Below, piece after piece: positions 1 to 64,000 of a stretch of 64,000 nt of DNA. The translations under genes were made by a program, and so were the position numbers. The stretch lies in contig JASJOG010000203.1 of the NCBI GenBank assembly GCA_030142905.1, positions 248,001-312,000 on the forward strand, written 5' to 3'. Under the pieces are notes generated by a model, which saw only the letters and a list, made by a program, of their open reading frames with translations, was not told where the DNA came from and did not search any database. Every line of letters starts with the position of its first letter. Within the stretch, counting starts at the first letter, position 1. Source of the DNA: Heliopora coerulea. Lineage: Eukaryota > Cnidaria > Anthozoa > Scleralcyonacea > Helioporidae.

Positions 1-1049
1 GTGGCCGCGTTTTGTTCAGGGGCTTTCATTGTTCTCAGAGCATAAGTTATGTTAATTATATGTTTTGCTAGCCCACACAAGTTAGCTTAAAGTTTCCTTG
101 TCCAATTAATCTTGAAGTCTTAAAAAGAAGATTGTCTTGGCTTATTAATCATTCTGAACATGTTTCCCGATAAATATTCCGACAAAACTCTTTCGCGTCT
201 GTTTACAGAGTATATAAAGGACTTTTTGGTTGGCATATGACAACCTCGTCTGCCTTTGGCAGTATGAGGGCAGGAGTGCTTAGAAACCAGCGACGTGTGA
301 CCACTGAAGAATTCTAAAATGTCTCCGTCCTATGTTTGTTGCTTGAGCTTGATATTTGGTGTCAAAGGTTTTCTGTCAACAGTTCAGGGTTTAAGGACAC
401 TTGAAGAAAGCGAGCTTTAACACCTTTTAAATTTCACTTGTTGTAAAGTAATTTCCTTTCGGAGCGAGAAGTTGAGTGACAGCTCTAAAACAATCGTTGA
501 TCTTAAAAGATAAAGGAATAGCTTACTTTTGCTATTATCTTACTTGGAACGGAAGACAGATTTCTTCGGTTCAAGGCGAACCTTTTAATTCAAATTCAAC
601 ATTTTCAAGCGGTATTGCGGCTTTTCATTAAAGTTGTTTACAAAATCCCAATGACTTAAGTCTAGCTTCCGCTGCCTTATTCAAAGAGAGGATTCATTTC
701 TCGTTGGTAATTTTGGCGTAAAATAAACAGAGCAAGACGGGCGAATCAAAATCCCTAAGCACAATATCCGAGTGTTTTGCTCGTAATCCATCAATCAACT
801 AATAGCTTTTTGCGCACCGCCCACATAGACATCAAACAAAGCAGAATATTTAAGTGTGGGCGAAGACAGGACTCCTGCTTTGTATTCAATTTTCTTTCCA
901 TCACAATTGCACAGGGCAGTCAGCTCATTATTAATTCGGGTAATGAGTTTTTCCGAAGACAATAAACGCGTAAGGCATACGACCAATAAAACACGTTGTA
1001 CATTCACGTCATTTCCATTATCTTGGCGCCTTAGACTTGCCCGTGGTCG
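1..1049. other. Upstream region of the first POU gene
   Basis: No convincing coding sequence is visible. A strong TATA-like string, TATATAAAGG, lies at 211-220. If used, it would give a transcript starting near 240 with a leader of about 1 kb before the POU start codon. Nothing in the sequence shows whether this or the CCAAT-box promoter nearer the gene is used. Confidence 0.35.
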
Positions 1050-1110
1050 CTGATTGGGTGGAGATAACATTTGGCCAATCAGAACTCATCACCGGGCGTG
1101 CCGTGTGATA
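1050..1110 (+). promoter_or_regulatory. Candidate proximal promoter with paired CCAAT boxes
   Basis: CTGATTGG at 1050-1057 and CCAATCAG at 1075-1082 form an inverted pair of NF-Y-type CCAAT boxes about 165-200 bp upstream of the chosen start codon of the first POU gene. An AT-rich stretch with TGATAAATTAA follows. The placement suits a proximal promoter, but no start site can be read from sequence alone. Confidence 0.4.
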
Positions 1111-1246
1111 AATTAACATTTAATGAGATGTCACTCAACACCACATTTACCAATCACATGTCGCTAACTCCACACGCACTCCGAACACGTTGTATCTGGC
1201 TAGCGGCAAAAAGCTGAGAGAGCGCATTGATTCGGCTGGAAGCAGA

Positions 1247-2407
1247 ATGGCAGCTAGTCAGCCTGCTAATACATATTCAACTACTGTTATTACTTCTTCG
1301 AATGAACACCAGCCAAGAATGAATTCTCCCCCAACAAGCATGGGACCTGTAACAACCATTGCTTACATGCGGGACGATACGTCGAAGGCGATGACATTCG
1401 AGAATCTCAGTCCTCAAGCACAGAACGCACAGATCGGCGAGACTCGAATCGGTCCGTCGCTGACAACGTTAACTACACCTCATCAATGGGTCGTCACCGA
1501 CCAGCAAGGAAACTCCGTTGGCTGGCCTACAAATGTCGTGCCAAGCACAACTGAGATGAAGCCGGTTATACGAGAAGACGGCAGCATTATGACTACTTCT
1601 GCAGCTCTGCAGAACCACAGGCCGTTGTCAAACAGCAACGTCATTATAGATCAAGCGAGATGGACGACTATATCTCATGCCCCGATGGCCAATCCAGGGG
1701 AACACACAAGAATTCAAATCAACCCAGCCATACTTTCCCCACATGTGAACTTCGCAACTCTTAATGGAAATGTTCAACCGTCGACTCAATTGGCCCTTCC
1801 GACAAACGGTCAACAAATGCGCGACACAAACCTGTCCATTGTGCCTTCCTCTGAAAGTTCCCCCACCATCGACAACACACCGACTTCTGATGATCTCGAG
1901 CGCTTCGCGAAAATGTTTAAGCAAAGGCGAATAAAACTCGGATTCACTCAAGCAGATGTTGGTCTTGCTTTGGGAACACTCTACGGGAACGTGTTCAGCC
2001 AAACTACAATATGTAGGTTCGAGGCACTGCAGCTGAGCTTCAAGAACATGTGCAAACTGAAGCCATTGCTACAGCAGTGGTTAGAGGAAGCTGACAACAC
2101 CACGGGAACGACTTCTGCCTCGGATAAAATAGCTGCGACTGGACGAAAACGTAAGAAGAGAACAAGTATTGACATTCAAGTGAAAGGAGCCCTGGAGAAT
2201 CATTTCTGCAAGCAGTCCAAACCGAATGCCCAAGAGATCGGACAACTGGCGATGAACCTTCAGCTTGACAAAGAAGTCGTCAGAGTTTGGTTTTGCAACC
2301 GGAGGCAGAAAGAGAAACGAATGACTTCTGCCGTCGTTCGCCCCGAAGACGAAAATATACATCCATCACCAAGTGTCATTGTACCACATCAGGTCCAAGG
2401 AGTGTAA
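1247..2407 (+). CDS. POU3F: POU domain class III transcription factor, intronless
   Basis: A 386-residue nuclear transcription factor read from one uninterrupted exon. The N-terminal ~210 residues are low-complexity, rich in Ser, Thr, Asn and Pro. A POU-specific domain follows at about 215-287 (core [20 protein letters not shown]), then a ~20-residue linker and a POU homeodomain at about 299-358 with GRKRKKRTS at its basic arm and the recognition-helix signature [14 protein letters not shown]. Domain spacing and wording match POU class III (Brn/Oct-6) proteins, which bind octamer-type sites and act mainly in neural and sensory development; class III genes are intronless in vertebrates too. 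The same frame is open upstream to 1190 but without an ATG, so the ATG at 1247 is chosen. An AATAAA lies at 2597-2602. A shorter paralogue lies at 13545-14141 on the same strand. Confidence 0.95.
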
Positions 2408-4699
2408 ATTTTGTTAAAGTGCAGAGACTATTTCAGTACACAAAGCGAAGAAATTGCTTTTGTTTGAAACAGAACTAGTCGATCACGGATGAAAACAGAT
2501 AGACTTAGAATAGCGAGTTCTCGAGGCAAACTGACGGTTTTCGAGTTAGGGAATAACTTTAAAAACTCGCAACTTTATTATTCTTAAAGTACTATGAATA
2601 AACCGGGGGTAGATGTAGTTACAAATCGTTCGAGGTGTTAGAAGCGTCGACTTCACTTTGTACTTACGTGAGCGAGTTGGGTGTCTCCATCCTCGAAGCT
2701 CCACTTCATCAGCTCGATTTCTCGTGGACCAGACTAAGAATTCAGTTTCTGAACATTTAATGAAACTCGGTTGTAAATACATATTTATAGTGTGCAGGAA
2801 GGCTTTCTCAATAGTGTATCATGCGTATTCATAAGGATATATTAATCGGTGCGAATAAGCGAAAACATTGTGTATTCTCGAACGGCTTGGTCGATGTTTG
2901 CATCTATAAACCATAAATACCTCAAGGTGGAACGCTATCGAAAGACTTATTTAAGGCCGCTGTTTTATTTTATGTCACAATTTTATTTGAATATACATAT
3001 TTACTGTCTAAGATCAGGAAATCTTTAACCGTGGTTGTTTTTTTGCTTGTCAGTTTTCGTGCTCACTCGCCGCCTTGTCTCCCAGTGCGTTCTTCTCTTT
3101 TGTCGTCCAACACTTTTGCTCTTCAACACAACCGAAAGTTGTATTTTTTTTACCCTACTTCGACGGGAAGTGAAAAGACTTTATATTTTTAAGTACATTC
3201 ATTCATATTCTCTGGCTGAATTTATTTGGTAGCTTTGATATATGCAAATAGAAACAAACTCCCTCATTTAAATTCGTCTTCCATATATTACTCTGACTGC
3301 CCGAACCACCGACCAAACTTTTACGTGCAACCATAATTTGTGAATGTGTTGACCTGTAAAGAACTTTGCCTTGGCGACTTTTGGCTTTGTTCGGTTCTGT
3401 GGCCAAAAAAAACATATTTCGAAGCAATATTCTTCAATGTTAAGTGAAATTGAAACGAATTCATTTTTATTTCTTATGAAGGAGGCGTCTCGATCGACTG
3501 AAGAAGAACCCACAAGCCAATTTTTTGATATGTTCTGTAGGTTACCGAATTTTCAGTCAAATACTTGATTGCTGGCCAAACTTTATGCTGTATTTTAAAC
3601 ACTTAGTGCTAGTCTATTCTAAAAAGACAAAGGATTTACAACATCGAATCTTATTCACTCCGGTGGGATTTGGCGGCATTGTACGGAAAGCACTTGAGGC
3701 TGGTACCTGTTGTTTAGGCGCCAAACACAGCCAATTGAGCACAACTTGTTTCAGCCGATAAATGTTTTATTTCAGATATTCTAGGGAAAGCACTTGGTCC
3801 ATAATACCAAAAGTAACGACCACAATTAGAAAAAACTAGCCGGACGTCTTCAATCGTTCATGTTTTGAAACTAATTTCAAGTTCTTTGCTGTAAGCGAAT
3901 TAAATTTAGACCGCCGTTTGACGCCATGTTTATTGTATTTCGCCTTTCGTAACAGGTTTTTGGCTGGCTTGAGCCCCACAAGGATTAGAATAAGGAGCTG
4001 ATTGTTTCAAGCTGGTGTAGAAAAATACAGTTTAGTGAAGCTGGCATTTTTAAATTGGTCGGGACTGTCGAATACATTGACATTATAGGGGAAGTTGAAC
4101 AGGTTTAAATCCCAAAGAAAGAATTAACAGTAAAACAACTTAAATATAGTCTCAATAACTTTGCCGCCGTTTGTAACGTATGATTGCTGTCTCCCATTGT
4201 GGTAGAACCTAGAAATCCGTTAAGTGTTTTTGTGCTACGTAGAATTTTTATGATTTGTATTATAGCTGAAGGAGAATAATTCATTTTGACTCGCCTGATT
4301 GCGCATGCGCAGTTTGTTACGCCATGGTGAAAGGAGAATGCGACTCAGTTTGCGTGAACTTGCGATAACTTTCATGGAGGCCGGGACGAATCAAGAATCC
4401 AGTTTGGTGAAAAACCAGGGAAAGCCTTTTAACCTTTCATTCAAATAACACGTTCAAACTGAGGCTTGTTGGTCGTCAAATGAGAGGCAAGTCAAAGAAA
4501 AAACTTTTAAACTTGTATTTAAATTGGGACGCCGTAAAACGTGCCTCAAGTTAGTGAAAATTGTTGTAAGTCCATCGACTTCCATTTAGCCAGCGCTGTA
4601 CCGTTTGCATCAAGGCTTGATTATACAATCCGATTGGCCGTGTACGACCTCTTGTCGTTTTGAAATTCGGATGGTGTGAACAAGGCGCACCGTGGCCGT
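2408..4699. other. Intergenic DNA downstream of the first POU gene
   Basis: The beginning is probably 3' untranslated sequence, with AATAAA at 2597-2602. The rest is AT-rich with frequent stops in all frames. Short open stretches, for example around 3371-3568 and 3525-3761, have no domain, motif or splice context. I see no gene here. Confidence 0.5.
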
Positions 4700-5310
4700 T
4701 TCAAGTGGAGGGATGTTACCACCTGTTTCCTTTCTCACCAACCAACCGACGGAAAGAATGATTTTTAACTATATTCACCGACAACTCGAAGGTTTTCACC
4801 TCCTACTGATCGATTCACTGGCAGATTTACCGAAAAGTGGACGAGTCGCAGTGTTTCGCCTTTTTACCAACCAATCTAACGTGTTTTACGAACCAACCTG
4901 GCTTATTTACCCACGAAAAGAATGATTTTTTGTTACATTCATGTACAAGTCAAGGTTTTCCCCGCCAACTCACCATTTCAACAGGCAATTTACCGGAAGG
5001 TGGGTGTTTGTCTCGCCCTTTTGCCTTTTTCCCGATCAAGCTCACGTGTTTTAACGACCAACTGGGGTTATTTACCCTCAAAAAGAATGGACTTTTGCTA
5101 CAGTCGCCGACGCAAGCTAAAGTTTTCCCTGTCGACTCAGTTTTACCGGATGATTTACCAGAAGATGGTGGTGGTGGTGTGTCGCAGTCTTTTGACTTTT
5201 TACCGATCAACCTGGCTAATCTTACCCTCCTGAAGAATGACGTTTCACCTCATCTTACCCACAAGTCAAAGGTTTCCCTGCCGACTTGCCGTTTCACAAA
5301 CCCATATGCC
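4700..5310 (+). repeat. Degenerate ~160-bp tandem repeat, about 3.6 units
   Basis: The marker AAGAATG recurs at 4754, 4918, 5083 and 5233, giving periods of 164, 165 and 150 bp. Each copy is followed by a similar order of short words, including variants of CAAGTCAAGGTTTTCCC, then a TTTACC-GAA-GTGG block, then TTTTGCCTTTTTACC. Copies have drifted to perhaps 65-75% identity by eye. The repeat keeps overlapping reading frames partly open (4692-4925, 4837-5319, 4922-5233), but they resemble no known domain. I treat this as old minisatellite-like DNA, not a gene. Confidence 0.6.
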
Positions 5311-5319
5311 AAAAAGTAG

Positions 5320-7224
5320 ATAGTATCCGCTTCACGTTTCTCTGCACGGGACTTCCCCACGCGTGATGTCGGATCCTTGAAATCACATCCTTCGAAGTGG
5401 CCTCCAAATCAGATCGTGTGATACTATCTTTGGAATTATCAGTTTTCTTTTCTGTTGAAACTCTTGCAGCAACTCGCATTTATTTCTTAGAAATATTCTT
5501 TTCTCTCTGAATTCTTCAATCTTACTTTTGTATTCTCTCGTGGGGTGGATCAAGAAACCTTTGCCCCAGGAGACACAGGTAGTACTTTCAAGACGTCAAT
5601 CACCAGGACAGGAGGATATTGTCGGAGTTTTTTTCCTGTTGCACAGATTACAGGGGAGAAAATCTGAAGAACTCCAAGCTTTCTACATGTTGAAGATGAA
5701 GACAGGTCATAGATATACGTTCTGTGCTTTTATCCGCAAATATACAAGATTAGCAATATATATCTAAATGGAGAACACTGGCTTCTGCTTCGTTTAAATT
5801 CACTCCTGATAACTCTACATAAAACATAAGCCACATAACCGACACCACTAACGGTATACAACAATTGCGTGTTCACAATCCCGCCAGACAGTATTGATCA
5901 AATAGCGCAGTTTGTCGCGAGTTGACAAAGAAGCTTTGTCGGATTAAAAAAAAAATGGAAATGACTTTGAAGAGTCAACTACGCAATTCCTTTTCCACTT
6001 AAACAAACAAACAACCAAACGAAACCTATTTCTTTTGTGTAAATGATTCAAAAAGCGCTTCAGTAGTTCACACACTGATCAAACTTCTTTCAGGTAAAGA
6101 GAAGTCTAGTTTAAAAGCATCAGTATAATTGTAGCCTCCATGAGAAATAATCAAGCTGGTCATCTTTCAAGTGCAAAACTGAAAGTACGTGTTTCTGAAC
6201 TCTTGGCAGTTGGTTGGGTTCTGGTTTTTGATGTTTTCAGACTCGGTTGAGAAAGTGCACTGCGGTGTGTTCTTGTTAATGTTAAACATTCTGGGACTTC
6301 CTTGAATATCACGAGGTGTGGTGTGCTGTTACTAGGTTGGACATAGGAACGGTAACTCGTACTACAAATATCTGACTGGATTACGTGAGCCACGGTGCGA
6401 AAAGGCCACTGCTGTTTTAGAGTGGTTTTGAATGAAATCCAAGTGTGAAACTCCAAGGATATGCAGGGCGTCTATTAGAAGAGTTGGTTTTTACTTGTTT
6501 TCCAAAAAGTAAAAGTAGGCTGTTGCATGCGGACGTGTGTCTAGACGATGGTGTATGTAAAATTAACTAGAAATTGTTGTTGCTAATGTCGCGCGTGAGT
6601 CACTGCAATATTTGAATAGAGTGAAATATCACCTGACATGAGTCTTGAGTGACGAGGAAATTTTCATTTCATGTCGTCTTTGAAAAGCTTGAGGTGTCAG
6701 TATGGAGTGAGGGAACACCGTTGCGGAAGGATCCTCCGAAAATAATCTGTGTGTAACCACGGCTTGACAATTGACATGAAAGTATAATGGCATAAAGCAT
6801 CACCAGCTGTAATTTGTATATAATATTTAAAAATAACTCACGATTTATTACAAAGCTTGTGGTACATGAAGCCTCGGCTTCAAAAATGCGAGAGAAAGAT
6901 GACTTTTCTGCTTGAAAGTTTGCATAATTGATGGAGGGAAAATTCGGTTTTGTGCGGAAATTTGCTCAGGAAGTTAATGAAAGTGACTGAAACATTTCCA
7001 AGTGGCTTACATATATGTATAGGATATTGTGAATTTTACTCCACTTCCTTTTGTTTCATTAATCTGAACTCCACATTGAACTCTCGAGCTTATAAACCTA
7101 AGTTGGACCTTGGTCGGAGGTCTAGGACCATTAGTCAAGGTCTTCGTATGATCGAGGATCGAGAAATTGCTGCCTTGATATCAACAATGGTGAATGGTAA
7201 AACTCGAGGTCTTCTCGAGTAACG
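5320..7224. other. Intergenic DNA without recognisable gene
   Basis: Short open frames on both strands (for example 5528-5767 + and 6160-6456 -) lack domains, good start context or splice structure. No RNA gene or transposon signature was recognised. Confidence 0.45.
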
Positions 7225-7365
7225 AGGTTAAACCCTTCAATGCCCAGTGTCCGATATCTTGGACATTGAGAACAAGAATATATGCAAGGGAAAAAAAGAG
7301 AGAGAAAGAAGAAAGAACAAGATAAAAACCCCAAAACCAGAAAACTCAGCTATTAAAGGGTTATA
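7225..7365. repeat. Short repeat bounded by TTAAACCCTT and AAGGGTTA
   Basis: The segment opens with GTTAAACCCTTCAATG and closes with TATTAAAGGGTTAT, giving short inverted ends around a purine-rich middle. It resembles the ends of the better preserved copies at 8022-8119 and 63577-63700, although the interiors differ. It is probably a small non-autonomous element. Confidence 0.35.
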
Positions 7366-8021
7366 TGTTGAGCCTCAAGATCCCCTGTAAGTTTGGATGC
7401 TTAATCTGCTCGAACCCCACACCCATCAAGAGAGAAAGGAAGTCATGCAATGATCCAAGTGAATTGTGGTTCAACTTTCAGTGCGCTTTTTAATGCTCAA
7501 ACATACTGCGAGAAAAGATAGACAACGTCACGCCCGCAAGGTAATCGTGAAGTGCTACGGCGATAAATGGATTTGGCAGCTTGGTGTTGACAGCCACTTA
7601 AATCTGCATGCTTTTCAAGCTTCATTACTTCTTGAAAACAAAGACTTATGAGCCCCTGACTGCAATCAAAGCCGTGACCTTACAATGATGCTCTAAACCA
7701 TTGAGATACACTCAGGTGGCAGGGTGGAGGTAAAAAATTGAACCATAGTTGGTAATCAGTAGTTATCAGGTGATATTTCTGTTTCAGCAAATGTTAAAAT
7801 ATACTTGACATTTCATGAAATACCGATAAAATTGTTCGAATCGCATCATTAGTAAAGGTTAACCAATGGTCACTCTTGTGATAAAGGATTTAATATCGTG
7901 AGTGAAACTTACCGGAAGCTATGACTCACCCACAATGAAATCGTTTTTGGTTTTTTTTTTTCATTTTAAGGTCGAAGAGACGTTAGTTGTTAGAAATTAA
8001 GATGTTGACTAAATGGAATCA
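7366..8021. other. Intergenic DNA with a faint tRNA-like remnant
   Basis: The stretch around 7672-7725, read on the minus strand, loosely resembles a tRNA D-arm region, as in tRNA-derived SINEs. It is too degraded to call an RNA gene. Otherwise I see only short chance frames. Confidence 0.3.
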
Positions 8022-8119
8022 TTAACCCTTTTCGGTCCATACCCGACTTTTAATTTTACTCTGGCTAATGTCACGGATTTTACTCGTCAAGGGGAGACGT
8101 CTCGGACAGGAAAGAGTTA
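8022..8119 (+). repeat. Short interspersed repeat with TTAACCCTTT ends
   Basis: It begins ATTAACCCTTTTCGGTCC and ends GGACAGGAAAGAGTTAA, so the termini are short inverted repeats. Its middle words (TTTTACTCGTCAAGGGGAGA) recur in inverse orientation at 63577-63700. Two copies of one sequence in opposite orientation with matching ends support a small dispersed element of MITE type. Confidence 0.55.
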
Positions 8120-8739
8120 AACGAGGAGGTTAGTGTGAATAATCTCTTGTATTTGTCTTATTTTCAGAAAACTGGTCAAATACAGAATGACCTCAGCCAG
8201 CAAAGGAGAAGTTACTGTGAGTTCTAAACGGCACAGTTCAACCGTGGATCTGTTGTTGACTGGCTGGTGCAATATGGAACTGAATGAAGGTCGTTGAGGA
8301 GTAAAAATTGTGCCCAAAGATCGAGTAAACTTGGCATGTATTATGCACAAGTACAATGCGATGGTTTCCTAGTTGTCAATTCATGTAAGTAGAGTGTATA
8401 GCGTTGTTTGTTGCCTTAATATAACCTAACTGTGATAGCATTTAACTGAAAAACTCTGTTATCCCATTGAAGGCTGCCAGTTCCATCTCCGTGCTGTTTC
8501 AACCAAGAACATGGATCGGGACTTACCTTCATCGGCTTTGGCCAACCATTTCAGCCACAAGGTTTTCAAACTCTTCGTCTCTTGTTGCCCATTCACGAAA
8601 TACCAACGTAGCTACAAGTTCGTTTCACGCTTTACTACATCAACCACAAAATGTTGGCATTGATAATCTAATTTGAAATTTTCCAATGTGTGTACAAAAG
8701 TGAGAAATTATTGGAACTGTAGTCCAGCTGCAACGCTCC
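8120..8739. other. Intergenic DNA with possible noncoding splice signals
   Basis: A good acceptor-like tract (TTGTCTTATTTTCAG) ends near 8166. The following sequence has stops in every frame within about 70 bp. It could be part of a noncoding transcript. No protein gene is supported. Confidence 0.25.
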
Positions 8740-9045
8740 GCCAACTGAGCTGGAGCAACCTTCCCACAACCTCTGATACTCGCGTTCATAACTTCATCAC
8801 CTAAACTACAAGATTACCAGATCCACCCATTAAACATTTCACAAACTGAGCTGCAAGACACTCAATTCCGACACTTCAAGCCAAGATTCAAGACCATCCA
8901 ATCCACCACCCTTGATACTTCATTCCCATCCTCTACCAACTGAACTACAAGGACCATCCAATCCACCACACTTGATACTTCATTCCCACCCTCTACCAAC
9001 TGAAGTACAAAGACCATCCAATCTACAACCTTCCATTGTCTAGTT
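8740..9045 (-). repeat. Degenerate tRNA-derived repeats, the last ~2.4 copies in tandem
   Basis: On the minus strand the motif GTAGTTCAGTTGGTAGAG recurs, matching the box A region of a tRNA D arm. It is clearest in tandem ~61-bp units at about 8891-9040 and more degraded around 8745-8880. The T-arm half of a tRNA and any cloverleaf are missing. This looks like the head of a tRNA-derived SINE that became locally tandem. Confidence 0.5.
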
Positions 9046-10507
9046 CAAAATGTAGCCAAGTGACTTACGAAGCCATCGGACCCAAGTTATCAGAAAATAA
9101 ACTATATAACCATTACTTCTTCAGTTGGTGGACACTTTGACACGTGATGGCCTTCGCCTCTAGAACTGCAAAATAGGCTGCAGGTCAGCACAAGACACAA
9201 TGTGATTATCAGGTCCTCCGCTGTTGTTACTAAGTCAATGTCACGTAAAGAATACAAAACTACACTGTTAGGGGAAAAGATTGCTGGGATTTCATCATAA
9301 GAGCTAAAACTGGACACAGTAAGTGGTCGCAAACACCTTCGCTTTCGTCTTTTTCTGTTCCTTGTGAGAAATTCCGCTGACCACTTATACTAAAGATTTC
9401 GTTCCTGCAGGCTGCTTGCAGCAGTGGTAATAGATGTGTGAATTTATGCACAATTTTCAATCAAATTGCATCCGCATAAACTCCAGCCGTCCCCTCCGAA
9501 TTTTTAATAAAAGAAGGATCACTGCATAATGAAATATTTCTTAATTGTGGCTATTTTATAGCCTTACGGTTGGAAAAATTGTTTCGAAGGAATTTATACC
9601 TCAGTTCATTGGATATTCGATAAACTAATTTGTGATTGGATTTGTAAGTAGATATATACTTGTTACGGTTTAGATTTTCAAAAGTCTTTTATAATAATAA
9701 TTAGTTTATTAGTACAAGTGAAATTATATTGATTTTCTGAGTAGATTTTCGAGTTACTTGAGTATTTTACTACAGTTTGTATACATAGTTGGAGAAAATG
9801 TGCTTATAAATTAAGAATGTCACACCTGCAGAAACTGTTCTGCAGCTGTTCCAAGCCAATTGAGGTTTGAAACGCAAATGAGATTTAGGATGGAAAGTGA
9901 TTGACAAGGTGATACATGTGTTAACTGTGCATTTGATTGAAATACTTGAATTTCAAATGATGCATTGAACAAACTTTAATTTAGCATATAATTAAATCAG
10001 TTAGAGTAAACCTGAAGCAGTGTAGTAAATAATGAATTTTTGTGAAGCCTGTTGGTATGCAAAGCATGGTCACTGAGAGTTTTGGCTCTGGGAGTCATGC
10101 TGTTAGAATAATTTTGTATTTCACAACCACTGAGACTGATTTTGAAGCATTCAAAGAAGTTCTGTGCAATATTCCTTCCATGATGTAATCAGTTCAGTTA
10201 AACTTGGGGGAGGAGGGGGGGGGCACAGATCCCCCTGGCCAAACCATGGCAGCATTCATGCTGGGGCTGTTAAGAGCAAGATGAAACCCTAATTCCAGCT
10301 TATGAACAATAAATTTGAGCCTAAGATCAAAAGCAAGAGTAATCCTCATGTTCCTTTCTGAGTGGTTCCACACCATATCTAGATACACAAACTGCCAGGC
10401 TGTCCTTAATACTCCACTAATTCCTTAAAATACAATTCATTTTATGTGAGTTTAGGAGAGGTTTGATGGAGGCAACCTACCTCTCTGGACCATTAAGTTA
10501 TGCTTTT
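9046..10507. other. Intergenic DNA between POU genes
   Basis: AT-rich sequence with short frames only. The minus frame at 10194-10388 runs through a G-run and has no recognisable domain. No gene, RNA or transposon end was identified before the fold-back element begins at 10508. Confidence 0.45.
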
Positions 10508-12631
10508 GGGTAATTCCATATAAAAGTGGGACAGCCATGACACCCACCCTCTCAGATTTCCTTGAAATTTACACAATTTGTACATACTATTGAGACTAGT
10601 AAAAGTGCAAAATTTCAGCCCATAACTCCAAATGGTTCCAATGATACGATGTTTTGAAATTTGGGCTAAAATACCCTAATTTGCACCTATGTCGGCCATT
10701 TTGGATTTTCGCGTTTTACAAATCATTCAATATCTCAGGTCCAGTTTGTCCAAAAAGGCTGAAAATTGGTACCTGAGTATTTTTAGGGGTGTTGAATCCA
10801 AATATGAGAAGAAAACAGACTATTTGTAAAGTTAAAGAGGTGATTTTTTTAATTTATAATTGACGCAGCTAATTAATTGGTCTCGTTACCAAGGTGAACT
10901 TCTGACGGGATTGCCGAAGGTGCCCAACTCAGACAGTTTGCAAACTTTCTGGGGATAAACTAGACATAGTAGACTACTTGTGTGTAGAAAATCTTTTTGG
11001 CATCTCAAAGACATCAAAAGTTATAGTTGTGTACATTTGGACATATTCTTGCAGTATAATGAGTACCAATTCTGCACTTGCTAGCTGTACACACTCTTTT
11101 TAATGGTTAGAACAGCAGTATAAGTTGCTATATTTAACATCTGTACAGTTTTTAACTTTAAAGAAACTTTGAAGAACCATCTCAACCTATCTGTTGATAA
11201 GTTTTCCAAGAAAATGGAAGTCATGAGAATATTAACTTGAATTAAGTCTTAAGCTAAAAAACTTTTTATGTGCAGGAATGCCTTAGATTTATTTTATGCT
11301 TGTAAATTCTCTTATCAGAATGAGATTTGAAATATATTGTGAAGCACAGAACTGTCTTTGTCTCTGGTTGGGAAAAGTCTGTGAAGTATCTAGTTGAAGG
11401 AAGTTAATTTGCACCATCTTAGACCTTAAAAAGTATGGAAAAATTCTCACTAAAAGACTATTTTTAGAATTGAGTTTGAAGAAAGTTGCAATGGATTGTC
11501 TTTTTTGTGTGAGAAAATTCTCATCTTAAACATTCATTTAGAATGTCAAGTTCAAGCAGTTTCTAATACATTGTCTTCTTTTTAAGAGAAAACTTATTCA
11601 AAGTCTATTCAGGATGTAACTTTGAAGAAGATCTCATAATGTCTTGTCTTCAGTATATTTGATTTAGTTCTTATGAAATGCAGTGCTGGTTAAAACATGA
11701 CTTTCATGGTAGGAGAATAAACTTTTCAAAATATAGTGTTTTGCCTATTTAGATACAAATAGACAGAGACAAAGACAGTTCTGTGCTTCACAATATATTT
11801 CAAATCTCATTCTGATAAGAGAATTTACAAGCATAAAATAAATCTAAGGCATTCCTGCACATAAAAAGTTTTTTAGCTTAAGACTTAATTCAAGTTAATA
11901 TTCTCATGACTTCCATTTTCTTGGAAAACTTATCAACAGATAGGTTGAGATGGTTCTTCAAAGTTTCTTTAAAGTTAAAAACTGTACAGATGTTAAATAT
12001 AGCAACTTATACTGCTGTTCTAACCATTAAAAAGAGTGTGTACAGCTAGCAAGTGCAGAATTGGTACTCATTATACTGCAAGAATATGTCCAAATGTACA
12101 CAACTATAACTTTTGATGTCTTTGAGATGCCAAAAAGATTTTCTACACACAAGTAGTCTACTATGTCTAGTTTATCCCCAGAAAGTTTGCAAACTGTCTG
12201 AGTTGGGCACCTTCGGCAATCCCGTCAGAAGTTCACCTTGGTAACGAGACCAATTAATTAGCTGCGTCAATTATAAATTAAAAAAATCACCTCTTTAACT
12301 TTACAAATAGTCTGTTTTCTTCTCATATTTGGATTCAACACCCCTAAAAATACTCAGGTACCAATTTTCAGCCTTTTTGGACAAACTGGACCTGAAATAT
12401 TGAATGATTTGTAAAATGCAAAAATCCATAATGGCCGACATAGGTGCAAATTAGGGTATTTTAGCCCAAATTTCAAAATATCATATCTTTGGAACCGTTT
12501 GGAGTTATGGGCTGAAATTTTGCACTTTTGCTAGTCTCAATAGTATGTACAAATAGTATAAATTTCAAGAAAATCTGAGAGGGTGGGTGTCAAAGTTCTT
12601 TTTTTTGTCCTAGTTTTATATGGAATTACCC
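10508..12631. mobile_element. 2.1-kb fold-back element with very long inverted repeats
   Basis: The left terminus GGGTAATTCCATATAAAA at 10508 is matched in inverse orientation ending at 12631. Arms of roughly 860 bp run to 11366 on the left and from 11764 on the right, around a central spacer of about 397 bp. I found no mismatch or indel by eye in the inner ~630 bp (10737-11366 against 11764-12393). The outer ~230 bp differ at roughly one position in ten and include small indels. No ORF of useful size lies inside, so it cannot supply its own transposase. Target-site duplication is unclear because both flanks are T-rich. Confidence 0.85.
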
Positions 12632-13544
12632 TTTTTTCTATGTAAATCTGTCCTCTTACTTGGAAAAGTGCACCCCATACAGGAGGTCATGTCTCAAGAA
12701 ATGTAAGAGCCATTTCAAAGCTCAGGAAACTGAAAAATTTGTTGGGAAGCATGCTTTTGGACCAACTAAATTGTGAACTGATGAAATACTGACTTACACC
12801 TGTTTCTGTCATGTGGACTGTTCCTTACTTCACCCATAATGTAAATCCTTTACTGCACTTCATCATAACTGATGAAATACTGACTTACACCTATTACTGT
12901 CTTGTGGACTGTTCCTTACTTCACCCACTTCATCACATTTATTAACCAATAAAAGTAATGCTGTCCAAAGTACTGAAGCTACAGTGCTCTCCACACACTG
13001 AAACTGCTTTTATAGTAAGTGGATGCTTCTACAAGACCAACCAGGACTGCTGAAAAAAGGAGGGTTAGCTGAGCAGAGTACTGAGAGTAGGGGGGAAGGT
13101 AGCTGGGCCAGCTGACCTGGAATTGTGGCTTCCCATGTAGGCAGGTCTCCACGAGCCTGGGGTCCCACTCTTGCTTATCTTTCCTCCCCTTTTTACCCTC
13201 ACACTGCTCTTCAGTCCCCCTAATCAGTACCACCTCACTTCTTCCTCTCATCCTTAACTCCTGCATCCTTTCATCCCTTCCCTTTCTCCCCTCACTGCTA
13301 GTCCTCACATCTTACTCTCTCTTCTTATGTAGCCTTTCATCTCCCCACACCTCACTCTTCATTCGTCATGTCTCTCACCTTAAGCACCTCCCAGTTTAGT
13401 ATTGTCAAGATGCGAAAGCTTGGCCTCAGCCACTCGGGTGTGGTTTAGATTTAACGCTTTCATTTTCCTCAAAAGCAGCCACAGTCATACAAACTGTTTT
13501 TTAACTTTACTTCCTTCAGTGACAATTTCCAACAATCTGACCAA
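12632..13544. other. Upstream region of the second POU gene
   Basis: Contains a local imperfect duplication of a block around GATGAAATACTGACTTACACC (near 12780 and 12869) and a pyrimidine-rich stretch at about 13140-13360. An acceptor-like TTCCTTCAG ends at 13519, 25 bp before the POU start codon, so a 5' untranslated exon may be spliced here. No other gene is visible. Confidence 0.4.
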
Positions 13545-14141
13545 ATGGCTCTATACACTCAAGAAGAAACAGTTGGTGATGCGATGTTGCCCACACCACC
13601 ACCCACTAAGCCCTTATCCACCACTGACTACACACCCAGCTCCGACGAACTCGAAAACTTCGCCAAAATGTTCAAAAAGAGGCGAATGACGCTTGGGTTC
13701 ACGCAAGCCGACGTCGGAGCGGCTCTTGGCACGCTCTATGGTAACATGTTTAGCCAGACAACCATTTGTCGCTTTGAGGTACTTCAGCTTAGCTTCAAGA
13801 AAATGTGCCAACTGAAGCCGCTGCTCCAGCAATGGATGGATGAGGCGGACAAAAAAGCAAACTCCTTAGCTGGGAGAAAAAGAAAGAAACGCATGAGTAT
13901 CGATAGCAAAATGAAAGAAATCTTGGAGAATCATTTTCGAAAGCAGCCAAGACCAAGTGCAGACGAGCTTGGTAAACTTGCTATAGAGATGCAGATCGAT
14001 AAAGAAGTTGTCAGAGTTTGGTTTTGCAATCGAAGACAGAAACAAAAACGGATGATTTTGGCTACTGAAAACCCTGAGAAACTCGCCACAGGTTCTTCAA
14101 CCGGTGAAATAACTTCTCGAGTTAAAGACGAAAAGGAGTAA
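13545..14141 (+). CDS. Short divergent POU class III-like transcription factor, intronless
   Basis: A 198-residue protein in a single exon, reduced almost to its DNA-binding module. After about 31 residues come a POU-specific domain at 32-104 ([20 protein letters not shown]), a very short linker, and a homeodomain at 110-169 with GRKRKKR at its arm and [14 protein letters not shown] in helix 3. The DNA-contacting residues are kept. Compared with the gene at 1247-2407, it lacks the long activation-like N-terminal region, its inter-domain linker is shorter, and it carries many substitutions in the homeodomain. Same strand, intronless state and proximity suggest an old tandem or retroposed duplicate. 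The ATG at 13545 is the first in frame after stops. It may bind similar sites with altered spacing; that is inference. Confidence 0.9.
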
Positions 14142-15436
14142 ATCGTAGAAAATTTTAAACATTGTTCCAAGGAGACAAAGACAAGAAAACCATAATGATG
14201 GCATCATGTTTTAATTTTATTGCAAGTCGTTTCACAACTTTAATACGCCAGATTTTCTTTCTGGCAGGTTTTTACTTTTAGCAAAAAGGATAATTCACCA
14301 TAAAATGGTCTAAACTCAAATTAACGACACTTGTTTTGAAAAACTCTTAATCTTAAAGGTTTATCAATCTTAGTAAGACGGCTTGGAAAACATTCGTAGG
14401 CCTTTGCACTTGCTTCGATGTTTGTATCGATTCAAACACTTCGGGTCCGCCAAATGGGTTGTAAAGTAACCAACAATTATTCAAATTGCTTTGTTATTTC
14501 TTTCCTTGCTTCATAAAGATAAGAACTTCCCTGTGCGGCAAAATTCAAAGTGAAAAATAAATATATCGAGTGTTGGTTTCATTGATATTATTTTAAAATT
14601 TAATGTGTTGTCCGGCCAAAATTTACCGAGTAATCTCACAACATCCGGATTGATAAATAACTCATTAACTTCATTTGGCTGGTCATGTAATTTTTGACAA
14701 AGTTTCGCCATTTCTGTATGTTTGTCTGGCAATTTGAAGACTCCATGTTAAACTTCACGAACCATAATATAACTTAGTGATATGCCTTGATCTCGATTTT
14801 TAAGCGATGTGTCAACTTGTGCACCTCGTCTTCGGGTTGATATATCGCTTAAACACCAAGGCCAAGGTATACAACCTTCACCAAGACGTACAGACAACGA
14901 TACTATAGTCTTGTCCGACTGAGGTAAAGGACCATTCGAACTATAACTTTGATATTGAAGTCAAACCCTCTACCAACCGATCTACATGATTATCAAACTC
15001 AGATCCTTCGATACTCCCAGTCATTTCTTAACCTGAAGTTCACCAACGCATGAATGTCTCCTGCACGGATTTGGCTGTGTGTTTTTCCAACGCCAGTGAC
15101 GTCAATTTCTAAGTAAGTTGGTGGAAGCAGGGAAGTCCTAGGAGACCTGCTGGAATAGAAAGGTTTCTCTGATTTGCAAAAGGTTGGGAAGCTCTGTTTT
15201 TGTTCAAACCTCGACGGAGCTAAAAGACCATCAAACCAACAACCCTTGGTCTCTAATCCTGTTGAGATACAAGGTCTTTATCTGATCTCTCTACTCCAGC
15301 CTTGGTATCTTTATCTCTAGACAAAGACATCAAAACTGGAGTAGAATGGTAGATGGATACCTTGAGATAAAATTTAACTCCGGTTGCTGTGTAATTGTTC
15401 TTTTCAGACGTTTCGTATACTGTAGACGACAGGGAG
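14142..15436. other. Intergenic DNA with tRNA-like repeat traces
   Basis: No gene is visible. Around 14940-15000 the strings CTCTACCAACCGATCTAC and nearby words resemble, in reverse, the tRNA-derived repeats at 8740-9045. A GC-richer tract follows at 15150-15330. Small minus-strand frames (for example 14511-14732) show no domain. Confidence 0.35.
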
Positions 15437-15942
15437 CAGAGGCGGATCCAAGATTCTGGAAACGGGGGCGTGAAGACGAGCACCAAAGGCGCAAGAAATT
15501 TCTAGGGGGGTCCGGGGGCATGCTCCCACGGGAAATTTTGAATTCCTAGGTATCTGAAATGATATTTCCAGCATTTTGGGGGTAGTTTTAAGCGAAATTT
15601 TAAGAAAATATCTAGTAATAACAGTTCTTGTTGAAAAACGAAGCACAAGTTGATATCTTTATGGTATATCTATCTGAGCAGAATGTTATTTTGGCCACAG
15701 ACAATAATCATCAATGCATCATGACAATCAACTTAATATTTTTCGCAACTCTCGTTGATCTGCATTTACCTGCAGGAAATCATTCGCAGCTGTGATTGCA
15801 AAAAATGTGTTTTAGTAACTGAGGTTATTTCTATTTACATTGTCATCACAGAAAACTGTCTGCGTACAGAGTATGTGAACTGGCACGTATGCGCAAAACG
15901 GGGGGCGTACGCCCCTTATGCCCCCCTCTAGATCTGCGTCTG
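15437..15942. mobile_element. Non-autonomous DNA element, hAT-like ends
   Basis: The left end begins CAGAGGCGGATCCAAGAT. The right end GATCTGCGTCTG reads CAGACGCAGATC in inverse, giving imperfect terminal inverted repeats. G-rich and C-rich blocks lie just inside each end, including GGGGGCATGCTCCC near 15520. A fragment of the same family recurs near 36255-36310. No transposase ORF is present. The flanking octets do not match, so the target-site duplication has decayed or the boundary is slightly off. Confidence 0.5.
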
Positions 15943-16500
15943 GGAAGATGTCAAAATTGGAGACGATTATGATTACGTGAGTGGTAACTGATAGGGTTTG
16001 AATTATGGTTACAGTAACAGTAGGATTCATTGTTAAAGTGAGAGTAATGAGATTGTACTCCTCTTGTACTCAAGCATGAGAAGTTAAGTTCACCAATCTT
16101 GGAGCTTGAAGTCATGTCTTAACCATCCAGCACGAAAAATTAAAATTTCAGGACGAAAAGTGTTGTATAATAAGGAGGTTTAAGCTCTGAACGGGAAATT
16201 CTGAGATAGAAATGAGCTCATTACTCCCTTATTAGAAATTGGGTAAGTGTTAAACTGATGTTTCACCACTAGTTTTAACCCACTTAACCTAATGTAATTT
16301 TCCACCTCAAATGTCTCCCAGTCTGTTTATTTTGCTTCGTTGCTTGGATCGTGACCATCTCCAAACTTTTTCACTTATTATTTACGACAACTTCGCCAAA
16401 AATGTGTCATGTTGCTTATTGCGCTAGACCATTGTGGACATGATGAATCTTCCGCTGCCTGTTAAGTACCGGTGATGCAACTTGAGAAGGCTCGGGAAAA
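15943..16500. other. Upstream region of RPS4
   Basis: No coding sequence is apparent. The last ~100 bp before 16500 form the likely RPS4 promoter, but no TATA box is seen, as is usual for ribosomal protein genes. Confidence 0.4.
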
Positions 16501-16530
16501 AACTCGTTCTTTCTTTTGCTTCTATCCAAG
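16501..16530 (+). promoter_or_regulatory. 5' terminal oligopyrimidine-like leader of RPS4
   Basis: The tract CGTTCTTTCTTTTGCTTC just before the RPS4 start codon is almost pure pyrimidine. Ribosomal protein mRNAs typically begin with such a TOP tract, which couples their translation to growth signalling. The exact cap site is not visible in DNA. Confidence 0.55.
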
Positions 16531-18944
16531 ATGGTGAGTGCTGAAATTAGCAATCTATTTCATCCACTGAAAAATCACTATTTTGCAAGAGTTTTTTTGT
16601 TATAAAACGAACAGTAGATGGTTATGAGGTTGATCATCGTTCATTTTTTCTAGCCTCGCGGTCCGAAGAAGCATCTAAAACGTCTCAATGCGCCGAGCCA
16701 TTGGATGTTGGACAAACTAAGTGGAGCATTCGTGAGTATCATTTTCTATTTCAGTCCTGGTTGTACTTGGAATTAACCTTCTCGTTAGAAATTCTAGATT
16801 TGTTAATGTTTTTTTTATTTATGCTTTACAGGCTCCTCGACCATCTCCTGGCCCTCACAAGTTAAGAGAATGTTTACCACTGATTATCTTCTTGAGAAAT
16901 CGTCTCAAGTATGCTTTGAACTACGATGAAGCCAAAAAGATCTTGAAGAAACGTCTGATCAAAGTAGACGGCAAAGTAAGAACTGATCTCACTTTCCCTG
17001 CTGGCTTCATGGGTAAGTTGAGTTGATACAGTTAAATATCATTGGCAGTATCATTATATTTAACCTCAGACCCACCACCCCACTCTATGGTGAGATTTGA
17101 AGCTACTAAATGTATTTGTATTGGTAGTATTATAGTTCTGAGTGCAATTTGGATAAAATCATGCATAAGTGGCCATCAAAGAGTATCAAGATAATGAATC
17201 TGAAGGACATTTGCTATTTAAAGTCTTTGAAAAAGTCATGAGTGCATCTTTTTCCAAATGGCATTAAAAACCATGCTATTACCATTTAATAATAGTCCTG
17301 AAAAAAGTAACACAGTGCCAAAAGATGGTAGTTCAGTACAAATGAGTGTTGCCTTATTTTACCACTATGTTACCTTCACAGAATCAAGAAATTTTTTCAT
17401 ATTTATTATTGATGTAAAAGACTAACCTGATTTGCCACAAGGCAGAGGCAGCCTAGGTTATATCTGGAATCATTGCCAAGCTGGGTGCAAATTTCCCATG
17501 TAAATATTTTATCCCTCCTATTGGGACAAGAAAATCTAAAATATACAAGTGAAGAAAGAATTAAACATTTACTCCCTAATGAAAATTTGGCCAGTTTTAG
17601 CCAGGTAAATTTGACAAAATCATAAATCCAACATGTGAATGCAAGATCTGTCTGGCACACCAAGTTTAACTTGCCTCTTTAGCTAGTGCACATACTTATG
17701 AACGTACCCTCAGTGGAGTAGCCAGTTGCTAAAGTTGTGTATAATCAATTTTTCTTTTTTGTTTATTCAAAAAGATGTGATCACCATTGAGAAAACTGGG
17801 GAGAACTTCCGTCTCCTTTATGATGGAAAAGGACGATTTACCACACATCGAATTACTGGAGATGAAGCCAAGGTATGTGAGCACAATTGTAAAGATAACG
17901 AGTTATAATAAAAACTAGTGTGGTTGTAATGAGGATAGATTGGTACAACTCTTGTATAAGCTGTAGTATCTATTACACTTGTATACTGTACACCTCCCTC
18001 CTTTGCTGGATCTATATGAAAACCTCAGGCAAAACTTTCCCTAACAGATCTCACACTTAGCTAATTAGAAATCAATATCTATCTTCTTTTGTAGTACAAA
18101 TTGTGTCGTATAAAGCGGGTTGCTGTTGGTGCAAAGGGTATACCATACTGTGTAACTCACGATGGACGTACAATCCGCTACCCTGATCCAAGTATTAGTA
18201 TTCATGATACTGTGAGAGTGGGTATCAAAAGTGGAAAAATCCTTGACTATATCAAATTTGACAATGGAAACATGACAATGATTGTTGGGGGCCGTAACAT
18301 GGGTCGTGTTGGGATCATTACTCACAGAGAGAAACATGCAGGTATATTGTTGATTAATTTGGTAAAGTGATCATGCCTAATGGACTTCCAGTCAAAAATC
18401 TTGATATTAATTGTCATATATCAATCAATATCAACATTGTTGGTTTTTGATAATGATGGAATATATTCAAGGCATTGAGTCCCAAGCATCAGGATGTCTA
18501 TTAAATTCAAGCCCTGATTTACCACCAAAGCCTGAATGAAGATTTTTTAATTGGTTGAATAACAAAACAAGAAACTTTTTAAGTAATTTACCATTTGCTG
18601 TTCTATTTATTTGAACTCTGACTGGAGTATTAAAGACAGATGTTAGGTCTTTATGGTTTCCTTGGAGCTCAGTTGGTTCTTGTTTTTGAGTATCAGACAA
18701 TGTTTATGATTGTCCTTGTGCACTTAATTCCCCCCAACTAAACTGGTCTGCTTTGTTTTCAGGATCTTTTGACATTGTTCATGTGAAAGATGCCAAGGGT
18801 CATCAGTTTGCCACCAGAATGACCAACATATTTGTGATCGGAAAAGGGAACAAGGAGTGGGTTTCCTTACCAAGAGGGAAGGGTGTGAGGTTAACAATTG
18901 CTGAAGAGCGTGATCGTCGTCTTGCTGAGAAAGTCAGACATTAA
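16531..18944 (+). CDS. RPS4: 40S ribosomal protein S4 (eS4), six coding exons
   Basis: Coding exons are 16531-16533, 16654-16731, 16832-17012, 17775-17872, 18095-18341 and 18763-18944. All introns are GT-AG, phases join cleanly, and the product is 262 residues, against 263 in human RPS4X. The first coding exon is just the ATG. Exon 2 starts [11 protein letters not shown], so residue 2 is Pro where most animal S4 proteins have Ala. The order follows eS4: an N-terminal RS4NT segment, the S4 RNA-binding region around [20 protein letters not shown], the central [17 protein letters not shown] and KGRFTTHRI blocks, and the C-terminal KOW region around [12 protein letters not shown] and [12 protein letters not shown]. 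It is a core protein of the small ribosomal subunit. AATAAA lies at 18989-18994. No frameshift or odd residue suggests a pseudogene. Confidence 0.97.
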
Positions 18945-18994
18945 GCACTTGTTGCACCATGTGTAAACATTAAGAATGATTTACAAGAAAATAA

Positions 18995-19640
18995 ATACTT
19001 CAATTTTCTTGAGTTAACAATGTTTTACTTGCAATTTGTAGTCAGGTAAGGCAGTTTGTGAGATGCTATTTTTGAAGTGTGAGATCAAATGGTCAAACCC
19101 ACACACAAGTGTTATAACTCTTCAAAATAATTTATGCCATATTTTTATGGTGGTATAAAAACATGCCTTGAGTAATTTTCCTTGGCATTTTCCTCATGAA
19201 TTGCTGGTGAGTTTGAAGCAATCAGAACACCCTGAAACTGGAACTATTCTTATTTACTGTAAAATATGTGGTTTATGAGTAATGAAAAATTTTTTCAAAG
19301 ACTAACTTTGCACAGGTCCACTGTGTAACTAGAGTGATAAAACTAAGTAGGCAACCATAAGAAAGTACTCAACATGGACATTAAAATATTACCATTCCTA
19401 CCCTAGTCCTTAAAACCTGCCAACTTATGAACTGAAAAAAAATGACTAATTCAAGAGTTTAGATTTGAGAGCCAGGTGTGTTTTTGCCTGCCATTTATTC
19501 ATCCAGGCTGTTTTCCAGTCAAATTCAAGATGCAGCAGTGAGGCACGAAATTTTTTAAAAATAGATCATTATGAGATATAAAGATGAGTCAGAATGATGC
19601 AAGTTGTCCAGGACACTCACCTGTATATGAAATAATTATT
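18995..19640. other. Downstream of RPS4, no gene seen
   Basis: AT-rich intergenic DNA following the RPS4 poly(A) signal. No frames, RNA genes or repeats were recognised before the dispersed repeat that begins near 19640. Confidence 0.4.
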
Positions 19641-20110
19641 ATATGGCTGAGCTCGCTGTCCGGTCTGTACGCAAAGTGACGCACGCTGATTGGTTGCCTA
19701 GCCGTGCAGTAAGTTTTTCGTGCAGACCGGCTAGTTTTGGCGGGAAAATTTCCGAGTAGATTTGAAGGCAAACCAGATTTAGGTACGTTTTACTAAAGAT
19801 TTATGACAAATAACTACGAAAAAAGAAGTTAAATCTTCTCAGATAATTTAAAGCTGAAAACTAGATGAATAGATGAAAAAAAAAAAAAAAACACGAATTA
19901 ATTAAAAGGCGATGAAGAAAGAAACTGAAAACCGTATGATAAATTCCTTATTAACCTCGTTTGTTCAGTCTGTATGGGAAAGTATTGGCCCTCAGTTTTT
20001 TCCGCACAGACCTCGCTCCTTTGTTGCTGGGTCTGTACAAAAACCTCATGCAAATACTTTTTCATACAGACCTCACACTCGATAAAAGTAATCAGTATAA
20101 TATTGCTTCA
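19641..20110. repeat. Dispersed repeat with GTCTGTA / TACAGAC inverted words
   Basis: Variants of GGTCTGTACGCAAAG, CAGTCTGTATGGGAAAGTA and TACTTTTTCATACAGACCT occur several times in both orientations, notably as inverted ends of a ~130-bp block at about 19960-20085. A degraded relative lies in RPS4 intron 4 near 18005-18058. This is likely a small hairpin-forming repeat family. Boundaries are approximate. Confidence 0.4.
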
Positions 20111-20340
20111 GAACTGCCTGGTGGCAGGGCCCCATGGAAAATAGGGTTCACTTGAGGACACTAGTTCCCAGGCCATCAATTGTAACTTTCAATTCGGGAC
20201 AAAAATATTGCTATATTTTAAAGCCATGGGAAAAAAATTACTTCTCATATTAAGAATATGCCGATAAAAGAATGACTTCAATCACTTCTTGTATTGGCAA
20301 GTGACTTTACTTGAAACAAAAGGTGAGAATAAAATTGATA

Positions 20341-20422
20341 TGGCAGCGGTGGGATTCGAACCCACGCCATCGAAATGACTGGTGCCTAAAACCAGCGCCT
20401 TAGACCACTCGGCCACGCTACC
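20341..20422 (-). tRNA. tRNA-Leu-TAG: tRNA-Leu, anticodon UAG
   Basis: Read on the minus strand, 82 nt form a full type II tRNA. The acceptor stem is GGTAGCG pairing with CGCTGCC with discriminator A. A box A is visible as GTGGCCGAGTGG, the anticodon arm is CTGGT-TTTAGGC-ACCAG with TAG as anticodon, and a long variable arm follows. The box B is GGTTCGAATCC. Long variable arm plus UAG anticodon identify leucine, decoding CUA codons. A T-run lies just beyond the 3' end and can stop RNA polymerase III. There is no intron and no CCA in the genomic copy, as expected for a eukaryotic nuclear tRNA gene. Confidence 0.96.
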
Positions 20423-21370
20423 TTGGCATTACTTTGTGAGATAAATTTACTTTATACTTTGCCGGTTGTATCGTGATACTTCTACATTTTCGTACCCATT
20501 TCTTTCGTCTAAGTTCTTTAACGTGTACGTCTGTGATAATATGGATTACTTGCGCAACATATTTCCTTTATAGTTTATTATCTTTTTAAATGCTGTAGTT
20601 ATCTTGCCAAGGGTAACTATTTTCCACTGTGAACGGAGGTATGACCTTCAGTTTTTTTCGTAATCCTAAAGTCCTCACATCAATCCTGAATCCATACTCT
20701 AACCCTAGTCTCCTACGCCGGTGGAAAATCATTTCCCTCTGTTGTACTAGGGAGGAGTCTACATGCTTCACTGGTCTACTCTTCTTGTAGTCCGTGGAAA
20801 AATGTAAATGTCTTTGCTAGCACTTCCCAGTACAACATTGTGTTTCTTCACAGAACAAAATCAACCTTAAAATTACTAAACAAAAAAACTCATATCTGAG
20901 CACTTTCTTATGTATACGCCCTACCGCCCCCTAGGAAATATGAGCTGTGTAGGGCCACGGTCACTTGAAAACTAAGGGAAAGTATTTAGTAGCACGAGAC
21001 CATCGCATAGGTCCGCCCCTTGTTTACTTCCGATCCTTCGTGTCAATCAAGTTGATGTGCTAACAGTCCAGGGCCATCGGGAAAATATTAACGTTCTTTC
21101 ACTATCTCAACCAGATTTCATCAACTCCATTACTAGAATGCAATAAATGGTACAGTGCTATCTGTATTCACTTTGATTCATTTGGATTACATATTTCATA
21201 TTGAAATGAAAAGCGGTAATAGCACATTGATTCTTTATCTACTACTTGGCGATATCTATGTGTCATTATAGGAGTACTGAAGTTTCTTCTTCACTGGGTT
21301 ATATTAATGTTGTATTCTCTGAGCAACTAGTCTGTTTGTTTTTTTTGGAGAGCAATTAGTCTGTTGAACT
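20423..21370. other. Intergenic DNA, no gene recognised
   Basis: A small imperfect duplication, AGCAACTAGTCTGTT and AGCAATTAGTCTGTTG, occurs at about 21323-21365. The minus-strand frame at 20586-20771 has no domain or start context that supports a gene. Confidence 0.35.
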
Positions 21371-21719
21371 ACAGTGTACCCAACAAGTACCTGGTGTTGT
21401 TGTGTTTTTGTTCTGGACAACCAATCTCCATTGAGTTGAGCAGTTTTTGCAGTTTTTTTTCATATTTCTTCTTACTTTCAGAAGATTTTTTAAAAATATA
21501 ACTTGGACTTAATTTATATAAAAGCAACAACGCCGTAAGCAATGAAATAAATGGAAATGAACGGTGGAATAGTTGCTGACAAGTTACACATGACCGAGTA
21601 GCAGTCTTGTACCTTTTAAAGCTCGCTTTTCTAAAAGCCTTATCAAGATTGTTTTTGGACTTATAAAAAACTTTTCTCACAGATAATCTTCGAGGTACTA
21701 ATCCGTCTAGCCTTAAAAA
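21369..21719 (-). CDS. Unrecognised open frame, possible terminal exon
   Basis: A minus-strand frame is open from a possible splice acceptor (CCTTTTTAAG) near 21710 down to a stop at 21369. It encodes about 115 residues, basic at both ends, with a short hydrophobic run (FISLLTALLLLYKL) in the middle. There is no ATG at its upstream end, so if real it would be an internal or last exon. I recognise no family. Lys-rich, AT-driven composition could produce such a frame by chance. It lies next to a CCAAT-rich promoter-like region at 21835-21920 but I found no first exon that joins it. Confidence 0.2.
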   Translation of the reverse strand, partial: FLRLDGLVPRRLSVRKVFYKSKNNLDKAFRKASFKRYKTATRSCVTCQQLFHRSFPFISLLTALLLLYKLSPSYIFKKSSESKKKYEKKLQKLLNSMEIGCPEQKHNNTRYLLGTL

Positions 21720-21834
21720 GGTTTAGTTTTTAAAAGAAATCAAGTTATGAAACAGTATTATTCGATTTAGAAGGACATTTTTTTAAAATAACACTATCTT
21801 TCGAGGTGGAGGATACTTTGGTCTAAAAAGCACC

Positions 21835-21920
21835 AATCAAAAAGCATCCAAAAATAACCAATCAGTTGCATTCTTGTTAAAATCTTCAGCCAATAGAAAT
21901 ACGAATCCAATTCCCGCCGC
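21835..21920. promoter_or_regulatory. Promoter-like cluster of four CCAAT boxes and an E2F site
   Basis: CCAAT occurs at 21835, 21860, 21892 and 21909, all in one orientation, with a perfect E2F-type TTCCCGCC at 21913-21920. Clustered NF-Y boxes next to an E2F site are typical of cell-cycle gene promoters. A transcript could start just to the right, before a candidate small exon near 22018-22094. Confidence 0.4.
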
Positions 21921-22017
21921 AACGTTTAAGTCTTGATATGCCTTTGTGCATTCTCTTAGTGCGCGACGTTTGGACAGGACAATTGGGTTTTATCTACATG
22001 CACTTGGACTCGAAGAA

Positions 22018-23142
22018 ATGCGAGCGAAATTCAACTTCGGTACCGACGTAAACCAAGATATTTGGTCGACAAACCTCCTCGGCAGCTTGGAAAGGTATGT
22101 AATGATTTTTTTGGTCAAATTTCTCGTTTAAATCGTTTGTCTTCGACCGAACCTCTTGTCAGTTGTTTTGACGAGAACGCGCCACCGGTTTTGCATCGGA
22201 GTTCGTTTTTCGCTTAGTTTCGTTTCTTCTTTGAACAAAAACTCGCAAAAAGCGATAAGGAAGAGCTGTTAACCGTTTTAGAGGTATTTTGGTAATATTT
22301 GGCGAAAATTTTCCCGAAAAATTTCTGGCCTGAAGCCCAACTTTCTCGTACACAAGAGAGCTATTTCTTGTACGGGCGGTTCGATATACAAAGGGTAAAC
22401 TGCTGGAAAAAAGCCTTGGGAATAGTTTGAACGGTCTTGAACAAGTTTTCATAAATTTTCGTGAGTAATTTGCGAGAAGACTCTGGTTTGAAAGTGAACT
22501 TTTCATGCATTTGCGTTCTTAGGTCTAGCTGTCACGTCTAACGAAGTTCAATGTTTACGCGGGATATGGAGTTTGTCCAACTGTACAGAAGCAATTTTGA
22601 ATGAAAAAAAAACAGGTAGACGTTTTATTTGTCTTTCAATTCAAACTTCTTGGTTTAAGTAGAATTCTGAAGTTGTTCGGCGGGTGGTGTGAACGGGGCG
22701 CCAAACCAGTGAGTGAAAACAAGACTGTTTCTAAATTTACTGCAAACGAGCAAACCTATATGCACTTAAATTAAGTTTTAGTTCTTCACGGGGAAAAAAA
22801 GCGGTTGAACATTTCAAGCCGCGAGATTTGGAGAATTCCAGACCAGATTTTGAGCACTCGTGCTTTGTGCTGTGACTATCATACAACAACGAAGCAAAGT
22901 TGACGGAATTAACTGTTCGATTGGACGGACTAAATACCAGACATTTTGGCGCCTGGGGATTTTACGGAATTTGCACTCCAGCTAATCAGGCGAATAGGGT
23001 TGACCCACTGATTCTACTGTGATTAATAAATATCGTAATTTCGAGTAAATATTCAGCATAATCCCTCTACGCAATGCTTGTGGTGTTAACATAATATTTA
23101 ACCTCATTTTCAGGTGGACTATCTTCATGTTTGAACGAGAGT
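22018..23142 (+). CDS. Candidate two-exon microprotein behind the CCAAT/E2F cluster
   Basis: An ATG at 22018 opens 25 codons plus two bases ending at a good donor (AAAG|GTATGT, exon 22018-22094). An acceptor, CATTTTCAG, ends near 23113; joining there continues the frame for about ten codons to a TAA. The spliced product would be about 35 residues, starting MRAKFNFGTDVNQDIW. I know of no family that matches. The support is the promoter-like context and one plausible splice; chance remains likely, and the transcript might be noncoding. Confidence 0.15.
22143..23112. other. Intergenic or intronic DNA
   Basis: The longest frame, on the minus strand at 22159-22506, is Arg/Ser-rich with no domain. 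I see no RNA gene or repeat. Confidence 0.3.
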
Positions 23143-23199
23143 AAACAGGGTTCTCCCACGTCTAAACTCAAATTTCTAGATTTTTTGCATAGATTTAAG

Positions 23200-24560
23200 T
23201 AGACGGTAATCTGCATTTTGTTAATGGTCAATCCTTCCATCAACTATTGGTGACCAAGGTGCTTAAAATATTTATTGTACTGTTCGTAGTCTAAATCAAT
23301 AAATACTGATTATTAAAGTTTGCACTTATATTTATTCTACCATTTGTGGTTTAAATTAATAAGATAAGAGTGAAATATATCCAAATGGTTATTGTTCTGT
23401 ATGCTGTCTAATTCAATAACCGTTAAGTACTAAACTTGGTGACAATATTTATATAAAATTAATATTGAATATTAAAGTTAGCATCAATGTTTATTTTACC
23501 ATTTGTGGCTTTAAGTTATCAGATAATTGACAATGGACTTTATGCAAAACGTTATTGTGCTGTATGCAGCCCAAATCAATAACCATTTAGTATTAAATTT
23601 AAAAATTACACTAAAAAGGCAGCTTGGATTATGTGCTTCTAACTGTTGGTGACACTGCACGGTGCTTAGTAGTGTAAATCATAGGCTTGATACCTGGAGA
23701 AAAATACTCAAACAAGACTGTTATAAAAAAGATATGGTCATTGTTTTGATATTCAGTAGAACAGGTTCTTATTTTAGGCTACAAAGTGTTGATGACCTGT
23801 GAATGAAGTGTCAAGGTGAGGAGTGAAGTGGAAACGGCCGATTCACTTTGCCCCTTAGCTTGGCACTTTGTGCATAAGTCATCAGCACCTTGTAACCCAG
23901 AATGAGAACCTGGCCCACTAAATATCCTCATAATGTGGGTTTCATTTATATTTTTAAACTTTTTTAATGGATTAACTCCACATAGAACTATTTGCAATTA
24001 GTTAATGCTTCCACCAGCTGTTGGTGATACAGGTACTTAGAAGTTTAAGTTAGAGGACAGATACTTAGAGAAAAATACTTCAGCTAAAAATGCTTCAATA
24101 AGAAAAAAATAATTGTTTTTACATTCAGTGGACTAGGTTCTTATTTTAGGCTACAAAGTACTGATAACCTGTGAATGAATTGCCAAGGTGAGGAGTGAAG
24201 TGAAAATGGCCAATTCACTTTGCCCCTTAGCTTGACACTTTGTGCATAAGTCATCAGCACCTTGTTACCCAGAATAAAAACCTGGCCTACTAAATATCTT
24301 AATGTGAATTTCATCCTTATTTTGTAAGCTTTTTAACAGCAGCATTAACTCCAGATAGCACTATTTGCAATAGGTTGATTCTTCCACCAGCTGTTGGTGA
24401 AATTCCTGCTCTAGCAGTTTAAGATGGAATAGTTTGCAATGGTTTAATGCTTGCATTAGGTCTTGGATATACTCATACTTGGTCACCTTAATTATAACTA
24501 TTTACTATAAGTTCATGTTTTTTCAAGCTGTTGGTGACTCAGACTTAATCCTAAATGATG
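23200..24560. repeat. Nested degenerate tandem and inverted repeats
   Basis: Two periodicities are visible. At 23268-23610 a ~167-bp unit recurs about twice, marked by TTTATTTTACCATTTGTGG-type words and GTTATTGT-CTGTATGC. From about 23230 to 24540 the phrase CAGCTGTTGGTGA or variants recurs near 23243, 23643, 24016, 24388 and 24526, mostly ~370 bp apart. Within the ~370-bp units, 23763-23912 and 24131-24282 are each imperfect hairpins of ~70-bp arms: GGTTCTTATTTTAGGCTAC pairs with GTAACCCAGAATGAGAACC-like sequence. No coding potential is seen. Confidence 0.6.
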
Positions 24561-26631
24561 TATGTTTGCTCAACTAGGAAAGTCATAACAGGACAATATG
24601 TGTTTGACTCAACTTAAAGCAAGAAGAAAAAAAAAACAAAACATAAAACCCTGCAATATATTGTAGTAATTAAAATCAAAACTGGCAACTGTTATGGGAG
24701 AACCCTGTATAATTATCATTGATTACTGGATAATAAAGGACATCTATTAGCTGGATTAAATTGTGATTGGATTATGGATCCAGGGATATATTTTCACATC
24801 TAATGGATGGAGTTGGAGCTCAGGATTGATACTTACAACATTTTATGTCAAGCAAAGTGGAATCAAATGATCAAAGTTGAATCAAAAGGTTAGAATCCTG
24901 GTGGCAAAATATTTAAGGGGTGATGTTTTAGAGTAAAATGGCTAGGGTAGAGCAGTCAGGCAGGACAAGAAAAGCTATACCAGATGTGTGATGGAATCAA
25001 CTCCTTCCATAACTGGTATAGCTTTTCTTGGGATAGGTAACTGGGTATAATTTGTACCCATCATCTCCTGGTGGAAATCAACAGACTTGGTGGAATTCGT
25101 TCTTCACTGGATACAATCTTCAGGGTAGGTTGTCTTCTGGTGAAGACAATTGATCTACTTATTTAATTAATTTATATAGTATTAAAAGGAAAAATTAAGG
25201 AATTGAGGCCCAATTTAAGCTTTGTATACTTCATTGAGCTATTTTACTCATGTGCATAAGCAAACTTGATTTAAGGCTCTCCTGCAGGAATTGCAATGGA
25301 AAAAAGAAAAAAAGCCTTTTATGAAAAATACAATTAAAGCATGTGATGGTGATGATAATGTTGCTGCTGTCCAGAGATCAAAAAGCATGATTACAAATGT
25401 TTCAAGTACATGCCAATATTTTGCAGTTAGATGTGACTTGTGAACAAATTACCAAGCATTTCTCTGTGGTCATAGGTGTGCAAGCAGAAAATCTCATTGA
25501 GATATCAAGAGCTATTAAGTAAAGAAAGAAAACTGTTAATTGACCAGTACTAAATTGTAGATTGGCAAGAACTAAACTGCAAATTTCTGAATATTTCGAT
25601 TTGAATAAGTGATAAGCTATTTATGCAAAGTGATAGTATATTTTTAAGAAATTAAAGTTAATTTACTGTAAATGTTGTGTGTGTGGCTCTATCCCGACTT
25701 TGGAGATCTACAGCAACTCGTGGAACTGGTCATCAATCATCTCATTTGGATTCCAGGTGCGTTCTTAATGTATTTTTCTTAGAGACCAGGCTGGAAACTT
25801 TATCAGATAGACAGGGTTTAGTAATTATTTAGGGTAACAGGAACAAAACTAGCCAAGTTACTGAAGGAAATGGGATTCATTTCCTGGTGATGTGCTTGGA
25901 AAGTGTTCCTTGTAATTTTGTTGGCAGGCCACCAGGATGGTAGATCATCCTATGAGTTTTGCTATCATGTGAAGGGATTGACAGAACTTTACATGGTGGC
26001 TTAGTTCATGAGTTGATCTTCGGTAGTTTAAATAACTTAATATGTAGTTATTTGTGGGTGTGTCCTTCCCATCCCCATAGGTATACAATCATGTATTACC
26101 TAATAATTCAGGGAATCAAACTTATCCTTGATCCTGAGACTTGTTTTACATTGTCACTACAAAGCAAAACATGTTGATGGTTCCTGAGGATTAGTAGATA
26201 AATTGCAGTTTTTGCTAGGGCATTCAGTTATTTATACATGCTTGCTACGATGTTTCATCATCTATGCACTTCACATAATGTGTTCAGTTTGGAGCAGCTA
26301 ATCTACAATAATGTTAGAGTAGTGCTGGTAATTAGATTATTGTATTAATTTGTGGTAATTTCTATGAATAAACTCGGAAAAATTGTTGTCTTGTGTAGTT
26401 TTTTTCTATATTTGTTCCATGTCTTCCAATCTGCATTCAAGTAAAATAATTTGTATGACAAATGTACAATGTACAAAAATGTTAATGCCAGTAAATTACT
26501 ATGAGTAGAATCATATCCTTGTAGAAATCAAAGAAACATCTATTTTCATTTCACGTGCCTATGCAGCAAACACAGGCAAACCAAATTTGTTGAACATTGC
26601 ACATATGAATGCAACATCTTCCATAAATTTT
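24561..26631. other. Gene-poor AT-rich DNA with one perfect hairpin
   Basis: Apart from the hairpin at 24966-25030, no feature is recognised. A donor-like CCAG|GTGCGT follows an open stretch near 25690-25755, and AATAAA appears near 26367, so a noncoding transcript is possible but not demonstrated. Confidence 0.3.
24966..25030. repeat. Perfect 18-bp stem hairpin
   Basis: CAAGAAAAGCTATACCAG at 24966-24983 is the exact reverse complement of 25013-25030. The 29-nt loop can pair further (ATGGAA with TTCCAT). The 65-nt size and near-perfect stem resemble a cnidarian microRNA precursor, but the stem stops abruptly and could equally be a small inverted-repeat relic. Confidence 0.5.
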
Positions 26632-27104
26632 TAGCAGAACTGGGAGTTTTACCAGATTATTTTTGGCATTTCCATACCCTTTTGAGGATGACATACTAAA
26701 ACAAAGTCAAAATATTTTGTCTATGTTCATATGCCACATACAGCAAAACTGGGAGTTTTGTCTGCCGAGATATCAGTGAAACTGGCAGACTATTTTCGGC
26801 ATTTCTATACCCTTTTGAGGATGACATACTAAAACAAAAACCGACATATTTTGTAAATGTTCATGTATTGTGTAGCAAAACTGGGAGTTTTGCCTGCCAA
26901 GATATCAGTGAAATTGGCAGATTATTTTCGGTATTTCTATACCCTTTTGAGGATGACATACTAAAACAAAACCAAAATATATTGTCAATGTTTATGTATC
27001 ATTTAGCAAAACTGGAAGTTTTGCCTGCCAAAAACAATGAAATTGGCAGTTTATTTTCGGCGTTTCAATACCCTTTTGAGGATGACATACCAAAACAACA
27101 CCAA
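26632..27104. repeat. ~132-bp tandem repeat, about 3.6 copies
   Basis: The phrase CCCTTTTGAGGATGACATAC begins at 26677, 26810, 26942 and 27071, giving periods of 133, 132 and 129 bp. Each copy also contains AGCAAAACTGGGAGTTTTG and a TATCAGTGAAATTGGCAG block. Copies are about 80-90% alike by eye. A plus frame at 26868-27209 stays open through the last two copies but the repeat itself explains that. Confidence 0.8.
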
Positions 27105-29689
27105 AGTGTGTCCTTGTTGGAACTTGAGAGTTACTGGGTTCAATTCCCATTACACACTGCTGTCAAAATTGTGAACTACTCAAGACATGATGGACAGACA
27201 ATTAATTAGACGATTGCCTGGCTGCAATAGGCTAAGAAGTTCATTGACCCACAACTATATGTTTAGCTTTTCTTGTTGGTCCTTCAATGGCCAGCTAGAA
27301 TATAATTGAAACATGTGACATAGATTGTATAACACAGGAACTCTTATGGGCACTTGTTGAAACTGAAAAATAAACTTTGGGCAGGAGTGCAGTATGCCCC
27401 CTGCCCAAAAAGAGCAAAGAAGACTTAAAAAGCAGACATGCCCAAAGAATATTCCATCAAAAAATGGAATATTCTGTCCCCACTATTTATATTAATTTTT
27501 AATTCCTAGCCATCACTCATGTGCACATGTATGCAAACTTTGCTGGTCAAATGCAATCAATTGGTTGTACATTTGTCTATCAATAACATGAGCATGACAT
27601 GATATCATCAATACAATTTGTTCATCGTGGCTGTTATCTTGACCTATATGGCTACAAGTCCTACAGCTATAAAATGTATAATTATATCAAACTATCAAAG
27701 GAGTGAACTGCCAACTGTGTGCTACTCTCCTTAAACAGAAGCTATATTACAAAATTTGCAAACATTCATTTTGGCTTAAAAGTAGCTTGTTGAGTGTAAT
27801 GGTACGTCAAATGTCTATTGAATAACCTCAGTATATGGTTGCTCTCATTATCCTGATATTTCTAGATATCCTATTCTTTACTTATTAACTTTAGAGAATA
27901 CCAGTTATTGGATGCTGTTGGCAACAATTGAATATTTCACTATTTAACAATGTTAAAGTCTTCAATAAAATCTATTTTGCTAAATTGATCACTCATCTTT
28001 TATGGCCAGACTGCTTGTCAGTACAACTTTAAAATTACAGTATGAAAATAATCAAAAAATTCAGTTTATAATTACATCAAGAATCATGAAGACCTTGGTC
28101 AATGTTATCTACCTCAGCCTTCAAATAACATTGACTTCAGTCTAAATACTATAATTCTTGATAAAATGCTCAGCCCTATCCAATACCAATAATAATTTGG
28201 ATGTTAGCACAGTAATTGGCTACTGTAAGAATTTCACTTACAGTAGATAACATTATACAAAGTTCCACATTTATACACCCCACCATCAGCAATTTGTTTA
28301 TTTCTTTGTAATTAAGTGTTAATTTATTCTATTTTTCCTTGCCTATCATGACTTCCTATGTTTTTCCCATGTTGCCCCTTTTTTAAAACCAAATTCCAGT
28401 CTTCCCAGATTTCTATTGGCTAAGCCATTCTAAGTAATTCACAGCAGCCAATCATATTAAAATTTTGTGATATAAAAACAACCTCTGTGACCAGGGTACA
28501 ATAGTTGCAAAATCCCAATATTTTGTTGAATTTTCAATTGGCATTGTAGTAACAAACTTACTTCAAAACAACTACATATGGTGGATGTAGAAAGCTCTTA
28601 AACTTTTATCCCAAAATTCTGGTGGTACCCTTTAAACCTTCATCACAAATTATATTGGTTACTATCTAGCAGGATTATATGTTTTTAACCAACATCCTGC
28701 CATCAATGGTAATATTTTGTAAGCTTCACCAGCCTAATATAAGCACAAAGTGTCAACATTTTCATTTTAGTTTGAAGTACATATATCTCATTTGTTACTA
28801 GATATAGTACAACAGTTGCAACAATTTTTGGTAGCAACATGCATTAGCAGCAAGTTCTCAAGTGTCTCTTAATAATCTAAATATCAATAACTCAGGTAAT
28901 GTTCAGATACTGTACTTTTCATAAGCCAAATCTAATGTGTAAATTAAAACACTCTTGTTCAAGATTATTTTTATCAGATTCAGCACATGAGAAGTTTGGT
29001 GTCTCGATTTTTCCTAACAAACATAAATAATGACATTAACAATAACAATACTTAATGTCTTGTATGGGACTACTAACAACTGTAAGTGTCAAATAAAAAT
29101 ACTACAGTACATAATTTTTTAAACATTCTATAAAGCACCATTATATAAGTGGCATGAAGTACATATTAGAACAAAACTTGCATTATCAACTACAAGCATA
29201 ATTTATATGGATTCTAGCCAAAAAACACTAATTCCTTTACAAAAAGAAAGGTACACACATCATACAGTGAAGGAACCATGTTTTCTTGCCCAAATGACAG
29301 GTACATGCCTAGTTTTCACAACAAAGATAGATACTTGGTCACTTGGTCATGCTATTGGTATAGTGTTATCACTAAACATTTTGTTCTTTTTGTGATGTGG
29401 ACTGATCAGACATAAGGTGGTGAAGTGCCAATTCTGTTCATTAATAAGCATTACTTATTAACAGATTAGCAGTTCACTGCCTTTTCGTCATTTTTGTCTT
29501 GCCCAGTCAAAACAGCATTTATGCCCAGATACATGCATGCCTAAGCCACTAATTTTTGTAACAGGTTACAAAAACATATGAATGTACTTTTTATCCTTTA
29601 GAAAGATTGTACATTTTGCTTTTCTTGTTGTTATTCTGATAAATTCCAACTCCACTAGTTTCCTGTCATCAACAGTTCCAGGCATAGAT
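27105..29689. other. Gene-poor AT-rich intergenic DNA
   Basis: A short perfect hairpin, GAATATTCCAT and its inverse, lies at about 27446-27473. Around 28413-28480 an ATTGG, a CCAATC and TATAAAAA are spaced like a small promoter, but no exon follows that I can recognise. Otherwise there are only short chance frames. Confidence 0.3.
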
Positions 29690-29695
29690 TTTATT
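29690..29695 (-). terminator. Poly(A) signal for TMEM242
   Basis: AATAAA on the minus strand lies about 200 nt beyond the proposed TMEM242 stop codon at 29894. The distance suits a 3' untranslated region. Confidence 0.4.
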
Positions 29696-29893
29696 GATAA
29701 ATAGCTTTCATTGCATGTCAATTAGCCCCCTAGCCTTGTGTGAGAGCAAAAATACTTTTGAATTTCTTGCATAACCATGAGACCAGGATAGCTGATTGAT
29801 GTCCTTAAAAGAATATTAAGGTACCATTTATGAATTAGATCCAATCACTTTTACATTACAGAACAAATTCAGTTTCCCTTCATCAGTTTACTC

Positions 29894-31092
29894 TCAACTT
29901 TTCAAATCATCAACTTTGAAATCATCTTGAAGTTGCCTAAGAAAATAATTATGAGGTAAGATAGAATTTGTCTGCAAATAATAAGGCTAGGATACTATAA
30001 GAGTAAAAAGAAGGCAACAACCTCATCAAAAACCAGTGTTATTATAAAGATGAGCACTTGGTCCTATCACTTTTATTCATTCTAATTTATTAAAATATAA
30101 AATTACTATAAAAACATTAATTCCTGTACTAAAAGCCTTTTCAGTTATTAATTTGGAAACACAATAGATGTTGGAATGGAACATGTTATCATAATCATTT
30201 TCCTTAGTAGAGAGTTCTTAAAAGTTGGGTGATGAGGTGCAGAGGCTAGTGTGCTTGAGCTTGTTTGGAGTGACACATTTCATGCAAGAAAGCATCAAAG
30301 TAACATTGAAATATAGCTCAAAGATCCCTAGATTATCATGTCCAGCTTTCAGTTTGGTACTGCCTCTTTATGGATGATTTTCTGATAATTAACTGACCAA
30401 AAACTTACAGTCCTAGTTCTTCAGGGTAAGCAACTTGTTCACACACTCATAAAATGGTTGCTAGGGAGGGGTGGAGTGGGTGTGGCAAGAAGAGTTGAGT
30501 TTGTCTCGAGTGAAAGGTTTGCAGGGTGGCAGACCCACGGTGTTAATAGACCATGACTGAGTAGAAACAACGAAGCAGACCAGACATTTAGTTTAGAAAG
30601 AAGAATAAGGAAATTACAAGTAGTTGGTGGGTAGTAAGGTGCAGCTCTGTCTCTTTGATAACATCAGTGCCGATGGAAAGTTCTAAAAAGGCGGTTGTTT
30701 GTGCCGAGCTTTCGTGGAAAAACGAACAGTGCAGTCTGTCCAGAAATCGGTTCAATTTGAAAAGTTTAAGTGGCCAGTCAAGGTCCGCTACAAAGAAGTA
30801 TGTCTACCTTTCTCAGCTCATACACTGACTTAACCAGGACACTAAGCGTTGCTACCCCACCAACTGAAATCACAGTACCCCATCCAAGGGCTCGCAGAGC
30901 CAACTTTGCACCTTCCTCTTGAACATTTCCCGAAAATGTTGAGGGTGAACGTTTCCTCACTGACCCAATGGCCACACCAAATCCTCCAACAACTGATGCA
31001 AAGGTAACTCCAAAGAGAAAGGCTAATTTCGCCTTGAACATGTTGGTTTCAGAAACATTCGGCTCCTTTTCCAAGTCAGACGAGGCAGCCAT
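29894..31092 (-). CDS. TMEM242: Transmembrane protein 242
   Basis: The main exon, 30824-31092, encodes a small two-helix membrane protein. Residues ~22-43 and ~69-88 are hydrophobic, and the family signature LALRALGWG sits at 64-72 at the start of the second helix. In human cells TMEM242 is a mitochondrial inner-membrane protein that helps assemble ATP synthase and respiratory complexes. The frame runs on to 30778, but family proteins end in a charged tail supplied by later sequence. A good candidate last exon is 29894-29936: acceptor TTTTCTTAG, then QLQDDFKVDDLKS and a stop, in phase if the donor is GT|GTATGA after 30824. That gives 103 residues, shorter than human (~141) at both ends. A donor at AAAG|GTAGAC is the alternative but gives a stop soon. 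Main exon confident; second exon inferred. Confidence 0.8.
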
Positions 31093-31216
31093 CTCAATGT
31101 TTTCAAGTCTATCGGACGTCTACGTGAGCTATCGTAGTTTATCGTCGTTCACTCGTCAATCATCGATTCTACTCCGTTTCGGCGCCAATGTCAAGGGATT
31201 AGAAGTTCAGAAAGTC
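31093..31216. promoter_or_regulatory. Bidirectional promoter of TMEM242 and NUP43
   Basis: Only 124 bp separate the two divergent start codons. No TATA box is seen. GGCGCCAA at 31181-31188 resembles an E2F site in the reverse sense, and ATCG-rich words recur (CTATCG, TTATCGTCG, CATCGATT). Compact TATA-less promoters are common between divergent housekeeping genes. Confidence 0.6.
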
Positions 31217-34200
31217 ATGGCTACTTCTAAAGTGAAATACGTAGGACAGAAAGTTTCCAAAGTCCGGTGGAGTCCATCTGGTCATCTTACTCAATCGAAA
31301 ATTTTTGCAAGTGGTGGATGGGACAACCAGGTTTGTTACTATGGATCTTGTATCTGCTAAAATATAGTATTTTTTTGTTATTTGGTAATTCGTATCGTAG
31401 GTTATTATAGATTTGAACCATTTGAATGTCAGCCATTTCTATTTAAATATATTGTTGAAAACGTATATATACTTCCTTGGCACTTAAAATATGAATAATA
31501 AACGTAAAAAAAATTTCTCTATTCTGATTGGCTGCTGGCAGTGCAATTTCAAGGTAACAGTGCAGAAAAAACTAACAGTAATTTGCATTGAATTACCATC
31601 ATGGCACTGCATTACTTCTTGCATGTATATTATTCATTGGTAATAGCAAGCTTTCTTGTGCAGTTTTTTGAAATACATGCACTGGTAAGTTTTTCAAAGA
31701 CTTTAGATAGCACTCACCTATAAAAAACTCACTTGCATGCCTTCTTTCCAAATTGCAGCTAAAGCCATGCTGTCACTTACACTTATATTATTGTCATTAT
31801 TAATGTGAGCAGGCTCACTCTGTCTTGTTTCAATTGTGGTTGGAAAACAGTAAATTTATGTGATGTTGAAAAAGAAGTAGTGGGTTGTATTTAAGAAAAC
31901 ATTTGCAAAAGCTATAACAGCAATTGTTATTGTACACCATTAAAGATATAGCATGTGGCCACTATATTATGAGATCAAAATTTATGTAAGGATAGTGTTA
32001 ATGAGGGCAAAGTCACAGCCAATTATTGTCTTGGAAATTGAGAGTGAGTAATCTGATTGTTTCAGAGGTAACTAACTTATGTTGCTTGGTTGTTGCAAGT
32101 TTTGTGTGTATGTGATGTACCTACTTGGCCTGATAAAGGCTTCTGATGCAGCCATTCTCAGTGCATGATTTATGAAGTCATGAATGAGGAATCTCTTGAA
32201 AACTGAACATTTATCAGGATAAAACTTGTAAACATTTGCCACAATAAAATAAGTGATCCTGAAACAACAGACTGCAGTGCTATTGATTCCTGGAAAATGT
32301 CTATGACTTTTTACTTTTAGATTAATAAGTTAAGTCTATGGAGCATTGAGAATGAACGAACCAATGACCAAACCTTTTTGACATATAATTTACCTCTGGA
32401 GCCACACCTTATCAGTGAAGTTGAGCATGAAGGAAATGTCACAGATATTAAGGTTAGATTTTTCAAACTATATTGCATTTAAATTTTTCACATTAGTTGT
32501 ACTTTGATTTTGGTGTTCTGGTGGTTGTTGGTAATTGCAAGAAAGGGTGCCAGAGTTAGTATCCATGCATATAATGTCTATCAGAACAAATCCTTATGTT
32601 TGTATTCAAATATAAGTGAAGGGTCTTCTTTCAATTTCAAAACACCATGAGAAAGTTGAAAAAACAAGACAAGATGAGTTTTAATGAATACCAAGGTGCC
32701 TTAAATCACATTGAATAATCCTTTGGAAGTGTTTTAACTAGCTTCTCAAATGACTTTATGTTGTGAAATAAAACAGATGTAAATAAATTAAGTCTATTGA
32801 TGAAAACTATTATCTTCAAATTTTTTTTAGAGTAAGGTATTAAAGTGTGCATTTGCCCCATAATGGGTTACATTCTCTGTTAAGGACCATTCTTGGGATA
32901 AATTTCTGCTATCATCTTTTGTGCTGCCATTAACACTTCCTTCTTAAAATGTGTGTATTAAATATTCTTGTATTTCACAGTATTTAGATCATGAACGACT
33001 GTTAACTTCATCATCGTGTGGCAGCATTACTATGCATAGGTTTGACACTCAGACAAAGGTAAGAGAACTAGTCAAAGACATTTTAGTTTTTTAATAAATT
33101 TTCCTTTAAATTGTAATTTCACTTTTAATTTTATTTAAGTTTCAATATAATTTTTTTCATTTCATTTATTTCAATTCAATTGAAACTAATTCAGTTTTCA
33201 TACAGTACTTTCTCTTAACACAGTGTAGATATATGTTCTACAGTATCTGTTAAAAGAAAATGTATTATTTTTGATTGACAGTTGTTGCATTTCTTTAGCG
33301 GTTGACCATATCTCACATCTGGTCTGATCTACATCATCATAACGACATGTCAAGTTGCTCATGCACCTGCCTGGCCCTTAGTCCTAACTTACCAGACTTT
33401 GTAAGTGCGGGGGAAGATGGAACACTTGTGGTACTTCGCATGGATCGTACCACACCTGTTAGAAAAATAGGTACTGAAACTTGTCTTCTGTTTACTTCTT
33501 TCCTTTTTTCCTCATTCTTTCCTGTTTCTACTTTTGTTCTTACTGACACTGACATGACAGTCTCATTTTAATTCTAGTAGAGTGTACACCCAGATTATAT
33601 TTAACAAATAGAAATTACTTGAGTGTCTCTGTGCTGTGATAGAAACATGAATGACGTCATTTCAACTGGAAAAATGCTGAGTGAAAACACGAGGCATAGC
33701 CAAGTGATTTCTGCTATGTTTGTGGTTGAAATGGCATCATGAATGTTTTATATCACAGTAGAAAGACACAAAAACTATTTTCTATTTGTTTTATAAAATA
33801 TCCAAGATTTTTTTGAGTTTTCATGTCATCCATGTCTCTGTACTTGAATACAAAATGAACACGACATCAGCTTATCTCAGTATTGAGAGAAAATGAAGCT
33901 TGTCCAATCAGCATGCATAGGATGCGTGTTACTTTACAAATGTAAATAAAACAAGTGGCTTTTTATGCAAGCTCTGGTTGGTCTGTAGCTGTATTTAAAT
34001 AGGAGGTTTAGGCAAACACTGTGGTGACGTCTACAGCAACATGTTTGTACAATAGAAATTTTCATTCCAAACAAAAGGAATGAATAAGTGGTAGTTATAA
34101 GAGAGTTTTCAACACCGTCCTACTTCAGCTAAGAAAATCGTCGAATGCATTTCCAAAGTTTCACAGCTGTGTTGGGACACAATACGAGAAACGTTTTTAG

Positions 34201-37200
34201 TCATTTGAATGTTAACAAACTGACCAGAGCTGCAAAGAAGAGCTCCAGAACTGTAAAAAATTTTAAATTCATTATATCGTAATTAGAATGTTATTCTATT
34301 CAAATGCGTAAAATTAATCTTTGTTAAGTGCCGTTGCGGAATTTTGCCATCTTTTTAAAGAAATGTAAAAAGATTTTCCATGATTGTAAACTCTTATATA
34401 AAAGAGTGTGATGTTGTGAAACTTTTGAAAACCTAAAAAACTCATGCATTGGGGTCGTACTTTTTGTCTCCCCATTCTCAAGTCTGGAATAAAGTAAAGC
34501 ATCTTTATTTATACTGGATAACCCTATCAGCTACCTAAGCTGTTCTTGCTAGAGGTCCAGTAAGAGCCACTCCTCATGGGTCCAGTGTTACTACAAGAGG
34601 AAACCGAAGTACCCGGAGAAAACCGGCGATGATTGGTTGAGTCAAACTGGAAAACACTCTTCTTACATGTGACCAAGGTATTTTTAATCAGACAACTGCA
34701 GGAGCCGGAATCAAACCCTAGTCACAGAGTGCACTATCACTGTGCTACCAGCATCCCCAACGCCACGCCACATGCAAATATTCACAAAATGATACCAGCT
34801 CTATAAAAAATATACATTACATATATCTGATGAACTTGCAATTTCTTATTACTCTAGATTCCGCTGACAGTACGAGCATCTCTGGAGCGAAGTTTGTCAA
34901 GTCCTACGAAATAGCTACAGTGAATTCCATTGGTCAGTTAAAAGTTTGGGACCTGAGGCAGAAGAGCAATAAACCAGTGAGGACAATGTTGCTGTAAGTC
35001 CTACATTCCCAAACTTTTTTTGCTCGAGGGCCAAAATACGAACTTGTCATGTTGAAGAGGAACATTCAATCTGATCTTCGTAACAGTAACATAAAAAAAG
35101 GTTGTAGATGTAACTTACTATTTAATGTGGCTAAGACGATGGTTTATTTTTAGAAAAATTGGCCATTATGACTGTGTGTGCTTTGTTATCCAAATAACCG
35201 CCCAGTAAATAGTGTAGGATAAGCCGTGGATTCAAGAGAGTTCAATGGTTGGCCAGAAAAGGCGTTCTTATTTCTCTTATATTCCTCGGGGGGATATTTT
35301 TATAGGTACACGTGCTGAGGAAATTTCACAATTAATTTACATTTTGAATCCCGTTCAAGTGAACTTCCAGTTGACTTTTCGCACTTTAAGTTAATCATGA
35401 AATGTCTTCATGTTACAGTACCCTCAGGATAATTCCGAAACAGAATCAAAAGTGCGCATTCACCTTTCTTTTCCGGGCTTTTTTTTTCTCATGTCGGTGA
35501 TACACCGCAGGCAATGCCGCAGGACTGTTGCAACGCTGTTACCAGCAATGAACTATTGGCAGTGTAACAATAGTAAAACACGATAGTTTGTCTTGCACGG
35601 TCATTCCTTCGACCATTGCTGTCCATCGCTAACACGTGAGAGCTAGCAGTCACGAACAGTTGCTACACTCCCTCGTTAGAGTTAATTACCGAGAACCGTG
35701 ACATTAAATTCAGCCTACTCTCAGCACAATTACAACACTAACCACAACATTGCACTTAAGAATTTTTACTTCTCTTAAAAGCACCAATGTGCAATACTAT
35801 CAAAGCTGCTGTTAGCAGGCATGGCATATCAATAGCGCCAACGTGCCTTTGAAACGTGAAGCAGAGGTGTAGTTGACGGTCCGGTAGGTTCGACAAGTAT
35901 CTATATCGATGGATCAATATCTATGAAGTAGTCTTGATGTCCTCTAGTCCTTCGAGACTATTTGTATGACGCTGTCCTCACAACATGGCAGCATGTAATT
36001 TCTTCTTGGGTAAGCCTAACAGACGTAAATTCTTGTACGTCGATTGGAACAGACTGACAAACCGTTAATGGTTAGTGCACCTCGAGCAAATGTTTTGCAC
36101 GGTACTAGGGTTGCCTTCCTGTCTCTCGCCTGGACTTATTAGAGTTGATCAACTCAGAAACAATTTCTAACAAAATTTTATGAATTGGTGTAGTTTAGAA
36201 GGGTAAGAATGTAAAGGTAATTAATAAGTTGGAGAAATACTCCACAGAGATCACTGGAAATGTAATTTTGAGCCCCTGAAACTAAAAAATTTTCTGGGGG
36301 AACATGCCCCCAGACCGCCGTTGATGGTTCGCAGCTTGACCATGGTAACCGGCGCCTTATGACCAGATAGTGTCAACAAAGAGTGTCGTCAAAACTAGCA
36401 TCACCCATGAGTAATAAAGAACACTAAAGCGGACTGTCGAAGCATTGGGTTGCGAAAAGTAACTTTTTAAATTACATTCAAAATATTCAAAGCCAGACTA
36501 GCGTTCACTACATTGGACATTTTTCGTGATTGCGTCGGGAAACTTGTTTATTTGGGACAAGCACATGATAAAGTAACTGGTAATTTTCATTCACAGCAAT
36601 CTAGTTGTCATACTCTCGATCACTGCGCCGGAGAAGCCTCGAGAATTTGGGGAGAAATATTAGAAGATCTGGTAAAAACTGATAAATGAAATCTTATCAA
36701 ACATATTTGTTTGTTTCCACAACAGAAGCGGAGATCGTGTTCCATTATTGTGCATCGATAAACATCCGACTCAACCACACTTGATTGCAACTGGTGGACA
36801 AGATGGAGTGTTGGGGCTGTGGGATATGAGACAAGAACGATATCCAGTGACTTTACTTGAGGCACACTCTGCTGAAGGTAATGTTATCAATAATTTCTTA
36901 AATCATATAGATATAAAATTATTTACGTACAGTGTACGTTGATTTTCATTGTTTGTTTTTTTTTGTCTTGTTTTGTTGGGGTTTTTTTTTTGTATTTTTT
37001 GTTGCTTTTGCTTATTCTGATGGCTTTACGTACCTTGACACTTACAGTTTTTTTAAAACTTTGCTCCACCAAACAATTAACCTGCTCGCAACCCAAGAAT
37101 TAGCGGCACGATGTCTTATTCCTGTGCAACAAAACTGTACGTGCCGAAAATTTCTGATCACATGTGGCCAAAAAGGTTCATTAAATTGAGACAGTTGGTT

Positions 37201-38466
37201 ATTGTAAATGGAATGTAGAAAAAATATAAGATGTTAGTTAAAGTCAACGTTCATACACTGAGAATACGAACTTTGGAAACTTAGAGACCTCATTTGGTAG
37301 AACGTCGATTAAATCTACTTTAGAAACTTAGATAACTCTTCAACTTCTACAATTACTGCATGTTGGAACATCATAATTTGTCAAATTTAGCAATTACTAT
37401 CCTAGAAAAACTATAGCGAAAATATTCATTTTGGAACTTTATATTCAAGTAAACACAAGAAAAGACTAAGTATTCGTGGTAATATTTCGATGGTAATAAT
37501 TTTCACACAGTACTTGTGCTAACATTTCGTAGTAATTTTCTCGTGTGTATATAGCGTTTTCAGCAAGTTTGATTATTTGGTTTGATAATGACCCTGCATT
37601 AGAGTCGAATGTTACCACGAATACCGTGTATTTTCTTGTGTTTACTTGACTGTCAAGTCCTAAGATGGATATTTTCGGTTTAGTTGTTCTACTTTATTTT
37701 CTTAAGTTGTCGGCTGGTTATGGCTTTCATCAATTAGTAATTTAACTTGTTATTAGACGTACTTTGGAAACGTAAAAGCTAGTATGAGCTCTAAAGATAA
37801 ATTCAAACTTTATTTGATCTGTCTTTGATGTCAGTGATCTGTGATTTTTTACTTGTCTAAATTTAAGTTTGTTATCTAATAATAACAGTCCTTTCACGTG
37901 ATACGACTGTCGCATACAATTATTCATCCTGGCGTATACAATGCTGTCTCGAGGCAACAATTCCTGCTGACGATTACCTGAATAATGTGGCAGTTACGTC
38001 CTGAACTCTGTAGTTACTTAGTCCCATGCATCAGAACGAACAATCTTACCGTATGTGATCATCGTATCGTCTAAATGGACATTAGTGGTTCTCGTTCTTT
38101 ACAGTTTGGGAAGTGATGTTTCACCACTCGAACCCAGACCACCTCTTTACATGCTCTCAAGACGGCTCCATCTGGCAGTGGAATGGTTCGAGTATGAAAA
38201 CATCCACCATGGACATAAGCCGGATATTGAACCCAAACCTTTTTGTTGCTGAAAACTTTTCCAGCAATGGCATTGGCACTGATGGCTCCCACAGTATAAC
38301 CACGCCCTGGTTGTCAGCTGATACCAGTAAACATAAAATAGAAACATTCTCATTGCTACCTTATAACCGCCTACCTGTGAACTCTCTTGACGTCTGCGCC
38401 CGCAATCTCGTGTGCGGCACTGATGGTGAAGCAGTGTATGTTCTAGAAGATTTGGATCTTGGGTGA
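31217..38466 (+). CDS. NUP43: Nucleoporin Nup43, seven exons
   Basis: Exons 31217-31330, 32321-32452, 32981-33058, 33299-33470, 34858-34993, 36726-36877 and 38105-38466 splice at GT-AG sites in consistent phase to a 381-residue protein (human Nup43 has 380). It is a WD40 beta-propeller of the Nup107-160 (Y) complex, which scaffolds the nuclear pore and joins kinetochores in mitosis. Recognisable blocks are VGQKVSKVRWSP near the N-terminus, SAGEDGTLVVLRMD, TVNSIGQLKVWDLRQ, HLIATGGQDGVLGLWDMRQ, HSNPDHLFTCSQDGSIWQW and the C-terminal SLDVCARNLVCGTDGEAVYV. The ATG at 31217 is chosen because translation upstream would overlap TMEM242. A 12-kb repeat array begins 217 bp after the stop codon, and a decayed copy of the last exon lies at 58390-58599. 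Confidence 0.96.
33603..33790. mobile_element. Small inverted-repeat element in NUP43 intron 4
   Basis: AACAAATAGAAATTACTTGA at the left is matched in inverse by ATTTTCTATTTGTT at the right, with a further paired block GTGTCTCTGTGCTGTGATA against TATCACAGTAGAAAGACAC. About 40 bp of imperfect terminal inverted repeat enclose ~110 bp, which is typical of a MITE. No clear target duplication. Confidence 0.5.
34560..34775 (-). mobile_element. tRNA-derived SINE in NUP43 intron 4
   Basis: On the minus strand a box A-like GGTAGCACAGTGATAGTGC is followed about 20 bp later by a box B-like GGGTTTGATTCCGG, the internal RNA polymerase III promoter of tRNA-derived SINEs. The downstream body contains CGCCGGTTTTCTCCGGGTAC. 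The tRNA part no longer folds as a working tRNA. Ends are approximate. Confidence 0.6.
35004..35035. mobile_element. hAT transposon terminus relic
   Basis: ATTCCCAAACTTTTTTTGCTCGAGGGCC matches the widespread hAT (Charlie/SPIN-like) terminal pattern of TTCCCAAACTTTTT followed by CGAGGGCC. It sits just inside NUP43 intron 5. No matching far end or transposase was found. Confidence 0.45.
36255..36330. repeat. Fragment of the repeat family seen at 15437-15942
   Basis: TTTTCTGGGGGAACATGCCC and the following CCAGACCGCC match, in inverse, the GGTCCGGGGGCATGCTCCC block near 15505-15525. It is a truncated piece inside NUP43 intron 5. Confidence 0.4.
37445..37649. mobile_element. 205-bp MITE-like element in NUP43 intron 6
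   Basis: TCAAGTAAACACAAGAAAA at the left is matched by the inverse TTTTCTTGTGTTTACTTGA at the right, and the next block (GTATTCGTGGTAA) is also inverted. The terminal repeats are about 45 bp and ~80% alike. A related copy starts at 57308. Confidence 0.7.
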
Positions 38467-40758
38467 TAAGTCAGACCTTTATAAATTCGTACTAATAACA
38501 ATATATTAAGTTCCACTTCTACCTCACGGCTATCTAGACACATTGTGTTCCAACAAGAGAATCAGTTTCCTATATGCCGTCCTAATAAGCAATGATAAGC
38601 TCTAACTGGATGTGTTGGATCTGTTGTATGACTCTAACCTGCTTTACATTTCTGCCTATTCCAGTAGGATGAAAAATAACAGGTAGTGTCTATTAAATAT
38701 AAACAACCGTGGTCAACTTTTCAACCGAAAAAAACTGTCCGTATTTTTCACTTTAACAATTTGTCCAAAAATTTTTCGTGTTGTCATAGTTATGTCATCA
38801 ACAGAACGGTTGCTGGAAGAATTCCTTGCCATTGTCAAAACATGTGTTGCGATTTTTCTCGGTAAAATCCTTCCCCGATATTCTATTACCCAATAAGCTG
38901 AGAAATGGTGTAAAGGATTAAATAATGGACATCGTAAAATTCTCCCACTGTAAATTCTACAGGTAAGGATAATTGACAGATTTTCTGTTTTTCCTGGTAT
39001 TTACCCTGATGTCAACCTGTGTCCGTGTCATGTTGCGTAGGCTTTAATGAAATTTATGGAAATTTTTAATGGATTGTGGTGAGAAAATTTGTTGACGTTG
39101 GCAAGAGATTTGTTGACTCGGACAGATTCGAATCGACATCTTCGCATCGAAGGAACATTGCTGTTATATTTTCCAGATACTGGCTCCATTTTACCTATAC
39201 TGCAATCCAAAGGTGTGAGTTCAAGCCCTGCTTTAGTCAACAAAAGAACGAGTGACAAAACAAAGAAAACAAAGCACAACGACAAAATTATTCGTGGATC
39301 AATTGGTTAGTCGTGGAATTTCCCGTGAGTGTTACATTTTCTAAAACCATGCGTTGAATTTCCCCATCAACGAATTTTGCGAATACGTTCTGCAACATTT
39401 AGAATGTCACTTTTTCTATTTTTTTCTTCAAGTTTGACGTAATGATGAACACCTTTTAACATTCGTCGATTATTACATGTTGAAACACGTACCGTGTGGT
39501 GTACTGTATGTTACATGCAGGGTTAGTTGAAGTATCGAGCATTAATTGGGTTAGCGTTTAGTGAAACTAATATATGATTTGAGTAAGCATTTCTTTCTTA
39601 TTTTCCAAAATTTTATTCGAGGTGATCAAATATGGGTGCGAAATTTTCCCGCCAGAATTAAACCGTCAGAAATTTTACAGCTGTGAAATATGTTGTGCAA
39701 ATTCACTAGTTAAAAATAACCAATTAATAAAAGTCAGTCTACATGAGGTAAGGTGTCGTGCCGTATACCCAAGACCAAACTAAAGTATTGTTAAGTTTCT
39801 GCTTGACGTCGTCATACTGATAATTATCTTTGGGAGAGAGGTATTTGTGACAAATATCTGATGTAGCAATTAGGCTTCGGCAGTTAGTGTTGTGTGTGGT
39901 ATTTGCGTAATACCAGCAGTTTATTACCAGTAATACCAGTAGTGTCTATTAAATATAAACAACCGTGGTCAACTTTTCAACGGAAAAAAGCTGTCCGTAT
40001 TTTTCACTTTAACAATTTGTCCAAAAATTTTTCGTGTTGTCATAGTTATGTCATCAACAGAACGGTTGCTGGAAGAATTCCTTGCCATTGTCAAAACATG
40101 TGTTGCGATTTTTCTCGGTAAAATCCTTCCCCGATATTCTATTACCCAATAAGCTGAGAAATGGTGTAAAGGATTAAATAATGGACATCGTAAAATTCTC
40201 CCACTGTAAATTCTACAGGTAAGGATAATTGACAGATTTTCTGTTTTTCCTGGTATTTACCCTGATGTCAACCTGTGTCCGTGTCATGTTGCGTAGGCTT
40301 TAATGAAATTTATGGAAATTTTTAATGGATTGTGGTGAGAAAATTTGTTGACGTTGGCAAGAGGTTTGTTGACTCGGACAGATTCGAATCGACATCTTCG
40401 CATCGAAGGAACATTGCTGTTATATTTTCCAGATACTGGCTCCATTTTACCTATACTGCAATCCAAAGGTGTGAGTTCAAGCCCTGCTTTAGTCAACAAA
40501 AGAACGAGTGACAAAACAAAGAAAACAAAGCACAACGACAAAATTATTCGTGGATCAATTGGTTAGTCGTGGAATTTCCCGTGAGTGTTACATTTTCTAA
40601 AACCATGCGTTGAATTTCCCCATCAACGAATTTTGCGAATACGTTCTGCAACATGTAGAATGTCACTTTTTCTATTTTTTCTTCAAGTTTGACGTAATGA
40701 TGAACACCTTTTAACATTCGTCGATTATTACATGTTGAAACACGTACCGTGTGGTGTA

Positions 40759-42119
40759 CAGTAGGTGCCAAAAGTATGAGTCCAGTCTCAATTTTTGCCA
40801 AAAATTCGAGAAAAGTATGAGTCCAGTTAGAACTGAGTGTGTATTTTTAATTTTGAACAATATTATCACTCTGTGTCACAATGTTTAATTTTACTTATAA
40901 AGGAGATAATTTACAGTAGTTTTTACGTGATTTCAGTATTTAGTGTGTCCTCCCTTAGCTTTTAAAATAGCTTGCACTCTTTTTGGCATGGATTTGACAA
41001 GTTTTTGAAGTGTTGATTGTTCGATGTTATTCCAACATTGAGAAAGTACATCCCATAGCCTGTCCTGGCTTGTGATTGCATGTTTCACTTTCTCTCTTTT
41101 TAAAAGATCCCATAAGTGTTCAATGGGATTAACGTCGGGAGACTGAGGTGGAAATGCCATTAGCTTTAATTCACCTTGGTTTTCTTTATTCTTTAAGTAA
41201 TTTGTGCACAAATTAGAACTGTGTTTAGGGTCATTATCTTGTAGTAAGGTAAATCCTCTCCCACATAACTTCTTGCCAGATGGTATAGCATGCCTTTGGA
41301 GAATTGAATGGTATTGCTCTTTTTTAAGAATGCCTTTTATCCGGTAAAGATCCCCGACACCATTAAAACTGAAACAACCCCAGACTTGGATGTTTCCACC
41401 ACCATGTTTCACTGTGGGTTTAATACACTGATTTAGTAATCTTTCACCAGGTCTTCGTCGCACATAAATGCGGCGATTGTTTCCAAAAATTTCAAATTTA
41501 GACTCATCGCTGAAAAGTACCTTTTTCCAGTCTTCTACACTATAGTTTTTGTATTTTTTTGCCCATAACAATCTCTTGCGCTTATTTTCAGGACGCAGCA
41601 ACAGTTTAGAAACTGCAACTCTTCCTTTCAGACCACTTCCAGCCAATCTCCTTCTTACTGTCGTTTTGCTGATTGTTTTCTCTCGTGTTGCGTTAATAGC
41701 GGATTGAATATTACCAGCAGTTGCTGTTCTATTACGCAAAGAAGTTATTTTTATGAACCGATCCTCTTGTGATGTAGTACACCTTGGTCTTCCAGACCTT
41801 GGTAGGTTGGAATAGGATTTAGTTTTTCTGAATCTTTCCACGGTTCGCTGCACAGCACCTTTCGACACTCCTATCTTTGCAGCAATTTGTCGCTGTGAGA
41901 AACCTTCGTTACTTAGAGCAACAATTTGTCCTCTAACTCCTTCACTTAACTCTTTAGCCATCCTTGACGTACATGCGTGTAGAGAATTAGATACATTTAT
42001 TTTGAAGTTATATATGGCATAATAATTAAAGGACAAAAGGTGGAGACAATTGCAGATCTCAATGCGCATGCTCAAGTAGCTAATGCAAGTTTATTTTTCA
42101 GAAGATATAATTTTCTATT
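40759..42119 (-). mobile_element. Tc1-like element, copy 1, lacking one terminal repeat
   Basis: The end next to the transposase stop begins TA|CAGTAGGTGCC, the standard Tc1/mariner terminus. The 17-mer AAAAGTATGAGTCCAGT occurs twice, 41 bp apart (40770 and 40811), like the direct repeats bound by Tc1 transposases. The opposite end should carry the inverse of this terminus before a TA, but the sequence passes straight into array unit DNA at 42120. So one inverted repeat is deleted, with 33 bp of target. It probably cannot move as a unit. Confidence 0.85.
40933..41961 (-). CDS. DD38E Tc1-family transposase, copy 1
   Basis: An intact 342-residue transposase. N-terminal helix-turn-helix regions (about residues 5-50, GFSQRQIAAKIGVSKGAVQR, and 85-120) flank a GRPR hook at 57-60; these bind the terminal repeats. 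The RNase H-like catalytic core has D152 (LFSDESKF), D242 (LLQDNDPKH) and E281 (NPIEHLW). The D242-E281 gap is 38 residues, four more than canonical DD34E Tc1, placing it with the DD38E (Intruder-type) group. The frame extends upstream to 42075, but MAKEL at 41961 matches the usual family start. No stops, frameshifts or missing catalytic residues. Its element has lost one end, so the protein could act only on intact relatives elsewhere. Confidence 0.9.
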   Translation of the reverse strand: MAKELSEGVRGQIVALSNEGFSQRQIAAKIGVSKGAVQRTVERFRKTKSYSNLPRSGRPRCTTSQEDRFIKITSLRNRTATAGNIQSAINATREKTISKTTVRRRLAGSGLKGRVAVSKLLLRPENKRKRLLWAKKYKNYSVEDWKKVLFSDESKFEIFGNNRRIYVRRRPGERLLNQCIKPTVKHGGGNIQVWGCFSFNGVGDLYRIKGILKKEQYHSILQRHAIPSGKKLCGRGFTLLQDNDPKHSSNLCTNYLKNKENQGELKLMAFPPQSPDVNPIEHLWDLLKREKVKHAITSQDRLWDVLSQCWNNIEQSTLQKLVKSMPKRVQAILKAKGGHTKY

Positions 42120-44597
42120 GAGCATTAATTGGGTTAGCGTTTAGTGAAACTAATATATGATTTGAGTAAGCATTTCTTTCTTATTTTCCAAAATTTTATT
42201 CGAGGTGATCAAATATGGGTGCGAAATTTTCCCGCCAGAATTAAACCGTCAGAAATTTTACAGCTGTGAAATATGTTGTGCAAATTCACTAGTTAAAAAT
42301 AACCAATTAATAAAAGTCAGTCTACATGAGGTAAGGTGTCGTGCCGTATACCCAAGACCAAACTAAAGTATTGTTAAGTTTCTGCTTGACGTCGTCATAC
42401 TGATAATTATCTTTGGGAGAGAGGTATTTGTGACAAATATCTGATGTAGCAATTAGGCTTCGGCAGTTAGTGTTGTGTGTGGTATTTGCGTAATACCAGC
42501 AGTTTATTACCAGTAATACCAGTAGTGTCTATTAAATATAAACAACCGTGGTCAACTTTTCAACGGAAAAAAGCTGTCCGTATTTTTCACTTTAACAATT
42601 TGTCCAAAAATTTTTCGTGTTGTCATAGTTATGTCATCAACAGAACGGTTGCTGGAAGAATTCCTTGCCATTGTCAAAACATGTGTTGCGATTTTTCTCG
42701 GTAAAATCCTTCCCCGATATTCTATTACCCAATAAGCTGAGAAATGGTGTAAAGGATTAAATAATGGACATCGTAAAATTCTCCCACTGTAAATTCTACA
42801 GGTAAGGATAATTGACAGATTTTCTGTTTTTCCTGGTATTTACCCTGATGTCAACCTGTGTCCGTGTCATGTTGCGTAGGCTTTAATGAAATTTATGGAA
42901 ATTTTTAATGGATTGTGGTGAGAAAATTTGTTGACGTTGGCAAGAGATTTGTTGACTCGGACAGATTCGAATCGACATCTTCGCATCGAAGGAACATTGC
43001 TGTTATATTTTCCAGATACTGGCTCCATTTTACCTATACTGCAATCCAAAGGTGTGAGTTCAAGCCCTGCTTTAGTCAACAAAAGAACGAGTGACAAAAC
43101 AAAGAAAACAAAGCACAACGACAAAATTATTCGTGGATCAATTGGTTAGTCGTGGAATTTCCCGTGAGTGTTACATTTTCTAAAACCATGCGTTGAATTT
43201 CCCCATCAACGAATTTTGCGAATACGTTCTGCAACATTTAGAATGTCACTTTTTCTATTTTTTTCTTCAAGTTTGACGTAATGATGAACACCTTTTAACA
43301 TTCGTCGATTATTACATGTTGAAACACGTACCGTGTGGTGTACTGTATGTTACATGCAGGGTTAGTTGAAGTATCGAGCATTAATTGGGTTAGCGTTTAG
43401 TGAAACTAATATATGATTTGAGTAAGCATTTCTTTCTTATTTTCCAAAATTTTATTCGAGGTGATCAAATATGGGTGCGAAATTTTCCCGCCAGAATTAA
43501 ACCGTCAGAAATTTTACAGCTGTGAAATATGTTGTGCAAATTCACTAGTTAAAAATAACCAATTAATAAAAGTCAGTCTACATGAGGTAAGGTGTCGTGC
43601 CGTATACCCAAGACCAAACTAAAGTATTGTTAAGTTTCTGCTTGACGTCGTCATACTGATAATTATCTTTGGGAGAGAGGTATTTGTGACAAATATCTGA
43701 TGTAGCAATTAGGCTTCGGCAGTTAGTGTTGTGTGTGGTATTTGCGTAATACCAGCAGTTTATTACCAGTAATACCAGTAGTGTCTATTAAATATAAACA
43801 ACCGTGGTCAACTTTTCAACGGAAAAAAGCTGTCCGTATTTTTCACTTTAACAATTTGTCCAAAAATTTTTCGTGTTGTCATAGTTATGTCATCAACAGA
43901 ACGGTTGCTGGAAGAATTCCTTGCCATTGTCAAAACATGTGTTGCGATTTTTCTCGGTAAAATCCTTCCCCGATATTCTATTACCCAATAAGCTGAGAAA
44001 TGGTGTAAAGGATTAAATAATGGACATCGTAAAATTCTCCCACTGTAAATTCTACAGGTAAGGATAATTGACAGATTTTCTGTTTTTCCTGGTATTTACC
44101 CTGATGTCAACCTGTGTCCGTGTCATGTTGCGTAGGCTTTAATGAAATTTATGGAAATTTTTAATGGATTGTGGTGAGAAAATTTGTTGACGTTGGCAAG
44201 AGGTTTGTTGACTCGGACAGATTCGAATCGACATCTTCGCATCGAAGGAACATTGCTGTTATATTTTCCAGATACTGGCTCCATTTTACCTATACTGCAA
44301 TCCAAAGGTGTGAGTTCAAGCCCTGCTTTAGTCAACAAAAGAACGAGTGACAAAACAAAGAAAACAAAGCACAACGACAAAATTATTCGTGGATCAATTG
44401 GTTAGTCGTGGAATTTCCCGTGAGTGTTACATTTTCTAAAACCATGCGTTGAATTTCCCCATCAACGAATTTTGCGAATACGTTCTGCAACATGTAGAAT
44501 GTCACTTTTTCTATTTTTTCTTCAAGTTTGACGTAATGATGAACACCTTTTAACATTCGTCGATTATTACATGTTGAAACACGTACCGTGTGGTGTA

Positions 44598-45958
44598 CAG
44601 TAGGTGCCAAAAGTATGAGTCCAGTCTCAATTTTTGCCAAAAATTCGAGAAAAGTATGAGTCCAGTTAGAACTGAGTGTGTATTTTTAATTTTGAACAAT
44701 ATTATCACTCTGTGTCACAATGTTTAATTTTACTTATAAAGGAGATAATTTACAGTAGTTTTTACGTGATTTCAGTATTTAGTGTGTCCTCCCTTAGCTT
44801 TTAAAATAGCTTGCACTCTTTTTGGCATGGATTTGACAAGTTTTTGAAGTGTTGATTGTTCGATGTTATTCCAACATTGAGAAAGTACATCCCATAGCCT
44901 GTCCTGGCTTGTGATTGCATGTTTCACTTTCTCTCTTTTTAAAAGATCCCATAAGTGTTCAATGGGATTAACGTCGGGAGACTGAGGTGGAAATGCCATT
45001 AGCTTTAATTCACCTTGGTTTTCTTTATTCTTTAAGTAATTTGTGCACAAATTAGAACTGTGTTTAGGGTCATTATCTTGTAGTAAGGTAAATCCTCTCC
45101 CACATAACTTCTTGCCAGATGGTATAGCATGCCTTTGGAGAATTGAATGGTATTGCTCTTTTTTAAGAATGCCTTTTATCCGGTAAAGATCCCCGACACC
45201 ATTAAAACTGAAACAACCCCAGACTTGGATGTTTCCACCACCATGTTTCACTGTGGGTTTAATACACTGATTTAGTAATCTTTCACCAGGTCTTCGTCGC
45301 ACATAAATGCGGCGATTGTTTCCAAAAATTTCAAATTTAGACTCATCGCTGAAAAGTACCTTTTTCCAGTCTTCTACACTATAGTTTTTGTATTTTTTTG
45401 CCCATAACAATCTCTTGCGCTTATTTTCAGGACGCAGCAACAGTTTAGAAACTGCAACTCTTCCTTTCAGACCACTTCCAGCCAATCTCCTTCTTACTGT
45501 CGTTTTGCTGATTGTTTTCTCTCGTGTTGCGTTAATAGCGGATTGAATATTACCAGCAGTTGCTGTTCTATTACGCAAAGAAGTTATTTTTATGAACCGA
45601 TCCTCTTGTGATGTAGTACACCTTGGTCTTCCAGACCTTGGTAGGTTGGAATAGGATTTAGTTTTTCTGAATCTTTCCACGGTTCGCTGCACAGCACCTT
45701 TCGACACTCCTATCTTTGCAGCAATTTGTCGCTGTGAGAAACCTTCGTTACTTAGAGCAACAATTTGTCCTCTAACTCCTTCACTTAACTCTTTAGCCAT
45801 CCTTGACGTACATGCGTGTAGAGAATTAGATACATTTATTTTGAAGTTATATATGGCATAATAATTAAAGGACAAAAGGTGGAGACAATTGCAGATCTCA
45901 ATGCGCATGCTCAAGTAGCTAATGCAAGTTTATTTTTCAGAAGATATAATTTTCTATT
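44598..45958 (-). mobile_element. Tc1-like element, copy 2, lacking one terminal repeat
   Basis: Displaced from the first copy by exactly 3839 bp, with the same CAGTAGGTGCC terminus, the same repeated AAAAGTATGAGTCCAGT and the same deletion junction. A shared breakpoint shows it arose by duplication of the array, not by a new insertion. Confidence 0.85.
44772..45800 (-). CDS. DD38E Tc1-family transposase, copy 2
   Basis: The 342-residue protein is identical to that at 40933-41961, with both DNA-binding regions and the D152-D242-E281 triad preserved. Identity over the whole protein, including synonymous sites as far as I compared, indicates very recent duplication or ongoing homogenisation, or an assembly duplication. 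Confidence 0.9.
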   Translation of the reverse strand: MAKELSEGVRGQIVALSNEGFSQRQIAAKIGVSKGAVQRTVERFRKTKSYSNLPRSGRPRCTTSQEDRFIKITSLRNRTATAGNIQSAINATREKTISKTTVRRRLAGSGLKGRVAVSKLLLRPENKRKRLLWAKKYKNYSVEDWKKVLFSDESKFEIFGNNRRIYVRRRPGERLLNQCIKPTVKHGGGNIQVWGCFSFNGVGDLYRIKGILKKEQYHSILQRHAIPSGKKLCGRGFTLLQDNDPKHSSNLCTNYLKNKENQGELKLMAFPPQSPDVNPIEHLWDLLKREKVKHAITSQDRLWDVLSQCWNNIEQSTLQKLVKSMPKRVQAILKAKGGHTKY

Positions 45959-48436
45959 GAGCATTAATTGGGTTAGCGTTTAGTGAAACTAATATATGAT
46001 TTGAGTAAGCATTTCTTTCTTATTTTCCAAAATTTTATTCGAGGTGATCAAATATGGGTGCGAAATTTTCCCGCCAGAATTAAACCGTCAGAAATTTTAC
46101 AGCTGTGAAATATGTTGTGCAAATTCACTAGTTAAAAATAACCAATTAATAAAAGTCAGTCTACATGAGGTAAGGTGTCGTGCCGTATACCCAAGACCAA
46201 ACTAAAGTATTGTTAAGTTTCTGCTTGACGTCGTCATACTGATAATTATCTTTGGGAGAGAGGTATTTGTGACAAATATCTGATGTAGCAATTAGGCTTC
46301 GGCAGTTAGTGTTGTGTGTGGTATTTGCGTAATACCAGCAGTTTATTACCAGTAATACCAGTAGTGTCTATTAAATATAAACAACCGTGGTCAACTTTTC
46401 AACGGAAAAAAGCTGTCCGTATTTTTCACTTTAACAATTTGTCCAAAAATTTTTCGTGTTGTCATAGTTATGTCATCAACAGAACGGTTGCTGGAAGAAT
46501 TCCTTGCCATTGTCAAAACATGTGTTGCGATTTTTCTCGGTAAAATCCTTCCCCGATATTCTATTACCCAATAAGCTGAGAAATGGTGTAAAGGATTAAA
46601 TAATGGACATCGTAAAATTCTCCCACTGTAAATTCTACAGGTAAGGATAATTGACAGATTTTCTGTTTTTCCTGGTATTTACCCTGATGTCAACCTGTGT
46701 CCGTGTCATGTTGCGTAGGCTTTAATGAAATTTATGGAAATTTTTAATGGATTGTGGTGAGAAAATTTGTTGACGTTGGCAAGAGATTTGTTGACTCGGA
46801 CAGATTCGAATCGACATCTTCGCATCGAAGGAACATTGCTGTTATATTTTCCAGATACTGGCTCCATTTTACCTATACTGCAATCCAAAGGTGTGAGTTC
46901 AAGCCCTGCTTTAGTCAACAAAAGAACGAGTGACAAAACAAAGAAAACAAAGCACAACGACAAAATTATTCGTGGATCAATTGGTTAGTCGTGGAATTTC
47001 CCGTGAGTGTTACATTTTCTAAAACCATGCGTTGAATTTCCCCATCAACGAATTTTGCGAATACGTTCTGCAACATTTAGAATGTCACTTTTTCTATTTT
47101 TTTCTTCAAGTTTGACGTAATGATGAACACCTTTTAACATTCGTCGATTATTACATGTTGAAACACGTACCGTGTGGTGTACTGTATGTTACATGCAGGG
47201 TTAGTTGAAGTATCGAGCATTAATTGGGTTAGCGTTTAGTGAAACTAATATATGATTTGAGTAAGCATTTCTTTCTTATTTTCCAAAATTTTATTCGAGG
47301 TGATCAAATATGGGTGCGAAATTTTCCCGCCAGAATTAAACCGTCAGAAATTTTACAGCTGTGAAATATGTTGTGCAAATTCACTAGTTAAAAATAACCA
47401 ATTAATAAAAGTCAGTCTACATGAGGTAAGGTGTCGTGCCGTATACCCAAGACCAAACTAAAGTATTGTTAAGTTTCTGCTTGACGTCGTCATACTGATA
47501 ATTATCTTTGGGAGAGAGGTATTTGTGACAAATATCTGATGTAGCAATTAGGCTTCGGCAGTTAGTGTTGTGTGTGGTATTTGCGTAATACCAGCAGTTT
47601 ATTACCAGTAATACCAGTAGTGTCTATTAAATATAAACAACCGTGGTCAACTTTTCAACGGAAAAAAGCTGTCCGTATTTTTCACTTTAACAATTTGTCC
47701 AAAAATTTTTCGTGTTGTCATAGTTATGTCATCAACAGAACGGTTGCTGGAAGAATTCCTTGCCATTGTCAAAACATGTGTTGCGATTTTTCTCGGTAAA
47801 ATCCTTCCCCGATATTCTATTACCCAATAAGCTGAGAAATGGTGTAAAGGATTAAATAATGGACATCGTAAAATTCTCCCACTGTAAATTCTACAGGTAA
47901 GGATAATTGACAGATTTTCTGTTTTTCCTGGTATTTACCCTGATGTCAACCTGTGTCCGTGTCATGTTGCGTAGGCTTTAATGAAATTTATGGAAATTTT
48001 TAATGGATTGTGGTGAGAAAATTTGTTGACGTTGGCAAGAGGTTTGTTGACTCGGACAGATTCGAATCGACATCTTCGCATCGAAGGAACATTGCTGTTA
48101 TATTTTCCAGATACTGGCTCCATTTTACCTATACTGCAATCCAAAGGTGTGAGTTCAAGCCCTGCTTTAGTCAACAAAAGAACGAGTGACAAAACAAAGA
48201 AAACAAAGCACAACGACAAAATTATTCGTGGATCAATTGGTTAGTCGTGGAATTTCCCGTGAGTGTTACATTTTCTAAAACCATGCGTTGAATTTCCCCA
48301 TCAACGAATTTTGCGAATACGTTCTGCAACATGTAGAATGTCACTTTTTCTATTTTTTCTTCAAGTTTGACGTAATGATGAACACCTTTTAACATTCGTC
48401 GATTATTACATGTTGAAACACGTACCGTGTGGTGTA

Positions 48437-49797
48437 CAGTAGGTGCCAAAAGTATGAGTCCAGTCTCAATTTTTGCCAAAAATTCGAGAAAAGTATGAGT
48501 CCAGTTAGAACTGAGTGTGTATTTTTAATTTTGAACAATATTATCACTCTGTGTCACAATGTTTAATTTTACTTATAAAGGAGATAATTTACAGTAGTTT
48601 TTACGTGATTTCAGTATTTAGTGTGTCCTCCCTTAGCTTTTAAAATAGCTTGCACTCTTTTTGGCATGGATTTGACAAGTTTTTGAAGTGTTGATTGTTC
48701 GATGTTATTCCAACATTGAGAAAGTACATCCCATAGCCTGTCCTGGCTTGTGATTGCATGTTTCACTTTCTCTCTTTTTAAAAGATCCCATAAGTGTTCA
48801 ATGGGATTAACGTCGGGAGACTGAGGTGGAAATGCCATTAGCTTTAATTCACCTTGGTTTTCTTTATTCTTTAAGTAATTTGTGCACAAATTAGAACTGT
48901 GTTTAGGGTCATTATCTTGTAGTAAGGTAAATCCTCTCCCACATAACTTCTTGCCAGATGGTATAGCATGCCTTTGGAGAATTGAATGGTATTGCTCTTT
49001 TTTAAGAATGCCTTTTATCCGGTAAAGATCCCCGACACCATTAAAACTGAAACAACCCCAGACTTGGATGTTTCCACCACCATGTTTCACTGTGGGTTTA
49101 ATACACTGATTTAGTAATCTTTCACCAGGTCTTCGTCGCACATAAATGCGGCGATTGTTTCCAAAAATTTCAAATTTAGACTCATCGCTGAAAAGTACCT
49201 TTTTCCAGTCTTCTACACTATAGTTTTTGTATTTTTTTGCCCATAACAATCTCTTGCGCTTATTTTCAGGACGCAGCAACAGTTTAGAAACTGCAACTCT
49301 TCCTTTCAGACCACTTCCAGCCAATCTCCTTCTTACTGTCGTTTTGCTGATTGTTTTCTCTCGTGTTGCGTTAATAGCGGATTGAATATTACCAGCAGTT
49401 GCTGTTCTATTACGCAAAGAAGTTATTTTTATGAACCGATCCTCTTGTGATGTAGTACACCTTGGTCTTCCAGACCTTGGTAGGTTGGAATAGGATTTAG
49501 TTTTTCTGAATCTTTCCACGGTTCGCTGCACAGCACCTTTCGACACTCCTATCTTTGCAGCAATTTGTCGCTGTGAGAAACCTTCGTTACTTAGAGCAAC
49601 AATTTGTCCTCTAACTCCTTCACTTAACTCTTTAGCCATCCTTGACGTACATGCGTGTAGAGAATTAGATACATTTATTTTGAAGTTATATATGGCATAA
49701 TAATTAAAGGACAAAAGGTGGAGACAATTGCAGATCTCAATGCGCATGCTCAAGTAGCTAATGCAAGTTTATTTTTCAGAAGATATAATTTTCTATT
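48437..49797 (-). mobile_element. Tc1-like element, copy 3, lacking one terminal repeat
   Basis: Third copy, again displaced by 3839 bp and ending at the same truncated junction into unit DNA (CTATT|GAGCATTAATTGG). It is part of the third dimer of the array. Confidence 0.85.
48611..49639 (-). CDS. DD38E Tc1-family transposase, copy 3
   Basis: Identical 342-residue product to the other two copies, uninterrupted and with the complete catalytic triad. No promoter can be judged for any copy. The 5' flank is array unit DNA because the element end upstream of the transposase is the one that was lost. Confidence 0.9.
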   Translation of the reverse strand: MAKELSEGVRGQIVALSNEGFSQRQIAAKIGVSKGAVQRTVERFRKTKSYSNLPRSGRPRCTTSQEDRFIKITSLRNRTATAGNIQSAINATREKTISKTTVRRRLAGSGLKGRVAVSKLLLRPENKRKRLLWAKKYKNYSVEDWKKVLFSDESKFEIFGNNRRIYVRRRPGERLLNQCIKPTVKHGGGNIQVWGCFSFNGVGDLYRIKGILKKEQYHSILQRHAIPSGKKLCGRGFTLLQDNDPKHSSNLCTNYLKNKENQGELKLMAFPPQSPDVNPIEHLWDLLKREKVKHAITSQDRLWDVLSQCWNNIEQSTLQKLVKSMPKRVQAILKAKGGHTKY

Positions 49798-50720
49798 GAG
49801 CATTAATTGGGTTAGCGTTTAGTGAAACTAATATATGATTTGAGTAAGCATTTCTTTCTTATTTTCCAAAATTTTATTCGAGGTGATCAAATATGGGTGC
49901 GAAATTTTCCCGCCAGAATTAAACCGTCAGAAATTTTACAGCTGTGAAATATGTTGTGCAAATTCACTAGTTAAAAATAACCAATTAATAAAAGTCAGTC
50001 TACATGAGGTAAGGTGTCGTGCCGTATACCCAAGACCAAACTAAAGTATTGTTAAGTTTCTGCTTGACGTCGTCATACTGATAATTATCTTTGGGAGAGA
50101 GGTATTTGTGACAAATATCTGATGTAGCAATTAGGCTTCGGCAGTTAGTGTTGTGTGTGGTATTTGCGTAATACCAGCAGTTTATTACCAGTAATACCAG
50201 TAGTGTCTATTAAATATAAACAACCGTGGTCAACTTTTCAACGGAAAAAAGCTGTCCGTATTTTTCACTTTAACAATTTGTCCAAAAATTTTTCGTGTTG
50301 TCATAGTTATGTCATCAACAGAACGGTTGCTGGAAGAATTCCTTGCCATTGTCAAAACATGTGTTGCGATTTTTCTCGGTAAAATCCTTCCCCGATATTC
50401 TATTACCCAATAAGCTGAGAAATGGTGTAAAGGATTAAATAATGGACATCGTAAAATTCTCCCACTGTAAATTCTACAGGTAAGGATAATTGACAGATTT
50501 TCTGTTTTTCCTGGTATTTACCCTGATGTCAACCTGTGTCCGTGTCATGTTGCGTAGGCTTTAATGAAATTTATGGAAATTTTTAATGGATTGTGGTGAG
50601 AAAATTTGTTGACGTTGGCAAGAGATTTGTTGACTCGGACAGATTCGAATCGACATCTTCGCATCGAAGGAACATTGCTGTTATATTTTCCATCGCTCTA
50701 AGACTGCACCGGAAAAGTAA

Positions 50721-50834
50721 GCAGAGATGCAGATTGAACATGTTAAGAGTGTCTCTACTTCCACTACCCGACGAAGACTGAGAGAGGCTGGTCCCAACGG
50801 CCGCAAACCAAGTTACTATCTGCACCACAAGTGA
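50721..50834 (+). pseudogene. Tc1/mariner transposase fragment at the array edge
   Basis: One frame reads SVSTSTTRRRLREAGPNGRKPS and then stops, matching the second helix-turn-helix of Tc1-type transposases (consensus around TVRRRLxEAGLxGR). It is only ~37 codons and unrelated in detail to the DD38E copies. It lies 29 bp beyond the right border of the array. Confidence 0.5.
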
Positions 50835-50854
50835 GCAGTTCTTTTTGACCGCCA

Positions 50855-50855
<1 letters not shown>

Positions 50856-50894
<39 letters not shown>

Positions 50895-51029
50895 CATATA
50901 TGTATGTTTGTATGTATGTATTGTATGTATGTATGTATTGTATGTATGTATGTATTGTATGTACGTATGTATGTATTGTACGTATGTATGTATTGTATGT
51001 ATGTATGTATTGCATGTATGTATTATGTA
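50856..51029. repeat. Microsatellite: (TA)n then TGTA-rich repeat
   Basis: About 18 TA units at 50856-50891 are followed by TATGTATGTATGTATTG-type repeats to about 51029. The long Tyr/Ile/His-rich minus frame through here is produced by the repeat. Confidence 0.9.
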
Positions 51030-51796
51030 ATGAGGCTTAGGCATAGGCATAAGTATAGATACAGGTAATGGTTCAGTTATAAGTAGAGGTATATGAGGTA
51101 TGTGTTTGTGAGTTGAGTGTAGTACTGTTTGCAAAGGTCTACCACGAACATTTAAAATAACCGCTGTCCTTCACCATGTGAAGGTCATGGAGTAAATCTG
51201 CAACTGGGAGCAGGCCGTACGCTCATAGTGTGTATTTAAACCGTGTACCTATAAGTTTTGTAACCTTTCCAGATTTTCTTTCTGAATTGAACTGATTTTC
51301 TGCCGGTATTCTTTCTCTTTCTCCCAGTTTTCCGCTTTCAGTTCAGTCAACTAAATGTACATTTAGGATAATGGGAAACTCGCAAAATTCTCACTGACAA
51401 CTGTTGATGAAAGGTAGATCCATGGAATACAGCTAAAGTGACTGCACCTGTAGATGGCCAGTGCTCCAAGAACTTGACGAGTGTCGTATACATATACAAA
51501 ACGTTCCACATTACAGTGGAGCGTGTCACTTCGGAAATTGTAAAACAAATTCCCATATCGGCATTTTAAAAGTCTAATACATTAAAACACTAGACAAAAC
51601 AAGTCAACGTAATATTTCGAAGTGCTTTTGGTCGTATTTCTTCTCTCACTAAAATTGTGATGCATCTGGGTCAAAGATTTTATTAAATGTTTGCGCAGCT
51701 CATCAGAGAACTCTGGTATGTTTGTTGAAATCTTGAGCGGGTGGAATTTCTGTAATTTGATTGGCAGCAGCAATGGGCGAATAACCCCAGCTCTTA
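51030..51796. other. Intergenic DNA without recognisable gene
   Basis: No domain, RNA gene or repeat was identified. The frames at 51347-51556 overlap one another on the same strand and look like chance openings. Confidence 0.35.
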
Positions 51797-51953
51797 CGGT
51801 ATATAATCGCAGCTGGTAAATAACATAATTATATAGTCCCAGCCAGTTCATAATATATATAATCCCAGCCAATAAATAAGATACAATGCCAGCCGGTATG
51901 TACCGTATTTAATTCCAGCCGGTAAATAACATAATCACAGCCAGGAAATAAGA
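51797..51953. repeat. Degenerate minisatellite, AATCCCAGCCGGTAAATAA-like units
   Basis: Six or so units of about 25-30 bp share variants of TAATCCCAGCCGGTAAATAACATA. They are imperfect in length and sequence. Confidence 0.6.
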
Positions 51954-52084
51954 GAATGATATACATTCATAAAATTATATTCATTTATAGAATTATATTA
52001 ATTCCGCACTTTACAATGGTTTCTCAGTTTCGCAATTTCATAAACTATTATTCCTTTCAGTTAAGAATTGCCTTTTTTTATTTA

Positions 52085-52610
52085 ATAACTGTATTTACGA
52101 ACAAGTTGATGGGGTGGCCATTGGCTCTCCCCTAGGTCCACTTTTTGCCAACACTTTATCTTTTCATGAACGTAATTGGACAACCATTTGTCCGCCACAG
52201 TTCAAACCACTGATGATTGTTTTGCTGTTTTTCGTTCTCCTCGCCATGTTCGACCTTTTTAGGTATACCTAAACTCACAACATCGCAACATCTTCACCCG
52301 CGAGTTGCAGAATAATTAAACTCTTCCCTTTCTGGACGTCTTGATCGATCGCTCGGACGGCCGGTTTTCAACTGTTTGCCGAAAGCCCAATTTCACTGGT
52401 TTATTAAAAATGTTCTACAGTTTTATTCCCATATCCCATAAACGTGGTCTTGTTTATACTCTGCTTAATCGATATTTCAAAATTAGCTCTTCATACTACC
52501 TCTTTCATTCCGAGTTACTTAATCCTAACCCTTTGGCTACTGAATTGTTTTTGGGAAATTCAGTTTGCGTTCCAGTAGAACCACACAAAATACCATAATT
52601 CATGTTTTAT
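52085..52610 (+). pseudogene. Penelope-like element reverse transcriptase relic
   Basis: The translation YEQVDGVAIGSPLGPLFANT near 52095-52155 matches a hallmark reverse transcriptase motif of Penelope-like retroelements. After frame changes, 52341-52598 reads FSTVCRKPNFTG, then SFIPISHKRGLVYTLLNRYF and ISSSYYLFHSE, which match the region following the RT core. Stops and frameshifts separate the blocks, and the catalytic YVDD box is not intact (only a DDCFAVF remnant is seen). It is dead, with no visible endonuclease region. Confidence 0.75.
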
Positions 52611-53022
52611 TTGTCATAACAAGTTATTCAAGGTACCAAAATGAAGCTAATAGCCTTTTCTATAAGGTGAACGTGCTGTTATGGCTACTATTTGCTGTAA
52701 TTGCTAGGAGGGGGAGTTGTACAGTTATTTCAACTTTGTCAATTACGATGAAAGAATAGCAAAATTAAGTAGTTTTGCTATATACAATCCAAGTTATTGC
52801 ATAATCTCCAAGTAAAAAGGGATCAAAATGTAAAGAAAGATCCCTTCTTTTAAAATATTATATCAAATTTATACATTTGAGTAAATGTTACCGGATAATT
52901 ATAAGAACTATGACACCTGTCCTAACAGTAAAATTACTGGACGAAGATAGGGGAAGATGCCAATGCCATTTTGATGGAAATGGTTTTAAAAAGTCTTAGT
53001 AATTAATGTCTGGTTTGCTACA

Positions 53023-53247
53023 TTAGTACTTGAACTTTGTGTGGAATTTGGAAAAACAATTGTTTTTGCACAGGTGCTTGTCACACTTGGCACAATAGGT
53101 CTGAGTCTTTGTTCCTCTGTGAGCAGCATTTGGCGTTTTTTGGTATGCACACACCACACACCTTCTTACTTCGGATGTTTCACGAAAGTGTTTCTCTTTG
53201 AGTCTTAAATCATCAGAGACTGATCTTATTGCTGGACCAGGAGTCTT
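53023..53247 (-). pseudogene. piggyBac-type transposase C-terminal zinc-finger relic
   Basis: A minus-strand frame of ~74 codons ends ...RRCVVCAYQKTPNAAHRG, then a TYCAKCDKHLCKNNCFSKFH block and a stop. The spacing of C-x2-C, C-x2-C, C-x3-C and H residues, preceded by LKEKHF, is the cysteine-rich domain at the C-terminus of piggyBac (PGBD) transposases, which binds element ends. The catalytic domain is absent upstream, where a stop interrupts the frame, and no TTAA-flanked ends were found. The zinc-finger itself is remarkably intact. Confidence 0.75.
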
Positions 53248-53940
53248 CTAGTCATTTAGTCATGATTATTTAGCTTCTTATCAGTCATTAAAAGTTTTAC
53301 TTATAAATTATCAAAGCAACTCTCTAATATATTCACCTCATCTAAAAATTTTCAAGGTTTTTAACAGCTCAAAATCTGTTTTTTATTGTCGATGAAATTC
53401 ACTGAACAACATCAGAATAACATCTTAAATGAAGAAGTAAACTAAACAAAATGTTTTACATTTTTTAGAGAAAAGATTTTTTATTTGTTCTAACATGTGT
53501 TTGTCCGGTTTGTCGGTCGTAGACTTCTCGTGGTTGTCGTTAGAAATATGATCCTATATCACGGAATATTGAAATTTCCTGATATTGATTTGTGGATTAA
53601 TGGAAACCCATGTGAGAAGCCGTAGTGCGTACTGTATCAAAACAGACAACAGAGTCTGCGAATTTTTGAACGGTTCAACACCGAAGGAGGACCGTTGACG
53701 TTTTTGCCATATTTCATCCATTTCAACTTGGGCACTCGTACTGATTTCATGTGATAAACAAATCACACAATACTTGCATTCGAAATTTCTGCTCTAGCCG
53801 ATAACCATAGTCACATGAACGTATTTTTTAACTACGAGACCGAGATAGAAGGCCAGACATAGCGAGCAAACTAAGATTAAGAATGTACGAACTATAGAAA
53901 AACAAATCGAACAAGCAATTTACTTCGTTTTGTTTTCTAG
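53248..53940. other. Intergenic DNA before the TPR exon
   Basis: No gene recognised. The minus-strand frame at 53554-53766 has no known domain. Any upstream exon of the TPR gene must lie in this stretch or further left; I could not identify it. Confidence 0.35.
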
Positions 53941-55288
53941 GCTTTCGTGTTCATCTAAGGCAGCACGGTGCTAATGCGAAAACTGTGAAAAAAAAAGATG
54001 AGCAACCTGAAGAAGAAGCGGCAAACACGGAAAGTGCAATTGGAGACACACAGCATAATATGGGACACCCCATTGAAGCTGTTCAATCTGAGCAAATAGC
54101 ACTTAACATTAGTTTGAAGCGATATCGTAAACAACATGCAACAAAGGCTGACAGTTACCATTCGTTTGGAGTCACACAACACGACGTAAAACACTACGTT
54201 TCAGCTCTTCAATCATACCAGAAAACACTTAACATCAGGTTAAAGCTCTATGGTGAACAACATGCAACAAAGGCTGACAGTTACGATTCGATTGGAGTTA
54301 CACAACACGAGATGAAAGACTACGTTTCTGCTCTTCAGTCATCCCAGCAAGCACTTAACATCAGGTTAAAGCTACATGGTGAACAACATGCAACAACGGC
54401 TGACAGTTACGATTCGATTGGAGTCACACAACACAAGATGAAAGACTACGTTTCTGCTCTTCAATCATACCAGCAAGCACTTAACATCAGGTTAAAAGCT
54501 ATATGGTAAACAACATGCAACAACGGCTGACAGTTACGATTCAATTGGAGTCACACAACGCGAGAAGAAAGACTACGTTTCAGCTTTACAATCATTCGAG
54601 CGAGCACTTAACATTAAGTTAAAGCTATGTGGTGAACAACATGCAACAACGGCTGACAGTTACCATTCGACTGGAGTCACACAACACAAGATGAAAGACT
54701 ACGTTTCAGCTCTTCAATCCAAACAGCAAGCACTTAACATTAGGTTGAAACTATATGGTGAACAACATGCAACAACGGCTGACAGTTACGATTCAATTGG
54801 AGTCACAAAACGCGAGAAGAAAGACTACGTTTCACCTTTACAATCATTCGAGCGAGCACTTAACATCAGGTTAAAGCTATTTGGTGAACAACATGCAACA
54901 ACGGCTGACAGTTACGATTCGATTGGAGTCACACAACACGAGATGAAAGACTACGTTTCTGCTCTTCAATCACACCAGCAAGCACTTAACATCAGGTTAA
55001 AAGCTATATGGTGAACAACATGCAACAATGGCTGACAGTTACGATTCAATTGGAGTCACACAACGCGAGAAGAAAGACTACGTTTCAGCTTTACAATCAT
55101 TCGAGCGAGCACTTAACATTAAGTTAAAGCTATGTGGTGAACAACATGCAACAACGGCTGACAGTTACGATTCGACTGGAGTCACACAACACGAGATGAA
55201 AGACGACGTTTCAGCTCTTCAGTTCAAACAGCTAGCAATTAACATAATCAAAGACTGCAAAAACTTGATTGAAGATGAAAAAATTAAG
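53941..55288 (+). CDS. TPR repeat exon (kinesin-light-chain type), frameshifted
   Basis: After an acceptor (TTTTCTAG) the exon encodes a short acidic lead (KKKDEQPEEEAANTESA) and then about ten 42-residue repeats of the form DSYDSIGVTQHEMKDYVSAL + QSYQQALNIRLKLYGEQHAT. This is the 42-residue TPR of the kinesin light chain/nephrocystin-3 class, which builds a superhelical protein-binding surface. The 126-bp repeats are nearly identical. Two extra A bases (TTAAAAGC instead of TTAAAGC, near 54494 and 54998) break the frame into 53985-54509, 54510-55014 and 55015-55288; each shift leads to a stop (AIW). The shifts are exactly 504 bp, four repeats, apart. The donor is AAG|GTTTGT. There is no start codon here, so upstream exons are missing. 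It may be a pseudogene, or the extra A could be a base-calling error. Confidence 0.75.
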
Positions 55289-55407
55289 GTTTGTGTTATT
55301 TGGTACTTGATCTACACATTCATTCAGTCGTTTGTTTGCTGATAACGTAGCAAAAGCAACTTCTTGTTGTGAACGAGTAAGACATGTAATTTTAATTATT
55401 TCCACAG

Positions 55408-55464
55408 ACGATCCTGGCGACGTTGGCCAATCGAAAAACGCAGAAGAAGAAAAAGAAGAAAAAG
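55408..55464 (+). CDS. Candidate small exon after the TPR exon
   Basis: 57 nt between a good acceptor (TTTCCACAG) and donor (AAAG|GTACAG). In phase 1 it reads DPGDVGQSKNAEEEKEEK and joins smoothly to the exon at 60920-60994. In phase 0, which the TPR exon end actually offers, it reads a Lys-rich run that meets a stop in the next exon. So another indel in the TPR exon is likely if these belong together. Confidence 0.4.
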
Positions 55465-55639
55465 GTACAGTGCCTAAAACACTTTAAAACTTACGGGATA
55501 AAATATGATGTTTTATTTTCATTGCATTTCTAATGATATTTCAAACAGGCTTTGAAGGCTTTGAGGTCTGAAAACTGATATATCAAGTAGGAAAAGTTTT
55601 AGGGTAATATAATGCCAAAAAAGGAGAAAAGAAAAAACT

Positions 55640-55940
55640 ATGACTTTTCGAGGAAAATCCTTATTACCTCTGAACGTTTTTCACGTTGTTCTGAACTGCT
55701 TACCCAACTCTCCAACTTTGCTATCTCCAATGTTGGCTAATATTTTCATGACCCACCATTTCAACCCTCCCATCTTCCACCGATACGTAGGTGACTGCTT
55801 TTCCAAGAAAACTAAAAGCAAGTCAGAGATCCACTCCTCGAACTCTTAAACAATCACTACCTGCAGATAAATTTCACTGTGATCGAGAAGACGGATCATT
55901 TCCTAAAAATAGAATTTGGTTATGACAACGATCAACTGCA
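55640..55940 (+). pseudogene. Second Penelope-like reverse transcriptase relic
   Basis: SPMLANIFMTHHF and FHRYVGDCFSK match the LANIFM and (Y)RYVDDTF motifs of Penelope-like RTs. The catalytic DD is changed to GD. After a stop, another frame continues with LQINFTVIEKTDHFLKIEFG, the block expected next. It lies in what would be an intron of the TPR gene, in the same orientation as the relic at 52085. Confidence 0.65.
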
Positions 55941-57259
55941 AAGTTTATAAAAAGCTCCGTAAGCTTTTCACCCATTGATAATCTACAGTACCAGTCAAGT
56001 GGAAGAGAAATTTTATTACCTGCTTGCTATCTAGGACGAAGAGTGGGTTTCAACTAATTCGAAATCGGACACTAAAAATATTATAAAGAAATTTACAAAG
56101 GCAGGTCGTCGCAACAGTTAATTTCAAGCACTGTTAACTGTTTTCTAAACAAGACAGCCGAAAATGAGAAGATAATCCCTGATTATTTCTTAGAGGAAAG
56201 AAGAAAATGTTTTCATTAGTCTGCCGCATTGCCTAGAAAACGAGAAATTGCACAATAATTTTATCAAGAAATTCAATTTGTTTACCGATAATCATTATAC
56301 ATTTGGATTAACATGAAAAGGAAGGACAATCTTTTAATAAACAAATACATTGTTTTATAGCGCAACTTTTCAGTTTGAGAATAACACAAAGTATATAAAA
56401 CCTTTACAGTCTTGTCCTTGTTTTATTTTGTTCTGTTAACCTTTAAACATCTTAATATTTTAGCCTGTGTGTATTTGATTCTTTGGGAGCGAATATTATG
56501 ATATACATGTATTGGTCTATCATATCAGACACTCTAACAGCACTGTTAAATGAACAAACTGCACCAGTCTGTTGGTTTGCTAGTGCTGCGTCAATTTCTG
56601 CAACTGTTGACTAGTTAAAAGATTTGACTTTTCGAAAAATTGAACTGAGGAAAAGGATAATCTCTCTCAGTCAATAATCTGGAACGATGAGACTGAAAAG
56701 TTATCGGCAGAGAAAATATACCAATCTGTAAAACTTTTTAATCATGGCTTGCAACGACAGAAAAAAAATCAACTACAGCTGTAACAACAACAGCAGCCGC
56801 AACAAAAACTGTACCCACACACACATAAGGGTTGCTTGTCGCATCGTCTGTAATTGTATTTATATTCCTTGTTTATTTTCCTTTGTTTTGTTTTCAATAT
56901 ATGTTGGGATCTTTTTTCCACGTACCTTTGATCTGTCGAAAGCTGCAAAGTGGTAGCCAAACTTGGTCAATGAAAAATGTTGGCGAGAGAAAGTTTCTGT
57001 TCTTGTTTCAAAATTAGTAAATTTGTTAGAATCTTCCTGTCTTCCTTTGATTTTGTGTTGTTTAGATAGAATTGAAGATGAATAACTCGCGGCCGTTGTG
57101 TAATAACAAAGGTTCGTCGATACAAACATCCAAATCCATTTGCAAACTAACTAGTTTACCGACATCAATCAAGGGTCAAGATAAATTAGATACTTCCAGC
57201 CATATTAAATATGCTGTATGTGGATATGTATGGGTAATTGTCACCTTTTCAACTTGAAT
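55941..57259. other. Intergenic or intronic DNA
   Basis: 56769-57017 contains a Thr-rich stretch (TTAVTTTAAATKT) and a hydrophobic run in the same frame, but a stop separates them and neither has splice support. No gene is called. Confidence 0.3.
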
Positions 57260-57460
57260 GTATAGAAGAAAAACTAAACCGAAAATATTCACCTGGGAAC
57301 TTGATATTCAAGTAAACACAAGAAAAGACACAGTATATGTGGTAATATTTCGGCTCTATTGCAGGGTCATTATGAAAGATATTAATTACAAACTTGCTGA
57401 AAACGCTACGTACACACGAAAATGACCGACGTAATCACGAATTAATTCAGACAACTGGAT
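57260..57460. repeat. Duplicated copy of NUP43 intron 6 sequence with MITE
   Basis: GAAAAACTAAACCGAAAATA and what follows match 37400-37445 upstream of the MITE in NUP43 intron 6, and TCAAGTAAACACAAGAAAAG at 57308 is the same terminal repeat. Beyond it the interior (GGTCATTATGA, AAACTTGCTGAAAACGCT) matches the intron copy in inverse order. The far terminal repeat is degraded. Confidence 0.6.
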
Positions 57461-57883
57461 TGACGCTATTAGCTTGACAGTTAAGCGGTAAAATAAATAC
57501 CGGGGTTAAATTTAACAAAAGCGTAAAATTCCTATCCTGTCTTTGATGCCATGGTTCATTTCAGGCTTGTTAAGTTTTATGAGAAGCGTTCCGAGTATCA
57601 GTAGTTTATTAGAATTAATAATAATGGTGTTTATCGACAATGCTTAAAACAAACGTTAAAGCCTACAGAGTCACAGTTAATGTAATAAAAGAATTTCAAA
57701 ACCACCCAAATTAAAGGTTATATTTGCGCATAACTAGTTTACGGAAGTCATAAAAACGCCTATTGATCAAACATTTCTTAAATCTTTCTGCTTTCACCCG
57801 TGGAATATAATACGGATGTGATCTAGTTCGGAGAACACAGCTTCGGGGAGCAGGAAGAAGGTCATGTAGTGGGTGCGCAGAAT

Positions 57884-58205
57884 CATAGGCGTAGGTATAG
57901 AGGGACTGAGGGGCTTCAGCCCCTTCAAAAGTCAGTTTTGGGGGCTCAGTCCCCCTGGGATTTTACACTGATTGATACGTGATTCACGAATGTTAGGGTT
58001 ACTGACGTGCTGGTTGGGGTAATATAACCGTCAAAGCCTTATTATTGCTTTAAGCCAATAGTACCATGATGCGCCTGAGAAAATGAGGTAAATCCAACTC
58101 CGAAACTTGAAATCTTAGCTACAAATCATTCACCAATCGTGGAGTCAGGCATTTCCGCTTTTGGTTTTAGCCCCACCTGGGAATAGGAAAAACTCTACGC
58201 CTATG
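57884..58205. mobile_element. 322-bp hAT-type MITE with 8-bp target duplication
   Basis: CATAGGCGTAG at the left end is the exact inverse of CTACGCCTATG at the right end. The element is flanked on both sides by CGCAGAAT (57876-57883 and 58206-58213), an 8-bp target duplication as made by hAT transposases. Inside each end are GGGGCT and AGCCCC blocks. No coding capacity. Confidence 0.85.
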
Positions 58206-58389
58206 CGCAGAATTAGTCTTAATACTATTCCAGAGAGTGCAATCTCTTTCATTGATAATCTACTGAATTGGTGTAACATGTTTAATATATCCAAACTGAA
58301 GGGCTCTTTTCTACAACCTGTCAATTTCACTTAAATATTTAGTACACGAGGCAAAGTCCCATACCCTAATACAATATATGGAAAGTAAC

Positions 58390-58599
58390 GGCATCAGTAA
58401 CGACATCGGCACTGATGGCTCCCACAGTATAACCACGCCCTGGTTGTCGGCGGATGCCAGTAAACATAAAATAGAAACATTCTCGTTACTACCTTTTAAC
58501 CGCCTCTACCTGTGAACTCTGGACGTTTGTGTGCGCAATCTCGTGTGCGGTACTGATGGAGAAGCAGTATATGTTATGGAAAATTTAGATCTCGGTTGA
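58390..58599 (+). pseudogene. NUP43P: NUP43 last-exon fragment
   Basis: About 210 bp match the last ~205 bp of NUP43 exon 7 (38261-38466), from GGCACTGATGGCTCCCACAG through to the stop codon (GATCTCGGTTGA). By eye it is about 85-90% alike. A 2-bp gain (CGCCTCTACC against CGCCTACC) and a 2-bp loss shortly after (AACTCTGGACG against AACTCTCTTGACG) shift the frame out and back, placing TGA in frame between. The first half of exon 7 is missing. Together with the duplicated intron sequence at 57260-57460, this marks an old local copy of the NUP43 3' end. Confidence 0.85.
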
Positions 58600-60273
58600 T
58601 TGGTCACGCAGGCTTTTGGTCTGTTAATTCTGGTTAAATAATAAGACATTCCTGCACGATAACTGTCTTGTGGTATCGTTTATCGGAACAGCGATCTTAA
58701 GCCAACACATTAAAGCCCACGACGTCTTCCTTTTTCAGCAATAGAACTTTTTTTGCCAAGGGAATGAAGAAATGTTATTCCCAGGAGTAATCCTAACGTT
58801 TTCGTTCGGTGTACAACGTCACCTGGAGTCTTTTCACGTGTTCACTTATGCATTTTCAAATCTGTCGATTTTCATTTTGCTGGAAACGCATCAAAATTTT
58901 TGCGTCCAAGCGAGCGTTTTTGTATTGTATTTACCTTTCCACACGGCAACCCTTAAATTCAAAATGCCCATAATCTCCCGTCAGAACGAAATGATCTTCA
59001 TGCTAGAATTGGTTTCAACACCATTTTTAAAAGTTTCGTCTGCCGTCGCAGGAGTGTATTTCGAAGGCGTTTTCGATAGTCTTCGACTCTTGGTTTTGAT
59101 GAAAACGACTCCACCAAATTGCTTACGTATGGTCGGTTAGCACAAATACGTAAAAAAGTATACGCTTTTGTACGAAAACGAAGATTTCGGACGGAGCCTA
59201 ATGTTTTATGTAGTCGCTGTAAAAAAATTTCAACCTAGGTTGAAATGCTAATAGGAGCTAGCGTTACTGTACAAGAGATGTCGTGGGTTAAAAGAACGCC
59301 ACTTCATGGAAAATTGGTCGGTAGAACGGAGAGTCAATCCTAGAAACCTTGACATATCGGTAAAATATAGCGAAAATTTGTCATTTGGTTTGGTAAGACA
59401 CGCCAGGTTGATAGGTAGAAGAGGCTATAGGCTAAGACACTCTCTCCACTTAAAACGGCCACAGGACGCCGCTAGTTAGACGCGTGGAAAATTAAAAACA
59501 ATGCTGTCATAGGGGGTATTTATATGGAGAAGAGCCAGCCTTTTTGGTAGGGCTAGCCGTGGTAAGCTGGGTGGATTTCTCCTCGCCTTTACAAAAGAAT
59601 TTTCTGGTGATTCTAGCTGGGCTGGATTTAGAGCTCATGCGTTCATTCTTTTTTCCCGTCCTTCCTGGGAGGGCACATGTTTTAACGATGGTTGATACTT
59701 TACCATTATTTAGAATTGCGTAGAAGTGCCGTTAAAACTCGGGATAAATGTATCACTTTTAGTATCCTTCACAAGGGTCAAAACAGCTACGACATTTCAA
59801 AACTGTACTTAGACTAGTCTTTTTATTCACAAATTAGTAATCTACTGAAATTTTCCATTCTCGTAAACACGAAATGTGTTTTACTATAGAAGTATAACTA
59901 CTAGTATTGTCCCAGTATTGTTAACAAAATAGCAATGGAAACATTTGCGTAAAAACGCCCACTTTGAACTAAAATTTTGTCCACGGCCCTCCTAAGTTCA
60001 ACTAGCTTCCTACGCCACTGCTTTACAAGTGATTTCACTGGGAAGCGAGATCTCGGCAAAAAGAGCCAGCCCAACGAGGAGGTAAACATTACCTCAATAT
60101 TTTCGCGTACATTTACTTTCGGTTTCACTTTCACTCTGGATTGCAGTTTTTAGTGTATTGGGTAATTTTTTTCAACCCTTTTGTGCTGGCCTTGCATCCA
60201 CCTCATCATCGACGACTAAGAACTTTGATTTATCCCTTTGTTGTGGAGAACAGTATAACAAACTCACAACATG
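58600..60273. other. Intergenic DNA without recognisable gene
   Basis: The plus frame at 58772-59140 (122 codons) is open but Phe/Leu-rich with no domain and lies in sequence that looks like dispersed repeat. A perfect 20-bp palindrome (ATTTCAACCTAGGTTGAAAT) lies at 59227-59246. Confidence 0.35.
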
Positions 60274-60710
60274 TAATACACCTTTTGCTGTTCATTATCA
60301 GAAAGTATACAATCAATAACGCCAGCCTCAAACTCATTAACACAAATGTGCATCCATTTTATTCAATCGACATTCACTAGCGTAGATACGCGACCATTTG
60401 CATTTAAGGGCATTCTATCGCGCCAACAGACGACCATTACCACCATTCTACTATACATTAAGGATATTAAAATTTCATTTAGGCAAGATATTTCTCTTAC
60501 ATGATTGATATTTTATTATTCCTAATGTACAGTGGAATGGTGTTAATGGTCGTCTATTGGCGCTATGGAGTGCCCTTTGATACAAATGGTTGCGTATCTA
60601 CGCTAGTGAATGTCGATTGAATAAAATGAATGTATTTTTGCGTTAATGAGTTTGAGGTTGGCGTTAAATGATAGGATATTTTCTGGTAATGAACAGCAAA
60701 AGGTGTATTA
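60274..60710. mobile_element. 437-bp fold-back MITE
   Basis: TAATACACCTTTTGCTGTTC at 60274 is mirrored by GAACAGCAAAAGGTGTATTA ending at 60710. The inverted arms run nearly 200 bp each (for example CACTAGCGTAGATACGC near 60376 against GCGTATCTACGCTAGTG near 60591), with about 50 bp between. Identity looks like 85-90%. Ends and flanks give no clear target duplication. Confidence 0.8.
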
Positions 60711-60919
60711 GTAAATTCTTGGAAATGGAACGAATCAATGACATTGTTACATGGTCCCAACGATGTTGTTACGATGTTTTCCGAGGGTTACTATGTTGGC
60801 ACGGAAGACAAGAGAAGAAGGGCTCTGCTTGTTTGAACGGTTGTCCATATCTTTTTCTTCCTACTAAAGTTATCCTTTAGGTTTAACTAGCTGTCAAACA
60901 AAGCTAAAATCTCTTCCAG

Positions 60920-60994
60920 GGAACGGTGATATAATGAACTCCCCAGATAAAAATTTTGAAACAAAAAGACTTTCTGGAAATGCTCCAACCAAAG
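60920..60994 (+). CDS. Candidate exon, phase 1 on both sides
   Basis: Between acceptor CTTCCAG and donor AAAG|GTATTT. In phase 1 it reads NGDIMNSPDKNFETKRLSG then NAPTK. It joins in frame to 55408-55464 before it and to 63100-63293 after it. Hydrophilic with no known domain. Supported by splice sites and a consistent phase only. Confidence 0.4.
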
Positions 60995-63099
60995 GTATTT
61001 CAAGGAATTTGTTTTTCATTTGTCTCAACCATCCGAGGTGATATTCAAACTTGCACGATTATTTGCAACGTGGCATGTTACAGTGCTATGGTGTATTTTT
61101 ACTGTTGAGTGTTCTAGGATACCTGAAAGTGTTCCACATGCGGTGATGTCATATTTTGCAGGATTTCGCGTGTACGCACAGGTTTGGTCGTGTGAACGGT
61201 ACACTCTGTTTAGCGAAAATTCCGCCGTACGAGTTTGAAGCTTATTGTGGACTATTTTTAACAGTTTATCATTTTCTTGGTAGGAGCGATTCTTGTGCTT
61301 AGTCGGACAGTATCTAGTTAACTTGTGTGATGGCTTTTATGATGTATATTTGATGTATTGTATGTCTGATTTGAAATTGCCGCCTGTTTTTGGAAGAAGT
61401 CCATATCAAAGAATACTCATGCCAGTTTCTTGTTCCGAATTGTCGAGAAGTCGCTTGGTTGAGCGACAGATTAATCACAGTTTTGTGTAAGGTCAAAATA
61501 GAAGACAAGAGCAAACCAGTGTCCCACAGCAGACAGCCCAAGCACATGGTCAGAACAGCAGATAAAACACTGGCTCTCTTGTGTTTTAGCTGGACCAGTT
61601 GCCAGCTGGTAAATTAACTTAAAATAAAATGTCGCTGTGCTCAAATAAGAATACGGAAACATTCCAAGTGTTCAGTTATATATTTTTACTCATTGATACA
61701 TCTTATGCATACGTCTAACTAAACGTGTGTTTTTATTATTGTTCTAAACTTTTGTCTCTGTGCCAGATTTTGGGAATGCATTACTGAAGATTGCACTTTT
61801 CATCTGGCATTAAATGCTGGCAGAGTTCACCGGACGTTAACCTGACAACAGGAAGACTACAACAAAAAAACAAGCTTCATTAACGTTTTTCCGAAATTAC
61901 ATCTTAGAGGTTATTTATTTGAAACTAGCTGCCCGGTTAAGACTTAGTTTAACGAAGAATTCACAGTAGGTGTAAAAGACATCCCGAAATAGAATTCCAA
62001 AAAATTGGTCTTGTCGCATTGGTGATACAGGCTTCTTGTTCAATTAATCAGCTTCCTAATGAACATATCAATGTTTTTTTCTGGCTTCTACGTTTTCTTT
62101 AACATTTCTGCCACACAATACCTAGTTTTGTTTCCCATTGTAAAATGCGTGATCAGATTTGTGGTTGATGCATCAATCAATATTTCTTTGGTTATATATG
62201 ATTAAAATCAACTTATTGACAACATTTGAAACATACTGCCCAAGAGGGATGTGAGATTTCTGAAAGGTGTGGCAAAATAGAAAATATTGACATCATGGGG
62301 AAAAATTCTAAACAATTTTTTTTAAGTTGCAGCCTTAAAATGCATCAAAGATGCATTTTCCCATGCTAATAATTATTGCTAAGTGGGGTACCATTGTCCC
62401 TGATGTGTTCAAATAATCCTGCTTCAAATCCTGAATATAATTAATGAATTGTGAAAGTCAACCTGTTATGCAACTTCAGCAACTTGTTAATGCATGGACT
62501 CCTTCATGACAGCTTGTAGACATAATTATAGGTGTTTTTAATGTTAATGTTAAAGTAGACACAATTATAAGTGTTGTTAATAAGTTATTAGGTGATGGTA
62601 ATGCAGATTGCTGAAGATGACATTGATGAACACCAAAAAAATCACCATGTGGCCATGCTAACCTACAAAATAAGGCACTGCAAAATCATCTACAAATGTA
62701 CAGGAATGTGCTTGCATTGGAATCACTGGAACATGATTTATTATTTTACATATTTGAGTACCACATGATCTTGTTGTGAAAACAATAAATGGTCAATTTT
62801 TAAAGTAATAACTCTTACTGCTAAAAACACTTCTGATTGTTCACCTTAGAACTGAGTGAATTGTCACTATGTTCCAACAAAGAGATTTAGGTTGAAACAT
62901 CAATATCTCCTCTCAATGTTATTGCAGTTCCTGCACATTTTTAGTTTTTGCACAGTCATTTAGGATAATGCACATTACAATAAATGACCAACAAAGGTGA
63001 TGATTTATTTTTTAATTTCATTAACAGATTAAAGGTGATCAGTGTACTAAATTACTTGTTATTTTGCTAATTATGATCATTTATTGTTTTGAAACCAAG
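60995..63099. other. Probable intron or intergenic DNA
   Basis: AT-rich with small frames. None of those at 61020-61238, 61293-61490 or 61390-61617 has domain or splice support. Open sequence near 62603-62750 after an AATGCAG acceptor-like site is not in a phase that links the flanking candidate exons. Confidence 0.3.
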
Positions 63100-63293
63100 A
63101 CTGTGTAACCCTTGAAGAAGCCTTTGAAGATGTAAACAAACCATGTTCTGGTGCTTTCAAATGTGATCCCACTGAGAAAACAAGTTCATTGGTGACAGAT
63201 GAAGAAAATGGTTTCAGGATTAAGAAAAACAGAAATCAGGGTAATCAAGAACATTTTAATCAACCACTAAAGAAAAAGCCTGTGAAGGACTAG
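63100..63293 (+). CDS. Candidate terminal exon of the gene begun by the TPR exon
   Basis: After an acceptor (GAAACCAAG) in phase 1 the sequence encodes about 64 residues, starting DCVTLEEAFEDVNKPC, continuing GAFKCDPTEKTSSLVTDEE and ending PLKKKPVKD before TAG. Codon-like composition and an open frame to the stop suggest a real exon. The protein is hydrophilic and I recognise no family. It fits the phase of the exon at 60920-60994. Linkage to the TPR exon is inference, because phase fails at the TPR exon's donor. Confidence 0.4.
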
Positions 63294-63576
63294 GTTCAAT
63301 AAGTATTCAGTTGAATGAAATTCAACCATTCTCAAAATTTCTGTAATACACTGTCACATTATGAACCTTAAAATGTAAAAACTGAGTTACGTTGTATCAC
63401 AAGAGTTGCAACCACAGTTGGGTGTAAGCATTCCTCATGTGCATCAATCCTGTGGGTCTGCTTAATCAAGGTACTTCATATAATATTGATAATTATAAAC
63501 TTTAATGTATAAAATGATAAAGACTGTTAATGATATGATTAAACTGATTCACAATTAATGAAATATCAGCAGTGTT

Positions 63577-63700
63577 TTAACCCTTTACCTGGCAGGCTTC
63601 TGGGAGGTCTCCCCTTGAGAAGTAACATAATTTGGCCTTAGCCATTGTAAAATGAATAAGTTGCCAAATGTCAACAGTACCAGGTAATTAAGTAAATGTT
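63577..63700 (-). repeat. Second copy of the TTAACCCTTT repeat, inverted
   Basis: TTAACCCTTTACCTGGCAGG, GGTCTCCCCTTGAGAAGTAA and GCCATTGTAAAATGAATAAG correspond in order to the reverse complement of 8022-8119. The match is good over about 90 bp. Confidence 0.5.
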
Positions 63701-64000
63701 TTCAAAATGACAAGATCCATTTATAAATTTTAAGCTAGCTTTTTGTTCTTGACTTCAACTTTCCTGAAAAGGAGACACACTTAGTTTATTTATACTGAAA
63801 ACAGACTGTTTAGGATGGTGACATGAATGAAATCCCAACTGAAGAGGAACATCCATGGTTTTGTTGTTTTAATATCCCACATTACTTATGACCATTAACA
63901 TCTCTACATCTGGGATTTAAATGTCACACTTGGTTTATACACTGACTGCTGTACTAACTCAATCAACTCAGAAACTAAATTTTGTAAAGAGCAGTTAGAT
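63701..64000. other. Window end, no gene seen
   Basis: AT-rich sequence with no frame or signal that I could support. Confidence 0.3.

What the first reader, a model, noticed from the sequence alone, without database searches (positions are those of the whole stretch)
38683..50692. Higher-order satellite built from a transposon-bearing and a transposon-free unit
The array alternates a 1256-bp unit with a 2583-bp unit and repeats the pair at exactly 3839 bp three times. This is the dimeric higher-order organisation usually described for centromeric satellites, but here the unit is large and includes a protein-coding transposon. Fixed differences between the two unit types recur in every dimer, so the dimer, not the monomer, was the thing amplified. 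The identity of dimers implies recent growth or strong homogenisation.
Basis: seen in the sequence. Interest (0 to 1): 0.75.

Follow-up and report, generated by a model that had tools for sequence, protein, structure and literature searches.

The report
Local tandem array carrying truncated transposon
In what looks like a soft-coral genome a stretch of ordinary DNA was copied in tandem, one copy picked up a jumping gene that then lost one end, and the pair was multiplied to three identical copies; it looks like a small duplication at one place rather than a centromere-type satellite.

Summary
Region 38683-50692 is R[spE R spT R]x3: seven copies of a 493-bp segment R, separated by spacers that alternate between 763 bp (empty) and 2090 bp (with a Tc1-type transposon). 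The pair repeats at 3839 bp with no mismatch over 8119 compared bases, and the same fixed changes separate the two unit types in every pair, so the pair was the amplified thing. "Satellite" is not supported: in the 430-Mb genome (octocoral by POU3 similarity) the unit was found only here, apart from a 94-bp match at 77%, in mid-contig between genes. The transposon belongs to a dispersed, little-diverged Tc1 family (mostly 1410-1416 bp, TA flanks). This copy is 1357 bp: the last 55 bp, its right inverted repeat, are gone with about 29 bp of host DNA, so it should be immobile although its 342-aa frame is open. The short unit keeps the empty insertion site. Best account: tandem duplication, Tc1 insertion in one copy, end deletion, then recent growth of the pair by recombination between R copies or reintegration of a circle. 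Assembly duplication cannot be excluded without reads. Precedents exist (Bari1 clusters; mariner in ant satellite).

The parts
38683..50692 (+). Whole array, R[spE R spT R]x3, 12010 bp, 3.13 copies of a 3839-bp pair
38683..39175 (+). First R copy (493 bp), left edge of array; two private substitutions at 38726 and 38734
39176..39938 (+). Empty spacer spE (763 bp), first of three identical copies
39533..42115 (+). Transposon-bearing unit L1 (2583 bp); identical copies L2 43372-45954 and L3 47211-49793
42116..43371 (+). Transposon-free unit S2 (1256 bp); identical copy S3 45955-47210; holds the uninterrupted insertion site near 43340
40759..42115 (-). Tc1-type transposon, 1357 bp, left inverted repeat present after a TA, last 55 bp on the right missing; identical copies 44598-45954 and 48437-49793
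40770..40827 (+). Two 17-bp direct repeats (40770-40786, 40811-40827) in the left end, as in IR/DR-type Tc1 elements (label recalled); no counterpart on the other strand of the window with up to 3 mismatches
40933..41961 (-). Open transposase frame, 342 aa from the start MAKELSE; identical copies in L2 and L3
50200..50692 (+). Last R copy (493 bp), right edge of array
38113..38466 (+). Left neighbour: C-terminal part of a Nup43-like gene
53985..55342 (+). Right neighbour: TPR-coding tandem repeats (126-bp period) with frame breaks

Best explanation
It is a tandem duplication at one locus, not a satellite family. Inferred order: (1) a 1256-bp stretch of otherwise single-copy DNA was duplicated in tandem, leaving 493 bp (R) repeated at both edges; (2) a Tc1-type transposon of a dispersed family inserted at a TA in one spacer, while the other copy kept the empty site; (3) one deletion took the last 55 bp of the transposon and about 29 bp of host DNA, which should leave it immobile; (4) unequal crossing-over between R copies one pair (3839 bp) apart, or reintegration of a circle of that size by crossover at R, raised the pair to three copies so recently that none has changed apart from two bases at the left edge. 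Shown: array grammar, identity, empty site, truncated end, dispersed transposon family, a single place found for the unit. Inferred: the order of (1) to (3), the single deletion, immobility and the recombination route.
For: Exact pair identity and shared fixed differences. Unit found only here, 7 places plus a 94-bp match at 77%. Transposon found at 37 other places among the 40 candidates scored (of 225): 23 at 86-98%, 2 of these covering under half of it, and 14 at 72-74%. Of the 17 other copies I read, 16 showed a right terminal repeat, and 13 of 13 with both ends resolved have TA on both sides; 11 of those 13 are 1410-1416 bp, the other two 1373 and 1425. No right repeat in the window copies with up to 3 mismatches. 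S units carry the uninterrupted site. The outer edges share the 493-bp R.
Against: The transposon copy has 18 private substitutions in 1357 bp (1.3%), the most of 14 compared, while the S and L sequence around it differs by only about 0.3%; this needs either homogenisation of the flanks after insertion or insertion of an already diverged copy. The two substitutions near the left edge fit several histories. No related species' locus could be read, so the ancestral state is unknown. The right flank could not be searched in the genome. No reads, so the copy number could be an assembly error.
Confidence: 0.7

Rival explanations
1. Assembly duplication: the true locus has one pair (or another number), and the assembler repeated it.
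For: Three copies identical to the base over 3839 bp apart from two edge bases; no reads or coverage were available.
Against: The two unit types inside each pair differ consistently and the left edge copy has private changes, so an S-L-S order is probably real sequence. Assemblers more often collapse than expand such repeats (own knowledge). The contig is 590 kb in a 769-contig assembly, which suggests long reads (inference).
Confidence: 0.2
2. A true higher-order satellite, of which this is an outlying short block, with the main arrays missing from the assembly.
For: Pair-wise higher-order structure and homogeneity.
Against: No other unit found in 430 Mb except a 94-bp match at 77%; genic neighbourhood; only about 6.4 monomers. 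Collapsed or unassembled arrays are not excluded, and the search gives lower bounds.
Confidence: 0.07
3. A terminal-repeat retroelement (R as LTR, shared between tandem copies).
For: R-spacer-R grammar with R at both edges; if R is taken to start at TGTC and end at CCA it has TG...CA ends.
Against: No second copy of R found in the genome; by eye no target duplication at the edges and no clear primer site or purine tract; no frame of 100 aa or more in the empty spacer.
Confidence: 0.03

Closest known systems
Bari1 tandem clusters of Drosophila melanogaster (Tc1-mariner superfamily)
   Same: Head-to-tail tandem copies that include a Tc1-type element, each with the same deletion at one end; thought recent; a rolling-circle-like route from a circular transposon has been proposed (PMC8834629 passages; PMC9659126 passages).
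   Different: There the transposon itself is the unit, about 80 copies (a second cluster has six) in heterochromatin, and the deletion is two bases; here it sits in every second unit of host DNA, three copies, between genes, and 55 bases are lost.
Mariner-like element inside satellite DNA of Messor ants
   Same: A Tc1/mariner element lies inside a tandemly repeated host sequence (table row in PMC9659126).
   Different: There a satellite; here one locus was found. The original paper was not read.
Macrosatellites such as D4Z4 and DXZ4
   Same: Tandem units of about 3 kb at a fixed place (starts of abstracts in the listing); that some carry an open frame is own knowledge.
   Different: Far fewer copies here, and the frame is a transposase from an insertion.
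Higher-order repeats of alpha satellite (own knowledge; start of one abstract)
   Same: A multi-monomer block is the unit of amplification.
   Different: Monomer length, copy number, location and abundance all differ.

Membership tests
Satellite DNA with higher-order repeats | Multimer is more alike between repeats than the monomers within it | tested here: met
   0 differences in 8119 bp between pairs against fixed differences plus the insert between S and L
Satellite DNA with higher-order repeats | Long arrays, or abundance at several or heterochromatic places | tested here: not met
   Only this locus, about 12 kb, found in the own genome, plus a 94-bp match at 77%; unassembled DNA not testable
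Satellite DNA with higher-order repeats | Centromeric location or CENP-A | not testable with these tools
   Context is genic; no chromatin data
Tc1-type transposons (Tc1/mariner) | HTH plus DDE transposase with catalytic D, D, E | tested here: met
   Pfam PF01498 and PF13358; aligned to Sleeping Beauty SB100X with the three acidic residues present and a four-residue insertion between the second D and E; which residues are catalytic is recalled
Tc1-type transposons (Tc1/mariner) | Terminal inverted repeats and TA target duplication in the family | tested here: met
   16 of 17 other copies read show the right repeat (L031 not resolved); 13 of 13 with both ends resolved have TA on both sides
Tc1-type transposons (Tc1/mariner) | Both terminal repeats present in this copy (needed for mobility) | tested here: not met
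   Right repeat absent
LTR or terminal-repeat retroelement | Dispersed copies and target site duplication | tested here: not met
   No other R copy found; no duplication seen at the edges by eye

The most novel reading that the evidence does not exclude
Three identical, open, immobile transposase genes were amplified because they supply (or silence, through RNA) the mobile Tc1 copies elsewhere in the genome: a standing source of transposase in trans, carried by a locally amplified host segment. The private changes in the frame are 6 synonymous and 5 replacing, fewer replacing than neutral expectation (P 0.02 to 0.07 by transition bias), but they could date from before the insertion.
Probability: 0.05. 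Interest if true: 0.55.

Novelty: new member of a known kind. Interest (0 to 1): 0.27.

Why it matters
It may freeze an early stage of tandem-repeat birth: single-copy DNA, a repeated edge, a transposon that marks one copy, and pair-wise growth, all readable in one place. It would serve as a test case for how higher-order arrays start, if reads confirm the copy number. Otherwise it is an ordinary local duplication.

Tried and rejected
An 85-aa frame inside the unit gave one candidate and no protein relative at E 0.01. No Rfam family matched 38000-43400 at E up to 5. The LTR reading of R was considered and dropped. Viral contigs held no exact match to one 30-base word of the unit and no confirmed relative of the transposase (8 stretches matched a pattern, none confirmed). 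The flanks I compared (30001-38682 and 50693-60000) have no significant similarity to the pair (best E 0.34). The 94-bp match elsewhere (L008) showed only weak short matches beyond it. A genome search with the right flank (50693-51900) did not complete, so whether a dispersed repeat starts at the right edge is unknown. Paper searches were made; no octocoral case of this kind stood out in those listings, which is not proof that none is in print. PMC7004042 was seen as an outline and abstract only and is not used as evidence.

Full report
What is there. The array runs from 38683 to 50692 (12010 bp). Five whole units and two partial ones alternate: S partial 38683-39532, L1 39533-42115, S2 42116-43371, L2 43372-45954, S3 45955-47210, L3 47211-49793, S partial 49794-50692. 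L1, L2 and L3 are identical, and so are S2 and S3. At lag 3839 identity is exact for 8119 bases. Written by its outer edges the array is R[spE R spT R]x3, with R 493 bp, spE 763 bp and spT 2090 bp; the three spE are identical and the three spT are identical; among the seven R, R2, R4 and R6 share one fixed difference, R1 has two private ones, and R3, R5 and R7 are the same.

S against L. Apart from the insert, the fixed differences are two substitutions and a one-base length difference in about 1225 shared bases, plus one base next to the right junction of the insert. If the pairs were as old as the S/L split, zero differences in 8119 bases would have a probability of about 2e-9 (a simple Poisson estimate that counts three differences). 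So the pair was amplified later than the split, or it is homogenised as a pair.

The transposon. It begins with CAGTAGGTGCC directly after a TA (40758/40759) and holds two 17-bp direct repeats in its left end. Its transposase has Pfam HTH_Tnp_Tc3_2 and DDE_3 domains, aligns with Sleeping Beauty SB100X at 8.5e-46, and is open for 342 aa from MAKELSE. Of the six closest proteins (72-84% identity), P0001, P0002 and P0006 start at the same place. In the own genome the search scored 40 of 225 candidates: 3 are the window copies, 23 others match at 86-98% (2 of them over less than half) and 14 at 72-74%. I read 17 of the others (L024-L040): 16 showed the right terminal repeat, and one (L031) was not resolved; 13 of 13 with both ends resolved have TA on both sides; 11 of these 13 are 1410-1416 bp and two are 1373 and 1425 bp; 5 of the 17 have a 342-aa frame. 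The window copy stops at 1357 bp, then host sequence resumes; the S unit shows the uninterrupted site, from which about 29 bp are missing in L. One deletion over the end of the transposon would explain this. That the copy is immobile is inference from the missing end.

Age. Among 14 copies compared (the window copy and L024-L036, that is 13 of the 17 read; gaps not counted) the other copies are on average 98.6% alike, and the window copy has 18 private substitutions, the most (others 2 to 17). In the frame 6 are silent and 5 replacing; under neutral mutation 71-77% would be replacing, P 0.02-0.07 depending on the transition bias. This hints at constraint, most simply while the lineage was still mobile. 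The flanks differ far less between S and L, so either they were homogenised or the copy was already diverged when it came in. I cannot separate the two.

Where it is. The window is G000:C117:248001-312000; the genome has 429.8 Mb in 769 contigs and this contig 589754 bp. The POU3-type protein at 1190-2407 is 77% identical to a protein of Dendronephthya gigantea and 72% to one of Xenia, with unnamed ones at about 90%. The 1256-bp unit matched 7 places, all in this array, and one 94-bp stretch at 77%; that search skips very common words and gives lower bounds. The left neighbour is the C-terminal part of a Nup43-like gene, the right neighbour TPR-coding repeats. The left flank also holds a dispersed repeat about 1 kb from the array.

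Mechanism. Both edges carry R, and R copies one pair apart are the homology needed for exchange in steps of 3839 bp. Unequal crossing-over or break repair on R gives the array; so does insertion of a 3839-bp circle, rolled several times, by one crossover at R. I prefer the first as simpler, without proof. The non-integer copy number (3.13) fits both.

Known relatives. Reviews describe the Bari1 clusters of Drosophila, tandem copies of a Tc1-type element with a uniform two-base end deletion and a proposed rolling-circle origin (PMC8834629 and PMC9659126, passages), and a mariner element within ant satellite DNA (PMC9659126 table row). Tandem gene duplication is described as pervasive in stony corals (PMC10236652, passages). 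The present array is another case of tandem growth that includes a transposon, unusual in its neat alternation, not a new kind.

Noticed in passing
10538-12592: Inverted repeat with 829-bp arms, 98.6% identical, 397 bp apart, between two POU genes; possibly a fold-back or long-inverted-repeat DNA element.
   Followed up: partly
54098-55245: TPR-coding repeat array, period 126 bp, with more shared 24-base words at lags 253 and 505 than at 126, so it too seems to have higher-order structure; the reading frame breaks at least twice in the array.
   Followed up: partly
58375-58596: Second copy of the Nup43-like C-terminal part, 78% identical in protein, with an in-frame stop: probably a pseudogene copy about 20 kb downstream.
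   Followed up: partly
37403-37727: Dispersed repeat: most of the 111 matches listed for 37400-38682 in the genome fall here (40 of 610 candidates scored); inverted parts suggest a fold-back or MITE type; another copy near 57250-57422.
   Followed up: partly
60274-60710: Palindrome of 437 bp, about 85% self-complementary.
   Followed up: no
1190-2407 and 13545-14141: Two POU homeodomain genes, each POU and homeodomain pair in one open frame, 11 kb apart.
   Followed up: no
26653-27105: Tandem repeat of 132 bp, 3.5 copies.
   Followed up: no
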